The notes under the pieces are model-generated. The model saw only the letters and a list, made by a program, of their open reading frames with translations, had not been told where the DNA came from and searched no databases. DNA of 64,000 bases. Source: Bacillus sp. PK3_68. Lineage in GTDB: Bacteria > Bacillota > Bacilli > Bacillales > Domibacillaceae. Position numbers and translations under genes: made by a program. Location: positions 1 to 64,000 of the forward strand of contig NZ_NQYC01000001.1 in the NCBI RefSeq assembly GCF_003600835.1, read 5' to 3'. Below are positions 1-64,000 of this stretch, in pieces. Every line of letters starts with the position of its first letter. The stretch's first letter is position 1.

Positions 1-1378
1 CGGGTGAACCAAGCGTTAAGAAAGGCTTCCCATCTTTAAAAATCATCGTCGGGGTTTTCATGCTGACCGGATATTTATTCGGCTCTACGCTATTTACTCC
101 TCCGAGTGAGGGGTCGAAATCTGTCATGTCATTGTTTAATAAGAATCCATAGCCGGGCACCATGATTCCCGAGCCAAAATTGTGTTCAAGGGAAGAGGTG
201 CAGGTAGCAATATTTCCATCTTTGTCCACAGCTACAAAGTGGGTAGTTTCTGAGCCGATCTCAAAAGCCTGCGCCATCAGGCCGCTCGGTTGTTTATTTT
301 GATCAAATTTCCATGGGTTTCCTGCCGCAACTTTATCATTGCGGAATTTAAAATTATATAACTGAAGGCGCTCATCCAGATAGTCGGGGTGAAGCAATCC
401 TTCAAGTGGAATATCGTACAGATCAGGATCAGTCATAAAGGCTAGTTTGTCAGCAGTCATCACTCGCAGCGTCTCAGCGATTAAATAATACTTCTCCCAT
501 GAACGGACGCTGTATTGGCCAATATTTAGTTTTTCTAATAGTTTAAGCATATAGAGAAGGGCAAAACCACCTCCATTTGGAGGGCTCGGCACCACGATAT
601 CAAATCCTTTATAAGCAGCCTGCAGCGGCTTAGCTACTTTTGCTTCATAATTAATCAGATCCTCTAATACTAAGCACCCGTCAAGCTTCTGAACTTCCTC
701 AGCGATGGCTTTTGCAATCGCTCCTTTATAAAAAGAATCCACACCCTCTTTTTGAAGTTCTTTAAGTGCCCGGGTTAGATCTTTGTTTATAGCTACTTCT
801 CCTTTAGTTAAAGGAACATCGTCTGGAAAAAAGAAAGCTTTGGCTTTTTTTCCGAGGCGGTTTCCGAACCTTTCAATGGCCGTTACCCATAAGTCATTCA
901 CTTCTATACCTTTTTCAGATAAATGGATAGCAGGTTCGATCACTTCTTCCCAAGTTTTGCGTCCGTAAAGGGCCAGCGCTTTATCGAATGCTTTTAAAAC
1001 ACCCGGAATCGCTACGGCTGTTCCGGGAGTAGATCGCTCCAGAAAGGGAATGACATCCTGATCTTCATTCACAAACACATTTGTTCGGGCATTCTTAGGT
1101 GCTTTCGAATGACCGTGGATAACCTTTGTTTCATGTTTTTTGGCATCATAATAGACGATAAAGCCGCTGGCGCCAAGCCCGGTATTAAAAGGTTCCGACA
1201 CAGCCAGCGCAAATTGCATGGCGGCCAGCGCATCCATTGCATTACCGCCGGATTTTAGCACATCAGCACCAATTGTAGATGCTTCCACTGTCGCACTTGC
1301 AGTCATTCCACCATCTGCCCATGCGCGCTGACCGCCGTTTTCTCGTTTTTGGTTTTTTATAATATTTTTTATATCCAT
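1..1378 (-). CDS. ggt: gamma-glutamyltransferase, partial
   Basis: Gamma-glutamyltransferase (Ntn-hydrolase family), which moves or hydrolyses the gamma-glutamyl group of glutathione and related peptides. The minus-strand frame starts with ATG at 1378-1376 after a GAGGTG ribosome binding site and stays open to the left edge, so the C-terminal part (about 459 residues are present) is missing from the window. The N-terminal family signature around GGNAMDALAA is present. The self-cleavage site with the nucleophilic threonine is visible as ETTHFVAVDKDGN (about 220-265), followed by the small-subunit start. I see no long signal peptide, so this may be a cytoplasmic YwrD-type member rather than a secreted enzyme. 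The M20 peptidase gene lies immediately upstream in the same direction (31-bp gap), suggesting a shared role in using gamma-glutamyl or glutamate-containing peptides. Confidence 0.9.
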   Translation of the reverse strand, partial: MDIKNIIKNQKRENGGQRAWADGGMTASATVEASTIGADVLKSGGNAMDALAAMQFALAVSEPFNTGLGASGFIVYYDAKKHETKVIHGHSKAPKNARTNVFVNEDQDVIPFLERSTPGTAVAIPGVLKAFDKALALYGRKTWEEVIEPAIHLSEKGIEVNDLWVTAIERFGNRLGKKAKAFFFPDDVPLTKGEVAINKDLTRALKELQKEGVDSFYKGAIAKAIAEEVQKLDGCLVLEDLINYEAKVAKPLQAAYKGFDIVVPSPPNGGGFALLYMLKLLEKLNIGQYSVRSWEKYYLIAETLRVMTADKLAFMTDPDLYDIPLEGLLHPDYLDERLQLYNFKFRNDKVAAGNPWKFDQNKQPSGLMAQAFEIGSETTHFVAVDKDGNIATCTSSLEHNFGSGIMVPGYGFLLNNDMTDFDPSLGGVNSVEPNKYPVSMKTPTMIFKDGKPFLTLGSP

Positions 1379-1409
1379 TATTTACACCTCAAATTTTTTA
1401 GTTACTTAG

Positions 1410-2546
1410 TTACTTGGATAACCGCTCAATCGTTTTTGCGAGCAAGATTGTGCGGTCTACCAGTGAATGCAAATCTGTATATTCTTCTGTTTCGCTATGT
1501 GAAAATTCACCGATAGGACCCATACCATCGATGGTCGGAATGCCTTTTGCTGCTGTAAAGGATGCATCGGATCCGCCGCCGGTGCTGACTTCGTGAATAG
1601 CAAAGCCCAGCTCTTTGCCCGTTTCTCGTATCCTATTAAAAAGCTTTTCAGATTCTTCTGTTCGCTCCATTGGAGGGCGGTCAATACCGCCGCTTAGTTC
1701 GGTACGTGTTCCATGAACGACTTCTTCACCGGCGATTTTATGAATCGATTTAGTGATGTTCATTGCCTGATCGTTATTTTTTACACGGACATCAATCTCT
1801 GCTTCCGCATATGGCGGCACCGTGTTAACGGAAGTGCCTCCTTTAATTAGGCCAACATTTACCGTCAGTCCCTGGTCATAATCATTTAACTCTTGGAGGC
1901 GGATGACCTTATAGGCAAGCTCTTCGATTGCACTAATGCCGATTTCTGGTTCTACACCCGCATGAGCACTTTTTCCTTGCACCCTCATGACGAAGTGGCC
2001 GACTCCTTTTCTTTCGGTGACTACCCCGTCATTCGGCCGCCCGCATTCAACGATGAGACTGTAATCTTTTTCTGCTGCTGCTTCTTCAATTAATGCCTTA
2101 GAGGAAATCGAGCCAATTTCTTCGTCACTGTTAAAGATGATATGAACGTTATTCACAGCAGCTGATCCGCTTTCTTTTAATGCTTTCATCGCATAGAGAA
2201 GCTGAACGTGACTTGCTTTCTCGTCATTTACACCTGGTCCGTAGGCTTTATCTCCAATAATTGAAAAAGGCCGCTTCTTCGCTTCACCTTTAGGGAATAC
2301 GGTGTCCATGTGGGAGACGATCAAAATTTTTGGTTGACTTTCCCGCTCTGCTTTAATTTCCAGGTGATTCCCTTGTTTAGTTTGTCGATGCACCTTAACA
2401 TACATGCCAATCTCTTCGAATTTATTTTTTAGCAAAGCGCTTACCTGATCCACACCTTCCTTGTCGTAAGAATTGCTGTCTGTATTGACGATGGTCTCTA
2501 ACAGATCAATCATTTCCTGTTTTTTACTGTGAAGATAATCAATCAA
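1410..2546 (-). CDS. M20 family metallopeptidase (carboxypeptidase G2-like)
   Basis: Zinc-dependent exopeptidase/deacylase of the M20 (ArgE/DapE/CPG2) family, 378 residues, the usual family length. The metal and catalytic signature is complete: SHMDTV (His79, Asp81), GPGVNDEK (bridging Asp about 108), NSDEEIGS (catalytic Glu142 and Glu143), VECG (Glu about 167) and a C-terminal SHSETEEY histidine. The dimerisation domain lies between about 180 and 290. Translation starts at TTG 2546-2544, placed about 8 nt after an AAGGAGGG site. No signal peptide, so cytoplasmic. It is probably cotranscribed with the gamma-glutamyltransferase gene downstream. CPG2-like members remove C-terminal glutamate, which fits that neighbour, but the substrate is an inference. 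Confidence 0.9.
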   Translation of the reverse strand: MIDYLHSKKQEMIDLLETIVNTDSNSYDKEGVDQVSALLKNKFEEIGMYVKVHRQTKQGNHLEIKAERESQPKILIVSHMDTVFPKGEAKKRPFSIIGDKAYGPGVNDEKASHVQLLYAMKALKESGSAAVNNVHIIFNSDEEIGSISSKALIEEAAAEKDYSLIVECGRPNDGVVTERKGVGHFVMRVQGKSAHAGVEPEIGISAIEELAYKVIRLQELNDYDQGLTVNVGLIKGGTSVNTVPPYAEAEIDVRVKNNDQAMNITKSIHKIAGEEVVHGTRTELSGGIDRPPMERTEESEKLFNRIRETGKELGFAIHEVSTGGGSDASFTAAKGIPTIDGMGPIGEFSHSETEEYTDLHSLVDRTILLAKTIERLSK

Positions 2547-2685
2547 AAGAAACCCTCCTTGTTCTTAATGTCTGTCCTTAAGTGATTCCCTGTTTTTCTG
2601 AAAGTGTAAACATGCTTTATTTTACCAACAGGCTGAGATATACTGAGTAAATTAGAAGATAAACTGCAAAAGGGAGACTCGATAG

Positions 2686-3108
2686 ATGTTCATTTCAGAG
2701 AAAGAAGTACAAGTAAGATATGCAGAGACAGATGCCATGCAAGTTGTGTACCATGGCCAGTATGTGGTATGGCTTGAGCTTGGCCGTACTCAATTAATTG
2801 AGGATTTAGGCTTTAACTATGCTGAAATGGAGAAAGAAGGGTATGTAGCTCCGGTGCTTGATATACAGCTTTCTTACAAAAAGCCGTTTCGTTATGGGGA
2901 TACAGCCTGGGTTTACTCTTGGATTGAAGAATATACGGGTGTCCGTACTGTGTATGGTTATGAAATTAAAAATAAAGAAGGAGAAGTATGTTTGACGGGG
3001 ACAACTTCTCATGCGGTCGTAAAAAAAGATACATTCCGTCCGGTGTCACTGAAGCGGGTGTTTCCAGACTGGCATAAAGTATACGAAGAAAATAAGAAGC
3101 AGGCATAG
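2686..3108 (+). CDS. yneP: acyl-CoA thioesterase, YbgC/FadM-type (YneP)
   Basis: Hotdog-fold thioesterase of the 4HBT/YbgC family, 140 residues. The active-site region RYAETDAMQVVYHGQY (catalytic Asp16 and the VYHGQY helix) is intact, followed by the conserved PVLDIQLSYKKP strand. It is expected to hydrolyse cytoplasmic acyl-CoA thioesters; the in vivo substrate is unknown. ATG 2686 follows AGGGAG. The gene sits 17 bp upstream of the yneQ homologue, matching the B. subtilis order yneP-yneQ, which supports orthology. Confidence 0.88.
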   Translation: MFISEKEVQVRYAETDAMQVVYHGQYVVWLELGRTQLIEDLGFNYAEMEKEGYVAPVLDIQLSYKKPFRYGDTAWVYSWIEEYTGVRTVYGYEIKNKEGEVCLTGTTSHAVVKKDTFRPVSLKRVFPDWHKVYEENKKQA

Positions 3109-3125
3109 AAAGATAGGAGAAGGAA

Positions 3126-3428
3126 ATGGCATTCGGCATACATAAACAGGAGCTGGCAGAGTGGAAGCGGCAAATCGACAATGGAAATATTGCTTTTTTA
3201 ACCCATTATTGGCTGGATGAAAGATTTCCCCATTGTCGTACCGTCACAAAAGTAGGGTGCAAGGATTTAGAAACGCTCGCCCGCTGGGGAAGAAAGTACG
3301 GCTTAAAAAAAGAGTGGATTGACAAAAGAAAAGATGGCTATTCACACTTTGATCTGCTTGGAGACCGGCAAAAAGAGATCTTAGAAAGAGAAGGGCTGCA
3401 AAGCCATATTGAAAAGTTTCAATTATAA
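3126..3428 (+). CDS. yneQ: conserved hypothetical protein YneQ
   Basis: Small 100-residue cytoplasmic protein, recognised mainly from its position between the yneP and yneR homologues and from a matching length. It is rich in charged and aromatic residues (HYWLDERFPHCRT, LARWGRKYGLKKEWID), with no membrane segment and one pair of Cys residues. ATG 3126 is preceded by AGGAGAAGG. It is likely cotranscribed with yneP and followed by a strong bidirectional terminator. No function is known to me. Confidence 0.8.
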   Translation: MAFGIHKQELAEWKRQIDNGNIAFLTHYWLDERFPHCRTVTKVGCKDLETLARWGRKYGLKKEWIDKRKDGYSHFDLLGDRQKEILEREGLQSHIEKFQL

Positions 3429-3470
3429 AAAGCGAAAAGGCGCAGCATGCGGCCTTTTCGCTCTTTAAGA
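3427..3470. terminator. bidirectional Rho-independent terminator between yneQ and yneR
   Basis: An 11-bp perfect stem (AGCGAAAAGGC at 3431-3441 pairing with 3452-3462) is flanked by an A-run on the left and T-rich sequence on the right. It can therefore end transcripts from both convergent genes. Confidence 0.85.
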
Positions 3471-3761
3471 GGGCTTTACATAATCGTATTTTGGCTCGTC
3501 CAGTTTTTCATTATAGTTCACTTGCAGGTCGTGACCATCAAAAAACCATAAATCCTTTTGTTCTATAAAATAAATGACGCCATCTATTTCGGTTTTTGCT
3601 CCGATTTCCACAGGCTCATCTTTGGTGACACCGAGTGAAAAACCTTGATGAAGGGGGCTGGAGCCTCCATAACGGACGAAAAAGCGGACATAGTCACCTT
3701 GACTTACTTCCATTTCGTTTTCAAACCATGAGCGTGCCTTTGCCTCTACTTGAATATGCAT
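3465..3761 (-). CDS. yneR: HesB/IscA-like protein YneR (no cysteines)
   Basis: Protein of 98 residues with the HesB-like/IscA-type fold, typical of the YneR branch (motifs RFFVRYGGSSPLHQGFSLGV and IDGVIYFIEQKDLWFFDG). The entire protein contains no cysteine, so it cannot be an Fe-S scaffold in the manner of IscA/SufA; this is usual for the YneR branch. ATG 3761-3759 follows a GAGGTG site. It stands alone, convergent with yneQ and sharing its terminator. The role is unknown. Confidence 0.85.
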   Translation of the reverse strand: MHIQVEAKARSWFENEMEVSQGDYVRFFVRYGGSSPLHQGFSLGVTKDEPVEIGAKTEIDGVIYFIEQKDLWFFDGHDLQVNYNEKLDEPKYDYVKPS

Positions 3762-3876
3762 ATCTTATTCACCTCTACTTTTTCTAAGTGTATCACGGAT
3801 GCAGAAAATAATGAAAACAGATGCCTGCCTGTTTTAAAAGAAAGGCAAATCCACTTAATGACAAGAGGTGAAAAAA

Positions 3877-4368
3877 ATGATTTTGGTAAGTTCTTGCTTA
3901 GCGGGCTTTGAAGTAAGATATAACGGTTCACACAGTTTACACAGCAAGATAAGAGAGTTGGTGGAAAGCCAGAAAGCGATCGCTGTATGTCCAGAATTGC
4001 TTGGCGGTTTCTCCACGCCGAGAGAACCAGCAGAAATCGTAGGCGGCGATGGGGAAGCTGTCCTTGATGGCCAGGCGAAAGTAGTGGAAAAGTCCGGAAG
4101 GGACGTCACAGTGCTTTATATAAAAGGTGCTTATGACACCCTTAAAAAAGCTCAAGAAATAAAAGCAACGGCTGTTATTTTAAAAGAATACAGCCCTTCA
4201 TGCGGAAGCGCGATGATTTATAACGGGGAATTTAGAGATAAAAAGATAGCCGGCAACGGCGTAACCGCAGCTTTGCTTCACAGGCATGGCTTTAAAGTGA
4301 TCTCCGAGGAAAACCTGTCAAAACTTTTAGATGAAATAGAGGGGGATGCTTTCACGAGTATCGATTAA
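3877..4368 (+). CDS. DUF523 protein, TudS-like (2-thiouracil desulfidase family)
   Basis: DUF523/YbbK-family protein of about 163 residues. Three conserved cysteines are present, in SSCLAG (Cys7), AVCPELLGG (Cys38) and YSPSCGS (Cys109). In the characterised member TudS these ligate a [4Fe-4S] cluster used for desulfuration of 2-thiouracil. I chose ATG 3877 because AAGAGGTG lies 6 nt upstream; the in-frame GTG at 3868 is part of that ribosome binding site. A DUF523 gene is not part of the B. subtilis yne cluster, so it is an insertion relative to that order. Assignment to the family is firm; the substrate is inferred. Confidence 0.85.
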   Translation: MILVSSCLAGFEVRYNGSHSLHSKIRELVESQKAIAVCPELLGGFSTPREPAEIVGGDGEAVLDGQAKVVEKSGRDVTVLYIKGAYDTLKKAQEIKATAVILKEYSPSCGSAMIYNGEFRDKKIAGNGVTAALLHRHGFKVISEENLSKLLDEIEGDAFTSID

Positions 4369-4426
4369 AATCATTCCTTCCATATAAATGGAGATTAGCA
4401 GGTTGTAGATGATGAATAATAAAAAA

Positions 4427-4484
4427 GAAAAAGCAGCGCTCGTGCGGGCAACTGTTTATTGCCGCAACTTGCGCTGCTTTTGTC
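4427..4484. terminator. bidirectional terminator between the DUF523 gene and plsY
   Basis: The stem AAAAGCAGCGC (4429-4439) pairs with 4471-4481, with further pairing inside the loop (GCGGCAA-type arms). An A-run precedes it and a T-run follows, so it can serve the convergent genes on both sides. Confidence 0.75.
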
Positions 4485-4535
4485 TGCATCCTACCCCTGA
4501 CTGTAAAAGCAGAACGATTAAGAGAATGACAATGA

Positions 4536-5117
4536 TTACATCCACTTAATTTTGGGCTCGGTCTTATTTTTAATCCGCGAGATGTTGGCGCGATGGCGAT
4601 AAATAACAAAAAAGGCTAACATACCGACAACGATAATGAGCGGCGGATTTTGAAGAATAATCGCATAGGTTAAAGCAACGATAGCAACAATAATCGATGA
4701 TAAGGATACATACTTCGTTAGATAGAGTGAAATAAAAAAGCTAAGCAGGATAACAAGAAACATGACCGGTTCGACGCCTAGCAGGACGCCGCCTGACGTT
4801 GCGACTGCTTTTCCCCCTCTAAAGTTAGCGAATACAGGGAACATGTGCCCGATTACTGCTATCACACCGGGGATAAGCGGATTCAGGCCTGGATCAAGCC
4901 AGAGTGGAAGCATAGTCGCCGCTGTCCCTTTTAAAATATCAGCAAGCGTCACCACAATTCCCGCCTTTACACCCAGTGTACGAAACGAGTTGGTTGCACC
5001 GAGGTTGCCGCTTCCGTGTTCACGAATGTCAATGCCAAAAAAGCATTTGCCGATAATTAAGCCGGAAGGAATCGATCCAAGTAAATAAGCTAGTAAAATA
5101 ATAAGTCCAGTAATCAT
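4536..5117 (-). CDS. plsY: acyl-phosphate:glycerol-3-phosphate acyltransferase PlsY
   Basis: Integral membrane enzyme that transfers acyl groups from acyl-phosphate to glycerol-3-phosphate, the first acylation step in phospholipid synthesis. It has 193 residues and about five membrane segments. All three signature loops are visible: [11 protein letters not shown] (about 13-23), [15 protein letters not shown] (about 36-50) and [10 protein letters not shown] (about 100-110). ATG 5117-5115 follows AAAGGAGT. It occupies the position of B. subtilis plsY (yneS), upstream of and divergent from the permease inserted here. The C-terminus ends normally at KWM. Confidence 0.95.
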
Positions 5118-5294
5118 AAACTTACTCCTTTAATCTTGTCCTTTACAATAGAATGTATGAAAGTTTTTACATGCTGATTCTTATTTTAACATGCATAGAA
5201 TAAGAAGAGGAGATTTTTCCGTTGCCTGATTGAAAAAATTAGCGTACGCTGAGTAAACGGAAAGATTTAACTTCAGAAAGAAACAGGTGAAAAT

Positions 5295-6593
5295 ATGGGA
5301 TTGTTTTTTAGTGCTGTTCAATGGCTGTTTTTTATGCTGGCGAGTTCACTTGTAGCTCCAATTGCTATTGCTGGTTTATTTCATCTCTCTCCGGCAGATA
5401 CAGCGGAATTTGTACAGAGGACGATGTTTGTGCTCGGGCTTTCCGGAATGATCCAAGCCTTAATTGGACATCGGCTGCCTATTAATGAAGGGCCGGCCGG
5501 ACTATGGTGGGGAGTCTTTGCGATTTACGCCGGTTTTGCAGGCACAATCTATTCTTCAACGGAGCAGGCTCTGCAAAGCCTTGAAGGGGGAATGATCGTT
5601 TCAGGTATCATTTTTATTTTTCTGGCCGCTTTTGGTTTGCTCGAAAAAATGGCTAAATTATTCACCCCGACAGTAACATTTATCTATTTATTGCTGCTTA
5701 TTTTACAGCTGAGCGGTTCATTTTTGAAAGGAATGCTTGGCTTGCCGAATGAAACGGAGAGCGTTCGCCCGCTTGTGATGGCAGGGAGTGCCGTCACCTT
5801 GATAGCGGCCTTTTATTTTTCTGCGCACCGCATTCAATGGGTGCGACAGTATTCGGTTATTATCTCACTTGGTTTCGGCTGGCTGCTATTCTTTCTTATT
5901 GGCGAGGCACCCTTCCATTCTGCTTCAGGAAAAGAACTGTTCCATCTACCGGGCTTGTTTGTTTTTGGCCCGCCGCTATTCGATTCAGGCACAATCGTCA
6001 CAGCTGCTTTTATTACACTTTTGTTAACAGCTAATATGATTGCTTCGATTAGAGTAATGGAAGAAGTCATTATGCACTTAGATGGTTCAAGTGAAAAAGG
6101 TAGTTATCGCAGTGCTGGCGTGGCGGCTGGTATCAACCAAATGCTCGGAGGAGGCTTTTCAGCCATTGGTTCGGTTCCTATTTCAGGAGCAGCGGGGTTT
6201 GTAGCCCAGACAGGCAATGCTTCCATTCGGCCGTTTTTCATCGGTTCACTGCTCGTTGTGGGAATGAGCGTGTTTCCACCTGTCATGAATGTGCTTGCTT
6301 CCTTGCCAGCTCCAGTTGGATATGCGGTCACATTCGTAATTTTCTCTCGCATGGCTGGTTTTGCTTTTGCTGAAATGGATAAAGAAAAAAATAAAGAACG
6401 AGCCCGCCTTGTTGCCGGTGTCTCTTTATTAGCAGGAGTAGGTGTCATGTTTGTCCCTGCGGCTGCCTTTACTAATTTTCCTGCGGCGGCTGCTTCTATT
6501 TTAAATAATGGGCTGATCTTTGGAACAATTATTGCTATTTGTGTAGAGCAGTTTCTATTAGTGACGGCTAGAAAGAAAACGCTCGGCAGTTAA
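5295..6593 (+). CDS. NCS2-family purine/pyrimidine permease
   Basis: Polytopic membrane transporter of 432 residues with about 12-13 hydrophobic segments, resembling the uracil/xanthine permease (NCS2) family. Family-like sequence includes a glycine-rich INEGPAGLWWG stretch (about 62-72) and GGGFSAIGSVPISGAAGFVAQTG (about 284-306), equivalent to the GX substrate loop of NCS2 proteins. ATG 5295 follows AGGTG. It is a single gene with its own terminator and no purine or pyrimidine catabolic gene beside it, so the nucleobase cannot be assigned. It is absent from the B. subtilis yne-par interval. Confidence 0.8.
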   Translation: MGLFFSAVQWLFFMLASSLVAPIAIAGLFHLSPADTAEFVQRTMFVLGLSGMIQALIGHRLPINEGPAGLWWGVFAIYAGFAGTIYSSTEQALQSLEGGMIVSGIIFIFLAAFGLLEKMAKLFTPTVTFIYLLLLILQLSGSFLKGMLGLPNETESVRPLVMAGSAVTLIAAFYFSAHRIQWVRQYSVIISLGFGWLLFFLIGEAPFHSASGKELFHLPGLFVFGPPLFDSGTIVTAAFITLLLTANMIASIRVMEEVIMHLDGSSEKGSYRSAGVAAGINQMLGGGFSAIGSVPISGAAGFVAQTGNASIRPFFIGSLLVVGMSVFPPVMNVLASLPAPVGYAVTFVIFSRMAGFAFAEMDKEKNKERARLVAGVSLLAGVGVMFVPAAAFTNFPAAAASILNNGLIFGTIIAICVEQFLLVTARKKTLGS

Positions 6594-6636
6594 GGATTTT
6601 TAATCGTTTAAACGTCGGTTAGTGTAAGAAATAACG

Positions 6637-6677
6637 AAAAAACGCTTTGGAAGCTGCTGCTATCCAAAGCGTTTTTT
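6637..6677 (+). terminator. Rho-independent terminator after the NCS2 permease gene
   Basis: Near-perfect 14-15 bp stem (AAAAAACGCTTTGGA at 6637-6651 against 6663-6677) whose right arm ends in a T-run. The A-run on the left makes it potentially bidirectional, so it may also serve the decayed gene on the minus strand. Confidence 0.85.
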
Positions 6678-6706
6678 CATTGATTGTTCAGTTTAATTTC
6701 TTCTAT

Positions 6707-7046
6707 TCAGGCAAATTTGGCGTCAAAGACGTTAACAGCTGCTTCAGCCGCTTGAACATCGTGTGGAACCGTACTACCCCTGACTCCGACGGCTCCTACT
6801 ACTTTTCCCCCACTAATAAGGGGGAATCCTACCGCCAAAAACGACAAGGCGACCATTATTAGTTGTATTCAAGCCGTACAATTCGGCAGCTGGGACGGTA
6901 GCTTCAGCTAAATTTGCGGAAGGCATCTTTAAAGCGACAGAAGTCCAAGCCTTATTTTGGGCAATGTCAATGCTCGCCAACCAGGCATCTTCCATCCGAT
7001 GAACAGCAATCATCTCTTTTGCTGCATTTAATGTAATTTTGTTCAT
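6707..7046 (-). pseudogene. GlcG/HbpS-like (DUF336) protein, frameshifted and internally deleted
   Basis: Remnant of a GlcG/HbpS-family (DUF336) gene. Reading from ATG 7046 the product matches the family start (MNKITLNAAKEMI) but then jumps directly to AVHRMEDAWLASIDIAQNKAWT. About 24 residues that normally lie between these blocks (the IPMVIAVVD region) are missing, an in-frame deletion near 7005. A further frameshift occurs at a five-base G run (6820-6824; C run on the coding strand). Removing one base restores the family C-terminus (IPLISGGKVVGAVGV and so on) to a TGA at 6709-6707. The gene therefore carries two independent lesions. The neighbouring divergent regulator is also broken, which argues for joint decay. 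Confidence 0.8.
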
Positions 7047-7328
7047 ATGAATGAACCTCCTTGTTTTTGATAATCCTGTAGAAAAACACTTATGAAAACT
7101 TCCAGGAAGCTTGGCACTAATAAGTGCAGACGTTTTGCCCGTTGTCCACAGAAGTTGATTGATTCAATTAGGTCAGATGTGCTGCTTAGGACAGGATAGT
7201 TAGTGATGGTTGTGTCTGACTGAAATTTATTCTAAAAGATGCTTTTGTCTTATGGAAGAACGCACTTTTTTGTGAGATGGTTACTAAAAGGATACTTTTT
7301 TTAGAAATACAGGGAGTGGGAACAGCAA

Positions 7329-7688
7329 ATGAACGATTTACGGTCAGAGATATAAAAAAAGATAGAAAATGGTCAGTTTAATTGTGAAAAAGATTTGACT
7401 TTATCTCTTATCAGCGGCAAATATAAGATTACCATTGTTTATTATTTAGGGACTGATGGCACTTTGCAGTTCAGTGAAATTAAACAGCTGTTTCCAAGAA
7501 TCACACATAAGGTGTTAACTACACAGATTAGAGAGTTAGAGGAAGGTGGCATTGTCCATCGGAGGGTGTTCCCTGAAGTTCCTCCAAGAGTGGAATATTC
7601 ATTAACAGAGTTAGGCTAAAGTTTAATGCCTATTGTTTTGATGATGTATGAATGGGGAAAACAAAACATTAAACTTTTTGCTAGATAA
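7329..7688 (+). pseudogene. HxlR-family transcriptional regulator with two in-frame stop codons
   Basis: Winged-helix regulator of the HxlR family (DUF24). One continuous frame runs from ATG 7329 to TAA 7686 and reads through the family landmarks: FNCEKDLTL, ISGKYKITIVYYL (helix-turn-helix), LTTQIRELEEGGIVHR, EVPPRVEYSLTELG and SLMPIVLMMYEWG. It is interrupted twice by TAA, at 7353-7355 (codon 9) and at 7617-7619 (in family members usually a Glu/Lys/Arg codon before SLMPI). No frameshift is needed, so these are point nonsense mutations. The middle segment could still be made from TTG 7395 but would lack the N-terminal Cys region and dimerisation helix. It probably once controlled the adjacent divergent GlcG-like gene. 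Confidence 0.8.
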
Positions 7689-7844
7689 GTACCATCCAAG
7701 TGGAGCTGATGGATCGATTGGCAGTATGAAATGTAAAAGATCCTTCTTTAAGAGAATGCGGTGGTCGCTTGAAGGGAATAAAAGTAATAGAAGGAGAATG
7801 GCTAAAAGAAGCCGAATTATTGAGTGCAAGGAGGAGAGTTAGTT

Positions 7845-8255
7845 ATGATTACTAATCCAACGAGAGAAGAAATGGGACAGCTGCTAAAAAAGGCAAAGAC
7901 TATTGCTGTCATCGGCTTAAGTGATAATCCAAACCGAACAAGCTATATGGTTTCTGAAGCGATGCAGCAAGCTGGATATAAAATTATTCCAGTAAACCCT
8001 ACTGTTGATGAAGTTCTGGGAGAAAAAGCGGTGGCTTCCTTAAAAGATATTAAGGAGCCTGTTGATATTGTAAATGTATTTCGCCGATCAGAGTTTTTAC
8101 CGGAGATTGCCAAAGAATTCGTTGAGATAGATTGTGAGATTTTTTGGGCACAGCTTGGTGTAGCTAATGAAGAAGCGTATGAGTTTTTAAAAGAAAAAGG
8201 CAAGACCGTCATTATGGATAGATGCATAAAGGTGGAACATGCCCTCACTAAATAA
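7845..8255 (+). CDS. yneT: CoA-binding Rossmann protein YneT
   Basis: Small CoA-binding-domain protein of 136 residues. It has the nucleotide-binding turn AVIGLSDNPNRTSYMV (about 20-35), a second strand IIPVNPTVDEVLG and the conserved VDIVNVFRRSE and FWAQLGVANEEA blocks of the family. ATG 7845 is chosen because AGGAGGAGAG lies 7-10 nt upstream; the frame is open from 7824 but without a suitable site. Location directly before parE-parC matches B. subtilis yneT. The ligand and function are unproven; the family is presumed to bind acyl-CoA. Confidence 0.88.
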   Translation: MITNPTREEMGQLLKKAKTIAVIGLSDNPNRTSYMVSEAMQQAGYKIIPVNPTVDEVLGEKAVASLKDIKEPVDIVNVFRRSEFLPEIAKEFVEIDCEIFWAQLGVANEEAYEFLKEKGKTVIMDRCIKVEHALTK

Positions 8256-8268
8256 GCGGGCAACTAAG

Positions 8269-8298
8269 AAACAAGCGGTCCATTTCCGCTTGTTTTTT
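8269..8298 (+). terminator. Rho-independent terminator after yneT
   Basis: The 10-bp stem AAACAAGCGG (8269-8278) pairs with CCGCTTGTTT (8286-8295) and is followed by TTT. It separates yneT from parEC. Confidence 0.85.
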
Positions 8299-8422
8299 AC
8301 TGTTATCTATTTGCATAAATTGCATGTTGACCATACAATAAGGCAGAGGAAAATGCAGAACGGAACAGTACAATTGTAAACTTCCGGCATAATGGGAAGG
8401 TGAAGCATTGGAATTTTTATGA

Positions 8423-8428
8423 TATAAT
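8423..8428 (+). promoter_or_regulatory. candidate -10 element of the parEC promoter
   Basis: A perfect TATAAT lies 54 bp before the parE start codon and downstream of the yneT terminator. The expected -35 position near 8400 has no good match to TTGACA, so only the -10 is supported. Confidence 0.4.
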
Positions 8429-8481
8429 AAAGTGTACGAACGTTTGTTTGTTTCTCTAGGAAGTCTGAAAGGGGAATTTTT

Positions 8482-10452
8482 GTGACAAAAAAAGAAGTGA
8501 CCTTTGACTATAATGATGATGCCATCCAAGTCCTCGAGGGACTGGAAGCGGTCAGAAAGAGACCTGGAATGTATATTGGGTCTACAGACACGCGAGGTCT
8601 GCATCATTTAGTCTATGAAATTGTAGATAACTCAGTGGATGAAGCGCTTGCCGGCTACGGCAACGAAATAAAAATCATTATCCACAAAGATCAGTCGGTG
8701 AGCGTCCAGGACTTTGGCCGCGGTATGCCTACTGGTATGCATAAACTAGGAAAGCCAACTCCGGAAGTTATTTTGACGATCTTGCACGCCGGCGGGAAGT
8801 TTGGACAAGGCGGATATAAAACGAGCGGCGGATTGCATGGTGTCGGCGCTTCTGTCGTCAATGCTTTGTCTGAGTGGCTGACAGTGACGATTCATCGTGA
8901 TGGTTTTATTTATCAGCAGCGCTTTGAGCATGGAGGCGTCCCGGTAACGACGCTTGAGAAGATCGGAAAAACAAAAAAAACAGGAACCACCATCCACTTC
9001 AAGCCAGACCCGGCTATTTTCAGCACCATTCATTATAATTTCGATACGTTAAGTGAGCGGTTAAGAGAATCGGCCTTTTTGTTAAAGGGCATGAAAATCA
9101 GCTTGATAGATGAACGTCAAAAGCTGGAAGAAGTTTTTTATTATGAAAAAGGCATCGAGGAATTTGTTAAATATTTAAATGGAGAGAAAGATGCTTTGCA
9201 CCAGGTAGTTTCCTTTGCTGGAGAACAGAATGGGATTGAAGTAGAATTTGCTTTCCAATTTAATGACGGCTACTCCGAAACGATCCTGTCGTTTGTTAAC
9301 AATGTCCGGACGAAGGATGGAGGCACCCATGAAGCGGGAGCGCGTACAGCCATGACAAGGGTATTTAACGAGTATGCGCGCAAAGTAAATCTATTAAAGG
9401 AAAAAGATAAAAATCTCGAAGGTACCGACATTCGTGAAGGCTTAGCTGCTATTGTTTCTGTACGTATTCCAGAGGAACTGCTTCAATTTGAAGGACAGAC
9501 GAAAGGAAAGCTCGGCACAAGCGAAGCTCGGTCGGCAGTTGACAGCGTGGTGTCTTCGCAGCTGTCCTACTTCTTAGAGGAAAATCCGGAAACAAGCTCA
9601 TTGTTAATTAAAAAAGCCATTAAAGCCGCTCAGGCAAGAGAAGCAGCAAGAAAAGCCCGTGAAGATGCCCGTAGCGGGAAAAAGCGCAAGCGCAATGAAG
9701 GTGTGCTTTCCGGTAAGCTTACGCCTGCACAGTCACGCAACCCGCAAAAAAATGAATTGTATTTAGTGGAGGGTGACTCAGCCGGCGGATCAGCCAAACA
9801 AGGACGCGATCGCCGCTTCCAGGCTGTTCTCCCATTGCGCGGAAAAGTGATTAACACGGAGAAGGCTAAGCTTGCTGATATTTTTAAGAATGAGGAAATT
9901 AATACGATTATCCATGCAATTGGTGCGGGCGTAGGGCCAGATTTTAACGTGGAAGACGCCAATTACGACAAGGTCATTATTATGACGGATGCCGATACAG
10001 ATGGTGCACATATTCAAGTCTTACTGCTCACTTTCTTTTATCGTTATATGAAGCCGCTTATTGAAGCTGGAAAAGTATATATCGCCCTTCCACCGCTTTA
10101 CAAAGTAAGCAAAGGAAGCGGAAAAAAAGAAAAAGTGGAATACGCCTGGACAGATGAAGAGCTTTCGGAAACAATGAAGCGAGTAGGAAAAGGCTGTATG
10201 CTCCAGCGTTATAAAGGCCTTGGTGAAATGAATGCCGATCAATTATGGGAAACTACGATGAATCCGGATACGAGAACGCTCATCCGCGTGCTTATTGATG
10301 ACGCAGCCCGAGCTGAGCGCCGTGTCACTACGCTGATGGGTGATAAGGTGGAGCCGCGCCGGAAATGGATTGAATCAAATGTTGCTTTTGGACTGGAAGA
10401 GGACGGCAATATTTTAGAAAACGAGAACCTTTCAGTCGGCAAGGAGGAGTAA
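8482..10452 (+). CDS. parE: DNA topoisomerase IV subunit B
   Basis: ATPase subunit of topoisomerase IV, which decatenates daughter chromosomes together with ParC. It has 656 residues, standard length. The GHKL ATPase fold shows YEIVDNSVDEA (about 44-54) and GLHGVGASVVNALS (about 114-127). The TOPRIM domain shows YLVEGDSAGGSAKQGRDR (about 426-443), with its catalytic Glu, and MTDADTDGAHI (about 499-509). The C-terminal GLGEMN motif follows. Start is GTG 8482 after GAAAGGGG. parC begins 4 bp after its stop, so the two are cotranslated. Confidence 0.97.
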   Translation: MTKKEVTFDYNDDAIQVLEGLEAVRKRPGMYIGSTDTRGLHHLVYEIVDNSVDEALAGYGNEIKIIIHKDQSVSVQDFGRGMPTGMHKLGKPTPEVILTILHAGGKFGQGGYKTSGGLHGVGASVVNALSEWLTVTIHRDGFIYQQRFEHGGVPVTTLEKIGKTKKTGTTIHFKPDPAIFSTIHYNFDTLSERLRESAFLLKGMKISLIDERQKLEEVFYYEKGIEEFVKYLNGEKDALHQVVSFAGEQNGIEVEFAFQFNDGYSETILSFVNNVRTKDGGTHEAGARTAMTRVFNEYARKVNLLKEKDKNLEGTDIREGLAAIVSVRIPEELLQFEGQTKGKLGTSEARSAVDSVVSSQLSYFLEENPETSSLLIKKAIKAAQAREAARKAREDARSGKKRKRNEGVLSGKLTPAQSRNPQKNELYLVEGDSAGGSAKQGRDRRFQAVLPLRGKVINTEKAKLADIFKNEEINTIIHAIGAGVGPDFNVEDANYDKVIIMTDADTDGAHIQVLLLTFFYRYMKPLIEAGKVYIALPPLYKVSKGSGKKEKVEYAWTDEELSETMKRVGKGCMLQRYKGLGEMNADQLWETTMNPDTRTLIRVLIDDAARAERRVTTLMGDKVEPRRKWIESNVAFGLEEDGNILENENLSVGKEE

Positions 10453-10456
10453 GTAG

Positions 10457-12886
10457 ATGCAAAAAGAAGTATTTCAAGATTTACCGCTTGAAGAGGTGCT
10501 TGGAGACCGATTTGGGCGCTATAGCAAATATATTATCCAGGAACGCGCGCTTCCCGATGCCCGGGATGGATTGAAGCCGGTACAGCGCCGGATTTTATAC
10601 GCGATGCATACAGAAGGAAATACGCATGAAAAAGGCTTTCGGAAATCTGCCAAAACAGTCGGAAATGTTATCGGTAATTTCCATCCGCATGGTGACTCTT
10701 CAGTTTACGATGCGATGGTGCGAATGAGTCAGGAGTGGAAGCTTCGTCAGCTTCTTGTGGAAATGCACGGGAACAATGGCTCAGTCGACGGTGACCCTCC
10801 GGCGGCCATGCGTTATACAGAGGCAAGGCTTTCGGCTATTTCCGGAGAATTGCTAAAGGACATCGATAAGCGCACGGTTGACTTTATTCCTAACTTTGAC
10901 GATACGACAGAAGAGCCGACTGTTTTGCCAGCAAGGTTCCCTAACTTGTTAGTCAATGGGTCAACAGGGATATCCGCAGGTTATGCGACGGAAATACCAC
11001 CTCATCAGCTAGGTGAAGTGATCGATGCAGCGGTTATGAGAATGGAACGGCCTGATTGCACAGTAGCCGATTTAATGAAAGTGATTAAAGGACCTGATTT
11101 TCCGACAGGCGGTATTATCCAGGGAATTGAAGGCATTGAAAAAGCGTACAGAACAGGAAAAGGAAAGATCATTGTACGTGGAAAAGCCGAAATTGAAGAA
11201 ATTCGCGGTGGGAAAAAGCAAATTGTCATTACTGAAATTCCTTATGATGTAAATAAGGCAAACCTTGTCAAAAAAATAGATGATTTCCGTCTTGATCGCA
11301 AAGTAGAAGGAATCGCAGAAGTACGGGATGAAACAGATCGGACTGGTCTCCGAATCGTGATTGAGTTGAAAAAAGATGGCGACGCCCAAGGAATTTTAAA
11401 TTATTTATATAAAGTAAGTGATTTGCAAATCAGCTATAACTTTAACATGGTGGCCATTCATAATCAGCGGCCGGTGCTCATGGGGTTACCTGAATTGCTC
11501 GATGCCTACATAAGTCACCAAAAGGAAGTTGTTACGAAGCGATCGGAATATGAGTTGGCAAAAGCGAAGGCACGCCAGCATATTGTAGACGGCTTGATCA
11601 AAGCGCTGTCTATTCTTGATGAGGTTATTGCTACCATACGGGCATCAAAGGATAAACGCGATGCCAAAAATAATTTAATGGCTTCATTCGATTTTACGGA
11701 AGCTCAAGCGGAAGCCATCGTCAGCCTGCAATTATATCGGTTGACGAACACGGATATTACAGCTCTGCAGAAGGAAGCAGAAGAACTTGCAGCGGAGATA
11801 GAGCAGCTGACGGCTATTCTGGCAAGTGAAAAAAAGCTGACAAGCGTCATTAAAAAAGAATTAAAAGAAGTGCGAAAAAAGTACAACGACACAAGACGAA
11901 CAGTGATAGAAGAGGAAATCGAAGAAATAAAAGTAAACCTGGAAGTGCTCATTCCAAATGAAGAAGTCATCGTCACAGTTACGAAAGATGGCTATATTAA
12001 GCGAACAAGCTTGCGCTCCTATTCGGCATCCGGCGGAAAGGATCTTGCCATGAAAGAGACCGATCGCCTTCTTTACAAGGCAGAGGTTCACACAACAGAT
12101 GTACTGCTTGTGTTTACAAGCAAGGGGAGCTACTTGTATTTACCTGTTCATGAACTTCCTGATATTCGCTGGAAGGACCTCGGACAGCATCTGGCGAGCC
12201 TCGTAACTCTTGAAAAGGATGAATCGATTATCGCTGTTTTTGCTGTTAAGGACTTCCAGGAGCCGCTTTACTTGTTGTTTGCTACAAAAAATGGCATGAT
12301 CAAACGCACTGAATTGGCTGCTTATAAAGTACAGCGTTATTCACGGGCACTGACAGCTATTAAGTTAAAAGAGGATGATGAGGTAGTCGGAGTACATGTA
12401 ACAGATGGAAGGAATCAAGTGTTCTTGGCTACTTTTTATGGGTACGGCCTCCTCTTTTCCGAGGAAGAAGCAAGCCTTGTCGGGCCAAGAGCCGCAGGAG
12501 TGAAGGGGATTAATTTGAAAGACGGCGACCATTTAGTGAGCCTTGAAGTATGGAAAGAAGACGAAGAAAAAGACTTGTTGCTTGTTACGCAGCGCGGAGC
12601 TGTCAAGAAAATGAAGTCCACTGAATTTGAGCCGCTTTCACGTGCAGCAAGAGGAGTGGTGATGCTTCGAGAATTAAAAGGAAATCCGCACCGTGTCGTT
12701 GGATTGACACTGATCGAACAAGAGACACAATTTGTCTTGCAAACAGAAAAAGGCCTAACGGAACAATTTGATTTTGCGAGTTTAAAGCGAAGTGATCGTT
12801 ATTCGAATGGGACGTTTGTTTTAGATGAAAATGATAGCGGAAAAGTGATTGCTGTTTGGAGAGATATAAAGGCAGAAGAATCATAA
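10457..12886 (+). CDS. parC: DNA topoisomerase IV subunit A
   Basis: DNA-cleaving subunit of topoisomerase IV, 809 residues. The breakage-reunion domain contains the active-site tyrosine in AAMRYTEARLS (about residue 119). The quinolone-resistance region HPHGDSSVYDAMVRMSQEW looks wild type, with serines retained. A coiled-coil segment (about 430-480) and the six-bladed C-terminal beta-pinwheel (about 500-800; repeats such as VTKDGYIKRTSL, TKNGMIKRTEL, TQRGAVKKM) follow. ATG 10457 follows AAGGAGGAG, overlapping the end of parE. A strong terminator follows at 12948. Confidence 0.97.
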   Translation: MQKEVFQDLPLEEVLGDRFGRYSKYIIQERALPDARDGLKPVQRRILYAMHTEGNTHEKGFRKSAKTVGNVIGNFHPHGDSSVYDAMVRMSQEWKLRQLLVEMHGNNGSVDGDPPAAMRYTEARLSAISGELLKDIDKRTVDFIPNFDDTTEEPTVLPARFPNLLVNGSTGISAGYATEIPPHQLGEVIDAAVMRMERPDCTVADLMKVIKGPDFPTGGIIQGIEGIEKAYRTGKGKIIVRGKAEIEEIRGGKKQIVITEIPYDVNKANLVKKIDDFRLDRKVEGIAEVRDETDRTGLRIVIELKKDGDAQGILNYLYKVSDLQISYNFNMVAIHNQRPVLMGLPELLDAYISHQKEVVTKRSEYELAKAKARQHIVDGLIKALSILDEVIATIRASKDKRDAKNNLMASFDFTEAQAEAIVSLQLYRLTNTDITALQKEAEELAAEIEQLTAILASEKKLTSVIKKELKEVRKKYNDTRRTVIEEEIEEIKVNLEVLIPNEEVIVTVTKDGYIKRTSLRSYSASGGKDLAMKETDRLLYKAEVHTTDVLLVFTSKGSYLYLPVHELPDIRWKDLGQHLASLVTLEKDESIIAVFAVKDFQEPLYLLFATKNGMIKRTELAAYKVQRYSRALTAIKLKEDDEVVGVHVTDGRNQVFLATFYGYGLLFSEEEASLVGPRAAGVKGINLKDGDHLVSLEVWKEDEEKDLLLVTQRGAVKKMKSTEFEPLSRAARGVVMLRELKGNPHRVVGLTLIEQETQFVLQTEKGLTEQFDFASLKRSDRYSNGTFVLDENDSGKVIAVWRDIKAEES

Positions 12887-12947
12887 AAGCAGATGACGAG
12901 CATTGCTAGTTTTTTAGCATATCGCAAGGTCTATTTTTCATCTTTTG

Positions 12948-12987
12948 AAAGAAGCTGGACTATTATCCAGCTTCTTTTTGTTTTTTT
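12948..12987 (+). terminator. Rho-independent terminator after parC
   Basis: The 12-bp perfect stem AAAGAAGCTGGA (12948-12959) pairs with 12966-12977 and is followed by TTG and a seven-base T-run. Confidence 0.92.
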
Positions 12988-13102
12988 CTAAAAATTAAAG
13001 GGAAGAGAGAAGGGTACCTAGGTCGGTTGATTGCAGAGCGATCTTCTGATAGATTGTAAAGGACTGTTTTCTGTCACTCATTTTTAAGAAGGGATGCGTT
13101 TT

Positions 13103-14536
13103 ATGAATTGGATGGAGAAGATCGATCAATACATACTGTCAGTCAATGATTATTTGTATACGTATGTAATGATTGCTTTATTAATTGGGTTAGGCTTGTT
13201 TTTCTCATTCGGCACGAGATTTGTCCAATTTCGCTTGTTTGGAGAAATGTTTCGCGTGATCTTTGAGAAATCAACCATCTCTGCGAAAGGAAAGGAAGGA
13301 ATCTCTTCTTTCCAGGCGTTTACAGTTAGTGCAGCTTCAAGAATTGGAACAGGCAACCTAGCGGGTGTAGCGACGGCTATTGCTGCCGGCGGTCCCGGCG
13401 CTGTTTTTTGGATGTGGCTGATCGCTTTCATTGGAGCAGCGTCTAGTTTCATAGAGAGTACGCTCGCTCAGATCTACAAGGTGAAAGATGAAAATGGCTT
13501 TCGTGGCGGCCCTGCATATTATATGGAAAGAGGGCTGAATAAAAGATGGATGGGAATCATTTTCGCTGTTACCATCACCTTTTGTTTTGGCCTTGTTTTT
13601 AATGCTGTTCAGTCTAACACTATTTCCATTGCTATGAATGAAAGCTTTAACGTATCAAAGCCTATTGTTGGCCTTGTTCTATGCATACTCACAGCTTTAA
13701 TTATTTTTGGCGGTCTTAAGCGAATTGCTCATGTTACGCAGGTGCTCGTACCTGTTATGGCTATTGTTTATATTCTTGTGGCCTTATTTGTTCTAATTAT
13801 CAATATCACAGAAATCCCGGCTATGTTTATGTTAATTATCAAAAATGCTTTCGGTATGGAGGAAGCAGTAGGCGGTACGCTTGGGGCTGCGGTTATGAAC
13901 GGAATTAAACGGGGACTATTTTCGAATGAAGCGGGAATGGGATCGGCTCCAAATGCAGCGGCAGCCGCTTCTGTCAGTCATCCTGTGAAACAAGGGCTCA
14001 TCCAAACGCTTGGTGTATTTGTCGACACGATCGTCGTTTGCTCCGCTACAGCTTTCATTATTTTGTTGTCAGGACAATACTTAAGGGAAGATGCTTCTTC
14101 CATTAACTTAACCCAGTCCGCTTTGTCTGTGCATATCGGTGAATGGGCAGCTATCTTTTTAGCTGTGGCTATTTTTCTATTCGCATTCAGTTCTGTGATC
14201 GGAAACTATTATTATGGCGAAACGAATCTGGAATTTATTAAAAACTCTCCGATCGCTTTGTTTATTTACAGAATGGCCGTTATTGGCATGGTGTACTTTG
14301 GCTCAATTGCAAAAATCAGTCTTGTCTGGGACATGGCGGACCTGTTTATGGCCATCATGGCGCTAATCAATTTGGTTGCTATCGCGATGCTGTATAAAAT
14401 TGCTGTAGCAGCCCTAAAAGATTATCAACAACAGCGAAGAGCCGGAAAAGAGCCTGTTTTTTATGCGGATTCAATTGAAGGAATCGGCAAAGCAGACTCC
14501 TGGGAAAGAAAACGGCAGGAGGAAGGACAAGCATAA
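13103..14536 (+). CDS. alsT: sodium:amino-acid symporter, AGCS (AlsT) family
   Basis: Sodium-coupled amino acid carrier of the alanine/glycine:cation symporter family, about 477 residues with roughly 11 membrane segments. Conserved family blocks include AASRIGTGNLAGVATAIAAGGPGAVFWMW (about 75-103), GGPAYYMERGL and GLFSNEAGMGSAPNAAAAA (about 270-290). The position after parEC matches B. subtilis alsT, whose product transports glutamine/alanine. I prefer ATG 13103, 9 nt after AAGAAGGG; the ATG at 13094 overlaps that site. It is monocistronic, with its own terminator overlapping the stop codon. Confidence 0.92.
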   Translation: MNWMEKIDQYILSVNDYLYTYVMIALLIGLGLFFSFGTRFVQFRLFGEMFRVIFEKSTISAKGKEGISSFQAFTVSAASRIGTGNLAGVATAIAAGGPGAVFWMWLIAFIGAASSFIESTLAQIYKVKDENGFRGGPAYYMERGLNKRWMGIIFAVTITFCFGLVFNAVQSNTISIAMNESFNVSKPIVGLVLCILTALIIFGGLKRIAHVTQVLVPVMAIVYILVALFVLIINITEIPAMFMLIIKNAFGMEEAVGGTLGAAVMNGIKRGLFSNEAGMGSAPNAAAAASVSHPVKQGLIQTLGVFVDTIVVCSATAFIILLSGQYLREDASSINLTQSALSVHIGEWAAIFLAVAIFLFAFSSVIGNYYYGETNLEFIKNSPIALFIYRMAVIGMVYFGSIAKISLVWDMADLFMAIMALINLVAIAMLYKIAVAALKDYQQQRRAGKEPVFYADSIEGIGKADSWERKRQEEGQA

Positions 14537-14566
14537 GGCAGCATCCGCTGTCTTATGCTTCTTTCT
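14531..14566 (+). terminator. Rho-independent terminator overlapping the alsT stop codon
   Basis: A 12-bp stem (14531-14542 with 14547-14558, one G-U pair) with a four-base loop is followed by TTCTTTCT. The hairpin begins inside the last codons of alsT. Confidence 0.75.
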
Positions 14567-14724
14567 ATAGAGGCAACCTTGACATTTCCTTTTATCTAGA
14601 CATCGGTCGGTGCAAACTTTGATAGAATATAAAAGGAAATAACTGTTTATTGTTTTTAGTTAGTGGAATATAGAAATCAATCGATAAATTAACTATTAGG
14701 CGATAATAAAGCGGGTGAGCAAAG

Positions 14725-15777
14725 TTGAGTGATACATTGAAAGTGATCTTATATATAGACTTGGCACTTGTCATAATTTTGCTTTTTTTGCTTGCTTTTC
14801 TATTGATCCAAAAAGTAAACACAAATAGAAAGGCAGAGAAAGTAGAATCAATAAAGGCTTACTTGCGTCCGGATCTTTTTGCCTACTTGTTAGGGGATGA
14901 AAAAGATTTACACAATCGATGGTTGAGTAGTCATCCGCTTAACCTCCAGGCGCTCGAAGAATTGCTGGAGGAAGCTTCTAAAATGTTTAAGGGTGAAGAA
15001 ATAGCGGCCATGATTACGATGCTTGCTGAAGAATGGTTAAAAGAGGAGTATCGTCGGCGATTAACAAAAAGGCGATGGAGCATAAGAATGAACGTCTTGT
15101 ATCATATAGAGAATTTCCATATGGCCTCTTTTGCACCATACTTGTGGCTTGCTCTGGCAGAAGATTCGTTTCAAACGAAGGCAGAGCAGACGGAAGCCAT
15201 TCGGGTTTTGGCTTCACTACAATCTAAAGCGTTGGCTACAGATCTCATCCAACTTACCCCACCGTTCTCTAAAGCTTTATATAAGGACGTATTAAGAAGG
15301 TTTAACGGTACATACCAATCGTTTTTTATTGAAAACTATGAGAAGTTAAACAATATTTTTAAACAGGCGATCATTGAGTGGATGGCAGAAACACAGGATT
15401 ATCGATATATTCCTTTTATTGTAGACCAATTGAAACAGTCGCATTTAGAGCTTCGAATTGCTGCTTTAAAAGTATTGTATTTGTTCGGGTATGCTGATGA
15501 TTCAGCGGATATCTATTCATTTAGCTACTCTTCTCATTGGCAGGAAAGAATGCTATTTGCCAAGTTAGCCGGCGCAGCAAAAAAAGATCGTTTCCTGCCC
15601 CAGCTCACAAAATTAATTGCGGATGAAAACTGGTTTGTTCGCAATGCTGCCGGGGAAGCTCTTCAAAAGTATGCTGATGGTGCACTGATTCTGCAGCATA
15701 TAATAGAAACTCATCACGACCGCTATGCAAAAGATATGGCTGCCCAGTGGCTTGAAAGCGAAGGAGCGATAATATGA
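14725..15777 (+). CDS. membrane-anchored HEAT-repeat protein
   Basis: Protein of 350 residues with one N-terminal membrane helix (about 8-28, VILYIDLALVIILLFLLAFLLI) followed by a basic stop-transfer segment and a cytoplasmic helical-repeat domain. Alternating amphipathic helices such as IPFIVDQLKQSHLELRIAALKVL and LPQLTKLIADENWFVRNAAGEAL are HEAT/PBS-lyase-like repeats. Start is TTG 14725. Its stop overlaps the next gene's start (ATGA, 4 bp), so it is translationally coupled to a family 2 glycosyltransferase and probably acts as its scaffold. The partnership is inferred from gene coupling; the molecular role is unknown. Confidence 0.8.
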   Translation: MSDTLKVILYIDLALVIILLFLLAFLLIQKVNTNRKAEKVESIKAYLRPDLFAYLLGDEKDLHNRWLSSHPLNLQALEELLEEASKMFKGEEIAAMITMLAEEWLKEEYRRRLTKRRWSIRMNVLYHIENFHMASFAPYLWLALAEDSFQTKAEQTEAIRVLASLQSKALATDLIQLTPPFSKALYKDVLRRFNGTYQSFFIENYEKLNNIFKQAIIEWMAETQDYRYIPFIVDQLKQSHLELRIAALKVLYLFGYADDSADIYSFSYSSHWQERMLFAKLAGAAKKDRFLPQLTKLIADENWFVRNAAGEALQKYADGALILQHIIETHHDRYAKDMAAQWLESEGAII

Positions 15778-17201
15778 TTGTCCAATTTATTAGCAGCCTC
15801 GTCACTTTTTTGTCATGGTTATTTATTTCGTATACAATAGTTGTGCTGTTATTTTATTTTGTTATTTTATTCATTTCAGCAAAGCAACTGCGAAGCCAAT
15901 ACGGCTTTAATTCTAAAGAAGCGGAAGAAGACCTGCTTGATTCCTTTGACACAAAACCTGTCTCTATTCTCGTGCCTGCCTATAACGAAGAAGCAGGCAT
16001 TTATAACAGTGTTCGTTCTCTCCTCAGCATTTATTATCCGGAATATGAAGTGATTGTGATCAATGACGGATCGAAGGATAGCACAGTGGAAACGATGATT
16101 GAGTCATTCCAAATGGTAAAGACGAATACAGTGCTGCGTACAAGAATTCCAACAGCAGAGGTTAAAGGGATCTATCGTTCGACCATTTATAAAAATGTTT
16201 ATATGATCGACAAGGAAAACGGCGGAAAAGCGGATGCTTTGAACGCTGGGATGAACTTATCACATTATCCTTACGTCTGTTCACTTGACGGGGATTCTGT
16301 CTTAGAAAGAAATGCTTTCCTGAAAGTCATAAAGCCGATTCTCGACTCAGATGGCGAAGTGATTGCTGTCGGCGGGAGTGTGCGGATTGCCAATGGTTGT
16401 CATATTGAAGGCGGAGAAGTGATGACCGTTGATTTATCCAACAAACCCTTTGTCATTATGCAAGTGATCGAATATTTACGGGCCTTTTTAATCGGCCGTA
16501 TCGGATTGAGCCGTCATAATCTGCTGCTGATTATATCAGGCGCATTTGGCGTTTTTGAGAAGGAGTCAGTCATTCGGATTGGCGGCTATCGCACAAACAC
16601 CGTTGGAGAAGACATGGACCTTGTGGTGCGCCTGCACCGGATGATTAAAGAAGAAGGGCTCAATAAAAAGATACTGTATGTTCCGGACCCCGTCTGCTGG
16701 ACAGAAGCTCCAGAGTCTGCGCTTTATTTGCGTAGACAGCGCCAGCGATGGCATCGTGGGCTCTGCGAAGTAATTTGGAACCATAAAGATATGCTGTTCA
16801 ATCCTAAATATGGACTTGTAGGCGTGCTATCCATGGCTTATTTCTTTTTGATTGAGCTGATGGGTGTATTCGTTGAATTAGCCGGCTATATTCTTATCCT
16901 ATTCGGGGTCCTATTTTCATTTATTAATGCCGAGGTCACTATATTGATGGCTTCTCTATCTTTTTTATACGGTTCTATTTTATCTATGAGCGGTGTGCTT
17001 CTGGAAGAATGGAGTTTGAGGAAATATCCGAAACCGGCCAATATTGTGAAGCTATTTTTCTATGCGCTCTCTGAAACCTTCTGGTATCGTCCTTTGACGA
17101 TCAAGTGGCGGGTAGAAGGTTTTTTCCAATTTTTAGCTGGCAAGAAAGATTGGGGCGAGATGAAACGGATTGGTGTAGGAGCCAAGGTTGAGTCAAAATG
17201 A
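15774..17201 (+). CDS. family 2 processive glycosyltransferase, membrane-bound
   Basis: Membrane glycosyltransferase of 475 residues with the architecture of processive GT2 enzymes (IcaA/PgaC, hyaluronan and cellulose synthase relatives). An N-terminal helix (about 10-35) is followed by the GT-A domain with [11 protein letters not shown] (about 63-73), the DxD-type motif SLDGDSVLE (about 172), [14 protein letters not shown] (general-base region, about 270-282) and the product-binding [10 protein letters not shown] motif (about 320). At least three C-terminal membrane helices follow. Presence of the Q/RxxRW motif argues for a polymerising enzyme. It is coupled to the HEAT-repeat gene. The polymer is not identifiable from sequence. 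Confidence 0.88.
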
Positions 17202-17241
17202 GTTGGTCGTTGAAAGGATAGCTGAAAGGAGTTTAACCAAG

Positions 17242-17655
17242 TTGTTGCAAGAATTTAAGAAATTTGCCATGCGCGGCAATGTCATTGATCTGGCGATCGG
17301 TGTTATTATCGGAGCTGCTTTTGGTAAAATCGTTTCTTCTCTCGTGCAGGACATTATTATGCCGATCATTGGACTGCTTATAGGGGGCATTAATTTTTCA
17401 AAGTTAATGTTTCGCTTCGGAGGAGCTGAGGTGAAATATGGTCTCTTCATACAGTCCATTGTTCATTTTTTAATTATCTCATTTGCTCTTTTTCTCTTTG
17501 TACGGGTATTTAATAAGTTATACCGTCAGGAAAAGGAGGAGGAGACGCCTTCACTTTCAAAGGAGGAAGAGCTCCTTACAGAAATTAGAGATTTATTAAA
17601 ATCGCAAAAAACGCTTAACAATTTAGAAGATTCAGAGTATAATGGAGAAAATTAA
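17242..17655 (+). CDS. mscL: large-conductance mechanosensitive channel
   Basis: MscL emergency osmotic release valve, forming a pentamer in the cytoplasmic membrane; about 137 residues. It has the N-terminal [28 protein letters not shown] signature with the pore-lining first helix, a periplasmic-type loop (about 50-70), a second helix ([22 protein letters not shown]) and a charged C-terminal bundle ([12 protein letters not shown]). I place the start at TTG 17242, 10 nt after AAAGGAG. The upstream in-frame TTG 17188 would overlap the previous gene and add 18 residues not seen in MscL. It is likely in the same transcript as the glycosyltransferase. Confidence 0.92.
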
Positions 17656-17666
17656 ATAGAAAATTT

Positions 17667-17748
17667 AGCTAGGGGTGCCTTTAAGGCTGAGAGGATGCAT
17701 GCATCTAACCCTTGAACCTGATTTGGTTAGTACCAACGGAGGGAAGCT
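17667..17748 (+). ncRNA. TPP (thi-box) riboswitch
   Basis: The conserved thiamine pyrophosphate aptamer core is present: GGGGTGCC (17672-17679), GGCTGAGAGG (17685-17694), CCCTTGAACCTGAT (17709-17722), then GGTTAGTACC and GGAGGGAAGCT. AGCT ends (17667-17670 and 17745-17748) close the P1 helix. It lies before thiG and directly upstream of an intrinsic terminator, so thiamine pyrophosphate binding is expected to stop transcription of the thiazole operon. Confidence 0.95.
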
Positions 17749-17785
17749 GTCTCTATTTATGTATGTTTATTTGGTGTACATAAAG

Positions 17786-17817
17786 AAAAGCCTGCCGTTG
17801 TGGCAGGCTTTTTTTAT
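17786..17817 (+). terminator. riboswitch-controlled terminator before thiG
   Basis: The stem AAAAGCCTGCC (17786-17796) pairs with 17802-17812 and is followed by a T-run. It is the expression platform of the TPP riboswitch just upstream. Confidence 0.9.
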
Positions 17818-17837
17818 TGCAAAAAGGAGGAATATAA

Positions 17838-18602
17838 ATGGATGAATTGATGATTGGTCAAGCAAAGTTAACGAATCGGCTTTTTACCGGCACAGGAAAG
17901 TTTGCAGATCACTCGGTCATGAAACAGGCTTTTGCTGAATCAGAATCAGAAGTAGTTACCGTGGCGGTGAGAAGGGTAGATTTAGAAGCGGAGCATGAAA
18001 ATATTTTAGAAGATATTCCGCCGAATATGATTATCATGCCCAATACCTCAGGAGCTAGAAATGCCGAGGAAGCAGTTAGAATTGCAAGACTGGCCAGAGC
18101 CGCCGGGATGGGCAACTGGATTAAAATTGAGGTCATTTCCGATCAGAAGTATTTGTTGCCTGATAATGAAGAAACCATTCGAGCCACAGAAATCCTTGCT
18201 AACGAAGGATTTATTGTTCTTCCTTATATGAATCCGGATTTAATGGCAGCAAAAAAGCTAGCAGATGCTGGGGCAGCAGCCATTATGCCGCTCGGTTCAC
18301 CGATAGGATCAAACCGGGGCATCCGGATGAAGGAAATGATTCGGATTCTAATAGAAGAAAAAACACTGCCTATTATTGTTGATGCAGGGATCGGCAAACC
18401 GTCTGAGGCAGCTGAAGCCATGGAGATGGGGGCTGACGCGGTGCTAGTCAATACGGCAATTGCCACAGCTGATGACCCGATAAGCATGGCTAAAGCGTTC
18501 AATTTAGCTGTTAAGGCTGGAAGACAGGCTTATCTGGCGGGGCTGGGAGCAGTATCACAAAAAGCAGCTGCTTCCTCCCCGTTAACTGGATTTTTACGTT
18601 AA
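17838..18602 (+). CDS. thiG: thiazole synthase
   Basis: ThiG builds the thiazole phosphate ring from 1-deoxyxylulose-5-phosphate, ThiS-thiocarboxylate and dehydroglycine. It has 254 residues, normal length. Visible landmarks are LFTGTGKF (substrate loop), the Schiff-base lysine in NWIKIEVI (about residue 95), [13 protein letters not shown] and the phosphate-binding [11 protein letters not shown] and [11 protein letters not shown] segments. ATG 17838 follows AAAAAGGAGG. It is the first gene of the riboswitch-controlled thiG-thiH-tenI-thiS-thiF operon. Confidence 0.96.
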
Positions 18603-18616
18603 AAAGGAGGGATTTT

Positions 18617-19795
18617 TTGAGTTTTTATGAGGTGTACCGTTCAATCAAAGATCAACCATATGAAGAGTGGTTAGCTAGCATGACGACAACTGATGTAGAT
18701 AGAGCTTTAAATAAAGACGATTTGAATGAACAAGACCTATTGGCGCTTCTTTCCCCTGCAGGCGGCGAACGTTTAGAAGAAATGGCTCAAAAAGCCCAGC
18801 GATTAACAGTTCGGAATTTTGGTAAAGTAATCTCCTTGTATGCCCCGCTTTACTTAACAGATTATTGTGTGAATAAATGTGCTTACTGCAGCTTTAGCTT
18901 TGATAATGATTTTCCAAGACGAAAGTTAACGTCATTAGAAATTGACCAGGAAGCAAAGGCGTTAAAGGATATGGGGATTCAGCACGTTATTTTGCTGACA
19001 GGAGAATCACGTATTCATTCATCGGTAGATTATCTGGCGGAAGGCGCAAAAATTTTGAGAAAGCATGCCTCTTCAATCGCCATCGAGGTACAGCCGCTTG
19101 ATACGGAAGAATATCATCAGCTTTTTCAGGCTGGGGTAGATGGGCTCACGGTTTACCAGGAGGTATACAATGAGGAGGTGTATAAAGAGATTCATATAAA
19201 AGGCCCAAAAAGAAATTACCGCTACCGTCTTGATGCACCAGAGAGAGGCTGTCAGGCCGGGATGAGATCAGTCAATATCGGCGCCCTGCTTGGAATGGAT
19301 AATTGGCAGAAGGAAGTATTTTTCACCGCTCTGCATGCAAGGTATTTGCAGAAAAAATATATAGAAACAGAAATTGCGGTTTCTTTTCCTCGCATTCGTC
19401 CGAACCTGGGTGGATTCGAGCCGCGGGTTAATGTAGAGGATAAAGACCTTGTCCAGGCTATGCTCGCCTTTCGTCTATTTATGCCGCGAGCAGGTATTAC
19501 ACTCTCTACACGTGAAGAGGCGGAACTCAGAGATCATCTCATTAAGCTCGGGGTAACAAAAATGTCTGCTGCCTCCTCTACTGTTGTAGGCGGATATGCT
19601 AACAAAAAAGAAAACAATAGCCAATTTGAGATTTCTGATAATCGTTCGGTAGATGAAGTGAAAAAGAGACTAAAACAGCTGGGCTATCAGCCTGTTTCAA
19701 AAGATTGGGATATCTTGGCGGTGGAGGAGGAGACGGATGGCTTTTCAGCTTCATGCCATCACAACGGGAAAGCTCGAACTGGCGCAGGCGTCTGA
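18617..19795 (+). CDS. thiH: 2-iminoacetate synthase (tyrosine lyase), radical SAM
   Basis: ThiH cleaves tyrosine with S-adenosylmethionine radical chemistry to give dehydroglycine for ThiG. The radical-SAM CxxxCxxC cluster motif is CVNKCAYC (Cys84, Cys88, Cys91), followed by the ThiH blocks LLTGESRIHSSVDYL and ERGCQAGMRSVNIGALLG. The C-terminal biotin/thiamin-synthase-associated region contains SAASSTVVGGY. It has 392 residues. Start is TTG 18617, after AAAAAGGAGG. B. subtilis uses the oxygen-dependent ThiO instead, so this is the route that can work without oxygen. The final part overlaps the tenI start by 59 bp. Confidence 0.95.
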   Translation: MSFYEVYRSIKDQPYEEWLASMTTTDVDRALNKDDLNEQDLLALLSPAGGERLEEMAQKAQRLTVRNFGKVISLYAPLYLTDYCVNKCAYCSFSFDNDFPRRKLTSLEIDQEAKALKDMGIQHVILLTGESRIHSSVDYLAEGAKILRKHASSIAIEVQPLDTEEYHQLFQAGVDGLTVYQEVYNEEVYKEIHIKGPKRNYRYRLDAPERGCQAGMRSVNIGALLGMDNWQKEVFFTALHARYLQKKYIETEIAVSFPRIRPNLGGFEPRVNVEDKDLVQAMLAFRLFMPRAGITLSTREEAELRDHLIKLGVTKMSAASSTVVGGYANKKENNSQFEISDNRSVDEVKKRLKQLGYQPVSKDWDILAVEEETDGFSASCHHNGKARTGAGV

Positions 19796-20369
19796 AGCGG
19801 CCGCTAGCATTCAACCGTTTGTTGATTTTATTCATATTAGAGAGAAACAACGCAGTGCCAAAGAGTTGTTTCATTGGGCTGAGACATTTATCACTAGGGG
19901 GGTTCCTGCTGAAAAGCTGATTATAAATGACCGTGTAGATGTGGCGCTTGCCACAGGAGCCGGCGGTGTACAGCTGACAGAAAATAGCTTGCCGCTTAGA
20001 CAGGTGAGAAGCTTTGCTAAAAATATAAAGGCCGGCTGCTCGATTCATGAGCCGGCTGACGCAGCAGCCATACAAGGAGAGGCGGTCGATTGGCTTTTGT
20101 TTGGCCACCTTTATGAAACGGCTTCCAAGCCTGGTAAACAACCTAAGGGGCTAGAGTTATTGCAAACAACAGTGGGTTTCTCTCGCATTCCGGTGATCGC
20201 GATCGGAGGGATTATGCCGCATCACGTTCAGGAAATTAAAGCAGCTGGAGCGAAAGGAATTGCGGTGATGTCGGGAATTTTTGCAAGTAAAGAACCGGCT
20301 GTTGCCGCCTCATGCTATCGAGCTGAAATAAAAAAGGAGGAAAAGCAAATAGATGAATATTGTGGTTAA
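19737..20369 (+). CDS. tenI: thiazole tautomerase TenI
   Basis: TIM-barrel protein of the ThiE/TenI family, 210 residues. I assign TenI (thiazole tautomerase) rather than the thiamine-phosphate synthase ThiE. It opens with LHAITTGK rather than the ThiE pyrophosphate-binding set, has the TenI-like DFIHIREK (about 30-37) and CSIHEP segments, and ends with IPVIAIGGIMPHHV and GIAVMSGIF. It sits inside the thiazole branch operon. ATG 19737 follows GGAGGAGGAG within the end of thiH, indicating translational coupling; it also overlaps the thiS start at 20353. Confidence 0.85.
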   Translation: MAFQLHAITTGKLELAQASEAAASIQPFVDFIHIREKQRSAKELFHWAETFITRGVPAEKLIINDRVDVALATGAGGVQLTENSLPLRQVRSFAKNIKAGCSIHEPADAAAIQGEAVDWLLFGHLYETASKPGKQPKGLELLQTTVGFSRIPVIAIGGIMPHHVQEIKAAGAKGIAVMSGIFASKEPAVAASCYRAEIKKEEKQIDEYCG

Positions 20370-20556
20370 CGGCAAAGAAAGGCAAGTTGTCTTGGAGGAA
20401 CCGACGCTTGAGAATTTGCTCACTGTTTATTCACTGCAGGGAAAAACAGTGATTATTGAGTCAAACGGTAAGATTATTCCAAAGGAACAGCTAGGCTCAA
20501 CAAATGTAGAAGAAGGCGATCGTATTGAAATTATTCAATTTGTTGGCGGCGGTTAA
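20353..20556 (+). CDS. thiS: sulfur carrier protein ThiS
   Basis: Ubiquitin-like sulfur carrier of 67 residues ending in the diagnostic Gly-Gly (FVGGG). ThiF adenylates this terminus, which then carries the thiocarboxylate sulfur to ThiG. ATG 20353 follows AAAGGAGG and overlaps the end of tenI. thiF begins 13 bp downstream. Confidence 0.95.
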   Translation: MNIVVNGKERQVVLEEPTLENLLTVYSLQGKTVIIESNGKIIPKEQLGSTNVEEGDRIEIIQFVGGG

Positions 20557-20568
20557 GGAGGAAGAACT

Positions 20569-21584
20569 ATGATGGAAGGCCGTTATTCGAGACAGGAATT
20601 ATTTTTAAAAGAAACGGACTCTTACCGCAATAAGCATGTAATGATTATTGGAGTTGGTGCATTAGGGTCCTCTCTGGCTGAAATGCTTGTCAGGGCAGGG
20701 ATTGGGAAGCTGACATTGATTGACCGTGACTATGTTGACTGGACGAATCTGCAGCGGCAGCAGCTTTATAAAGAACAGGATGCAAAAGACAGCCTGCCGA
20801 AAGCAGAGGCAGCTAAAAAAGACTCCAGGAAATCAATTCTGATGTAGACATATCAGCTGTAACAGCAGACGCGGGTCCAGAGGAGCTTTCTGCTTTAATG
20901 ACTGAACACTGTCCTGATTTACTGCTTGATGGAACAGACAACTTTGAAACAAGATTTTTAATCAATGATTTGTCGCAAAAATACAATGTCCCCTGGATAT
21001 ATGGAGCATGTGTTGGCAGCCAGGGAATCAGTTGTGTCATCCTTCCTGGAGAAACTCCCTGTCTTGCTTGTTTGCTTGACGTTCTGCCAGCTGCAGGTAT
21101 GACTTGTGATACCGCTGGAATTATTGCGCCAGCAGTACAAATGACCACAGCTTTTCAAGGAGCAGAAGCATTGAAGATTCTTGCTGGCCGATGGAAAGAT
21201 ATACGCAAAGAGCTAGTTTCCTTTGATTTATGGAAAAATACACATTCGTCTATTAATATAGCCACTTTAAAGAAGAGCGCTTGTCCATCATGCGGCAAAA
21301 AAGCGACTCATCCGTATTTAACAAGAGATCAACGAACAAAGACCGCCATCTTGTGCGGAAGAAATACAGTGCAGGTAAGGCCGCCAGTCAATAGAACATT
21401 TAATTTAGCTGAGCTGGCCTTGTCGTTTGAGCGACAGGGTAAAAAAGTAAAAACAAATGGCTTTTTATTGTCAGTGGAGATCGCAGGAAAGCGAATTGTT
21501 CTTTTTCAGGATGGCAGGATGCTCGTGCACGAATCGAAAGATCCGGATGCAGCCAAAAAACTTTATCAGCAGCTGCTTGGTTAA
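20569..21584 (+). pseudogene. thiF: ThiF sulfur carrier adenylyltransferase, frameshifted
   Basis: E1-like enzyme that adenylates ThiS. The first 92 codons carry the ATP-binding IIGVGALGSSLAEMLVRAG and DRDYVDWTNLQRQQLY motifs, then the frame breaks at a six-A run (20815-20820). One extra A would give AAKKRLQEINSDVDIS and continue in the second frame with DGTDNFETRFLIND, GETPCLACLL (Cys), CDTAG and the zinc-binding CPSCG to the stop at 21584. The reconstructed protein (about 338 residues) has normal family length, so only one base separates it from an intact gene. Sequencing error, a true slippage mutation, or low-level slippage at the A-run are all possible. Function is needed for the upstream pathway. 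Confidence 0.85.
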
Positions 21585-21942
21585 CAGAAAGCAAGAGGAC
21601 AGATAAATTATAGGATAATGTCATCTGGCCGATTGAAAGTGTTTGTTAGCCTGATGAAGAGCAGGGGGTGACTATTGAAATAGGAGCAGTCTGAGCCGTC
21701 CGCTGTACAGCGGACGGCTCAGACTGCGTTCAGAAACATACAAAAATTTAAAATCTGTCTTGGGCAGTTCTATTTTCCTGACAGCAGCTATATAAAAGAA
21801 GAGAGACTGTGCGTGATATAGCTTGTAGAGAGGGAGAGATTAAATGCAAGACTGTTTGAATAATAAAGAGTTACGTAATGAGAGTCTCCCGTTCTGTCCT
21901 TTCTGCAGAAAATTAGAGGGATAAAGGGAGCTGGAGGGCCAA
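21585..21942. other. intergenic region between thiF and the 577-residue protein
   Basis: This 358-bp stretch contains the 42-bp palindrome. Near 21818-21850 there is a short run that could hold the promoter of the following gene. I see no coding sequence in it. Confidence 0.6.
21686..21727. repeat. 42-bp perfect palindrome
   Basis: Every base of the 21-nt left half (beginning GCAGTCTGAGCC) is matched by the complementary right half, centred on TGTACA. As RNA it folds to a 19-bp GC-rich stem with a four-base loop. No T-run follows on either strand, so it is not a standard intrinsic terminator. Confidence 0.95.
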
Positions 21943-23676
21943 ATGCGTAAAGAAATAAGGCGCAAACTTCGATTAAAAACAGCTTTTCTTGTGCTATTGC
22001 TCGCTGCTGGAACAGCAGTAGTCCTTTTATTGAACACATCACCGAAAGAGCTTTTTTTATTATCGGAATATAAAGCGTACGAGCAAATGAAAGCTGAGTT
22101 GGCAAAACAGCACAGTGAATCATGGGAATTCTCCAAAAAGCGAATGGAGCAGCCATCCATCTCTCACGCTCGTTTTAAAGCAAAAATGGAGATGAGCAAT
22201 TGGACGTATGATCCCGATAGGGCAGCGATTGAGAAAATATTTAAGAATGCTGAAATGATAATAAAAACGGAAAAAGATCCAAAAAAACATGCGGGTAATT
22301 ATCACGTTGCTCTCAACCTCGAAAATGAACAAGCCTTTGATATGGATATTATTTATACGAATTCACAAATAGGGATGAGGGTTCCCTTTCTTTATTCAAA
22401 GTTTTTATATTTATACTCAGATGAATACGGCGAGTTTATGAAAAAGATATACCCATTTTATAAAGGCCCGGAAACGTTGGAGTTCTCTCAAGTAATACAC
22501 CGTCAAAAAGGCGTAACGGATTATTTACGAACACACTATTTTCCATTCTTAATAGACCAGCTAAAAGAGGACAGCTTTACTCTTGAGAAGAGAGGGAAGT
22601 ATAGGTTTAGAGGAGAAACAATACATGTGAAAAAAGTCACGCTTTCACTTACACCAAAAGAGACAAAGATTTTGCTCAACCGTTGCCTAGAACGGTTAAT
22701 AAAAGATAAAAAACTTCATTCAATGATAGGAGCTCAAATGGAAACGAAAGAAAAACTGAGTGGATCAGCAGAAGTGCATAAGGAGGCTTCTTCTTCAGGA
22801 AAAATAGAAGCTGAAATTGTAAACGGCCTGAAACAAGTGCGGAAAAAATTACAAAGAACAACATTTCCTCGAGGCTTTTCTTCCATTTTATTTATAGATA
22901 AAAAAGGTAGAATTATCGATCGGACCATGGAGCTGACTGTAGCTGCCCCTTCTTCAGAACAAGCAGTGTGGTCTGTTCACACGAAACATATTCGGTATGG
23001 ACAAGGACAGCGTGTTAAAGAGTTTACCTTTCAACGGGTTCTGGCAGGAGGCCACAAAGAAAGAATAGCTGTTCAAGTAGCAAGTGAAATAAAAGGGGAG
23101 AAAAAGAAACAGGTGGAGGATTTGCAAATTTCTCTGAACAGGGAAGCAGAAACGGTCAAATTTAAAATGAACTCTGTAATTGGCAAGAACAAAGGAGGAA
23201 GGAAAACGATCCGCCGCTCTTTCACATTTACTGCCCCGGGAGAAAAAGCTCATAGACTCCCAGATAAAATAAGCGGGGAAGTCAAACAGGTACAAGATGT
23301 CAGCACAATGAAAAAGTATTCTAATCAAAGGACAGATATAAAAGCAGCCATCACAGATAAAAAGTATGGCGGTGCATTTTCTTTTACAGTGGAGAAAGAA
23401 TCTAAGCTTACAGATAAAATGAAGAGCGATCTGCTTGCTAAAGACTTTACAAGCGAAGCCAATTTAAACAAAATGACAGATGCTCAAATAGCAGAAGTCC
23501 AGCGGGAGATCAGCCTGAACATAGTGAGCTTGATGAACCGTCTAGGGTTATTTGGCGGCGCTTTTGGCTATCCGTTTGCAGATGATCCTCATGTCGAAGA
23601 TCTATATAAAGAGGACCCCTCCGCCGAAGAAGTATTTAATAGTCGAACAGCGGAACATGGCGAACCTATTTTTTAG
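21943..23676 (+). CDS. large membrane-anchored extracytoplasmic protein, function unknown
   Basis: Protein of 577 residues that I cannot assign. A basic N-terminus and one hydrophobic helix (about 12-30, TAFLVLLLAAGTAVVLLL) with no lipobox cysteine suggest an uncleaved anchor, leaving the rest outside the membrane. The remainder is highly charged and lysine-rich, with repeated beta-strand-like blocks (for example YRFRGETIHVKKVTLSLTPKE and KQVEDLQISLNREAETVKFKMNS), reminiscent of the large DUF-type Bacillus surface proteins. A charged acidic tail follows a GLFGGAFGYPF segment. ATG 21943 follows GGAGG. It is monocistronic, with a terminator shared with ywaF. Confidence 0.7.
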   Translation: MRKEIRRKLRLKTAFLVLLLAAGTAVVLLLNTSPKELFLLSEYKAYEQMKAELAKQHSESWEFSKKRMEQPSISHARFKAKMEMSNWTYDPDRAAIEKIFKNAEMIIKTEKDPKKHAGNYHVALNLENEQAFDMDIIYTNSQIGMRVPFLYSKFLYLYSDEYGEFMKKIYPFYKGPETLEFSQVIHRQKGVTDYLRTHYFPFLIDQLKEDSFTLEKRGKYRFRGETIHVKKVTLSLTPKETKILLNRCLERLIKDKKLHSMIGAQMETKEKLSGSAEVHKEASSSGKIEAEIVNGLKQVRKKLQRTTFPRGFSSILFIDKKGRIIDRTMELTVAAPSSEQAVWSVHTKHIRYGQGQRVKEFTFQRVLAGGHKERIAVQVASEIKGEKKKQVEDLQISLNREAETVKFKMNSVIGKNKGGRKTIRRSFTFTAPGEKAHRLPDKISGEVKQVQDVSTMKKYSNQRTDIKAAITDKKYGGAFSFTVEKESKLTDKMKSDLLAKDFTSEANLNKMTDAQIAEVQREISLNIVSLMNRLGLFGGAFGYPFADDPHVEDLYKEDPSAEEVFNSRTAEHGEPIF

Positions 23677-23695
23677 CTTATCGGTAAGATTTTAA

Positions 23696-23736
23696 GAAAA
23701 AGCAGGAGCTCGGTGATGATCTGCTCTTGCTTTTTC
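23696..23736. terminator. bidirectional terminator between convergent genes
   Basis: A 14-bp stem (GAAAAAGCAGGAGC at 23696-23709 with 23723-23736, one G-U pair) is bordered by A- and T-runs. It can end both the 577-residue gene and ywaF transcripts. Confidence 0.8.
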
Positions 23737-23738
23737 AG

Positions 23739-24479
23739 TTATAGATAGTGTTGAAAATCTTTTTTGACTACAATTGTTGCCGCTTTTTTTCGAAACAACA
23801 GCCAGACAATGACGCTCAACACAAAGGCCACTGCTTCCAGTGAAAGGATGTACCATGGATAAGGTCCTAGCAAGTCAAGCATACTAGCTGTCGCAGGCTT
23901 ATGATGCAAGTAAAGATAGTTGCCTTTTGTGAGTTGATTAATGAATGAAATAACAGGCACAAGGATATTAAGAAAAATCATTGTTTTTACAATAGACATA
24001 AATGTAGGTCTGTATTCCTTCACCCACGTAAAATAAAGTGGAGTGCAAAATATCAGCATGTGTGTACAAAAGAAATGAAAAAAACGAAAGTGCGGAAAAC
24101 CGAAATATAAGTAGGGAGTAATCAATGCTTGAGACGCTCCCAATAGACCAATGAACAATAAGATTTCATAAAATATCTTCTTTCCTGTTATCAGTAGGAG
24201 AATCGTAAAGAAGGTAGCAAAGCTGCACAATTCAAGTGGAAGAGAACGGCTTGCTGTCCACGTGCCAGTCTGGAGCATCCAGACATGGTAAGCTGTTTCA
24301 ATCCCGATTAAAAAGAAAGCAGCGGTTAATTCGATGGCTCTCATGTTTTGGCGTTGAAGTTTGTCCCTAAATAGAAAAAGAGAAAAAACTATCAGGACTA
24401 AAACTATCAATGCTGTTATATGACTCGTAGAAAACATTTGAAATTGAACATCTTTATAACTGCCACTAAACCATTCCAT
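23739..24479 (-). CDS. ywaF: YwaF-family membrane protein (TIGR02206)
   Basis: Integral membrane protein of 246 residues with seven predicted membrane helices. It has the family features SLPLELCSFATFFTILLL (about 80-97), GLLGASQALITPYL and FHFFCTHMLIFCTPLYF with conserved histidines. The family (TIGR02206, B. subtilis YwaF) is of unknown function. ATG 24479 follows AAGGAGGATG. It is a single gene. Confidence 0.85.
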   Translation of the reverse strand: MEWFSGSYKDVQFQMFSTSHITALIVLVLIVFSLFLFRDKLQRQNMRAIELTAAFFLIGIETAYHVWMLQTGTWTASRSLPLELCSFATFFTILLLITGKKIFYEILLFIGLLGASQALITPYLYFGFPHFRFFHFFCTHMLIFCTPLYFTWVKEYRPTFMSIVKTMIFLNILVPVISFINQLTKGNYLYLHHKPATASMLDLLGPYPWYILSLEAVAFVLSVIVWLLFRKKAATIVVKKDFQHYL

Positions 24480-24658
24480 CTATTCATCCTCCTTATTGGA
24501 AATATTTTAACATATAAGTATCTATTAATTAACCATCCTATGAAAAGACAGTTTATCTAATTATACGCACATCAAAAATAGAAAATACTGTACAGTTGTA
24601 TATAGAATGAAAAGTAATGGTATCATTCGACTATCAAGGAAATTACAGGGGGATAATT

Positions 24659-25288
24659 ATGGTGAAATATATGGTTTTTGATTTTGATGGGACGCTGGCC
24701 AATTCAATTGAGCTATTTATTGCGGGTTATAATGACCTTGCCGCAAAAGAGGGATACCGTGAAATGAAGATAGAGGACATTGATTTGTTAAAGAAGATGA
24801 CCATTCCCGAAAGATGCCGGCATTTAAATTTTCCAATGAGAAGCATTCCATTGGCTGCTCCAAAGCTTTATCGATATTTAAGGAAGTCAGAGAAAGGTCT
24901 TCCTTTTTATCCAGGGATCAAAGACATGCTTGACCAACTTAACCAACAAGGGATAAAAATGGCTATTATTTCATCTAACGCGACGGATATTATCGCTCGC
25001 TCGCTTAAAGCTCATCAAATTGATTACATAGAGGACATCTTATGCTCCAAGCATATTTTCACGAAAGACAAATTGATGAAAAAATTAATGAATAAACATC
25101 GTTTAAAACCGTCCGATGTTTTATATGTCGGTGATGAAGAAAGGGATATTTCTGCTAGTAAAAGGGCAGGGATCAAAGTTGTTTGGGTGGCTTGGGGATA
25201 TGACGATGAGACCATTGCATTAAAGGCGAATCCCGACTATATTGCCCGGCAGCCATCAGATGTGCTCGCAACCGTAGAAAATATATAA
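24659..25288 (+). CDS. HAD-superfamily phosphatase
   Basis: Haloacid dehalogenase-like hydrolase of 209 residues. Motif I is FDFDGTLANS (nucleophile Asp8, acid/base Asp10), motif II is IISSNAT (about 108-114) and motif IV is VGDEERDISASKRAG (about 160-174). A helical cap (about 20-90) follows the first motif as in phosphoglycolate phosphatase-like enzymes. I place the start at ATG 24659, 7 nt after AGGGGG, rather than the in-frame GTG-type starts further up. Probably cytoplasmic; the substrate cannot be deduced. Confidence 0.85.
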   Translation: MVKYMVFDFDGTLANSIELFIAGYNDLAAKEGYREMKIEDIDLLKKMTIPERCRHLNFPMRSIPLAAPKLYRYLRKSEKGLPFYPGIKDMLDQLNQQGIKMAIISSNATDIIARSLKAHQIDYIEDILCSKHIFTKDKLMKKLMNKHRLKPSDVLYVGDEERDISASKRAGIKVVWVAWGYDDETIALKANPDYIARQPSDVLATVENI

Positions 25289-25308
25289 GCATTCAGAACA
25301 TAAATAAG

Positions 25309-25348
25309 GAGGCTGCTGCCAGTCAATTTCTGACTAAGCTGCAGCCTG
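25309..25348. other. stem-loop between convergent HAD and TrmB genes
   Basis: AGGCTGC and GCAGCCT arms enclose a second AGTCA/TGACT stem. There is no T-run, so terminator function is only possible, not shown. Confidence 0.4.
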
Positions 25349-25355
25349 TTATCAA

Positions 25356-26114
25356 TTAATATCTTAGTGTGAGCAGTAAATCGCGAATGGATGGGTCTTT
25401 CATAATGGTTTCCCTATACTTATCAGTAATTTTCGTCAAAGCTACATCATGATAGAAAAATTCAGTGAAGAATTTGACTAGCGGTCTAGAGAAGGTATGA
25501 ATGGCTTGCCACTTATTATCTTCAATCCCTGCAAATAACATCTCTTCCCCATCCACTATCAAAATTCGGCTTTTTTCCAAATGCTGATGGTTCATATCTG
25601 GGATCAGTGTGGTAACCGAAGGGATAGCTGTCGGAATTTCACCGATTACATGCACTTTTACTTCTACCCCTTCACAGGATTTGCTTTCGAGAAGAGGAAG
25701 GTAAGCAGAGAAGTCGTCTGACCATCCAGAGATGAGAATAGACTGGGATGCTTTTTGGATCATACTTTTCAATAAAGCCTGAATGGAATGATTTTCTTTT
25801 AGCGTCCAGACACGATCATCGGTTGTTGTTTGTTTCACTCTAGTTTGTCGCAATTGATCAATATGTGAATCAAAATCAGCTTTCAGTTTTTCGATCGTTG
25901 ATTCAACAGGAAGGGCGGCGTATAGCCGTTTTTTTTCGATCGTTGATTCAAGAATCATTCCTTTTTCTCCCATTCGATGAAGCACTTCATATACTTTTGC
26001 ACGGGGAACGCCGGATAATTTCACGATATTTGTAGCATCTAATGGCTCTCCAGCTGAGACAAGAGATTCATACACTTTGCTTTCATATTGAGTAAATCCG
26101 AATTGTTGAAGCAT
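25356..26114 (-). CDS. TrmB-family transcriptional regulator
   Basis: Regulator of about 252 residues. The N-terminal winged helix (LQQFGFTQYESKVYESLVSAGEP then VPRAKVYEVLHRMGEKGMI) is typical of TrmB/MarR-like regulators. It is followed by a linker helix and a C-terminal phospholipase-D-like effector-binding fold (ILISGWSDDFSAYLPLLE). I use ATG 26114 because AAGGAG lies 8 nt upstream; the longer frame to 26171 starts inside the promoter region. It is divergent from an MFS transporter with a palindrome between them, so it most likely represses that transporter. The inducer is unknown. Confidence 0.85.
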   Translation of the reverse strand: MLQQFGFTQYESKVYESLVSAGEPLDATNIVKLSGVPRAKVYEVLHRMGEKGMILESTIEKKRLYAALPVESTIEKLKADFDSHIDQLRQTRVKQTTTDDRVWTLKENHSIQALLKSMIQKASQSILISGWSDDFSAYLPLLESKSCEGVEVKVHVIGEIPTAIPSVTTLIPDMNHQHLEKSRILIVDGEEMLFAGIEDNKWQAIHTFSRPLVKFFTEFFYHDVALTKITDKYRETIMKDPSIRDLLLTLRY

Positions 26115-26208
26115 GGTTTGGCTCCTTATTCCTCTTTTTACAAATATCATAACACAATCGTAAAACTCCACGTTGCCGAAAAATTTTTTCTTGTTTTTTC
26201 TCTTTAAT

Positions 26209-26234
26209 AAAGTTACTCTTTTAGTAGTAACTTT
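26209..26234. promoter_or_regulatory. palindromic operator between TrmB regulator and MFS genes
   Basis: The inverted repeat AAAGTTACT-N8-AGTAACTTT has perfect 9-bp arms. It contains TACT/AGTA half sites like those reported for TrmB-family operators. It ends 19 bp before the MFS start codon, consistent with repression. Confidence 0.65.
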
Positions 26235-26253
26235 TTAAGGAAGGCGTGTTTGT

Positions 26254-27417
26254 ATGGATAAAAGGGTATATTTGCTCACTATCGTTTCGTTTGTTGTCGG
26301 AATGGTTGAATTAATTATTGGAGGGCTATTGGATCTGGTAGCCGAAGATTTGCATGTAAGTCTGGGGAAGGCTGGTTTTTTGATCACGATATTTTCACTT
26401 ATATTCGCTATTTCAGCGCCCATCTTGTTGACAATAACGTCAAAAATTGAGCGGAAAAAATTAACATTGCTTGCTTTGTTTGTCTTCTTTATTGGCAATG
26501 GGATAGCTGCCATCAGTCCTGTTTACGGTATGCTGCTGTTTGCTCGTGTACTCTCAGCGGCAAGCGGATCGCTGCTCGTTGTGCTCTGTGTAACGATGGC
26601 GTCAAACATCGTATCTGCTGCCTATCGTGCCCGGGCAATTGGAGTAGTGTTTATGGGGATTAGCGCCTCTCTCGTGCTTGGCGTCCCAATCGGGTTAATG
26701 CTTGGAAATGCATTTGGGTGGAGAGCTCCGTTCGTCCTTATTTGCTTGTTAACTTTGTTTTCAATAGCAGGGGTATACTTTTTCATGGGCAAACTAGAAG
26801 CCAGGCCATCGATTCCGTTTAGAGAACAGCTTCGAACGCTGAAAGATGGAAAAATTCTTCTTGCCCAGTTCATTTCTTTCTTATTCCTGGCGGGCCATTT
26901 AACACTCTACGGATACTTGACTCCCTTTCTAAAGATATCTTTACATTTGGAGAGCACGTGGGTAAGCATTGTATATTTAGTTTTCGGCGTAGCGGCCGTT
27001 TTAGGAGGCGGACTTGGCGGGATGCTGGCAGATCGGTTTGGCGCAAAAAGGACGATTCTTTCCGTGCTTGTTCTATTTGCTTTAACTCTTTTTGCTATTC
27101 CCCATACCACATTTGCTTTGCCACTCTTTTTGATTGTAATGATTGTATGGAGCATGCTAAGCTGGGCCATCACACCAGCCATGCAGAGCTATCTGATAGA
27201 AATTTCTCCTGAAACGGCAGATATTCAGCAAAGCTTGAATAATTCAGCTCTTCACTTCGGCATTGCCTTCGGTTCATTCATCGGCGGGCTCGTCATTGAA
27301 CATGCCTCTATCGAACATAATGCGAGTGTAGGCGGAGTGTTTATTTTAATTGCTCTGGCGGCAGCCATTTTCTCTATTGCCAAAGAAAGCAAAAAAGCAG
27401 GAGCGGTGGAGGAATGA
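26254..27417 (+). CDS. MFS transporter, DHA1 (drug:H+ antiporter) type
   Basis: Major facilitator of 387 residues with 12 membrane helices. It has the central-cavity motif GVPIGLMLGNAFGWRAPF (about 148-165, motif C-like) and GGMLADRFGAKR (motif A copy in the second half, about 257-268). This pattern belongs to 12-helix sugar-efflux and multidrug exporters such as AraJ/YdhP. ATG 26254 follows AAGGAAGG. Expression is probably controlled by the adjacent TrmB regulator. The exported compound is not predictable. Confidence 0.88.
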   Translation: MDKRVYLLTIVSFVVGMVELIIGGLLDLVAEDLHVSLGKAGFLITIFSLIFAISAPILLTITSKIERKKLTLLALFVFFIGNGIAAISPVYGMLLFARVLSAASGSLLVVLCVTMASNIVSAAYRARAIGVVFMGISASLVLGVPIGLMLGNAFGWRAPFVLICLLTLFSIAGVYFFMGKLEARPSIPFREQLRTLKDGKILLAQFISFLFLAGHLTLYGYLTPFLKISLHLESTWVSIVYLVFGVAAVLGGGLGGMLADRFGAKRTILSVLVLFALTLFAIPHTTFALPLFLIVMIVWSMLSWAITPAMQSYLIEISPETADIQQSLNNSALHFGIAFGSFIGGLVIEHASIEHNASVGGVFILIALAAAIFSIAKESKKAGAVEE

Positions 27418-27651
27418 AGAGCAACGAAGAAGGCCAGAAAGCCTGTATAGTTTAATGCGGAAGATATGCAGGTGTTATTCGAGAGAGCAAAAGATAAATA
27501 GGGGATTCATTGTGCATCGCTCGTAATCATGGGCAAAAAAACAGTGATCTTCTCCGATAAGGGGCTGTTATTAAGCAAGTATTGTAAAATATAAGGGCTG
27601 AATAACTTTTGGATGGGACGACAGGCAGCGTAATAAAAGGGGGATATCCTA

Positions 27652-28140
27652 TTGAAAAAGGGCCATATCTTTTGGTTGATGAGTCTCTTTGTTTCTTTTT
27701 TAGGATTTTACAATATAGAGCATTTATTTACGATAAAGCCTGATGAAACTTCCGGCAATGGAAATCTTGGCATGCTAGTTATTCTAGCATTTTCACCTAT
27801 TTTTGCTATCAGCTGCTTCTTAACCTACAAGTTAGTAAGAGGCAGTGTGAGGGGATGGAAGATGAGAGCGCTAATTCTCGTGCTTTCTACGGCAAGCTGC
27901 CTGTTGCTAATACTGTTGGTTATCAGTTATAAAAATGAGTTGGTTGTTGAATTGGGAGGCCCTCCGGATCATCCTCAATCAAAGATTTATCGCTTTGGAT
28001 GGATTAATCAATATACAAATAGTATCTATTTTAATGCGTATACTTTTTTCTTTATCCATCTCTTGGCCGTGATGGTCGGTTTGCTATCTACAATAAAGAG
28101 GGACAACCCTAATGAAAGTGTCCGTAAAAACGAAAAGTAA
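27652..28140 (+). CDS. four-helix membrane protein, unknown
   Basis: Protein of 162 residues with four hydrophobic segments (about 5-20, 38-62, 72-95 and 128-150). The second extracellular loop contains GGPPDHPQSKIYRFGWINQY. I do not recognise the family. TTG 27652 follows AAAGGGGG by 8 nt and a strong terminator follows, which supports a real gene. Confidence 0.65.
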   Translation: MKKGHIFWLMSLFVSFLGFYNIEHLFTIKPDETSGNGNLGMLVILAFSPIFAISCFLTYKLVRGSVRGWKMRALILVLSTASCLLLILLVISYKNELVVELGGPPDHPQSKIYRFGWINQYTNSIYFNAYTFFFIHLLAVMVGLLSTIKRDNPNESVRKNEK

Positions 28141-28142
28141 AG

Positions 28143-28176
28143 AAAATCCGGCAGAAATGTTTCATGCCGGATTTTT
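28143..28176 (+). terminator. Rho-independent terminator
   Basis: The stem AAAATCCGGCA (28143-28153) pairs with 28165-28175 and runs into a T-run. It closes the four-helix protein gene. Confidence 0.88.
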
Positions 28177-28230
28177 GCTGTGAAATTTAATGCTAATTAT
28201 TTATTTTTCCCCGCTTTAGTCACAAAAGAC

Positions 28231-28974
28231 TTATTCTTTCTCCATACCAGTTGGTTTTTTCATTTGTTTATAGCTGACTTTGTTAATCACAGTGGCTGAT
28301 AATGCCGGCCCTTGGATATCAAGCCATGAAGGATACCAGCTATTGATCATCAGCTGCATCGGAGAGGAGCTGAAATTTCCTTCCCAAGACTGGACGACTT
28401 TTCCATCGATCAAAAAACGCGTTTCTTCAGGGAGGATGTCCATTCGATAATCGTGAAACTCCTCCGTTGGGTCAAAGGGGAGAGTATATTCCTGCTGTTT
28501 CGCTACTCTGCCATCCTGATAAATAGTGAAGAGCGCTTTGCTTTCTGGCTCATTAAAAATTTCAATATCAATCTCGTGATGCAGATCAGGCGGCGCATAT
28601 AGGAAGAATCCTGTAATAGAGCCCGGTGCATGGGCGACTTTAATGGCCGCTTCAAACTGTCCGTATTGAAAAGTGTTCCTTGTACGTATCTCACCGCCAT
28701 CTGCCGTTTGATGATTTAATTTAATCTTTACGCTCCCGGGAGTATGTTCAATTTGTTGAGAGAGCAAATAACCACGACCTAGTTTAAACCGTTCTCTAAC
28801 TTCCCATCTTTGATCGTTCCATGTATGAAAAGTATCAGTAGTGGATCGAGTAAAATGTACTTTTTCTGAAAATAAGTCACGAATATTCCTATTCTCCTTT
28901 AGTGATAAGAGAAGAACCAATGAAAAAGCAGTCATAAACAAAAAGAAACTGGAAAGAAGTAATATCTTTTTCAT
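28231..28974 (-). CDS. glycoside hydrolase family 16 (beta-glucanase-like), membrane-anchored
   Basis: Extracytoplasmic GH16 enzyme of about 247 residues. An N-terminal hydrophobic segment (about 4-24) acts as signal or anchor. The GH16 catalytic signature is HEIDIEIF with nucleophile Glu134, Asp136 and acid/base Glu138. Flanking family blocks are GGEIRTRNTFQYGQFEAAIKV and FHDYRMDILPEETRFLIDGKVV. Family members cut beta-1,3 or mixed beta-1,3/1,4 glucans. ATG 28974 lies after GGAGA, 16 bp downstream of the large hydrolase gene in the same direction, so the two form an operon. Confidence 0.87.
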   Translation of the reverse strand: MKKILLLSSFFLFMTAFSLVLLLSLKENRNIRDLFSEKVHFTRSTTDTFHTWNDQRWEVRERFKLGRGYLLSQQIEHTPGSVKIKLNHQTADGGEIRTRNTFQYGQFEAAIKVAHAPGSITGFFLYAPPDLHHEIDIEIFNEPESKALFTIYQDGRVAKQQEYTLPFDPTEEFHDYRMDILPEETRFLIDGKVVQSWEGNFSSSPMQLMINSWYPSWLDIQGPALSATVINKVSYKQMKKPTGMEKE

Positions 28975-28990
28975 TTGTATGTCTCCGTCA

Positions 28991-31900
28991 TTATTCGTAT
29001 TTGGCAAACTCTCTTTTTATAATTGAATACGACTGCTTTAGGCGTTCTTCATATTGAGGTTGCTCCCATGGTTTCCAACTGTAAGAAAAGAAATCGTCAG
29101 CGCGTAGGTGAATTGGTTCTGAGCCGGCTGTTGCCGCAAAAGAGATTGCCTTAATTTTCTTGGAGGCTTCCATGCCGTCTTTCCAGTAGTCGCCGGCAAT
29201 TTCTTTTGTACTCGGATCTTTTACATTAAGCAGCATCCACGGAATGCGAATTTCGACTATTCCCGTTTTTTCATTTACTTCATAATCTGCTAGAGAGTTA
29301 TAATTTTTGCTGTCTGGATTGCCATTTCCTTTTTCTAGCTTTCCAGTTTCGAACGATTCAAAAGGATAGCGCTGCTTAGTAACCGGGTTGATTAATGTTT
29401 TATTTAACGCCATCTCGATTTTATGAAATGTGCCGTTATTCTTTTTAGAGGCATAAGGCTTCTTAGAAATCAGATTTAATTTTTCTCCATACATAAAGTA
29501 GTGACTGTCATAGTAACTGTCCACAAGCATGCGCGAATCGTCTTTTCCATTCAGCCGCAATAGAAAATCAATTCCGCGTTCCGAGGTAATGCCGCCATTA
29601 TAAGAAATGTTTTTATTGCCCTGCTGAGCTATCGTGTCGATTAGAAGAGTGGTATCCATTCCAGCTGCTTGTGTTTGGTTATAATCCAACCGAACATAAA
29701 GATATCTTTCATCATGAGTGATAAACGCTTGCTTAATGGCACTATTTTTCTTTAATTGTACAGGGATAACATTTGCTTTGTCCCAATCATCGGTTTTCCC
29801 ATCAACACGAATTTTTAAACGGTCAAAGCTAACGATGCCGAATTGCTGTTCGTTTGTCTGAGCATTTGACCAATACGGGCGACGATTCGGGTCATCGAAT
29901 TCCATTGTGTTCCACGTTCGCTTGAACCACTCATCCTGCCAGTTAAATACCAGTCCTCCAGTGTAACCCTCTTTGATAATATCTTCAAAGCGTTCGGTAA
30001 CGACCTCACCTTGTTTTTCTTCACTATTATGGCCTTGATTCCAGCCATAGGGGTTGGAATGGGTAATGCCTCGTGAAGCAGGCAAGCCGAATTCAGCGAT
30101 TAATACGGGCATCGTGTGCGCCTTTTTCAAGTCGTGCAAATATCCGGCGTAGCTGTTGGTTTTCCCGCGATGATCTTTATACTTTAAATAATTTTCATCG
30201 ATATTTAAGAAATCCGGATAATACGGATAGACATGATAGGCAGCGAAATAACCTGTTTTCAGTTGTTTTGTCGGATGAATGACATTTGGATTGATTCCGA
30301 CCAAGTCTTCCTGTTCAAGAGGCTCATAAGGATGGTCGAGTAAGTCCGTTGTCACCCAATTTGTAAAGCTGATAGGGTGCTGCGTACCATAATTTTTGGT
30401 TTCCTGCTGAAGGGTATAATCCATCATGGAGGCGAGCCAATATTCAAACGGCTGCGCTTTCTTTGTCTGCATATATGTGCCGATGAAATCACCTTTTTCC
30501 TGGTGTTTTTTGTTCGTATGGTCGACCATATCCGGATACCATTCAATTCCAACAATCCATCCGATTAAATAAGGTGATACATCTGCTTTATATGAACCGC
30601 TGGCATGTCCCGGTTTTTCGGGAACTTCTGCATTGCCGTGCACTACATTTACAATGGTCCTAATGTCTGATTTAAACTGTTTCATAATTCCACCGTCAAA
30701 GGCATCCAGCTTTTCTTCAAGCGGCTCCTCATCTATCCAGATGCCATGGAATAAATAAATAGGTTTTTCGGCTTGTTCATTATAGCGTTTTAAAGCCCGG
30801 TAAAATCCAGGAGGATGAAGAGTATATACCCGGATGGCATTGGCGTTCATTTCGCCGATTTGCTTGATCCATCGATAGTATTCTTCTTCTGAGATGGCTG
30901 CTTCTCCCGGCCATGCGCCTGGTTTTCCCATTCCCATATTGACCCCTTTAATCGTTAGGGGCTCCCATTTACCATTCTTTAAAACTTGGAAACGGTCATC
31001 GGCTACTTTAGCATTGATGGAAATGCCGTCTACTTCTTCTTTATCCGTTTTGACAGCTTGTGTCTTTTTCGGAGATATGCGGGATGCTCGATCAATAAGC
31101 GTCTCCATCATCGGAGCATAAGTGTTCCAGTAAAAAGCATCACTATCTGCTGAGTTTTCGCTTGTAAATAGGCTTTTGACTTTGATGAGACCCGTAACTT
31201 TATAAAAAGACGGCAAGTTGTTGATGTCATTATAGTCTCCTGCAAAATAAAAGGCGGGAGAGCCGTTTTTTTCTGTTTTAGTGACGGCCGCAAACGTATC
31301 AGGAATTCCATGTTCACTGAGAAGTTTTTTTCCTTTATTATTTAGTTTCCATTCATAGTTGGCCATCACCTCTTGTTGATTCCGCGGAGTAATGACATCA
31401 AACCAATAATTATAACGAGGGCTTTCTTTCAGATTGAATTCCTTCGTTCCGCGAGCTGTAAATTTTACAGTCAGTTTATCAGATTTCAGATGCCGTTTCT
31501 CCAGTACAACGATTTTTCCATTTTCGTGAATAAACAAAAAGCCAGGACCAGAGCTTTTCCATTTGTGCTTTTCTTGAGTTTCGTATGCCTCAATGGCCCA
31601 ACGAGGAATTTCCTTGTTTTTGGCCGGATCTAGCTCTTCAAAGCGGCGTCCAATCCATCCCGTCCAATCGATATTCAAGAAATTTAGAAAATCATTACGT
31701 ATATCTTTGGAAGTAGGGGAAGCAAAGCTATTGTATTCTGAGACCCATACAGGTTGCTGATCATAATAAAGCTCTTGCAGCTCCGTCCATTCTTTTTTGC
31801 TTATTCCCCCACGGGAGCCTTTAGAGTGGGAAGTATCGATTCCATATGTATCAGCTGTATAAATGAGCTGCGGTGAGTTGGATAATTGCGAGATAGTTCG

Positions 31901-32155
31901 ATCTGTATATTTTTTTTCGGCAATTGGCACGGTTCCCGCGTAATCTGTTTCCTTTCTATAAGGTGCGCCTGAAGGCTGATTATATTTCTTATAGTTTACT
32001 AACCACGTCAGACCTTGGTGTTCCCGGAACGTGTCGTCAGGCACCGTTTTATCAAAGATTAATAGATTTATCTTTTTGGTAGGTTTGGCGTGCCAAATGA
32101 GTATAGGGGATGTGATAATAAAAAGTAGAATGACCAACCAAAGCCACTTTCTCAT
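28991..32155 (-). CDS. large extracellular glycoside hydrolase-like protein (GH-A clan fold)
   Basis: Protein of 1054 residues with an N-terminal signal or anchor (about 4-22). A beta-rich N-terminal half is followed by a TIM-barrel segment (about 400-770) resembling clan GH-A enzymes. It starts at GVNMGMGKPGAWP, has a likely acid/base Glu in WIVGIEWYPD (about 537) and a likely nucleophile in VLIAEFGLPASRG (about 686), then GGLVFNWQDEWFKRTW. The C-terminal part begins RIKVDGKTDDW-like (about 770) and resembles CBM9/DOMON carbohydrate-binding domains. Cotranscribed with the GH16 gene, it probably processes or trims a glucan. The exact GH family is uncertain; residue assignments come from motif reading only. 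Confidence 0.7.
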   Translation of the reverse strand: MRKWLWLVILLFIITSPILIWHAKPTKKINLLIFDKTVPDDTFREHQGLTWLVNYKKYNQPSGAPYRKETDYAGTVPIAEKKYTDRTISQLSNSPQLIYTADTYGIDTSHSKGSRGGISKKEWTELQELYYDQQPVWVSEYNSFASPTSKDIRNDFLNFLNIDWTGWIGRRFEELDPAKNKEIPRWAIEAYETQEKHKWKSSGPGFLFIHENGKIVVLEKRHLKSDKLTVKFTARGTKEFNLKESPRYNYWFDVITPRNQQEVMANYEWKLNNKGKKLLSEHGIPDTFAAVTKTEKNGSPAFYFAGDYNDINNLPSFYKVTGLIKVKSLFTSENSADSDAFYWNTYAPMMETLIDRASRISPKKTQAVKTDKEEVDGISINAKVADDRFQVLKNGKWEPLTIKGVNMGMGKPGAWPGEAAISEEEYYRWIKQIGEMNANAIRVYTLHPPGFYRALKRYNEQAEKPIYLFHGIWIDEEPLEEKLDAFDGGIMKQFKSDIRTIVNVVHGNAEVPEKPGHASGSYKADVSPYLIGWIVGIEWYPDMVDHTNKKHQEKGDFIGTYMQTKKAQPFEYWLASMMDYTLQQETKNYGTQHPISFTNWVTTDLLDHPYEPLEQEDLVGINPNVIHPTKQLKTGYFAAYHVYPYYPDFLNIDENYLKYKDHRGKTNSYAGYLHDLKKAHTMPVLIAEFGLPASRGITHSNPYGWNQGHNSEEKQGEVVTERFEDIIKEGYTGGLVFNWQDEWFKRTWNTMEFDDPNRRPYWSNAQTNEQQFGIVSFDRLKIRVDGKTDDWDKANVIPVQLKKNSAIKQAFITHDERYLYVRLDYNQTQAAGMDTTLLIDTIAQQGNKNISYNGGITSERGIDFLLRLNGKDDSRMLVDSYYDSHYFMYGEKLNLISKKPYASKKNNGTFHKIEMALNKTLINPVTKQRYPFESFETGKLEKGNGNPDSKNYNSLADYEVNEKTGIVEIRIPWMLLNVKDPSTKEIAGDYWKDGMEASKKIKAISFAATAGSEPIHLRADDFFSYSWKPWEQPQYEERLKQSYSIIKREFAKYE

Positions 32156-32353
32156 CTTATCTACCTCCTTTTAGAATTGTAAATGGTTTCTGCTTATTAT
32201 ATCTCTCTTTTAGCTATAAAATAAACAACCGTTCATGGATCTAGATAAGTAGAAGAAATAATAGAGTGAGCCATAGGTTCATTTTCCCTCTCTATTTCCT
32301 CTTCATGTTTCTGTTTAGATCATTTGACAAATTTTCTCGAAAACTTTAAAAGC

Positions 32354-32404
32354 AAAAAAGTCCCCTCTAACAGCCTATTTATAACGCAGCTGTTAAAGGG
32401 GACT
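32354..32404 (-). terminator. Rho-independent terminator for the 76-residue protein gene
   Basis: A 16-bp arm pair (32359-32374 with 32389-32404, one mismatch) is followed on the minus strand by a six-base T-run (A-run at 32354-32359 on the plus strand). Confidence 0.82.
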
Positions 32405-32432
32405 AAACGATATTTAAATTTGTACATTAAGA

Positions 32433-32663
32433 TTATCGAAAGGTATTACGCCAGATTCTTCTGAATATCGATGCTCCGAAGAGAAGGAAGGCAAGAAATC
32501 CAACTATTGCAAGGATCGTACTTAAAATATCAGCGATCTCTCCTAGACCAATTAGTCCAAAGAAAGTAGAAGTTACCCCTAATACTGACAAGAGGAGCCA
32601 AGCCACGCCTGTTAGAAACCCAAGGAAAATTTCAGAAATGCTGCCATTCAACCCATTGCTCAT
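32433..32663 (-). CDS. small membrane protein, unknown
   Basis: Protein of 76 residues with two long hydrophobic stretches (about 10-40 and 45-66) and a basic C-terminal end (FRRIWRNTF). The ATG at 32663 follows an AAAGGAGGTG site and the gene has its own terminator, so it is probably real. Family not recognised. Confidence 0.65.
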   Translation of the reverse strand: MSNGLNGSISEIFLGFLTGVAWLLLSVLGVTSTFFGLIGLGEIADILSTILAIVGFLAFLLFGASIFRRIWRNTFR

Positions 32664-33242
32664 AGAAGTTCACCTCCTTTTTAACAGGAATAGCGGTTCT
32701 ATAATATAGTTATGCCGATGGATGGGTTTTGGTTTATAAAAAAGCGAAAAGAAGCATAAAAAGGATCATTCTCCAATACAGGGAGGATATGGAAGGTATC
32801 GCCAACACTTAAGAACATCCTGAGAGGCTGGCAGAGTAACAGAAGTTCTCCTTTTTTCATAAATAGGCATTTACAAGCACCCGCCACCTTGTCTCAATAG
32901 CCGGCCTGCTGAAAGGTTGGGCGTAATAGGTGGCCGATTTAGCGGGCGAATCGCAGGGGACACCAAAAGCATCATCACTACCTTATAGAAGCTTTAAGGC
33001 AGTCTTAAAGCTTTCTCGTGAAAGCCTCCGGATAACTGACAACTAATCCATAAAAGTCGATTTTAATATTTGTTTCATATGTACCGCTTTTGTAATGAAA
33101 TTCTCTTTCGTTATTTGCCTCATTTAAATGTTGATTGTTTTTTTCATCTGCCTCATCACCAAAGGATATTATTCAATGTTCATTCCGAATTTGGGAGAAC
33201 TTTCATAAGCTATAGTAGCTTATAACAAAGGTGGTGCGCTTA
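32664..33242. other. intergenic region, structured but no gene recognised
   Basis: The region holds a 10-bp hairpin AAGCTTTAAG/CTTAAAGCTT (32989-33013) and a long-range GCCACCT (near 32882) / AGGTGGC (near 32928) complementarity within a GC-richer patch. I could not match it to a known RNA family. Upstream of the YjcZ gene there is a CATAAGCTA sequence (33204-33212), similar to the -10 of the mother-cell sporulation sigma factors, but without a matching -35. Confidence 0.4.
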
Positions 33243-33350
33243 ATGAGTGCAGGAGGTTATGGTGGAGGCTTCGCATTACTTGTTGTTTTGTTTATTCTGT
33301 TGATCATTATTGGAGCTGCTTATGCTGATGGCGGTGCAGGGTTCTGGTGA
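33243..33350 (+). CDS. YjcZ-family small (sporulation-associated) protein
   Basis: A 35-residue protein: a glycine-rich start ([14 protein letters not shown]), one hydrophobic helix ([13 protein letters not shown]) and a glycine-rich end (DGGAGFW). This is the typical pattern of the YjcZ family, found in spore formers and often listed as sporulation protein. ATG 33243 is preceded by AAAGGTGG. It may be inserted in the spore or forespore membrane. A CATAAGCTA box upstream hints at mother-cell sporulation control, but the -35 is not convincing. Confidence 0.85.
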
Positions 33351-33876
33351 TCAGCGAAAGAAATGTCATAAAACAAGGAACAGACAAGTAACCAGGCCGC
33401 CTCCTTGTTTTCATAAATAGCTGGCAAAGGGCAGAATATAGCAAGCAGAGGACACCTGCTTGCTATCTATACTAAAAACCATACAGTTTTTTTGTCAGAC
33501 TCTTTTCTAAAAGATTTAACTGTGTGTAAGAAAGCAAACGGTTGATAAAGAAGCTGATGGGAGCATCCGGAAGTGGAAATCAACCACTCTTTTTTACGAA
33601 ATAGCAATAAAATTCATGAAAACAGCTGTTTTTTATTGTCTACAAATTAGCGATGTGTTCAGCATGTTTAATAATTGCTTTTTTTTGTCTATACTGCTCC
33701 CAAGGAAGAAATGAACAATAAATAGAGTGAAGCGGTAAGCATATATAGAGAAGAACTGTAAGAAACTGAATAATTAAAAGTCCAGCATCCATACATCAAT
33801 GTGACGGTCTTTCTTTATGACTGAAAGAAAGGCTGGATGAACATTTTAGCAAGAATTTACAAAGCGGAGGGTCGCA
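33351..33876. other. intergenic region before the gerA operon
   Basis: A 10-bp stem (33370-33379 with 33402-33411) can terminate the YjcZ gene. Further right, TCCAGC (33781-33786) and GCTGGA (33832-33837) enclose an inner CTTTCTTT/AAAGAAAG hairpin just before gerAA. No coding sequence is recognised. Confidence 0.5.
33767..33796 (+). promoter_or_regulatory. possible sigma-G promoter of the gerA operon
   Basis: TGAATA (33767-33772) is followed after 17 bp by CATACAT (33790-33796). The first box fits the forespore sigma-G -35; the second matches the -10 consensus CATNHTA at five of seven positions. It is located 81 bp before gerAA, whose homologues are sigma-G dependent. Confidence 0.3.
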
Positions 33877-35383
33877 ATGGAGTTTTTCTTTAAAAAAGAA
33901 AAAAACAATCACAATTAAAAGAACAGCATGCCGAAGAAACGGATAATGTACCTGCTAAGTCGGAAGATGAAAAAGAATCTTTTTATTACAATCAAGAGAC
34001 GGGTCTCCATTTCTCCATCCGCTATATCTCTACTCTTATAGACGAGAAGGTCGTGGAAAAGGATGTTTTGCCGTACTTATTGGACAAGCCATTTGCCTCC
34101 ATTGAAGATGTAAAAAAGATCCTTCCAATTGAAGACGTACAAGTAGAGACAGATGAAAGGCTCATTGAGGACAAGCTTTTTAAAGGATACCTCGTACTCA
34201 AAGCAAAGAACGAGAAAGAAAAAGGATGTTTTGCTTTTATTGATGCTAAAGAAACCCTTGTTCGGTCGCTCTCCCCCCTGAGGTCGAAACGGCTGTTATT
34301 GGCCCAAAAGAAGCATTTATTGAATCGATCGATAAAAACATCAACCTTTTAAGAACAAGGCTGCCCGTTAAGGAGCTGATGATCGAAGAGTACACAATCG
34401 GTTCTATATCGAAAACAAGAACGGCGCTTTTGTATATTGAGAATATTGCCAATCTGGAAAACGTCAATACGATGCGTGAACGGCTACAGCGAATTGACTT
34501 TGATTTGATTAACGATAGTGCCTATATCGAGCAGATTGTGGCTGACAATAAAAAATCATTATTTCCGCAAATGCTTGATACAGAGAGAACCGATCGAGCA
34601 GCATCCGCGCTTGTGGAAGGAAAATTGATTGTCATAGTTGACGGCTCTCCTCATGCGTTAATCGGTCCGACCAACCTGGTGGAGTTTTTTAGTTCATCTG
34701 AAGATTATCTATTAAATTGGATGATGGCTTCTGCCTTGCGTTTAATTCGCTTGTTTGCTGTTGTATTTTCCATTTTAATTACGCCGATGTATGTAGCCGT
34801 GTTGACCTATCATTATGAGCTGATTCCCAAAGACTTGATGGCTACATTGATTACTTCCAGACAGGCGATTCCTTTTCCGCCTGTGATAGAGGCGCTTATT
34901 CTTGAGCTCGTTATTGAACTGCTCAGGGAAGCTGGAGCACGGCTGCCCACTAAAATTGGGCAAACCATTGGTATCGTTGGCGGGATTGTTATCGGGACAG
35001 CCTCTGTTGAAGCCGGCTTAACAAGTAATGTTTTATTAATTCTAGTGGCTCTTGCCGCTCTTGCTTCTTTTGCCACTCCAGTCTATAAGATGGGCAATGT
35101 GATCCGCTTTCTGCGCTTTCCTTTTCTTTTGTTTGCTCAGCTTTGGGGACTGCTTGGGGTCGTCTTTTGTTTGCTTATTGTGATTACTCATTTGCTTCGT
35201 CTTACGTCATTAGGGCGCCCTTACTTTGAACCACTGTACCCGCCAAGGTGGAGAGATTTAAAAGATTCATTCATTAGAATGTCTTTTGATAAACAAATCC
35301 GGCGTCCATCTTATTTGCAGGCACAGAAGCCGATCCGCTTTAAACCGGATGAGCAAAAAAAACGTCATGATATTGAAGAGTAA
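33877..35383 (+). pseudogene. gerAA: spore germination receptor subunit A (GerAA family), two frameshifts
   Basis: A-subunit of a GerA-type nutrient germinant receptor. ATG 33877, after GGAGGG, starts MEFFFKKEK, then the frame breaks at an A-run (33899-33905). The second segment (FSIRYISTLIDEKVVEKDVL through KETLVRSLS) breaks again at a six-C run (34273-34278). The third segment, through PVKELMIEEYTIGSISKT, IVDGSPHALIGP, VIEALILELVIELLREAGARLPTKIGQTIGIVGG and four to five membrane helices to the stop, is intact. Restoring one A and one C gives a single uninterrupted GerAA of about 500 residues. The permease subunit gene follows by 18 bp. Either sequencing errors or genuine inactivation. Confidence 0.85.
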
Positions 35384-35401
35384 CCAGCGGAGGTTTTTCG
35401 T

Positions 35402-36487
35402 ATGCAGCCAATAGAAGCACAAAGGAAGATAGATCCTTTTATTGTTTTTTTTGTTATTATCTCAACACAGATCGGTGTAGGGATTCTCGGCTTTCAGCAG
35501 CTGCTTGCCCAGAGCGCCGGTTATGACTCGTGGATATCGGTCATCATTGCCGGCGTTGCGACTCATATTGTTATGTTTATGATATATAAAATGCTCAACG
35601 AGGAAGATGCTGGTTTAGCCTCTATTCATGAGCGAGTATTTGGCAAGTGGCTCGGCAAGCTGTTCAATCTACTCTTTGCTGGTTATTTTCTGCTGGGGCT
35701 TCTTACGGTCACGCGTACGTATATTGAACTTGTACAAGTATGGATGTTTCCAGGTATAAGTGTATTCTTATTTACTTTTTTCTTTTTCTTGCTTGTTTTT
35801 TATATTGTCAGCGGCGGGTTTCGTGTCATTAGCGGGTTATCATTTTTTTCTGTTGTTTTGCCGATCTATCTTCTCATTGTTTTTCTCTTTGTCATTCCTT
35901 ACACTGATTTTTATAACTTTTTTCCAATATATGAGCATTCCACAAAAGAGATATTGCAGGCCTCAAGGGATTTAACGTTAATTACGTTAGGGTACGAAAC
36001 GCTTTTAGTCTTTTACCCTTTTATACAAAATGGCCAGCGGTCAAAAAAGTGGGCACACTTTGGTCTGTTATTTACAACGATTGTTTATCTGTACTCGACA
36101 ATTCTTTCTTTCGCCTATTTTAGCGAAGAGCAATTACAGGAAACGATATGGCCTACCTTGTCCATGCTAAAAATTGTCCAATTTCCATTTATAGAGCGCT
36201 TGGAATATATCGGAGTCGTCAATTGGAACATTATTATTATTCCAAACGTCTGCATTTATTTATGGTGTGCCAGCCGATTGTTTAAACAGACAGTGAAAAT
36301 CAAACAACGGAAATCTGCTATCGGGGTGTTGTGTATTTTTCTTTTTATCACTCCGCAGCTGGAGACAAGGATTCAAGTGGATAAACTGAATGATTATTTT
36401 AGCAATGTCGGGTTTGTTATCAATTATCTTTATATTCCTCTTCTCTTTATCTTGCTGTTCATTGTGAAGAAGGTGAAAAAGAAATGA
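35402..36487 (+). CDS. gerAB: spore germination receptor permease-like subunit (GerAB family)
   Basis: B-subunit of the GerA-type receptor, 361 residues with ten membrane helices of the amino-acid/polyamine transporter (APC) fold. Features include the family start (IDPFIVFFVIISTQIGVGILGFQ), the SAGYDSWISVIIAG helix and the LGYETLLVFYPFI segment. This subunit binds the germinant, typically an amino acid or sugar, in the spore inner membrane. Intact, unlike its two neighbours. ATG 35402 follows AGCGGAGG; the stop overlaps the next ATG by 4 bp. Confidence 0.92.
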   Translation: MQPIEAQRKIDPFIVFFVIISTQIGVGILGFQQLLAQSAGYDSWISVIIAGVATHIVMFMIYKMLNEEDAGLASIHERVFGKWLGKLFNLLFAGYFLLGLLTVTRTYIELVQVWMFPGISVFLFTFFFFLLVFYIVSGGFRVISGLSFFSVVLPIYLLIVFLFVIPYTDFYNFFPIYEHSTKEILQASRDLTLITLGYETLLVFYPFIQNGQRSKKWAHFGLLFTTIVYLYSTILSFAYFSEEQLQETIWPTLSMLKIVQFPFIERLEYIGVVNWNIIIIPNVCIYLWCASRLFKQTVKIKQRKSAIGVLCIFLFITPQLETRIQVDKLNDYFSNVGFVINYLYIPLLFILLFIVKKVKKK

Positions 36488-37547
36488 TTAAAAAAGGTGT
36501 CCTGCTTATTCTTTGCTTTTTCCTGTCGGGGTGTATTCAAAAAAGCATCATTGATGAAGTTCATACGCAAAGAGGGGTAGGGTATGACACAGCATCGAAC
36601 GATAAAATTCGCGGAACGATTTTGCTGGCAGAATACAGTACAGATCGAACAACTAAAAATGTAACGATGAGCGTGGTGGATCAATCGAGTGTCAATATAT
36701 TAAATAAGGCCCAAAGACAATCAGACGCAACCATTGTGTATGGATCGCTGAAACTCGTACTTTTTAGTGAAGCCATCGCAAAAAAAGAGATCATTGAGAT
36801 CAGTGATGCTTTTGTACGGGATGCAAGAATTGGATCAAGAGTCTACTTTGCTATTTCAGAGGGAAGAGCTCAGGAGATGCTAGAGGGGGACTATGGAAAA
36901 CAAGGAAATGCGACATACATTTCACAAACATTAGAACACAATATTGCAAGTGGAGACGTTCCGAGAACGAACCTTCATTTATTTGTGTATAATTACACCC
37001 AGCAAGGAAAGACTGCCTACTTGCCCATGGTTAAGAAGCTCAATGAAGATAGAATCGATATTTCGGGCATTGGCTTATTAGATTGGCAAGGGCGTCTGAT
37101 TGACAAAGTTTCCAACGATGATATGTTCTATTTTAAGTTGCTCGTTGACAAATACAGCGCCGGAACGAAAACAGTCAAATTAGACGGCGATCGGGCTACC
37201 ATAAAAAGCATTCGTTCAGAAAATAAAATAAAAGTAAGCAAAAAAATCCTTTTAGCTTCAAGATTAACATAAAGATAGAAGGGATTATTCAAGAATACAG
37301 AGGGAGACGTTTAACCCCTCAAAAAATAAAGGAGTTTGAAAAGGCATTCGCTCAGCAAATTACTGAAAGTACAAAAAAACAAATCAAGCATTTTCAGTAT
37401 CTTGGCATTGACCCGATTGGTTTGGGACGCAAAGCCAAGCAGCAAACGAGAAATTTTGATTTTAAAAAATGGAAAGAAGAATATAAAGATGTCACGGTTC
37501 AAGTAAATACCGATGTGGTCGTTTTGGAAAGCGGGGTTGTTCAGTAA
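36484..37547 (+). pseudogene. gerAC: spore germination receptor lipoprotein subunit (GerAC family), frameshifted
   Basis: C-subunit lipoprotein of the GerA receptor. Signal peptide with lipobox LSGC (Cys about 18), then IDEVHTQRGVGYDT and later GIGLLDWQGRLIDKVSNDD. The frame ends early at 37272 after a seven-A run (37240-37246). One extra A restores the C-terminal domain (FKINIKIEGIIQEYRG, QYLGIDPIGLG, WKEEY) to the stop at 37547, giving about 354 residues as expected. All three ger genes form one operon with overlapping or close ends, followed by a terminator. Confidence 0.87.
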
Positions 37548-37615
37548 GTTTCATAACGTAGACTTAAAGAAAATGGACGAATGATACCAAATACGTTCTT
37601 TCTTTAAGAAATGCG

Positions 37616-37661
37616 CTGCCAAGGATGCAAGCAGGACAACAAATCTATCCTTGGCAGTTTT
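37616..37661 (+). terminator. Rho-independent terminator after the gerA operon
   Basis: The perfect 11-bp stem CTGCCAAGGAT (37616-37626) pairs with 37647-37657 and is followed by TTTTCT. Confidence 0.85.
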
Positions 37662-37763
37662 CTCTGAGGAGAGTCGAACTTATAGGTGAAAATCGAAAAA
37701 GGATGGGAGCAGTCCAGAGCAAGGCATTCTTTACCATAAGATGAGAAGCGCCACCTGCCCGAT

Positions 37764-38780
37764 TTACTCCTTTTCCCTGACCAAACGTTCTCTATCGGGT
37801 ACTCCGGGTGGCTGTTCAAGCCAGTTATGCTTGATCATAATATCAGCCCCACTTTTGGCGAGCCGGGAAATCTCCAGTGACAACCGTTCGTAATTAACCA
37901 CCAAGTCACTTCTTTGGCTGACAGAAGCAGCAGTTGCATAATTGCCTATTCCTGTCGCACTTAGAAGAGACATATGGAACATCATTAGTTTGTCTGAGAA
38001 TGTTTGAGTCGTTGAATCGCTAACTGAAATATCAGGAAGCTGCGGGGTTTGAAGCTCATTCTCTAAAAGTGTATCAGCAAAGATTTTAATATGCTTCTTG
38101 GAAATGTCTTTTCCTCGCATCATAAATTCTTTGATCTCTTTAGATGGTGAAGTTTGGGCAAAGCCAACACACAGTTTAACCCCGACTGTATTTGTCACTA
38201 TATTCAGATAAAGGTGAGAGATTTCTACAGCATTTAATGGACGTTTGCTATTGAAAGGATTTAATCCGCTTAAATAGTTTTTACTATCTACATAATCAAT
38301 TTCTTTTGGAACTTCAATCACAGGGTGTCTAGGGTAAATTCCTTTGGAAAGAGCAATCTCTGTCGTTTGGTTGTAAAGGGAAGAAGTCTCCATTAATCCT
38401 TTTGTAAAGTAATCGCGTATATCAGCTCTTGCACTCATAGAGAGAAAACCACTATAAGCCAGCATCCCGGCTCTTGCCATTTCATTCACATAGGTTAGAC
38501 AGAATACGTCGGAAAACAGCCATGGGGCATCCATATTAACATCTTTATCAGTAAACCCATCCGGGACTGCATATTGTTCTTGATTAAAAAAAGTATGGAG
38601 CTGATTTAAATGGTTGGATGACAGGTCAAAAGCAAAGCGGATAGCAGGCTTGATTTCTTTGTCTTTAATATGTTTGAACAAGTAGCCAAGTATGCATTTG
38701 GACATGCTGTCGTTCATATAGGAAGTCCAAAGAGAAGCGATCTCAGCTGCGGTAAGAGGAATTTCTTTATTAATTTTCAT
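37764..38780 (-). CDS. DUF3231 protein, two-domain
   Basis: Protein of 338 residues made of two similar helical halves, each starting with a LTAAEIASLW- or LNAVEISHLY-like segment (about 9 and 177). This is the DUF3231 architecture common in spore-forming Bacillaceae, and each half is predicted all-helical and ferritin-like. I use ATG 38780 after GGAGG; the longer frame to 38861 has no ribosome site. It is divergent from a paralogue with the same layout. Function unknown; related proteins are sometimes linked to spore coats, but nothing here proves it. Confidence 0.85.
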   Translation of the reverse strand: MKINKEIPLTAAEIASLWTSYMNDSMSKCILGYLFKHIKDKEIKPAIRFAFDLSSNHLNQLHTFFNQEQYAVPDGFTDKDVNMDAPWLFSDVFCLTYVNEMARAGMLAYSGFLSMSARADIRDYFTKGLMETSSLYNQTTEIALSKGIYPRHPVIEVPKEIDYVDSKNYLSGLNPFNSKRPLNAVEISHLYLNIVTNTVGVKLCVGFAQTSPSKEIKEFMMRGKDISKKHIKIFADTLLENELQTPQLPDISVSDSTTQTFSDKLMMFHMSLLSATGIGNYATAASVSQRSDLVVNYERLSLEISRLAKSGADIMIKHNWLEQPPGVPDRERLVREKE

Positions 38781-38904
38781 CGTAACCTCCACAAAGTAAA
38801 TAGTAATTATTTTTCGTGTTTGCTGCAGGATAATCATAACTTTTCCTTTTTGGGGAGACACTATGCTAGATTTACTTGATAAGTTGAAGTAGGGAGATGG
38901 TTAA

Positions 38905-39909
38905 GTGACAAGTCATGATCATATTAAATTAACATCAAGTGAGTTATCCTCACTTTTTGGAGCATACGTGAGTGATACATTGTCCATTTGTGTGCTTTCG
39001 TACTTTCTGAATCATGTGGAAGATTCCGACACAAAAGATTGTGTAAAGTTTGCTCTGGAATCGGCCCAAACGCGTGTGAAAAAAGAGGAGAGCATATTTA
39101 GAGCAGAAGGCATCGTTATTCCTGTGGCTTTTAGTGAACAAGATGTCAATGTGCGAGCGCCGAGGCTCTACAGCGATGAATTCATCTTGCATTATGTGAG
39201 TAACATAGGGGTCATGGGATTGAATGCATACACCACTGCTTTACCGACTACAGCCAGACAAGACATTCGGGAATTTTTTAGTCTTTGCTTACAAGCAGCC
39301 ACTGAATTATTCAATCAATCTGTAGATATATTGCTGAACAAAGGTCTGTATATTCGTCCGCCTTATATTCCTTATCCGCAGGTGACAGAGTTTGTTCATA
39401 AGCAGCACTTCTTGGCTGGTTGGTTGGGTGAGCAGCGGCCTTTAACAAGCACAGAAATTTCCTTTCTTTTTATGAATTTATACCGTAATACATTGGGAAG
39501 TGCGTTGTTAACAGGTTTTTCACAAACAGCCCATTCAAAGGAGATTCGAAAATACATGGAAAGAGGAGCAGAGATTGGGCAACATCATAGTGCCGTATTT
39601 GCGAAATTTTTAGAGGAGAGCAACTTGCCCGTTCCTACTGTTTCCCATTTCACAGTGACTGATTCGGTGGAGGCCGTATTTTCCGACAAATTAATGATGA
39701 GCCATACGGCTGCTCTGTATAACGCGGGCAGCGGTTTTTATGGGAGGAGTATTGGAGGAAGTTCCAGAAAAGATCTGTCAGCTGCTTACAGCCGATTAAT
39801 GATTGAAGTAGGGGAATACTCGCTCGACGGGGCTAAAATAATGATTGAAAATGGTTGGGTGGAAAAGCCGCCTTCCGCTCCAAACCGAAAAGACTTAGCA
39901 GGGGGTTAA
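38905..39909 (+). CDS. DUF3231 protein, paralogue
   Basis: Second DUF3231 protein, 334 residues, again with two halves (LTSSELSSLFGAYVSD at about 9 and LTSTEISFLFMNLYRN at about 179). It shares block after block with the divergent neighbour, including SDKLMM(F/S)H and a C-terminal G(A)(D/K)IMI(K/E)(H/N)(N)W(L/V)E(Q/K)PP. Start is GTG 38905 after AGGGAG. The head-to-head arrangement with 124 bp between start codons suggests an inverted duplication and shared regulation. Confidence 0.85.
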   Translation: MTSHDHIKLTSSELSSLFGAYVSDTLSICVLSYFLNHVEDSDTKDCVKFALESAQTRVKKEESIFRAEGIVIPVAFSEQDVNVRAPRLYSDEFILHYVSNIGVMGLNAYTTALPTTARQDIREFFSLCLQAATELFNQSVDILLNKGLYIRPPYIPYPQVTEFVHKQHFLAGWLGEQRPLTSTEISFLFMNLYRNTLGSALLTGFSQTAHSKEIRKYMERGAEIGQHHSAVFAKFLEESNLPVPTVSHFTVTDSVEAVFSDKLMMSHTAALYNAGSGFYGRSIGGSSRKDLSAAYSRLMIEVGEYSLDGAKIMIENGWVEKPPSAPNRKDLAGG

Positions 39910-39915
39910 ACCGAT

Positions 39916-40362
39916 GTGGATGCAAAAGAAAAATTGTTTTGGAGCATTGCCCTTCCCGGTTTTGGGCAACTCTTAAACGGAAAATACCTTAAAGGTCTCT
40001 TGTTAATTGTTTTAGAATTTCTTATTAATGTACAAGCTAATTTTAATCAGATGATCATTGCCAGTTTTCAAGGTAATATCGAACAGTCGATCGCCCAAGC
40101 CGACTTCCAATGGCTCATGTTTTACCCTTGTGTTTACTTTTTCGCCATGTGGGATGCCTTTAAAGATGCTGGAGGAGGAAAAGAGCCCTATTCTTTTTTG
40201 CCATTCGTGTTTTCTGCTTATTTTGTCACAGTAGGGCTTATTTTTTCAACGAAATTAAAGGTTTTTGGCATATTGATAGGCCCTATTTGGCTTCCGATGA
40301 TGGGGGTGATTCCAGGATTACTAACAGGACAGTGGCTGAAAAAAATACTAAAAAAGACATAG
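39916..40362 (+). CDS. small membrane protein (TM2-like start)
   Basis: Protein of 148 residues with four hydrophobic helices. The opening ALPGFGQLLNGKYLKGLLLI resembles the first helix of TM2-type proteins. GTG 39916 lies 10 nt after AGGGGG and 6 bp after the DUF3231 stop, so the two are probably cotranscribed. No function assigned. Confidence 0.65.
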   Translation: MDAKEKLFWSIALPGFGQLLNGKYLKGLLLIVLEFLINVQANFNQMIIASFQGNIEQSIAQADFQWLMFYPCVYFFAMWDAFKDAGGGKEPYSFLPFVFSAYFVTVGLIFSTKLKVFGILIGPIWLPMMGVIPGLLTGQWLKKILKKT

Positions 40363-40622
40363 GGTTAGGGATTAAACAGTCAGAGTGTATGATGCATTTT
40401 ATGAGAACAGAGAAGATAACACAGATAAGCAAAAAAGGATTTCCGGAACGTTTTCGAGTGTTGGGCATGTTAGGAAAAGGTTTTTTCAAATCATAAATGC
40501 TGCCAAATGAACGATGTTCCGGAGATTGCTGGTTTATCGAGCATAATCGAACTAGGCCTTCACAAACTCTCATGACCTGGAGGTAGCACAATCCATTTTT
40601 TTTTAGCAGCTCGATGCATAGA

Positions 40623-41240
40623 TTAATGAAAGGATTTTCTTAAAGTGAATAACGGATTCCGCTTTAGCAGTATATTTAACAGCCAAGAATAAAGATACGT
40701 AAAGATCAGGCCAATAACGATAGCAGGCCACCCAAAGACAGCAAAGCCGAAGACCAGTACAATGATATTAATAAAACGAATAGATTTGGCGATATTTATT
40801 TTATTATTTCTTTTATGCAAAATAAGCGCAATGACGTCCATTCCAACGGTAGATGCATTTGTTGAAATGCAGCAATAATAGCCAAAAGCAATGAAAAGGC
40901 AGGCAAGTAAAATGTCGACGCCGATATTGATTGTGCAATTAAAGGGCAGGCTGTAAAACAAGGAAAAAGAAAGGGCATAAAATAAGCTGCTGCCAATTGA
41001 TTTTACAAAGTTTTCTTTTCCTAAAAATAATAATGAGACGCTTAGTAATAATCCAGTCATTCCGTTGCTTACATATAGAAGTGGAACATGAAAGGCTTTG
41101 TCCACGATCATTGATAAGCTAGTTACTCCGCCATTAACAATATGATGAGGTACCATCCATTTGGCATAAGCAAATCCTAAAAAAATATTACCGATTAAAA
41201 TGATTAATAAATCTGCCATAAACGGCTGTTTTTCCCTCAT
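40623..41240 (-). CDS. YitT/YczE-type membrane protein
   Basis: Protein of 205 residues with six membrane helices and the DUF161 (YitT) signature: GNIFLGFAYAKWMVPHHIVNGGVTSLSMI (about 16-44), STNASTVGMDVIALILHK (about 126-143). The usual C-terminal cytosolic DUF2179 domain of YitT proteins is absent, so this is the short form. ATG 41240 follows AAAGGGGGGAG. Function unknown; possibly a transporter. Confidence 0.8.
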   Translation of the reverse strand: MREKQPFMADLLIILIGNIFLGFAYAKWMVPHHIVNGGVTSLSMIVDKAFHVPLLYVSNGMTGLLLSVSLLFLGKENFVKSIGSSLFYALSFSLFYSLPFNCTINIGVDILLACLFIAFGYYCCISTNASTVGMDVIALILHKRNNKINIAKSIRFINIIVLVFGFAVFGWPAIVIGLIFTYLYSWLLNILLKRNPLFTLRKSFH

Positions 41241-41997
41241 TCTCTCCCCCCTTTGAAGTACAAGTACTTATCCTTTTTCCCCTCACAGCAAATAAAAATG
41301 CTTTTCTGCTTACTAACGCCAGTTAATTACTTACATACGATGCCAAAAGCTCTTTTTCCTTTTTCTCTTTTATGAGGATTTGTCATGAAGACTAAGCGAT
41401 TTTTTCATAAGTAGATGCTGATTAAGAAAGGGCTGTCATTAAGAGTCAGGGTATAGTTGAAGGAGGCGTGACCTAAAGAATCATAGCGAAAGATGGATTT
41501 TTTGTCCACTAACCATAATCCTCTTCTGTATGTTTCTGTTAACAGGCGAAGGATGGAGAGAAGATGGAAAGAGATCGGTGCTATGTACGCGGGAAAGATA
41601 GCTCTACGCTTATTTTCTTCATTATTAAAAATAGAAGAAAATGTGCAACCTGATCCAGAGGCAGATGTAATATCACAATAAAACGGTTCTCTATCTTGGT
41701 ACATTGGCAGAGATAGGGTAATGATAGACTTTTATAAAAGCAGAAGAATGTTAGATGAAAAGGAAAGGAACATAATTCTCGATGAAAATATAATTGAATA
41801 AGAAGAATATTTTTTCTCAGCTAACGAAGCAAATTAATTATCGTGGATGGATGATAAGGAGAAGATTTTGAAAGAAATAATAACGGCCGATTTTTAGATG
41901 GATGATTATGATTAGAGCTCCCTTGTTGGAAGCTCTTTTTTTATTTTAAAGAATAGGGAAAGGCAGACGATTGAATCAACTTTCGCTGGTTAGACCT
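41241..41997. other. intergenic region with a terminator, no confident gene
   Basis: Two overlapping open frames (41405-41704 minus, 41493-41681 plus) lack good ribosome sites and family features, so I do not call either. A hairpin AGAGCT...AGCTCT followed by a seven-base T-run (41914-41945) shows that a plus-strand transcript ends here, although no source gene is evident. Confidence 0.5.
41914..41945 (+). terminator. orphan Rho-independent terminator
   Basis: AGAGCTCCC pairs with GGAAGCTCT (one mismatch), followed by TTTTTTT. No recognised plus-strand gene precedes it within 1.5 kb. Confidence 0.7.
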
Positions 41998-42354
41998 TTA
42001 ATTTTTCATTACATTCAATGTAAAAAAGCCGTCATGTGTAGAAATTGCTACTTTTTGTTTCTCTTTTTCAAAAAATCTTACAGCGCCTAATTGTTCTTCT
42101 TTTAACTCTGTCCAGCCTGAGTTTTTAATTGCTTTTAAATACTCTTCGTGTATGCTGCTAATTTCATCAGCTTTTGAATAATTATATTTTTGGTATTGTA
42201 AGATGTTTGGATTACCAGATTGGCCTTCTGTTTCTTTCGCACTGGCGGGCACTGGAAAATCAGAGTTTATCGTTGAAGGGATAAACTTATTAGTATTTGA
42301 AGAGCATCCACTGATTAATAAGAGACTGAATAGCACACCGATTATTTTTTGCAA
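41998..42354 (-). CDS. small lipoprotein, unknown
   Basis: Protein of 118 residues with a lipoprotein signal peptide ending in LISGC (Cys17), so it is membrane-tethered outside the cell. The mature part is mixed-charge with a predicted alpha/beta pattern (YLKAIKNSGWTELKEEQ). Start is TTG 42354 after AGGAGG. It lies downstream of the 70-residue membrane protein gene and may share its transcript. Family not recognised. Confidence 0.78.
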   Translation of the reverse strand: MQKIIGVLFSLLLISGCSSNTNKFIPSTINSDFPVPASAKETEGQSGNPNILQYQKYNYSKADEISSIHEEYLKAIKNSGWTELKEEQLGAVRFFEKEKQKVAISTHDGFFTLNVMKN

Positions 42355-42388
42355 ACGTAGTTAAACCTCCTATACTCATTTTTCTAAG

Positions 42389-42589
42389 TCAAAAACGTTC
42401 CTCATCTTTCCTTTCTTCCCGATAGTTAGTAGAGTGTCTATCCCCAGCTATTGAGCGATTATTTTTAACACCTTTTGTAAGGTCATCGTATGGAGAGTAA
42501 TGGCTAGAAGATAGTTTTTTCTTTCTAATCATTTTATAAAGAATTATTCCCACGCCAAGAACGATGATTAAAAGAACGATATATTGCAT
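42389..42589 (-). CDS. small single-helix membrane protein, unknown
   Basis: About 66 residues: one N-terminal helix (MQYIVLLIIVLGVGIILYKMI) followed by a hydrophilic basic tail. ATG 42589 lies 11 nt after AAGGAG; alternative starts at 42598 and 42601 are too close to it. No family recognised. Confidence 0.6.
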   Translation of the reverse strand: MQYIVLLIIVLGVGIILYKMIRKKKLSSSHYSPYDDLTKGVKNNRSIAGDRHSTNYREERKDEERF

Positions 42590-42601
42590 GCTGGACATCA
42601 C

Positions 42602-43193
42602 TCCTTAAATAATAAGTTATTCGTTGAATGGATGGGGGAAATTGGATGAAAACGTAACAAATGAACAGTATTACATTGATATTCTTTTTATTATAGTATT
42701 AACACCCATAATGTACAAATAATGGGACGTTTTGCTAGGATGCACACGAACAGCAAATTCACTCACTGGATTTTAGATTAGTCTAATCGCCAAAAAGGTG
42801 TGTTTTATGTAATCACTCTTTTTTTGGTTGTCTCCCTTTATTAGATAGAGCCTTCTTTTTCTTCTATTTATAAGAATTTTATGTTAAACGGCACCTGCTG
42901 TGTTGGTGTTACTTAGTAAAAAATAGGTATATGGTCAGAAGAATTTAAGGAAGTTATAAGAAGGAAAGTGTATTCTTGCTTTACATATAAGACTTATAGA
43001 GAAATGATAAGGAAAAAAGTCACGTTAAACAAAAAAGCTTTTGAAGATAAGAAGCTTAATTAATAACTGACATCATATTAAACTGCGTAAATGTAAAGCA
43101 GGCAAGCAAGTATAAAAATATAGAAGCAAAAAGCCGAATGTTTAAAGATTGTTCATGATAGCGGCTGTGTTCTCTATAGTAGGGGGGAAAGAA
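42602..43193. other. AT-rich intergenic region upstream of sinI
   Basis: A stretch of about 590 bp without coding signals. Near the right end a TATAGT (43175-43180), 14 bp before the sinI start, overlaps a single GTTCTCT heptamer (43169-43175). This could be a promoter with a SinR half site, but isolated heptamers are expected by chance. I see nothing else. Confidence 0.45.
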
Positions 43194-43346
43194 ATGCAGG
43201 GGAAAGAGTATGTTGATCAAGAATGGTTAGCGCTGATGATCGAGGCCAAGAAAGCAGGTATTTCAATTGAAGAAGTGAAGAAGTTTCTTAAAAGTAAGGA
43301 GACATCTAGTGAATTTCTTAGTTTTATAAAGAAAGATAGAATATAG
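43194..43346 (+). CDS. sinI: SinI-type anti-repressor (orphan)
   Basis: A 50-residue SinI-domain protein. The core DQEWLALMIEAKKAGISIEEVKKFL (split here as DQEWLALM, EAKKAGIS and EEVKKFL) closely follows B. subtilis SinI (DQEWVELM, EAKEANIS, EEIRKYL), the helix pair that binds and inactivates SinR at biofilm onset. ATG 43194 follows AGGGGGGAAAG. Unlike the classical sinI-sinR pair there is no sinR beside it, so it resembles the SlrA type. The SinR-like protein encoded at 52160 lacks the matching dimerisation tail, so its natural partner is probably elsewhere in the genome. Confidence 0.85.
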   Translation: MQGKEYVDQEWLALMIEAKKAGISIEEVKKFLKSKETSSEFLSFIKKDRI

Positions 43347-44062
43347 AGGGGGAGTAGCTGTTTCAGATGGATATAAAAGAGGGAATGTGCAAGAGAATTC
43401 TAAGGGACCGTTCTCTTAGATGAAATTAAAAAAGATCTCTTATGGATTCAAAATATAAATCGACATTTCAGTTACTTTGTGATATCAATTATTTTTTAGC
43501 ATTTTTGTTAAGCTAGTTGAAAGTCTCTGGCCTTCTAATAAGTCCAGCTGATTGTCGACGAGTAGGGGGAGTTCATATCTTTGCCTGATCACGTAGAAAA
43601 GTGGGCCACCTTTATGGGATCAGTTCAAGTAGCCCGCCTCATGGGGGATCAAAGGAGAAGGTGCAATCGATCCTGTTCTCTCCTTTTCTGTGTTCACTTT
43701 TCGCCAGTAAACAAAGGGTCTTCTAACACTCACTTTAGAAGCTATTCTTTAAATAAAGATCATTTGAGCTTTTTTGCTGCTGCACATAATTTTTCTCCTT
43801 CTTGCTTCAGAGAATCCCATTTCTTTCTTTTAGGAATGGATGTAATTATGCACGCGATTTTATATGTATTTAACCAGCAGTCAGCTGGTTTTAAAAAGGG
43901 CTTTTTTATTAGAAGGTGACGGTGGATTTAAATAAGGAAAGCAAATGAAGAAACTAATATTCATACATGTGAACACTGGAAATTGTTTAAGCTATCCTCC
44001 CAAATAAGGAATCTCTTGCGGAATTCATCATTCAGGAGATAGTTAAAACTTAAGGTGTTTTT
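43347..44062. other. intergenic region with possible structured RNA
   Basis: Hairpins at 43585-43623 (CTGATC/GATCAG outer stem, inner GTG/CAC) and 43651-43687 (AAAGGAGA/TCTCCTTT followed by T-rich sequence), plus CTTCTAA/TTAGAAG near 43710-43740, lie in a GC-richer patch. An open frame at 43581-43919 has no ribosome site or family features and is not called. No downstream plus-strand gene is present before the divergent two-component pair. Confidence 0.4.
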
Positions 44063-45184
44063 TTATGTTTGTCCCTGCTGAATATGCATCAAGGTTTCCA
44101 CTGTTTCTTTTCCAGGATGAATACCGATTTCCTCTTTTAGTTTCTTCTCAAAATTTTCATATAAACGGATGGCATCTGCCCGCATGCCGAGATGTGCGTA
44201 TCCTAGCATTAAGCGAGTGACGATGTGTTCTGAATAAGGGTTAAACTGTAATATTTTGTGCAAGCACCCTATATATTTATCCTCTAGACTATTTTGTTCA
44301 TAGTAATCGGCCAATCTATGCAAAATAGCTATAAGCTTAGCCGAGAGTTCATCTGCTTTCGGCCTTGCCCATTCGTAAGCTTCTTCCTCCATAAAAGCAC
44401 CTGTATAAAGCAGAAGCACCTTTTCGACGTCCTCTACATTGTTAGAAGAAACGCTTTCTGATAACTTTTCAAATGAAGAAACATCCAGCACTGCGTCATG
44501 TAAGTGCAAGGTGTATTGCTGGCCTGCAAAAGTCAGCGTATTGCCGGGACCAAACCCCTCCAGTTGCTTGCGTACATAAGAAATACAGGTGTGAAGATGA
44601 ATTTTTGCTTTTTGGTAATCATGGCCTGGCCAAAGCTGATCAATGAGTATATCCCTATGGACCGGCTTATCCAGATGGAGTGTTAAGAAAGCAAAAACTT
44701 CTTTAATCTTAGCAGTTTTCCATTTAACAGCCGTATTATTACAGACAATAGAGAATTGCTTGAAACATTGTATATAGAGGGAAGAGGACTGAGGAGACAG
44801 TATCGGCTCCTTCTCTTTTTCCAGATTTAGTTTGTCCTCAAGGCGATCAATAGTCTTAGCCAGCCGCTCTTTGAGTATAGGCTTCAGCAAGTAATCAATG
44901 GAATCTAGTTCAAATGCCTGAATGGCATAATCTCTATGTGCCGTGGTAAACACAATTTGGACATTAGGCTTTTCATCTTGAATAAGAACAGCTAAATCAA
45001 GCCCGCTAATCCCAGGAAGATCAATATCAAGGAAGGCGGCGTTGAAAGAGATGTTGTTGATATCCTTAAGAAGCGACGGTGCATCTGGGTACGTGCCAAC
45101 TACCTCTACTTGAAAATGAGCCAGTCGTTTTTTCATCAATTCTAGCGCTAACGGTTCATCATCTGCTAAAATAGCCCGAATCAT
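44063..45184 (-). CDS. response regulator with OmpR-type DNA-binding and BTAD (SARP-like) domains
   Basis: Protein of 373 residues. The N-terminal receiver domain has the acidic pocket Asp8/Asp9, phosphoacceptor Asp53 (FLDIDLPGISG), the TTAH switch Thr (about 81) and LLKP Lys (about 101). A winged helix (about 135-230, ending in YVRKQLEG) is followed by a bacterial transcriptional activation domain with tetratricopeptide-like helices (about 235-370). This combination resembles SARP activators fused to a receiver. Start is ATG 45184 after GAGAGG. Divergent from the hybrid kinase gene, its likely partner; direct repeats in the intergenic region may be its binding sites. Confidence 0.88.
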   Translation of the reverse strand: MIRAILADDEPLALELMKKRLAHFQVEVVGTYPDAPSLLKDINNISFNAAFLDIDLPGISGLDLAVLIQDEKPNVQIVFTTAHRDYAIQAFELDSIDYLLKPILKERLAKTIDRLEDKLNLEKEKEPILSPQSSSLYIQCFKQFSIVCNNTAVKWKTAKIKEVFAFLTLHLDKPVHRDILIDQLWPGHDYQKAKIHLHTCISYVRKQLEGFGPGNTLTFAGQQYTLHLHDAVLDVSSFEKLSESVSSNNVEDVEKVLLLYTGAFMEEEAYEWARPKADELSAKLIAILHRLADYYEQNSLEDKYIGCLHKILQFNPYSEHIVTRLMLGYAHLGMRADAIRLYENFEKKLKEEIGIHPGKETVETLMHIQQGQT

Positions 45185-45627
45185 AGATATGCCTCTCTTT
45201 TTCTTATTAATAAGTATATTGTAAGAGAAAAAAGTGTTAAATGTAAGAGTGAAATTGCACTTTTTGCATAAATACTGGAAATTGAGAGCAGGAAAAGTAA
45301 GAGAAAAGTCCTTTTAAATGAAAAAACTATCCTTTGACAATGGAAAGAGCAAAACAATTAGAATGACACGATAAATGGATTAAGCTGCCTTATGTCGGTA
45401 GAAGAGCTTTCTTTGCGTCTTTTTCAAAGCTGCTTGTTGGCATTGATAAGCATTTTGTAAGAAAAGAATAGTAGGATGAGGACCATCCGATGTTCTGTAT
45501 GTTTCTTATTCCTGTACAGCACTAGAAGTATGTATGATTATATGAAGGAGAGGACAATAAAAAATGAGAGTTTTAATAGATAAAAAAGAAAAAAGACAAT
45601 GTCTACAACAGACAAGTATGAAAAAGC
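45185..45627. other. divergent promoter region of the two-component pair
   Basis: The region contains repeated GTAAGAG heptamers at 45221-45227, 45243-45249 and 45297-45303, plus a related GTAAGAA at 45457. It also has a good ribosome site and ATG at 45564 that opens a short overlapping frame not in phase with the kinase. Confidence 0.5.
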
Positions 45628-48600
45628 ATGAAAAAACGAAATACATGGCTAGCTGTCCTCTGCTTTATCGTCGTTTTGATAGGGCTTCGTTTGTCCTGGC
45701 TTTATATCTATAATGACCCTAGTATGCCAAAGGCAGAAAAAGGAATAATAGATGCGGCAAAAGTAGACCTATCAAAAAAACCTATGCAGTTAAAGGGAGA
45801 GTGGCTTTTTTATCCAGAGCAGTTGCTCGCACCTGATAGTTTGTCAGAGCAAAAGAAAAAAGCTGTACAGGTCCCGATTCCCTCTGATTGGAAAGAATGG
45901 ATTCAGGACAAGCAGAAACATCCATACGGGTATGGCACCTTTCAATTGTCAATTTTAACGGATCAAAATAAGCAGGAAACATACAGAATTCGATTTATGG
46001 GCATCCAATCTGCTGCTCGTATTTTTGTGAACGGTCAGTTAATAAAAGAAATGGGCAATCTCGGTACAAATAGAGTGAGCTCCCATCCAGAAAACAGCTC
46101 TTTTTCTGTGAATGTCAAGCCGAAAAACAGCAAGATTGATCTAGTGGTTCAAGTATCTAATTTTCACTATCTACGGTCAGGCGGCATTTCACGCCCAGTG
46201 TATTTCGGGACAACAGAGGCTGTCAGACATCATGAGCAAATCTCTATGTCTATGCAGCTGATCACTGCAGCTGTTCTTTTTTTTCATGGAATTTACTTAG
46301 TTATTCTATACATGTTCGTTTTTAAGAAGAAAAATTTGCTTTTGCTTGCAACAGCTGTATTTTGCATGTGTTTTTCCATACTAATTGATGATGATCAACT
46401 GCTCCGATTTGCTATTCCAATGGATATTGCTTTTGAAGCAAGATTAAAACTTGCGTATCTATTGTATTTTGGCGCGGTCGTTTGCAGTTTTAGTTTCTTG
46501 AAAACACTGGTACCGGATCAGTTCAATAGAACCTTCCGTTTGTTTCAGTTATTTACAGCTATTTATCTTATTGCTTTGATTATTTTTCCCTATCAGGAGT
46601 TTTATTATTTCAGATCGGTTATTTATAGTTTTATTACTCTTGGACTCGCGTTTCTTGTTCCAGTTCTTTTCTATAAAGTAGCTTCTCGCAAGGAACCGTA
46701 CACGATTTATCTTGTTTTTACCGTGGTGGCTGTTTCGTCCAGTGCATTAGGGGGAGCGGTAAAACAATTTTTTAAGGGGATCGCTGTACCATTCTATCCG
46801 TTTGATTTACTAATTGGCACTGTTTGTTTTGCTCTCTTTTGGTTTAAGAGATTTTATTATACAGCTGAAGAAAAAACACAATTGAATGCAAAATTGCAAC
46901 GTGCAGATAAAATGAAAGATGATTTTCTGGCGAATACTTCTCATGAGCTGCGCAACCCGCTTCATGCGATGATCAATATTGCTCAGTCACTATTAAGTGA
47001 CCCGCTGTCTGAGGAAACGAAAAGGCAGGTGCAGATGATAGAGTCAGTTGCCCGAAAAATGTCCTATACGTTACAGGACTTAACAGATATCTCAGCGCTG
47101 AAAGAAGGCCATGTTCCTTTATCCAAGCAGCCAGTCGATCTTTACAGTATTGTTGAGTATGTGTTTGACCTGTTGGCATTTTCAAAAGAGGGGAAGCATG
47201 TGGTATTTACCAACGATGTGCCAAAGGCTTTTCCATTGGTGGTTGCAGATGAGAATAGAATGGCACAAGTTATGTTCAACCTTATTCAAAATGCGTTGAA
47301 ATTTACTGAAGAAGGGATGATTTCTGTCTCTGCATTGGAGAAGGAGGGACAGGCAGTGATCTCTGTTCAAGATACTGGAATAGGGATGGACGAAGAAACA
47401 CAAAAACGGATTTTCCAGCCATATGAACAGGCTGATTCGAGCATGACTGCTGCAGGAGGCGGCATGGGGCTGGGCTTAAGTATTTGTGCGCAGCTAGTTG
47501 AGCTGCACGGAGGAACACTGTTTGTGATCTCTTCTCCAGGAGAAGGGTCCACTTTTACCTTTTCTCTTCCGATTAGCAGGAAAAAAAGAGAGCGGATCGA
47601 GGAACCATTAAAGCAAGACAAACTGCCTGATTTGGTGGCGGCATCATTTGCTCGAGAAGAAACTGAGTCGATTCTGGTGATTGATGATGACCCAATTAAC
47701 CTCTCTGTATTAAAGAGAATATTGGCACAAGCCGGCTATGTGGTGACAACTTGCTTAAATGGAGAAGAGGCGCTCTCACACCTGCATGATCAAAGATGGA
47801 GTTTAATCATCTCGGATGTCATGATGCCTCGAATGTCAGGCTATGAATTAACCTCTCAAGTAAGGAAAAAGTTCTCGATGTCAGAGCTTCCGATTCTACT
47901 ATTGACAGCACGGGGGAAAACGGAAGATATCGAAGCCGGCTTTCAGGCAGGAGCAAATGATTATATTTTAAAACCGGTGGAGAAGGCGGAGCTCATGGCA
48001 AGGGTTTCAGCGCTTCTTCAGTTAAAGCAATCAATGCACAAGCAGGCTCGTACAGAGGCAGCTTTGCTTCAAGCACAGATGCAGCCTCATTTTTTATACA
48101 ACACTCTTAACACAATCGTGGCGCTGAGTGAAATTGATCATGATGAAATGGCCAAGTTATTGCATGAATTCGGGAACTATTTACAGAAGAGCTTTGACCG
48201 GGGCAACATGCAGGAAACGGTGACGATGGAATCAGAGCTGAACCTTGTCCAATCTTATCTATATATTGAGCGTCAGCGCTTCGGTGAACGTCTGTCCATT
48301 TGCTGGGAAGTAGAGGACGACAGCTTGCAGGCACTTGTTCCTCCGCTGTCCATCCAAACACTAGTGGAGAATGCGGTGAGACATGGAAGGTCTGAGCAGA
48401 CTAACCCGTTGGTTGTTTCTTTAATTGTGAAAAGAGTAGAAGATCATATACAAGTGGTCATTAAGGATAACGGTTGTGGGATGAAGAGCGAGAAAATAAA
48501 ATTGATATTAGAAGATCCTGAACAAGGAGGCATCGGTCTCTATAATACGAATAAGCGTCTTATTCAGCTGTACGGGCAAGGACTAACTATTCAAAGCGCT

Positions 48601-48672
48601 ATAGGAAAAGGAACAAAAGTGGCTTTTTCTCTTCCTATCCCATCAAGTGGAAACCACGATGCCCATCTATAA
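45628..48672 (+). CDS. hybrid sensor histidine kinase with 7TMR-DISM input and two kinase cores
   Basis: Protein of 1014 residues. Order of domains: signal or anchor helix (about 8-28), extracellular 7TMR-DISM-type sensing domain (about 45-195), seven membrane helices (about 205-415), HisKA with NTSHELRNPLHAM (His about 440), HATPase with NLIQNALKF and GMGLGLSI, receiver with DDDPIN and SDVMMPRMSG (Asp about 730), then a LytS-like kinase core QMQPHFLYNTLN (His about 820), with a second ATPase (TLVENAVRHG, GGIGLYNTNKRL). Two phosphorylatable kinase modules and a receiver in one chain are unusual. Start is ATG 45628, although no strong ribosome site precedes it; a better one is at 45564 in another frame. 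Signals to the divergent response regulator. Confidence 0.88.
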   Translation: MKKRNTWLAVLCFIVVLIGLRLSWLYIYNDPSMPKAEKGIIDAAKVDLSKKPMQLKGEWLFYPEQLLAPDSLSEQKKKAVQVPIPSDWKEWIQDKQKHPYGYGTFQLSILTDQNKQETYRIRFMGIQSAARIFVNGQLIKEMGNLGTNRVSSHPENSSFSVNVKPKNSKIDLVVQVSNFHYLRSGGISRPVYFGTTEAVRHHEQISMSMQLITAAVLFFHGIYLVILYMFVFKKKNLLLLATAVFCMCFSILIDDDQLLRFAIPMDIAFEARLKLAYLLYFGAVVCSFSFLKTLVPDQFNRTFRLFQLFTAIYLIALIIFPYQEFYYFRSVIYSFITLGLAFLVPVLFYKVASRKEPYTIYLVFTVVAVSSSALGGAVKQFFKGIAVPFYPFDLLIGTVCFALFWFKRFYYTAEEKTQLNAKLQRADKMKDDFLANTSHELRNPLHAMINIAQSLLSDPLSEETKRQVQMIESVARKMSYTLQDLTDISALKEGHVPLSKQPVDLYSIVEYVFDLLAFSKEGKHVVFTNDVPKAFPLVVADENRMAQVMFNLIQNALKFTEEGMISVSALEKEGQAVISVQDTGIGMDEETQKRIFQPYEQADSSMTAAGGGMGLGLSICAQLVELHGGTLFVISSPGEGSTFTFSLPISRKKRERIEEPLKQDKLPDLVAASFAREETESILVIDDDPINLSVLKRILAQAGYVVTTCLNGEEALSHLHDQRWSLIISDVMMPRMSGYELTSQVRKKFSMSELPILLLTARGKTEDIEAGFQAGANDYILKPVEKAELMARVSALLQLKQSMHKQARTEAALLQAQMQPHFLYNTLNTIVALSEIDHDEMAKLLHEFGNYLQKSFDRGNMQETVTMESELNLVQSYLYIERQRFGERLSICWEVEDDSLQALVPPLSIQTLVENAVRHGRSEQTNPLVVSLIVKRVEDHIQVVIKDNGCGMKSEKIKLILEDPEQGGIGLYNTNKRLIQLYGQGLTIQSAIGKGTKVAFSLPIPSSGNHDAHL

Positions 48673-48763
48673 ACGGGAAGGCTAGCTAGAATGCTTGATT
48701 CTTCTTTATTTGACCTTCGTCTCTGGATGAATCTCCCTTCAAAATTTAAACGTATCATGATTT

Positions 48764-48802
48764 CGCCCTATCGATAACATAAAATGGATAGGGCGCTTTA
48801 TC
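48764..48802 (+). terminator. terminator after the hybrid kinase gene
   Basis: The stem CGCCCTATC (48764-48772) pairs with GATAGGGCG (48787-48795) and is followed by CTTTATCT, a weak T-tract. Confidence 0.6.
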
Positions 48803-48933
48803 TATGACTGGTTAAGCGAACCTCATTTTACTAAATTATTTTTTCGCTCGTGAAGAGAAGAGACATCAAACATATGAGACAGCTAATTTTTAGTAAAGAA
48901 GAGCGCTTTAAATATCTATGAAAGGCAACAGGT

Positions 48934-48954
48934 TTTTAGACAGCCTGTCTAAAA
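48934..48954. promoter_or_regulatory. perfect inverted repeat upstream of pgcA
   Basis: TTTTAGACA-GCC-TGTCTAAAA resembles operators of TetR-family repressors in form. It lies about 190 bp before the pgcA start codon. No such regulator gene is in the window. Confidence 0.45.
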
Positions 48955-49143
48955 GAGGGGGATAGGGAAAGTAAAAGAGACGTAATAAGAGAGAGTCAAA
49001 AAGCGTGTTAGGAAGTCCTGGATTTCATTATTTGAATTTTATAAAATTAAGCTTGTTACTTGCTTGGAAAGAAATAGCTATCTTATAGTCTGGCGAATGG
49101 TGGGAAGGCATTTACTCTGTAAAAAGCAAGGGGAGAAGAAAGT

Positions 49144-50877
49144 ATGCATTGGAAAGTTAAGTTAGACCAATGGATGAGCTACATCCAATTGGATGATACG
49201 TTAAAAAGTCAACTACAGGTCATTCAAGAAGATGAAAAATTACTTGAGGACAGTTTTTATAAAGAACTAGAGTTTGGAACAGGCGGTATGCGTGGTGAGA
49301 TGGGGCCGGGAACGAATCGAATGAACATTTACACTGTCCGAAAAGCAGCAGAAGGCTTGGCGCAATATGTGTTGAGTCAGGGAAAAGAAGCTGTGCTTCG
49401 CGGAGTAGTTATCGCTTACGATTCTCGGCACTTGTCAGCTGAATTTGCCCTGGAGACTGCAAAAACAATGGGCAGGCATGGTATTCGGACATATATGTTC
49501 GGAGAATTGCATCCCACACCTCTATTGTCATTCGCAGTAAGGTACTTACATGCTTATGCTGGCGTAATGATTACAGCGAGCCATAATCCACCAGAGTACA
49601 ATGGGTTGAAAATATATGCTGAAGATGGCAGTCAAATATCGCCGGCGATGGCTGATGAAATTATTGACTATGTGAAGAAGGCAGGAAGCGAACTGACCGT
49701 TGAAACAGCTTCTGAACAAGAGCTAATAGAAAAGGACCTGCTTACTTATATAGGCCATTCAATCGATCAGGCTTATATTCGTGCGTTAAATTCGATTAGG
49801 TATAATCAGGCAGAAACTAATAAGGAGGTATCAATTGTTTTTACACCGTTACACGGAGCGGGTAATAAGCCGGTCAGAGCGGCGTTGCAGGCGTTTGGTT
49901 TTGAAAATGTAAGGATCGTAAAAGAGCAAGAGCTGCCCCACCCGGATTTTCCAACCGTCGTCTCTCCTAATCCTGAAGAGCATGAGGCGTTTAAAATGGC
50001 CATTTGCTACGGGGAAGAAAGAAATGCTGATATTTTAATAGGAACAGATCCTGACGCCGATCGTCTCGGAGTAGCCGTAAAAAGCCGCGAGGGAAAATAT
50101 ATCGTTCTAACGGGCAATCAAATAGGTGCGCTAATGCTGCATTACCTGCTTGCACAGAAAAAGCGGAGCGGTACGCTGCCTGAAAATGGGGTGATAATGA
50201 AAACAATTGTTACCTCTGAGATTGGTAGGGAAATTGCGGCTGCTTTTGGCATTTTAACAGTGGATACGCTGACGGGATTCAAATTTATTGGTGAAAAGAT
50301 GAAAGAATTTGAGCAGTCTGGAGAGCACACATTTTTATTCGGATATGAAGAAAGCTACGGCTATCTAATTGGGGATTTTGTACGCGATAAAGATGCAGTG
50401 CAAGCGGCAGTATGTATAGCAGAAGTGGCGGCTGATTATAAAAGGAAGGGCAAGTCATTGTATGAAGGATTAATGGAGCTCTTTGAAACATATGGGTTCT
50501 ATCAAGAGTCACTTCGCTCACTGACGCTGAAAGGAAAAGAGGGAGCAGAGAAAATTGCTGCGATTATGGAGAAGTTTCGGACGGAGCCGCTAGAGGAACT
50601 CAACGGGATAGCAGTCATTGAACTAGCGGACTATCAAACAGGGGAGTACATAAATAAGAAAACAGGTTTAATAAGGCCAACTGGTTTACCAAAATCAAAT
50701 GTGCTGAAACTTAAATTGGCAGACCATTCATGGGTGTGCATACGGCCTTCAGGCACTGAGCCGAAGGTGAAAATCTATTTTGGCGTTAAAGGCAAGTCGA
50801 TACCTGATAGCCAAGAAAAGCTGGCAGGTATCGAGAAAGAAATGATGAGTATCCTTCATCATTTAGTAAGAGTATAG
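49144..50877 (+). CDS. pgcA: alpha-phosphoglucomutase
   Basis: Phosphoglucomutase/phosphomannomutase of 577 residues, interconverting glucose-6-phosphate and glucose-1-phosphate and so feeding UDP-glucose. The active-site phosphoserine loop is TASHNPPEYNGLK (Ser about 146), the magnesium loop is DPDADRLGV (about 302), the sugar-binding loop is GYEESYGYLIGDFVRDKDA, and the C-terminal phosphate-binding loop is RPSGTEPKVKIYF. ATG 49144 follows AAGGGGAG. It is transcribed toward the EPS genes and has its own terminator, so it is a neighbour rather than part of the operon. Supplies precursors for the polysaccharide. Confidence 0.93.
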   Translation: MHWKVKLDQWMSYIQLDDTLKSQLQVIQEDEKLLEDSFYKELEFGTGGMRGEMGPGTNRMNIYTVRKAAEGLAQYVLSQGKEAVLRGVVIAYDSRHLSAEFALETAKTMGRHGIRTYMFGELHPTPLLSFAVRYLHAYAGVMITASHNPPEYNGLKIYAEDGSQISPAMADEIIDYVKKAGSELTVETASEQELIEKDLLTYIGHSIDQAYIRALNSIRYNQAETNKEVSIVFTPLHGAGNKPVRAALQAFGFENVRIVKEQELPHPDFPTVVSPNPEEHEAFKMAICYGEERNADILIGTDPDADRLGVAVKSREGKYIVLTGNQIGALMLHYLLAQKKRSGTLPENGVIMKTIVTSEIGREIAAAFGILTVDTLTGFKFIGEKMKEFEQSGEHTFLFGYEESYGYLIGDFVRDKDAVQAAVCIAEVAADYKRKGKSLYEGLMELFETYGFYQESLRSLTLKGKEGAEKIAAIMEKFRTEPLEELNGIAVIELADYQTGEYINKKTGLIRPTGLPKSNVLKLKLADHSWVCIRPSGTEPKVKIYFGVKGKSIPDSQEKLAGIEKEMMSILHHLVRV

Positions 50878-50920
50878 AGAACTGAAAACGGCAAAGACTA
50901 GTATATAAAGCAGAGTAACC

Positions 50921-50956
50921 GCCAGCACCTTTATGGAGTGCTGGCTTATTTTTTTA
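50921..50956 (+). terminator. Rho-independent terminator after pgcA
   Basis: The 8-bp GC-rich stem GCCAGCAC/GTGCTGGC (50921-50928 with 50938-50945) is followed by a T-rich run. Confidence 0.88.
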
Positions 50957-51168
50957 GAAAAGCAAAGGGAGATGAATTCATGTTATATCTTGTCCTTGTA
51001 GATACAGCAATGATTTGCCAATTAAAATAAGCAGCTCATTGGGAACAAGCCTTCTGTTAGCTACAAAGGGCAACGAAAATAGCTTGTAAAGTGCACCAAT
51101 ATAGACCGGATGAAATAAAATAAATAGACAGACAGTGTTTAGTCCTGAAAAAGGATGGAGGAACGAAA

Positions 51169-52017
51169 TTGGTGCAAATAGAGAAAATATATTCGGAAGA
51201 TTTTAAAGGAGCTAACCACTCCTTGCAAATACAAAATGCGATTGAATTTGCCAGGCAAAACAATACAAAAACTGTCCTGCTTGCAGATAAGTCTTACAAC
51301 ATCACTGCTCCTATAATCGTTAGAGAAGGAGTAAGACTGGAATTTGGGCATGGAACAACCTTCGTCGTTTATGGAAACTTTCCAGTAATAGAGTTGGAGA
51401 GAAACGCCGTGCTTACAGGAGCATACATTGCTATTGACGATGCAGCTTTTAATTCGGACGTGATTCGTTTAGATGGTAAACACAAATATTATAATGTCTG
51501 GAATCGGACTAAAATTGAAGAATTAAATGTAATTAACTGGTCGGGTAGCCATAAAGGAACAGGAATATCCTTATTTTCAGGCGGCAGTGGACATGAAATT
51601 TCTTATGTTAATTTTGAAAATGTGAAAATAGCGGGCATGGCTACTGGTATGAAATTGAAAGCGCAAAAGCCGGCAACGGGCATGGCCTGGGTAAATGCTA
51701 ACCGGTTTACCAATGCCTCATTGGATGATTGTGTGACCATGATCCACATGGAGAGCGGATTAACCGTCCCTAATGAGTGCAGTGGCAACCAATGGACAAA
51801 TTTGCAAATACAGCCTTCAACAGCTACCCAAAAGATTGCAAGAATTACTGGACAGTATAATAGACTTGAAGGAATGGTGTGGGATTTAGCCTCTATTCCC
51901 CATAAAAATCCGATTATAGACTTGACTGCCGCATCAGACGCAACGGATATTCTTATCCCGTCGATCCCGCTAAACCGGATTAGCGATAATGGCACAAATA
52001 ATAAAATTGGCAGATAA
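51169..52017 (+). CDS. beta-helix (pectate-lyase-fold) protein, copy 1
   Basis: Protein of 282 residues that looks like a right-handed parallel beta-helix of the pectate lyase superfamily. The start resembles an Asp/Asn-rich N-terminal cap (NAIEFARQNNTKTVLLADKSYNI), followed by short-strand repeats and VNANRFTNASLDDCVTMI and PNECSGNQWTNLQI blocks. It has no signal peptide or anchor, in contrast to the paralogue at 62777, which starts with a membrane helix. Start is TTG 51169 after GGAGG. Probably modifies or binds the EPS, or is a trimmed duplicate; enzymatic residues cannot be assigned. Confidence 0.75.
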   Translation: MVQIEKIYSEDFKGANHSLQIQNAIEFARQNNTKTVLLADKSYNITAPIIVREGVRLEFGHGTTFVVYGNFPVIELERNAVLTGAYIAIDDAAFNSDVIRLDGKHKYYNVWNRTKIEELNVINWSGSHKGTGISLFSGGSGHEISYVNFENVKIAGMATGMKLKAQKPATGMAWVNANRFTNASLDDCVTMIHMESGLTVPNECSGNQWTNLQIQPSTATQKIARITGQYNRLEGMVWDLASIPHKNPIIDLTAASDATDILIPSIPLNRISDNGTNNKIGR

Positions 52018-52080
52018 AGAGCAAGTGGGTCGTCAGTGTAAGAAGCTGATCAGAAAAATATAAGAACGTCATGAGATGAT

Positions 52081-52120
52081 AAGGAAACTAGAAAGAAGGA
52101 ATGTAGTTTCCTTCTTTTTA
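52081..52120 (+). terminator. Rho-independent terminator after beta-helix copy 1
   Basis: The perfect 10-bp stem AAGGAAACTA/TAGTTTCCTT (52081-52090 with 52104-52113) is followed by CTTTTTA. Confidence 0.85.
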
Positions 52121-52159
52121 TGTCGTTTCATCAATTTTCCAGCTAGCTAACTGTCTGTA

Positions 52160-52402
52160 TTAACAGCCTTTTCTACTGAGGGCTGGTTGCTTTTTTCTCC
52201 GAAGCGGTTCAGATGCAATTAAATCATCTAGAGTGGTTTCAAGAGCCAAGGCAATTTGGGAAAGAATGCGCAGGGACGGATTGGTCATGGCTTTACTCTC
52301 CAACGTTGATAAATAGGATTTTGAAATATGAGCTTCATTAGCAAGTTTTGTCAGTGAATATCCTTTTTCCTCACGCAATTGTTTAATACGCCTACCTATC
52401 AT
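52160..52402 (-). CDS. SinR-like HTH repressor without SinI-binding tail
   Basis: XRE-family helix-turn-helix protein of 80 residues. The N-terminal domain is very close to B. subtilis SinR (MIGRRIKQLREEKGYSLTKLA, ISKSYLSTLES, TNPSLRIL). After the DNA-binding domain it ends in a short basic tail (PLRRKKQPALSRKGC) and lacks the C-terminal helical hook through which SinR binds SinI. ATG 52402 follows AAGGAG; the longer frame to 52444 starts inside the promoter. It is divergent from the EPS operon whose promoter carries SinR-type palindromes, so it probably represses that operon and perhaps itself, independently of SinI. Confidence 0.85.
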   Translation of the reverse strand: MIGRRIKQLREEKGYSLTKLANEAHISKSYLSTLESKAMTNPSLRILSQIALALETTLDDLIASEPLRRKKQPALSRKGC

Positions 52403-52489
52403 GTTAGAATTCTCCTTTTTTGGTTTTTGTTCATTATAACGCATAATTGAATATTTTTAGGTTATTTTTTCGCCTAAAATTAAAAAAAT

Positions 52490-52505
52490 GTTCTTTATAA
52501 AGAAT
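52490..52505. promoter_or_regulatory. SinR-type palindrome 1, between the SinR-like gene and the EPS operon
   Basis: GTTCTTT-AT-AAAGAAT is a 7-2-7 inverted repeat of the SinR heptamer GTTCTYT with one mismatch in the outermost base. It lies upstream of the predicted operon promoter and 88 bp from the SinR-like start codon. Confidence 0.7.
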
Positions 52506-52524
52506 AAACAGGTCTAATTACCTA

Positions 52525-52553
52525 TTATTTATTGCGGAGGCACATGGTATACT
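52525..52553 (+). promoter_or_regulatory. predicted EPS operon promoter
   Basis: An extended -10, TGGTATACT (52545-52553), is 17 bp from a weak TTATTT -35 (52525-52530). SinR-type palindromes flank it at 52490 and 52567, the second one covering the likely start site region. Confidence 0.5.
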
Positions 52554-52566
52554 CACATCAAGGTTG

Positions 52567-52582
52567 TTCTCTAAAAAGAACA
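52567..52582. promoter_or_regulatory. SinR-type palindrome 2, downstream of the EPS promoter
   Basis: GTTCTCT-AA-AAAGAAC is a 7-2-7 inverted repeat of the SinR heptamer GTTCTYT, with both half sites matching. Starts 14 bp after the -10 element, well placed to block transcription. Confidence 0.75.
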
Positions 52583-52652
52583 AACGGGTGAAAAGATAGT
52601 CAGATATCCCAATTAAAGGTTTATTATCTATCGATGGGAGAGGAAGAAGAGA

Positions 52653-53582
52653 ATGAGAGTGTTAGTTACAGGCGGAGCTGGATTTATTGGTTCACATATT
52701 ACAGAGGAATTACTGGCGCAAGATCACCAAGTAGCAGTGGTTGACAATCTTTCCTCTGGGAAGAGAGAGCAAGTCCCTGCAGCAGCTGTATTTTATGAAG
52801 GAGACGTTAGAAAAAAAGAATTAGAGGAATTTTACTCGGATTTTCAGCCAGACTGTGTCATTCATTTAGCTGCACAGGTCTCAGTTGCTAAGTCTTTTCT
52901 AGAGCCGCTCAACGATATTGAAGAAAATATTGTTGGTACTGTGAATATGCTTGAAACGTGCGTAAAGTATGGCGTAAAAAAAGTGATTTTTTCTTCCACT
53001 GCTGCTTTATACGGCAATCCTGATTACTTGCCGGTTGATGAACGCCATCAGGTGAATCCCCTCTCTTTTTATGGATTATCAAAAAAGCATGCGGAGGCCT
53101 ACATAAGGTTGTTTTCAGAGCTGCATGGATTAACGTATACGATTTTGCGTTATGCCAATGTATATGGCATGAGACAGAGTGCCAATGGAGAGGCAGGAGT
53201 GATCTCTATTTTTATTGAAAAACTTTTAAACAGCCAGCCGCTGACTGTGCTCGGAGACGGAAACCAGACGAGAGATTTTATTTTTGTTAAAGACGTGGCC
53301 AAAGCCAATGTCGCTGCGCTCACTCATGGTGAAAATGAGATTATCAACATCAGCACAGGAAAGCAAACATCAGTATTAGATATGGTAAAAGAAATGAATG
53401 AAATCGCTGGGAATGTTTCTTCTCTTATTTTTAGTGAAGAACGGACAGGAGATATTAAGGCGAGTTGTTTAACAAATAAAAAAGCAGAAACTGTGCTTGG
53501 GTGGAAGCCGGCTTATTCATTGGCAGAAGGGTTAAAAGAAACGATTTATTATTACCAGAAAGAGATGGTCATACAGAGCTGA
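52653..53582 (+). CDS. NAD-dependent sugar epimerase (GalE-like)
   Basis: Extended short-chain dehydrogenase/reductase of 309 residues, first gene of the EPS operon. It has the NAD-binding glycine motif GGAGFIGSHI (about 7-16), HLAAQ (about 71) and the catalytic YxxxK in YGLSKKHA (about 139-146), preceded by SSTAALYG with the catalytic Ser/Thr. Most likely a UDP-glucose 4-epimerase producing UDP-galactose (or the N-acetyl forms). ATG 52653 follows GGAGAGGAAG. The C-terminal part continues to about 305 as usual. Confidence 0.88.
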   Translation: MRVLVTGGAGFIGSHITEELLAQDHQVAVVDNLSSGKREQVPAAAVFYEGDVRKKELEEFYSDFQPDCVIHLAAQVSVAKSFLEPLNDIEENIVGTVNMLETCVKYGVKKVIFSSTAALYGNPDYLPVDERHQVNPLSFYGLSKKHAEAYIRLFSELHGLTYTILRYANVYGMRQSANGEAGVISIFIEKLLNSQPLTVLGDGNQTRDFIFVKDVAKANVAALTHGENEIINISTGKQTSVLDMVKEMNEIAGNVSSLIFSEERTGDIKASCLTNKKAETVLGWKPAYSLAEGLKETIYYYQKEMVIQS

Positions 53583-53603
53583 CGGAAGGAAGGAGAAGCT
53601 GTT

Positions 53604-54374
53604 ATGCAGGAGGATATGACTATAAAGGGGTTTTTAAATTTAATCAAGAAAAGAATGATTTTGATCAGTGTAACTGCAGTGATCGTAGTAGTAGTCACTG
53701 GTTGGGCTGTCTTTTATATTTTTGAACCGACGTATGAAGCAAGTGAATATATTTTGATTGGTAATCTGCAAAATACAAATACAGAAAATTCTTATGAGGA
53801 AACACAAAAAATTCCACAAATGCTAGCGTCCTCTGTGGACTTTATAAAAAGTCCGATTGTTTTAAGCGCAGTAAAAGAAGAGCTTGATTTGAGAGGAACC
53901 TCATTAGAGGAAAAGCTGTTTATTGAAAACAATAAAGATTCTCAAATCGTTACTATAACGGTAAAAGACCGGGATGAAAAACTGGCACGAAATATTGCCA
54001 AAACTACAGCAGTCATATCACTTGAGAAAATGAACACGCTTCTCAAGTTCAACCAAGTGAAAATTTTGGAAAAAAACGATGGGATTATCAAGAAAAATAA
54101 TGAAGTAGCAGCCCTGGCGATTGCCCTTATAACTGGACTATTATCGGGGATTGGTCTAGCTGTTATTCGTGAGCAATTGGATGACTCAGTGAAAAAAGAA
54201 GACGACGTGGAGAATTTACTTGGCATGCCGCTGTTAGGGAAGTTTGATAGCAAGATAGAATTCCGGAAAAGCAGCAAAGAAAAACGCCCTTACGAAGAAT
54301 ATGATCCAGAGAGGAGGCAATTGGTTGCTAAAGAGAAGGAAAAACAGGTGGATCAGGCGACTTCCATCTCCTGA
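53604..54374 (+). CDS. Wzz/CapA-type chain-length regulator (YveK/EpsA-like)
   Basis: Polysaccharide co-polymerase of 256 residues that controls EPS chain length and recruits its kinase partner. Two membrane helices (about 19-40 VTAVIVVVVTGWAVFYIF and about 170-190 VAALAIALITGLLSGIGLAVI) flank an extracellular domain; the short cytoplasmic tail has REQLDDSVKKEDDVENLLGMPLLG, the typical post-helix sequence. ATG 53604 follows AAGGAG. Its end overlaps the start of the kinase-like gene by 50 bp, indicating coupling. Confidence 0.85.
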   Translation: MQEDMTIKGFLNLIKKRMILISVTAVIVVVVTGWAVFYIFEPTYEASEYILIGNLQNTNTENSYEETQKIPQMLASSVDFIKSPIVLSAVKEELDLRGTSLEEKLFIENNKDSQIVTITVKDRDEKLARNIAKTTAVISLEKMNTLLKFNQVKILEKNDGIIKKNNEVAALAIALITGLLSGIGLAVIREQLDDSVKKEDDVENLLGMPLLGKFDSKIEFRKSSKEKRPYEEYDPERRQLVAKEKEKQVDQATSIS

Positions 54375-54945
54375 CAAGTGGTTGAGTACAGAGCAGATCC
54401 GAATGATGAAAATGAATATTCAACATGCGGTTAAACATGAAAATCTAGTTTTAATGGTGACCTCTCCAGAAGAAAATAGAAGGCAGCCGTTTATTTCTTC
54501 AAAGCTGGCCAGTTCGTTTGCAGAAGCAGGGAAAAAAGTGCTGCTGGTTGACGTGAATTTCAGAAAGCCAGTGATTCACCAGTTGTTTGGTTTCCGAAAT
54601 GCTTCGGGTTTGAGCAATTTATTAAGGGGAGAAAAAGGAAAGGTCATGGAAGGAATTGTTCAAAATCTAGATATACTTTCTGCTGGATCTTTCTCCATCC
54701 ATCTTGAAAGCTTAGAGAGAATAGAGCAGTTAATAACTGTTTGGCAGCGCTGCTACGACGTCATTGTCCTAGATACACCGGCGTTTTTGGATGCAGCTGA
54801 CTCTCAAATCCTTTCATCTGCCTGCGATGGTGTGCTTCTTGTCATTCAAGAAAATCGAACAAAAGAAGCCAATGCTTTGCAAGTGAAAAAGATACTGGAA
54901 AGAACAAACAATAACCTTTTAGGGGCAATTTATCAAACAAGTTGA
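54325..54945 (+). CDS. BY-kinase-like ATPase with degenerate Walker A
   Basis: CpsD/CapB/EpsB-type bacterial tyrosine kinase homologue of about 206 residues. Walker A' (KVLLVDVNFRKPVIH) and Walker B (VIVLDTPAFLDAADS) are recognisable, but where the family has GEGKST this protein reads PEENRRQPF, so the P-loop Lys and Ser/Thr are gone. The C-terminus (GAIYQTS) lacks the usual tyrosine cluster. It may therefore act only as a scaffold for the Wzz protein. Start chosen as TTG 54325, 6 nt after AGAGGAGG; ATG 54301 has no ribosome site. Confidence 0.8.
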   Translation: MLKRRKNRWIRRLPSPDKWLSTEQIRMMKMNIQHAVKHENLVLMVTSPEENRRQPFISSKLASSFAEAGKKVLLVDVNFRKPVIHQLFGFRNASGLSNLLRGEKGKVMEGIVQNLDILSAGSFSIHLESLERIEQLITVWQRCYDVIVLDTPAFLDAADSQILSSACDGVLLVIQENRTKEANALQVKKILERTNNNLLGAIYQTS

Positions 54946-54965
54946 AGTTATGCAGGTGATGATGA

Positions 54966-56426
54966 ATGGATAGCAGAAAAAAAAACTCCATTGGTAAAAA
55001 TGTATTTCACTTATTTTATAGTACCGCTTTTTCGAGTGGGTTGAACGCTGTTACACTTGTCATTTTAGCAAACTATTTGAATTCTCACAGTTATGGAATG
55101 TTCAGCATCGCCTTAGCATACTCACTAATTATGGGTTACTGTACAGATGCTGGGATCAGCGTAGCAGTGCTTCGCGAAGGGGCAAAGAAAGGGATTAGCC
55201 TCCCAGCTGTTCTTTCTTCCTTTATCAAAATCAGAGCTGTGTTATTGGGAATTACATTTGCGGGCGGCTTCGGTCTGATTCAACTGTTGTATCAAGGGCA
55301 GCCAGAGTTAATGAAAACGATGTATTTCTTGATCGTGCCCATGGTGATAGGTTTAGCTTTACAGAGCATTAGCATCACCTATTTTCAACTTACGGAAGAG
55401 ATGCAATATTTAGGAGTAATCCGTATTTGTTCAGCCGTGCTGCTCGTCACTTCTATTTTGGCAGGCATAACCTTGTCGTTGCACCCATACGCCATTTGTT
55501 TTTTGTATGGTTTATCTTATTTATTAGCAGGAGTGATAGGAATTTACCTGATCGGAAAGCGGACGGCGATCCGGTTTCACTATGCTTTTCATAAAGGGAT
55601 GTTGAAGAATGTGCTGTCCTTCATGATAAGTGGTTTATTAATTGTCCTCCTTCCACAGCTAGGGCCAGTTGTGCTGGAGAAAACATTAACGCTCAAGCAG
55701 GTGGGATTTTTTGCTGTTGCTTACCGGATTCCTTCGGCTTTATATCAAATTCCAGGGGTATTGGCGGGCGCATTTTATCCGGCGTTATTTAAAAGCTATA
55801 ACAGCAAAGGAAAGATCGAGCATTTGCAGTTAAATATGTTGCAGCTAAAAATGATGGCACTGCTAGGTATGGCGATGACGATTTCTTTATTTTACATACC
55901 GGAAATCATCATTGGCACATTGTTTGGGGAAGAGTGGTTATTCGCTGCGAAAGCTTTGCAAATATTGTCTTTTCTGCTTGTCTTGCAAAGCGTCAATATA
56001 GCGTTGGCTGATGGATTAACGACGAAAGCTTTGCAGTCTCGGCGAACAACTGTCCAGGCGCTGTCTCTTGTCGGAGGGATTTATTTTTATATGGCTTTTA
56101 GCCATCAATATGGAGTGGAAGGCGCTGCTTTTGCAGGGGTCGCTGTCGAGCTGCTGTCTTTAGCAGGCTATTGGCTCTTGAATCCGGACAGAAAAGCTTT
56201 AGCGGTTAAAGTATTGCTTCCTTATTTATTGTTCTTTCTTGCTTTTTTTGCAGTTACGAGTTCTTTCTTTTCGGCTTCTCCTATGCTTGCTGCTGTTCTT
56301 CACTTGTTATCCCTTCTAGTGATCATAGCAGTTGATCGGGGCTTAATGCGCAAATTAATGAAGATTATTCGTAAAGACCAGAGCGAAGAGGCGGTAAAGC
56401 GAGGGATAAAAGATGGGATTTCTTAA
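54966..56426 (+). CDS. Wzx-type polysaccharide flippase
   Basis: Oligosaccharide repeat-unit flippase of 486 residues with about 14 membrane helices (MOP/MATE fold). Conserved start SIGKNVFHLFYSTAFSSGLNAVTLVILANYLNSHSYGMFSIALA and later VGFFAVAYRIPSALYQIP are typical Wzx. It moves the undecaprenyl-linked repeat to the outside of the membrane. ATG 54966 follows AGGTGATG. Its end overlaps the polymerase gene by 14 bp. Confidence 0.9.
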   Translation: MDSRKKNSIGKNVFHLFYSTAFSSGLNAVTLVILANYLNSHSYGMFSIALAYSLIMGYCTDAGISVAVLREGAKKGISLPAVLSSFIKIRAVLLGITFAGGFGLIQLLYQGQPELMKTMYFLIVPMVIGLALQSISITYFQLTEEMQYLGVIRICSAVLLVTSILAGITLSLHPYAICFLYGLSYLLAGVIGIYLIGKRTAIRFHYAFHKGMLKNVLSFMISGLLIVLLPQLGPVVLEKTLTLKQVGFFAVAYRIPSALYQIPGVLAGAFYPALFKSYNSKGKIEHLQLNMLQLKMMALLGMAMTISLFYIPEIIIGTLFGEEWLFAAKALQILSFLLVLQSVNIALADGLTTKALQSRRTTVQALSLVGGIYFYMAFSHQYGVEGAAFAGVAVELLSLAGYWLLNPDRKALAVKVLLPYLLFFLAFFAVTSSFFSASPMLAAVLHLLSLLVIIAVDRGLMRKLMKIIRKDQSEEAVKRGIKDGIS

Positions 56427-57690
56427 GTCTACTAATCAAAAGCAGCGTCACGCCAGTCTGTTTTTACTGCTTTTTTTCTTTATGTTAAGTAAATATAACC
56501 TATATATTGGCTTTGCTTTAAAGCCTTACATGGTCTTTTTATGTGTATATTTACTTTTTCATTTTTCTGTTTTCTCTTTTCAGAAAATGCATGCTTTCGA
56601 AATCATGCTGTTATTATTCTATTTATTCTACAGTTTTACCGGCATTTTTTCCGCTTATCCTTTTGCCAGTATTCGTATTATGGCAGGAATTTTCTTACTG
56701 ATCAGCTGTTATTTCATTTTAAGGTTCGTTTTAGAGAAATATTCAATTAATGCAATACAAGAGGCCATTGCCAAGTCAGGTTTATTGTTTAATATGGTAA
56801 GTCTTCTGTTATATGCCATAGGATTAAAAAAAGTGGGATTCCAAGTATCGGAAGAGATGATTTCCAGTTACGGGCTCCTTATGGACAGAAGCTATCCGCG
56901 ACTGATCGGCTTGCTAGAAGATCCGAATCTGTATGTTTTTTATAATATGATTTTCTTTACATACTTTCTGAGCAATATGACTAGCTGGAGAAATAAAGCG
57001 GGGTTTGCTCTCTGCATGCTCACGACGGTCTTAACCTTTTCAAGAGGCGGCATATTATCTATGCTCCTGATTATTTTGCTTTACACAGCAATCAGCCATT
57101 CTGCTGCAAGATGGCGGACACTCGGTACATTGGGCATCATTTCTATCGCGGCAGGTTACATAGCCGTAGTTGTCATGAAGATTAATATTGTGGGGCTGAT
57201 CGGAAAAAGAATAGAAGACTTTTCAAGTGATGGGGGAAGCGGGCGCTTTGAATTGTGGAGTCGGGCGTGGAACTACTTTCTTGAACATCCTGTTGTTGGA
57301 ATAGGGGCCGATAATTTTATTGAATATAACAAAGCGCATTATGGAGAGAGTTTATACACGCACAATACCTTTTTGCAAATATTATCGGAATCGGGTCTAA
57401 TAGGGTTTTCTTTATACTTTCTATTTCTTCTTTTGGTGTTCATTCAACTCATGAATCGCCATTTAAGGAGAGAGCATTTATATTTGCTTTTATGTTTTGT
57501 AGCATTTTTACTGCAGATCATGTCTCTTTCTTTGATTATTAATGAAGTATTTCTTCTATATCTTGCTGTTCTTTCAACCGTTTTGCGAAAGGAAGAAAGG
57601 GTGCGGCTTACAAAGCAGCAGAAAGTGAAGGATCGTCAACTCACTGCCAAGGAGGTCTATGGAAATGAATGTGCTGTTAATGACAGATAA
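56413..57690 (+). CDS. Wzy-type polysaccharide polymerase (O-antigen ligase superfamily)
   Basis: Membrane polymerase of 425 residues with about 11 helices. The large extracellular loop carries GGSGRFELWSRAWNYFLEHPVVGIGADNF (split: GSGRFELW, EHPVVGIGADNF) and the YTHNTFLQILSESGLIGF signature of the O-antigen ligase/Wzy superfamily. It joins repeat units at the outer face of the membrane. Start overlaps wzx (ATG 56413), with AAAGCGAGGG upstream; the end overlaps the next glycosyltransferase gene. Activity inferred from position and the HNTFLQ block. Confidence 0.87.
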   Translation: MGFLKSTNQKQRHASLFLLLFFFMLSKYNLYIGFALKPYMVFLCVYLLFHFSVFSFQKMHAFEIMLLLFYLFYSFTGIFSAYPFASIRIMAGIFLLISCYFILRFVLEKYSINAIQEAIAKSGLLFNMVSLLLYAIGLKKVGFQVSEEMISSYGLLMDRSYPRLIGLLEDPNLYVFYNMIFFTYFLSNMTSWRNKAGFALCMLTTVLTFSRGGILSMLLIILLYTAISHSAARWRTLGTLGIISIAAGYIAVVVMKINIVGLIGKRIEDFSSDGGSGRFELWSRAWNYFLEHPVVGIGADNFIEYNKAHYGESLYTHNTFLQILSESGLIGFSLYFLFLLLVFIQLMNRHLRREHLYLLLCFVAFLLQIMSLSLIINEVFLLYLAVLSTVLRKEERVRLTKQQKVKDRQLTAKEVYGNECAVNDR

Positions 57691-58717
57691 GCTAATAACA
57701 GGCGGAGCCGAACATTACTTTTGTAAATTGGAGAACCAATTGAACCATCCAAAACTGGTCTTTTATACAGCGGCAGGCAAGGGGGAACTATTCGGGAAAA
57801 TCAGTAATAAAGAGCATTTTACGCCTCTGTCTCGCAGCAATCATCTTCTTAATCTGTTGACCATTAAAAGAAAAGTGCTGGAACATGATATTGACATTAT
57901 TCATGCAAATAGTTTAAGAATGGCCCTTTATGCTATAGCAATGAAGAGGTTAATTAAAAAGGGAATAAAGATCGTTTATACCAAGCATAACGTGACAATG
58001 ATGGAAAAAAATCTTCGTCCGCTCTTTGCTCAGCTGTTAAACAGGCATATAACAAAAATTATTACAGTGAGCGGCTATGAGCAGGAGAATCTTTTGCAGC
58101 TTGGTATCCAGCCAAGCAAGATAACAACGATCTACAATGGAGTAGATTTAAGCCAATTCACGTATCATCAAAAAGAAAGAAAGAACGGATTTAAAGTTGG
58201 GATTTTGGCAAGGCTGTCTCCGGAGAAAAACCATACATTATTTCTGGAAATTGCGAGAAAGTTGAAAAATGATCCGGATATACAATTTTATATAGGTGGA
58301 GAGGGGCCGGAATATGTAAGAATCAGCCAAATGATTGAAGAGTGGGGCCTTACTCGCCATGTGCATATGAGGGGGGAAGTGAAAGATCCGGAGAATTTTA
58401 TTAAAGAGATGGATGTACTCGTTTTAACCTCTCATCGTGAAGTGTTTCCATTGGTTGTTCTCGAAGGAATGGCTGTCGGAACACCGATAGTTTCAGTGAA
58501 CACAGGCGGAATTAAAGAAGCTATTATCAGCTCTGAGCTTGGTTATCTTGTACCGGACTATTCAGCAGAAAGTTTTTGTGAACATATCGTGTCACTCAAA
58601 GAAAATCAGCAGTTAAGAGTAGGAATAGCTAGGCGTGCTCGTGAATGGGTACAGAAGAATTTTTCTTTAGAAAAAATGGTCAGCTCTACCATGAAAGAGT
58701 ATTTAAATGAAAAATAA
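57665..58717 (+). CDS. GT4-family glycosyltransferase
   Basis: Glycosyltransferase with a GT-B fold, about 350 residues. The GT4 (glycosyl transferases group 1) domain shows VGILARLSPEKNHTLFLEIA (about 178), GEGPE (about 217) and the nucleotide-sugar-binding EGMAVGTPIVSVNTGGIKE (about 270-290). N-terminal part has the typical MTDKLITGGAEHYF start. I prefer ATG 57665, 9 nt after AAGGAGG; ATG 57659 is only 3 nt away from it. Donor and acceptor sugars not predictable. Confidence 0.87.
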   Translation: MNVLLMTDKLITGGAEHYFCKLENQLNHPKLVFYTAAGKGELFGKISNKEHFTPLSRSNHLLNLLTIKRKVLEHDIDIIHANSLRMALYAIAMKRLIKKGIKIVYTKHNVTMMEKNLRPLFAQLLNRHITKIITVSGYEQENLLQLGIQPSKITTIYNGVDLSQFTYHQKERKNGFKVGILARLSPEKNHTLFLEIARKLKNDPDIQFYIGGEGPEYVRISQMIEEWGLTRHVHMRGEVKDPENFIKEMDVLVLTSHREVFPLVVLEGMAVGTPIVSVNTGGIKEAIISSELGYLVPDYSAESFCEHIVSLKENQQLRVGIARRAREWVQKNFSLEKMVSSTMKEYLNEK

Positions 58718-58738
58718 AAGGAGTTTTATTGTTTGGAT

Positions 58739-58754
58739 GTTCTTTATAAAGAAC
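58739..58754. promoter_or_regulatory. SinR-type palindrome 3, within the EPS operon
   Basis: GTTCTTT-AT-AAAGAAC is a perfect 16-bp palindrome in the 65-bp gap between two EPS genes, with the same 7-2-7 layout as the operon-promoter sites. It may control an internal promoter for the priming transferase or act as a roadblock. Confidence 0.7.
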
Positions 58755-58782
58755 AAAATTACAGATAGAAAGAGGGGTTGGA

Positions 58783-60171
58783 ATGAGCAGGGGGAGTGAA
58801 GGGCGGATTGGCAAAATGTCTCTTGCTGTATTGGATATTTCATTCATCCATTTAGGTTATCTAACTGTCTACTGGCTGTCGAATGAGTCGGCTGTTCCTT
58901 TTCATTATGTGCAGGCAGCTCCTTGGGTTTCAGCCATAGCCTTTATTATTTTTTATTTATTTGGTTTTTATATGGATTGGCAAAGAAAAAGCTTTCAGCA
59001 GATGGCTTGCACGATTTTATTATCACTCGGAATAGTAGCGGTCTTAATAACCATCGCTAATATTGTTTATCCGATGGCAACGTTTTCCACACAATTGATT
59101 TTAACTGCTTCGTTGATACACGCTGTTTCAATTCTATTGAGCCGTCTTATTATTTGGCAGGTAATAAGAATGGTTCACGGAAGAAAACGGTTGTTAATCA
59201 TCGCAGAAGATGAAAAAAACGGCTTATCTTTAGCTGATAAACTACTTTCCCATCACAAAGGATGGTTTATTGTCAGTAAACTTGTCACCTTAAAAGAAAA
59301 AGACAAATTAACAGATTGTTTGAAAGAGATCGACGTCGTATTAATCAGTGATTCCATCAATGGAAAGCAAAGAAGTGAGCTGATTAATCTCTGCGCCAAG
59401 CAAGAGAAAGAAGTGTTGGTTGTACCCCAGCTCTTTGAAATATTTATTCACGGGTCAGTTCATCAGCAAGTGGATGATATGTTAGTCCTGTCTATTCCTC
59501 CTACAAAGCTTAGTGGAGCGAGACGTGCAGTGAAACGGACTTTCGATTTTGTGGTAGCAGCTATCCTTCTTGTAGCTGTTAGTCCGGTGACTATTTGTTT
59601 GTGGGTGCTTATCCCGCTTACATCAAAAGGACCTGCTTTGTTTAAGCAGGAACGGCTTGGAAGGAATGGAAAGCCCTATCAAATTTATAAGTTTAGGAGC
59701 ATGGTCCAAAATGCAGAAAAAGATACCGGTCCCGTATTGGCAACAGAACGTGATCCCCGAATCACAGCGATTGGCAGATTGATTCGGGCTACACGGCTCG
59801 ATGAATTGCCTCAATTATACAACGTGCTTAAAGGGGAAATGAGCCTGGTGGGGCCGCGTCCGGAAAGAAAGTTTTTTTACGATCAATTCCAGCAATATTT
59901 GCCTGAATATTCAAATAGAATGACTGTGAAGCCTGGATTGACCGGGCTGGCACAAGTCATGGCCAATTATACGACTGCTCCTGAAGATAAGCTACGGTTT
60001 GATTTAATGTATATTCGCCATTATTCCTTTGGAAATGACATCAAAATTTTATTCCAAACCATCTGGGTTATCTTCCAGAAAAACAAAGCTGAAGGAGTAG
60101 TAGAAACAAACTCTCAGAAGAAAAAGAGATTATTGCAGCTGCTCAGTCAAAATCAGGCTGCCGGCCAGTAA
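58783..60171 (+). CDS. polyprenyl-phosphate glycosyl-1-phosphate transferase (EPS priming enzyme)
   Basis: Initiates EPS synthesis by moving a sugar-1-phosphate onto undecaprenyl phosphate. It has 462 residues: five N-terminal membrane helices (about 15-125), a soluble CoA-binding-like segment (about 130-235), another helix (about 252-272) and the bacterial sugar transferase domain. The last shows KRTFDFVVAA, QERLGRNGKPYQIYKFRSM, ATRLDELPQLYNVLKGEMSLVGPRPE (split: DELPQLYNVLKGEMSLVGPRPE) and VKPGLTGLAQV. ATG 58783 follows AGAGGGGTTGG. A SinR-type palindrome lies 29 bp before the start. Sugar (probably Glc or Gal) not determinable. Confidence 0.92.
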   Translation: MSRGSEGRIGKMSLAVLDISFIHLGYLTVYWLSNESAVPFHYVQAAPWVSAIAFIIFYLFGFYMDWQRKSFQQMACTILLSLGIVAVLITIANIVYPMATFSTQLILTASLIHAVSILLSRLIIWQVIRMVHGRKRLLIIAEDEKNGLSLADKLLSHHKGWFIVSKLVTLKEKDKLTDCLKEIDVVLISDSINGKQRSELINLCAKQEKEVLVVPQLFEIFIHGSVHQQVDDMLVLSIPPTKLSGARRAVKRTFDFVVAAILLVAVSPVTICLWVLIPLTSKGPALFKQERLGRNGKPYQIYKFRSMVQNAEKDTGPVLATERDPRITAIGRLIRATRLDELPQLYNVLKGEMSLVGPRPERKFFYDQFQQYLPEYSNRMTVKPGLTGLAQVMANYTTAPEDKLRFDLMYIRHYSFGNDIKILFQTIWVIFQKNKAEGVVETNSQKKKRLLQLLSQNQAAGQ

Positions 60172-60186
60172 AGGAGAATATATAGC

Positions 60187-61380
60187 ATGAAGATCTTATT
60201 CATTACCCATCGAATGCCAAAGGTTCCGGGAAAAGGAGATCAGGTTAGAGCTTTTCAACAAATGAAAAGCCTGGTGAAGAAAGGCCATACAGTTCACTTT
60301 TTATTCCAGGAGAAAGACGAGGCACATTGGTGCTGTGCTTCTTCTTTGATAGAAGGAAGCGGCAAAGAGAAACAGAAAATGAAAGTGAAAAATAAGACTC
60401 TTTCAATCATTAGAAGCTTTCTTCTGAAAGGCTATCCCTTAAGTGTGTCGCTCCATTCTTTTCCGGTATTGAAAGCTTTCCTTACAAGCATTACAAGCCA
60501 GGTTCACTATGACGTCATCCATATTCAATCGAAAGTTCTCCATAATTTTTCTTCATTGAATATTCCCAATTCAACAATGGTAGTGGATTACATAGATGCC
60601 ATCAGTCTTAATCTAGAAAGGCGATACCATTGGGCGAAGAACCCGCTTGAGAAATTAGCGGTTAAAGGGGAGTTGGGCCGGATGAAAAAATATGAAAGCT
60701 TTATAAGAGATCAAGGTGTAAAAACCATTATTACTTCCCCGGCTGACAAAGAATTTCTTCATTCAAGGCGGGCCAAACAAGTGAACGTGGTGCCTAATTA
60801 TATTGATTTATCCTACTTCCACTTGAACCATTCAATTGAGGATAAAAAGAAAGCCTTGGTATTCACAGGGACAATGAATTATGCCCCAAATGTCGATGCA
60901 GCCATGAGGCTTGTGAAGGATATTTACCTTCCTTTAAGAGAAAAATTTTCTGATTTGGAATGCTGGCTTGTTGGAGCCTATCCTTCAGCAGATGTACAGA
61001 AACTGAGCAAAATCAGCGGTGTAATGGTTACTGGATTTGTAGAGGATATTAGACCGTGGCAATGGAAAGCGGCAGTATACGTTTGTCCTCTTCGCTTTGG
61101 AGCGGGGCAGCAAAATAAGATATTGGAGGCAGCTGCTTTAGGGTGTTCCATCGTGATGAGCAACATTACAAATTCCGGCATTGGCTTCACACACAATGAA
61201 GAAGCACTGATCTGTGAACAGAATAAAGAATTTGTAGAGCATACTGAACAGTTGCTGATTAATAGAGAGCTGGCAGCCAAATTAGCCGGGCGGGCTAGAG
61301 AATTTGTAGCCCACCGTTTTTCAGAGGAGGTTGTGACGGACCGATTGATTTCCACTTATACAAAAGCAGATAACTATTAA
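60187..61380 (+). CDS. GT4-family glycosyltransferase (EpsH1/PEP-CTERM-associated type)
   Basis: Second GT-B glycosyltransferase, 397 residues. The start FITHRMPKVPGKGDQVRAFQQMKSL fits the sugar transferases of the TIGR03087 type; the C-terminal GT4 domain has FTGTMNYAPNVDAAMRLVKDI (about 222-242), WLVGAYP (about 260) and VYVCPLRFGAGQQNKILEAAALG (about 298-320). ATG 60187 follows AAAGGAG. Adds a sugar to the growing repeat unit; specificity unknown. Confidence 0.85.
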   Translation: MKILFITHRMPKVPGKGDQVRAFQQMKSLVKKGHTVHFLFQEKDEAHWCCASSLIEGSGKEKQKMKVKNKTLSIIRSFLLKGYPLSVSLHSFPVLKAFLTSITSQVHYDVIHIQSKVLHNFSSLNIPNSTMVVDYIDAISLNLERRYHWAKNPLEKLAVKGELGRMKKYESFIRDQGVKTIITSPADKEFLHSRRAKQVNVVPNYIDLSYFHLNHSIEDKKKALVFTGTMNYAPNVDAAMRLVKDIYLPLREKFSDLECWLVGAYPSADVQKLSKISGVMVTGFVEDIRPWQWKAAVYVCPLRFGAGQQNKILEAAALGCSIVMSNITNSGIGFTHNEEALICEQNKEFVEHTEQLLINRELAAKLAGRAREFVAHRFSEEVVTDRLISTYTKADNY

Positions 61381-61403
61381 AAAACGGAACGGGGGAACGA
61401 TGA

Positions 61404-62780
61404 ATGCAGCTAATCTTATTATCCGGTGGGTCGGGAAAACGCTTATGGCCCTTATCAAACGATTCGAGATCAAAACAATTTTTACAGGTGCTTGCTAATG
61501 AAGACGGCCATATGGAGTCGATGGTGCAAAGAGTATGGCGGCAGCTTGGCCACTTGGGTTTACAGCAATCAACCATGATTGCTACAAGCAAATCTCAAGT
61601 AGATATGATACAAAGTCAATTAGGTTCGCATGTGCCGCTTATTACTGAACCGGAGAGAAGAGACACATTTTCCGCTATTGCTTTAGCAGCTGTATATTTG
61701 TATTGCATAAAGGGGGTTAGCTTACAAGAAGTAATTGGTGTACTTCCCGTTGATCCATTTGTTGAGGACCGTTTTTTCCATGAAGTGGAACGGCTGGAAG
61801 AAACATTGATAACTTCTGAGGCAGACCTTGCTTTAATAGGTGTAAAGCCGACATTCCCTTCAGAAAAGTATGGTTACATTTTACCTAAAATTGAGGACAA
61901 TCAACGGGCTTATATGGAAGTAAGCCATTTTAAAGAAAAGCCGTCTGCATTACAAGCAGCTGGCTTAATAGAACAGCACGCTTTATGGAACGCAGGAGTT
62001 TTTGCATTTAAGCTTGAATACATTTTATCTATCCTTGAAGAAAAGGGCTTGCCTATCCATTACGAGGAGTTATACAAACAGTATTCGCTTCTGCCAAAAA
62101 AGTCATTTGATTATGAAGTCGTTGAAAAAACAAAAAAAATAGTAACGGTTCCTTATAACGGTTATTGGAAAGATCTTGGAACGTGGAATACACTAACAGA
62201 AGAAATGTGCACAAATCAAATGGGCGATGGAGTAATTAGTCAAGATTGCACAAATACTCATATGATTAATGAGCTGGGAATACCAGTTACTGTAGTCGGT
62301 GTGACGGATCTTATCATTGCAGCGAGTCCCGACGGTATTCTCGTATCGGATAAAAATAAAAGCCCGAGGGTTAAGACATTGCTTGATGGAATTCAGAAGC
62401 GGCCAATGTATGAGGAGAGACGCTGGGGTTGGTATCGCGTGCTCGATTATACGAAAGTGGAGGACGAAGCGGAGGTATTAACCAAGCGGGTTTGCATAAA
62501 AGCTACCAAGAATTTAAGTTATCAAAAGCATCGTTTTCGCAGTGAAGTCTGGACAATTATTAAAGGAAAAGGAGAATTTGCTTTAAATGGCTTAATTTAT
62601 TCTGTGAAAGCGGGAGATGTGCTTCATATTCCAGTTGGAGCAGAACATGGGTTGAAGGCAATCACAGATTTGGAATTTATCGAAGTGCAATCAGGTTCTA
62701 ATTTAGTAGAAGAGGACATATGCCGCATTTACATGGACTGGTATGAAGTCGTGCAGCATTGCAATAAAGTAGTAAGTTGA
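61404..62780 (+). CDS. manC: mannose-1-phosphate guanylyltransferase / mannose-6-phosphate isomerase
   Basis: Type II bifunctional enzyme producing GDP-mannose, 458 residues. The nucleotidyltransferase part has LLSGGSGKRLWPLSNDSRSKQF (split: LSGGSGKRLWPLS, SRSKQF), LPVDPFVED, EKPSALQA and WNAGVFAFK. The C-terminal cupin (isomerase) has HRFRSEVWTIIKGKG and a metal-ligand Glu/His pattern (IPVGAEHGLKA). ATG 61404 follows GGGGG. Indicates mannose or a GDP-mannose-derived sugar in the EPS. Its stop overlaps the next ORF by 4 bp (TTGA/ATAA type junction, next start TTG 62777). Confidence 0.92.
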   Translation: MQLILLSGGSGKRLWPLSNDSRSKQFLQVLANEDGHMESMVQRVWRQLGHLGLQQSTMIATSKSQVDMIQSQLGSHVPLITEPERRDTFSAIALAAVYLYCIKGVSLQEVIGVLPVDPFVEDRFFHEVERLEETLITSEADLALIGVKPTFPSEKYGYILPKIEDNQRAYMEVSHFKEKPSALQAAGLIEQHALWNAGVFAFKLEYILSILEEKGLPIHYEELYKQYSLLPKKSFDYEVVEKTKKIVTVPYNGYWKDLGTWNTLTEEMCTNQMGDGVISQDCTNTHMINELGIPVTVVGVTDLIIAASPDGILVSDKNKSPRVKTLLDGIQKRPMYEERRWGWYRVLDYTKVEDEAEVLTKRVCIKATKNLSYQKHRFRSEVWTIIKGKGEFALNGLIYSVKAGDVLHIPVGAEHGLKAITDLEFIEVQSGSNLVEEDICRIYMDWYEVVQHCNKVVS

Positions 62781-63780
62781 ATAAGAAGGCAAAATTGATG
62801 CTAAAGAAGAATATGCACATTAGATGGCTGCCTATTATTTTTCTATTTGGAGCAGTGAGTTCCTATTTGCTGATAGGTTTGCGGGGGTGGGGAGAGCCCG
62901 ACCTTGAACAGACGAATCGTGCATCCCGGGAACAAGTTGTAGAAGTAGAAGATTTTACAACAGATGAAAGAGGAACAGCAGACGATTATTCAAAGGCGAT
63001 TCAACAGGCCATTGATTTTTGTGTTACATACAAAAAGAAAAAGTAATGTTTAGAGCAAACAAAAAGTATGTCGTCCAGTCAGGCTTTACTGTCAAAGAAG
63101 GCGTGAAACTGGAGTTTGGCCAAAATTCTATATTGGTGGTTAAGGGAAATGAGCGTGTGATAACCGTTGAGAAGGATGCCGTCATTATAAATGGAACCGT
63201 GCAAATCGTAGATCCTGATTTTCAGTCGGAAGTTATTTTTTTAAAAGGCACGGACCGCTTCGATGCCACAAATAGGACCCGTATTGAAAACATGGCGATT
63301 ATCAACAAAAGTGAAAGTTACAAAGGAACGGGTCTTTCTCTTTATGCTAAGGGTCCGTGGCACAACATTAGCTTTGTTCATTTTGAAAATATTTCTATAG
63401 TGGGCTTCCAAACAGGCATTCAACTAAAAGCCGAAAATCCTAAAGATGAGACTTACAGTTGGATTAATGCCAATCGTTTTGAAAATGTGTCATTGGATGA
63501 TTGTGTTTTTGGCATCCGGTTAGTAGGTTCAATCAGCATTCCAAATGAGTGCTCAGGCAATTATTTTACAGGGCTGCAAGTACAACTGACCGAACATACA
63601 GAGCAATTCATAAAGGCGGATGGTTCATATAATAAATTTGAGGGCATGGTTTGGGATGTGCAGCGTATCAGGCATTCTGCGCCGCTCGTAGTGCTTACAG
63701 CTGAAACAGAAAATAATCAATTAGATCTAAATATAGCAGATGAATGGATCAACGATCGTGGTCAGAAAAATAGTTACTGA
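62777..63780 (+). pseudogene. membrane-anchored beta-helix protein, copy 2, frameshifted
   Basis: Paralogue of the protein encoded at 51169, but with a membrane helix at the N-terminus (IRWLPIIFLFGAVSSYLLIGL, about 15-35). The first frame (TTG 62777, ending at 63046) runs to QQAIDFCVTYKKKK, then shifts at an A-rich run (63033-63043). One extra A joins it to the second frame (VMFRANKKYVV onward), which carries the same beta-helix blocks as copy 1 (ANRFENVSLDDCVFGI, IPNECSGNYFTGLQV). Reconstructed protein is about 333 residues. Either a sequencing error or an inactivated anchor copy. Last gene of the EPS operon. Confidence 0.8.
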
Positions 63781-63920
63781 GAAAAAAAGTGTCTGTTTAT
63801 TCCGTCGAAAGAAGTGATAAAATGTTTTACTAAAACTAATGCAAACAACTCAATCCAGGTGCTAAAATTTAAGTAGAATAAAACTTTTCTTTTTCTTGCA
63901 AAGGCGAATATCAAATCATA

Positions 63921-64000
63921 GAAAAAGGCAAACTTATTGAAAAATAAGGACGCAAAGCTTCAGGTCTAAGGGGAAATAAGCTATGACGGCTGGGCTGCCG
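63921..64000 (+). ncRNA. c-di-GMP-I (GEMM) riboswitch, truncated by the window end
   Basis: The conserved GEMM core is visible: AAAAAGGCAAAC (63923-63934), a short hairpin, GGACGCAAAGC (63948-63958), GGTCTAAGGGGAAA and GACGGCTGGGCTGCC up to the window end. Nearly the complete aptamer is present; the expression platform and target gene lie beyond 64000. It senses cyclic di-GMP. Confidence 0.88.

Follow-up and report, generated by a model that had tools for sequence, protein, structure and literature searches.

The window analysed here, a 64-kb stretch of the Bacillus sp. PK3_68 genome (positions 1 to 64,000 of contig NZ_NQYC01000001.1), carries an exopolysaccharide (EPS) operon on its forward strand. 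The operon begins with an NAD-dependent epimerase/dehydratase (52653..53582) and continues with a Wzz-type chain length protein (53604..54374), an AAA_31 ATPase that we take to be Wze/BY-kinase-like (54301..54945), a multi-helix protein labelled by eye as a Wzx-like flippase (54966..56426), a member of the Wzy_C polymerase/ligase family (56413..57690), a group 1 glycosyltransferase (GT1; 57659..58717), a priming sugar transferase (Bac_transf; 58783..60171), a second group 1 glycosyltransferase (GT2; 60187..61380) and a ManC-type nucleotidyltransferase with a mannose-6-phosphate isomerase C-terminus (61404..62780). Apart from the flippase and Wze/BY-kinase-like labels, these assignments rest on family matches. 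The last open frame of the operon (PL2; 63019..63780) resembles by eye the protein encoded at 51169-52017, and PL2 counterparts are present in four related loci (L117, L118, L121 and L158).

Genes of the SinR/SinI type lie on both sides of this operon. Upstream, on the reverse strand, is an 80-aa protein that we call mini-SinR (52160..52402; the ATG at 52402 was picked by eye for its Shine-Dalgarno sequence), whose best PDB matches are SinR chains. It comprises a SinR-type DNA-binding domain only: a domain search found no SinI-type tail, either here or in the homologue from Pseudobacillus badius. The sequence-only reading had proposed the SinR-like protein of the window as the binder to test, but a complete SinR, with a DNA-binding domain and a SinI-type oligomerisation tail (E 1.3e-13), is encoded just beyond the window, at contig 64702-64358 on the reverse strand. 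It faces sinI (contig 64022-64162, forward strand), which also begins just past the window end and stands directly behind a c-di-GMP-I riboswitch aptamer (63917..64000 in the window, running to 64002). A second SinI-type gene lies at 43194..43346 on the forward strand and carries no riboswitch at gathering score; the two short SinI-domain proteins score 43.8 and 45.2 bits, above the cut-off. Around the second gene we also observed a GTTCTCT half-site at 43169, just ahead of it, and a large hybrid histidine kinase (45628-48672) with a divergent response regulator (44063-45184). Relatives of this kinase and regulator occur near SinR genes in four loci of another genus, g3 (L151, L153, L155 and L156).

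Three palindromes accompany the EPS operon on the forward strand: O2 (52490..52505; GTTCTTTATAAAGAAT), O1 (52566..52581; GTTCTCTAAAAAGAAC), which lies 76 bp from O2 and shortly after the inferred start site, and O4 (58739..58754; GTTCTTTATAAAGAAC), which is internal to the operon, between GT1 and the priming transferase. All three had been picked out by the sequence-only reading and all are present as GTTCTYT inverted repeats with 7-2-7 spacing. Two of its coordinates, 52490 and 58739, are correct, but the second site starts at 52566, not 52567; O1 and O4 match the consensus exactly, and O2 is one mismatch off, ending in GAAT.

We searched for further sites with the consensus GTTCTYTNNARAGAAC, using the same pattern reversed as a control. 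No additional site with at most one mismatch was found in the window, which holds 26 matches with at most three mismatches (mean of 15.9 and largest value of 25 in 100 shuffles). Single GTTCTYT heptamers showed only a mild excess (39, vs. a mean of 24.7 and a largest value of 39 in shuffles). Extended to the complete genome (4.83 Mb on two contigs), the search yielded 14 sites at this tolerance, two of them exact and 12 one mismatch away. Both exact sites fall in the EPS region and O2 is one of the 12; the other 11 (eight within open frames of 80 aa or longer, three not) equal the count obtained with the reversed pattern (11). The genome-wide search that the sequence-only reading had proposed thus places exact sites in the EPS region only, but finds one-mismatch sites elsewhere at the control rate. 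Enrichment at matrix genes generally, which that reading had named as support, cannot be claimed from these results: the EPS region is the sole place with exact sites, and the TasA family (PF12389), the only matrix protein family looked for, gave zero matches.

The control-rate background is what would be expected if the three palindromes were chance AT-rich repeats. Yet at the off-EPS rate, the Poisson probability of at least three sites in 6265 bp, an interval chosen post hoc, is 4.8e-7, and the promoter-flanking pair recurs in all five genomic regions that were aligned. On clustering and conservation together we reject a chance repeat, to which we assign next to no probability, and they uphold the original claim that the cluster is not expected by chance.

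The five aligned regions are the window, P. badius (L121), genome G010 (L196/L158) and two Sporosarcina loci (L117 and L118). They share the same EPS operon and, ahead of it, the same order of blocks: a possible third operator (O3), O2, a CCTATTATT box, an extended −10 element and O1. In the window the extended −10 (TGGTATACT; 52545..52553, forward strand) lies between O2 and O1, as the sequence-only reading had it, and the pattern TGNTATA[AC]T is found in all five regions, although a generic sigma-70 scan did not call the element at 52545. O1 and O2 therefore flank a conserved promoter element of an EPS operon. The O2-to-O1 distance hardly varies (76, 76, 77, 75 and 75 bp), while O3 lies 61, 49, 61, 61 and 62 bp from O2. 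In the order window, P. badius, G010, L117 and L118, the mismatches to the consensus number 0, 0, 1, 0 and 0 for O1, 1, 0, 1, 2 and 1 for O2, and 4, 4, 3, 3 and 3 for O3. The O3 of the window (52429..52444, forward strand; GTTCATTATAACGCAT) was assigned its operator role by eye. Its 13-letter core, GTTCATTATAACG, is identical in all five regions and its reverse strand contains TATAAT, by eye a possible −10 for mini-SinR, whose gene runs divergently. Because O3 has three to four mismatches in the aligned regions, its role as an operator is only a suggestion.

The palindromes agree with published SinR sites, in the available parts of the two reports considered, in heptamer, inverted arrangement and 2-bp spacing. 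SinR binds an inverted repeat about 10 times more tightly than tandem or single sites (PMC3163267, as far as its accessible text goes), and the SinR-1 site of kinB, as given in the accessible part of PMC5733473, is an inverted pair at −57/−51 and −48/−42, that is, 7-2-7. Given this match to the published consensus, the adjacent SinR and SinI genes and the recurrence of the pair in four relatives, it is very probable that the palindromes are SinR-family operators, and we predict with high confidence that they serve the EPS promoter. As operators they would be ordinary in kind and are well supported from sequence, and different genera retain their arrangement around the promoter.

Sites of this type are not confined to the aligned regions. 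The 24 genomes of the family contain 28 exact sites, distributed over 15 genomes, vs. 9 for the reversed control; the other nine genomes have no exact site, and genus g3 (G005-G009) shows no excess (two exact sites vs. seven control matches). A set of 43 loci, picked partly for exact sites or SinI/SinR genes, holds 64 sites within one mismatch of the consensus; 58 of these fall outside open frames of 80 aa or longer, at a mean coding fraction of 0.83, and the reversed control gave zero sites in the same loci. One of the six in-frame sites (L121:6387) falls in the 5′ part of an open frame that extends too far upstream. In further genomes of the family, three loci (L125, L131 and L136) have three to four sites arrayed at spacings of 77-89 bp, with a SinR paralogue on one side and, on the other, a polysaccharide operon that differs in gene content from the EPS operon of the window; two of these loci also have a close site pair at 21-22 bp. 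Elsewhere, the 10 site-adjacent proteins that we scanned were a Rok-type regulator (in two genomes), a DUF2334 protein, an acyltransferase, a glycosyltransferase, an asparagine-synthase-like protein, an amidohydrolase, a short-chain dehydrogenase, a DUF1256 protein and an ABC transporter. The ABC transporter gene points toward its two sites, which lie beyond the gene end, and therefore not all sites precede the gene that was scanned.

Which of the two SinR-type proteins would read these operators? Mini-SinR has the appropriate DNA-binding domain, its gene is located at the operators, and O3, judged by eye, overlaps its likely promoter. Were this tail-less paralogue, which SinI could not remove, the main reader, EPS would stand outside SinI control. 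Several observations make this doubtful. Both Sporosarcina loci keep O3, O2 and O1, yet no paralogue was found in the roughly 3.8 kb upstream of the operon, and in both a full SinR follows the operon; moreover, Colledge et al. (PMC3163267), in the available portion, report SinR(1-69) to be monomeric in solution. We therefore prefer full-length SinR (contig 64358-64702) as the protein that would bind O2 upstream and O1 downstream of the extended −10. Homology suggests that SinR assembles as a dimer of dimers, and such a protein would probably bridge the 76 bp between the two sites, holding the promoter in a short loop that represses it. Looping as such we put at about an even chance; the argument is one of geometry, 76 bp being about 7.2 helical turns. 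The mini-SinR gene may come under additional control through O3, and SinI would remove SinR from the operators.

The internal site O4 lies, as the sequence-only reading stated, inside the operon and before the priming transferase, and a counterpart in P. badius (GTTCTTTATTAAGAAC; L121:12591) likewise stands just before the priming transferase. That reading went on to suggest separate control of the priming step, with O4 as the operator of an internal promoter. The intergenic position, the exact match to the consensus and the P. badius site at the same position favour such a role, but three relatives that share the operon (L117, L118 and L158) lack an O4 counterpart at this place, and a sigma-70-type promoter scan of 58500-58900 returned none, which is weak evidence since the conserved extended −10 at 52545 escapes the same scan. 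On balance we regard a separate promoter as rather unlikely. Another possibility is that O4 works at the RNA level, forming a short intercistronic hairpin. The transcript can pair into a 7-bp stem closed by a 4-nt loop, but the fold energy is unexceptional given the composition (z −0.93; equalled or bettered by 31 of 200 shuffles) and the letters of O4 match the DNA operators, so that we consider an RNA role very improbable. A strong hairpin or terminator at O4 was rejected as well, the two terminator-like calls in 58500-58900 both falling at 58872-58892, within the priming transferase gene. Instead of a separate promoter, we tentatively favour, with low confidence, a role in which SinR bound at O4 exerts its effect within the operon, either as a roadblock or as a remote anchor. 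A literature search on SinR operator, exopolysaccharide and roadblock found nothing in the sources within reach, which excluded most subscription papers.

At the other end of the operon, the aptamer ahead of sinI scored 79.4 bits against the c-di-GMP-I family (RF01051; gathering score of 35) and ends 19 nt before sinI, with a Shine-Dalgarno sequence within the gap. At gathering scores, an Rfam scan of the window returned only this element and a TPP riboswitch (17661-17761), and nothing inside the EPS operon. The genome totals are 10 RF01051 matches and 17 GGDEF matches. Across the family, 64 SinI-domain matches divide into 27 of SinR type (long frames) and 37 of sinI type. An aptamer (RF01051 or RF03167 at gathering score, within 150 nt upstream) precedes 22 of the 37 sinI-type genes; 19 family genomes have a gene of this type, and the aptamer occurs in 14 of them. 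The 15 genes without one include the second sinI of the window (L194) and all seven of genus g3. Both Sporosarcina loci have the riboswitch ahead of sinI. In 19 of these 24 leaders, a script placed the start codon some 14-20 nt after the aptamer, and in the other five it was read by eye at a similar distance. At the level of the order, 18 aptamers were found in 16 of 30 loci, which scored best among those from the 183 genomes, out of 249 searched, that gave a match and are not a random sample, and each of the 18 is followed 8-33 nt on by a SinI-like frame. In genome G018 (L140 7782-9000) a riboswitch-sinI-sinR group sits beside short ManC- and PL2-like fragments, which suggests that the EPS operon has been lost there.

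Because sinI stands directly behind a c-di-GMP-I riboswitch and SinI would displace SinR, c-di-GMP probably sets EPS output. In the circuit that we consider likely, c-di-GMP would act on SinI, SinI on SinR and SinR on EPS. For the specific route through SinI translation we see the chances as roughly balanced, with the sign of the riboswitch an assumption of the model; folding of the leader gave no clear change in Shine-Dalgarno access. An activating sign fits array data, in the accessible part of PMC7793685, in which B. thuringiensis sinI is up at high c-di-GMP, a source that, as far as available, names no riboswitch on sinI. Nor is a link between sinI and a riboswitch stated in the accessible parts of that report or of PMC10240345, PMC8876208, PMC7423583, PMC8470499, PMC6143707 and PMC5864091; the sinI of PMC10240345 is, from the same partial text, an unrelated gene with the same name.

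The notable part of the arrangement is the riboswitch on sinI beside the operators. Its presence in 14 of 19 family genomes would tie c-di-GMP directly to the SinR switch, and the result is a compact, testable circuit with mapped operators. We lean, somewhat beyond even, toward a broader reading, in which much of the Bacillales would use a riboswitch, its aptamer ending just before the sinI Shine-Dalgarno sequence, to read out the SinI/SinR biofilm switch from c-di-GMP. The second messenger would then govern how much SinI is translated, how far SinR occupies its looped operators and, through these, EPS, and the Spo0A-driven wiring of B. subtilis would be one variant and not the rule.

The system resembles the control of epsA-O in B. 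subtilis in its GTTCTYT heptamers, their inverted repeat, an EPS operon as the target and the pairing of SinR with a SinI antagonist. A SinR-like paralogue gene beside the EPS operon is also common to both, the B. subtilis one being slrR. Unlike in B. subtilis, two palindromes here, separated by 75-77 bp, bracket an extended −10, there is no match to the TasA family, an extra site lies inside the operon, and the paralogue has no SinI-type tail. The difference extends to the input: in B. subtilis, the textbook case, Spo0A drives sinI (PMC3163267 and PMC5733473, in their available parts), whereas here sinI is behind a c-di-GMP riboswitch. In this respect the locus is like that of B. methanolicus MGA3, for which the accessible text of PMC4342826 lists a putative (c-di-GMP)-sinI leader in one line of its Table 4 and one sentence. 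In contrast to that report, as far as its available text goes, the riboswitch and sinI are here tied to SinR operators and an EPS operon, and many genomes have the riboswitch ahead of sinI.
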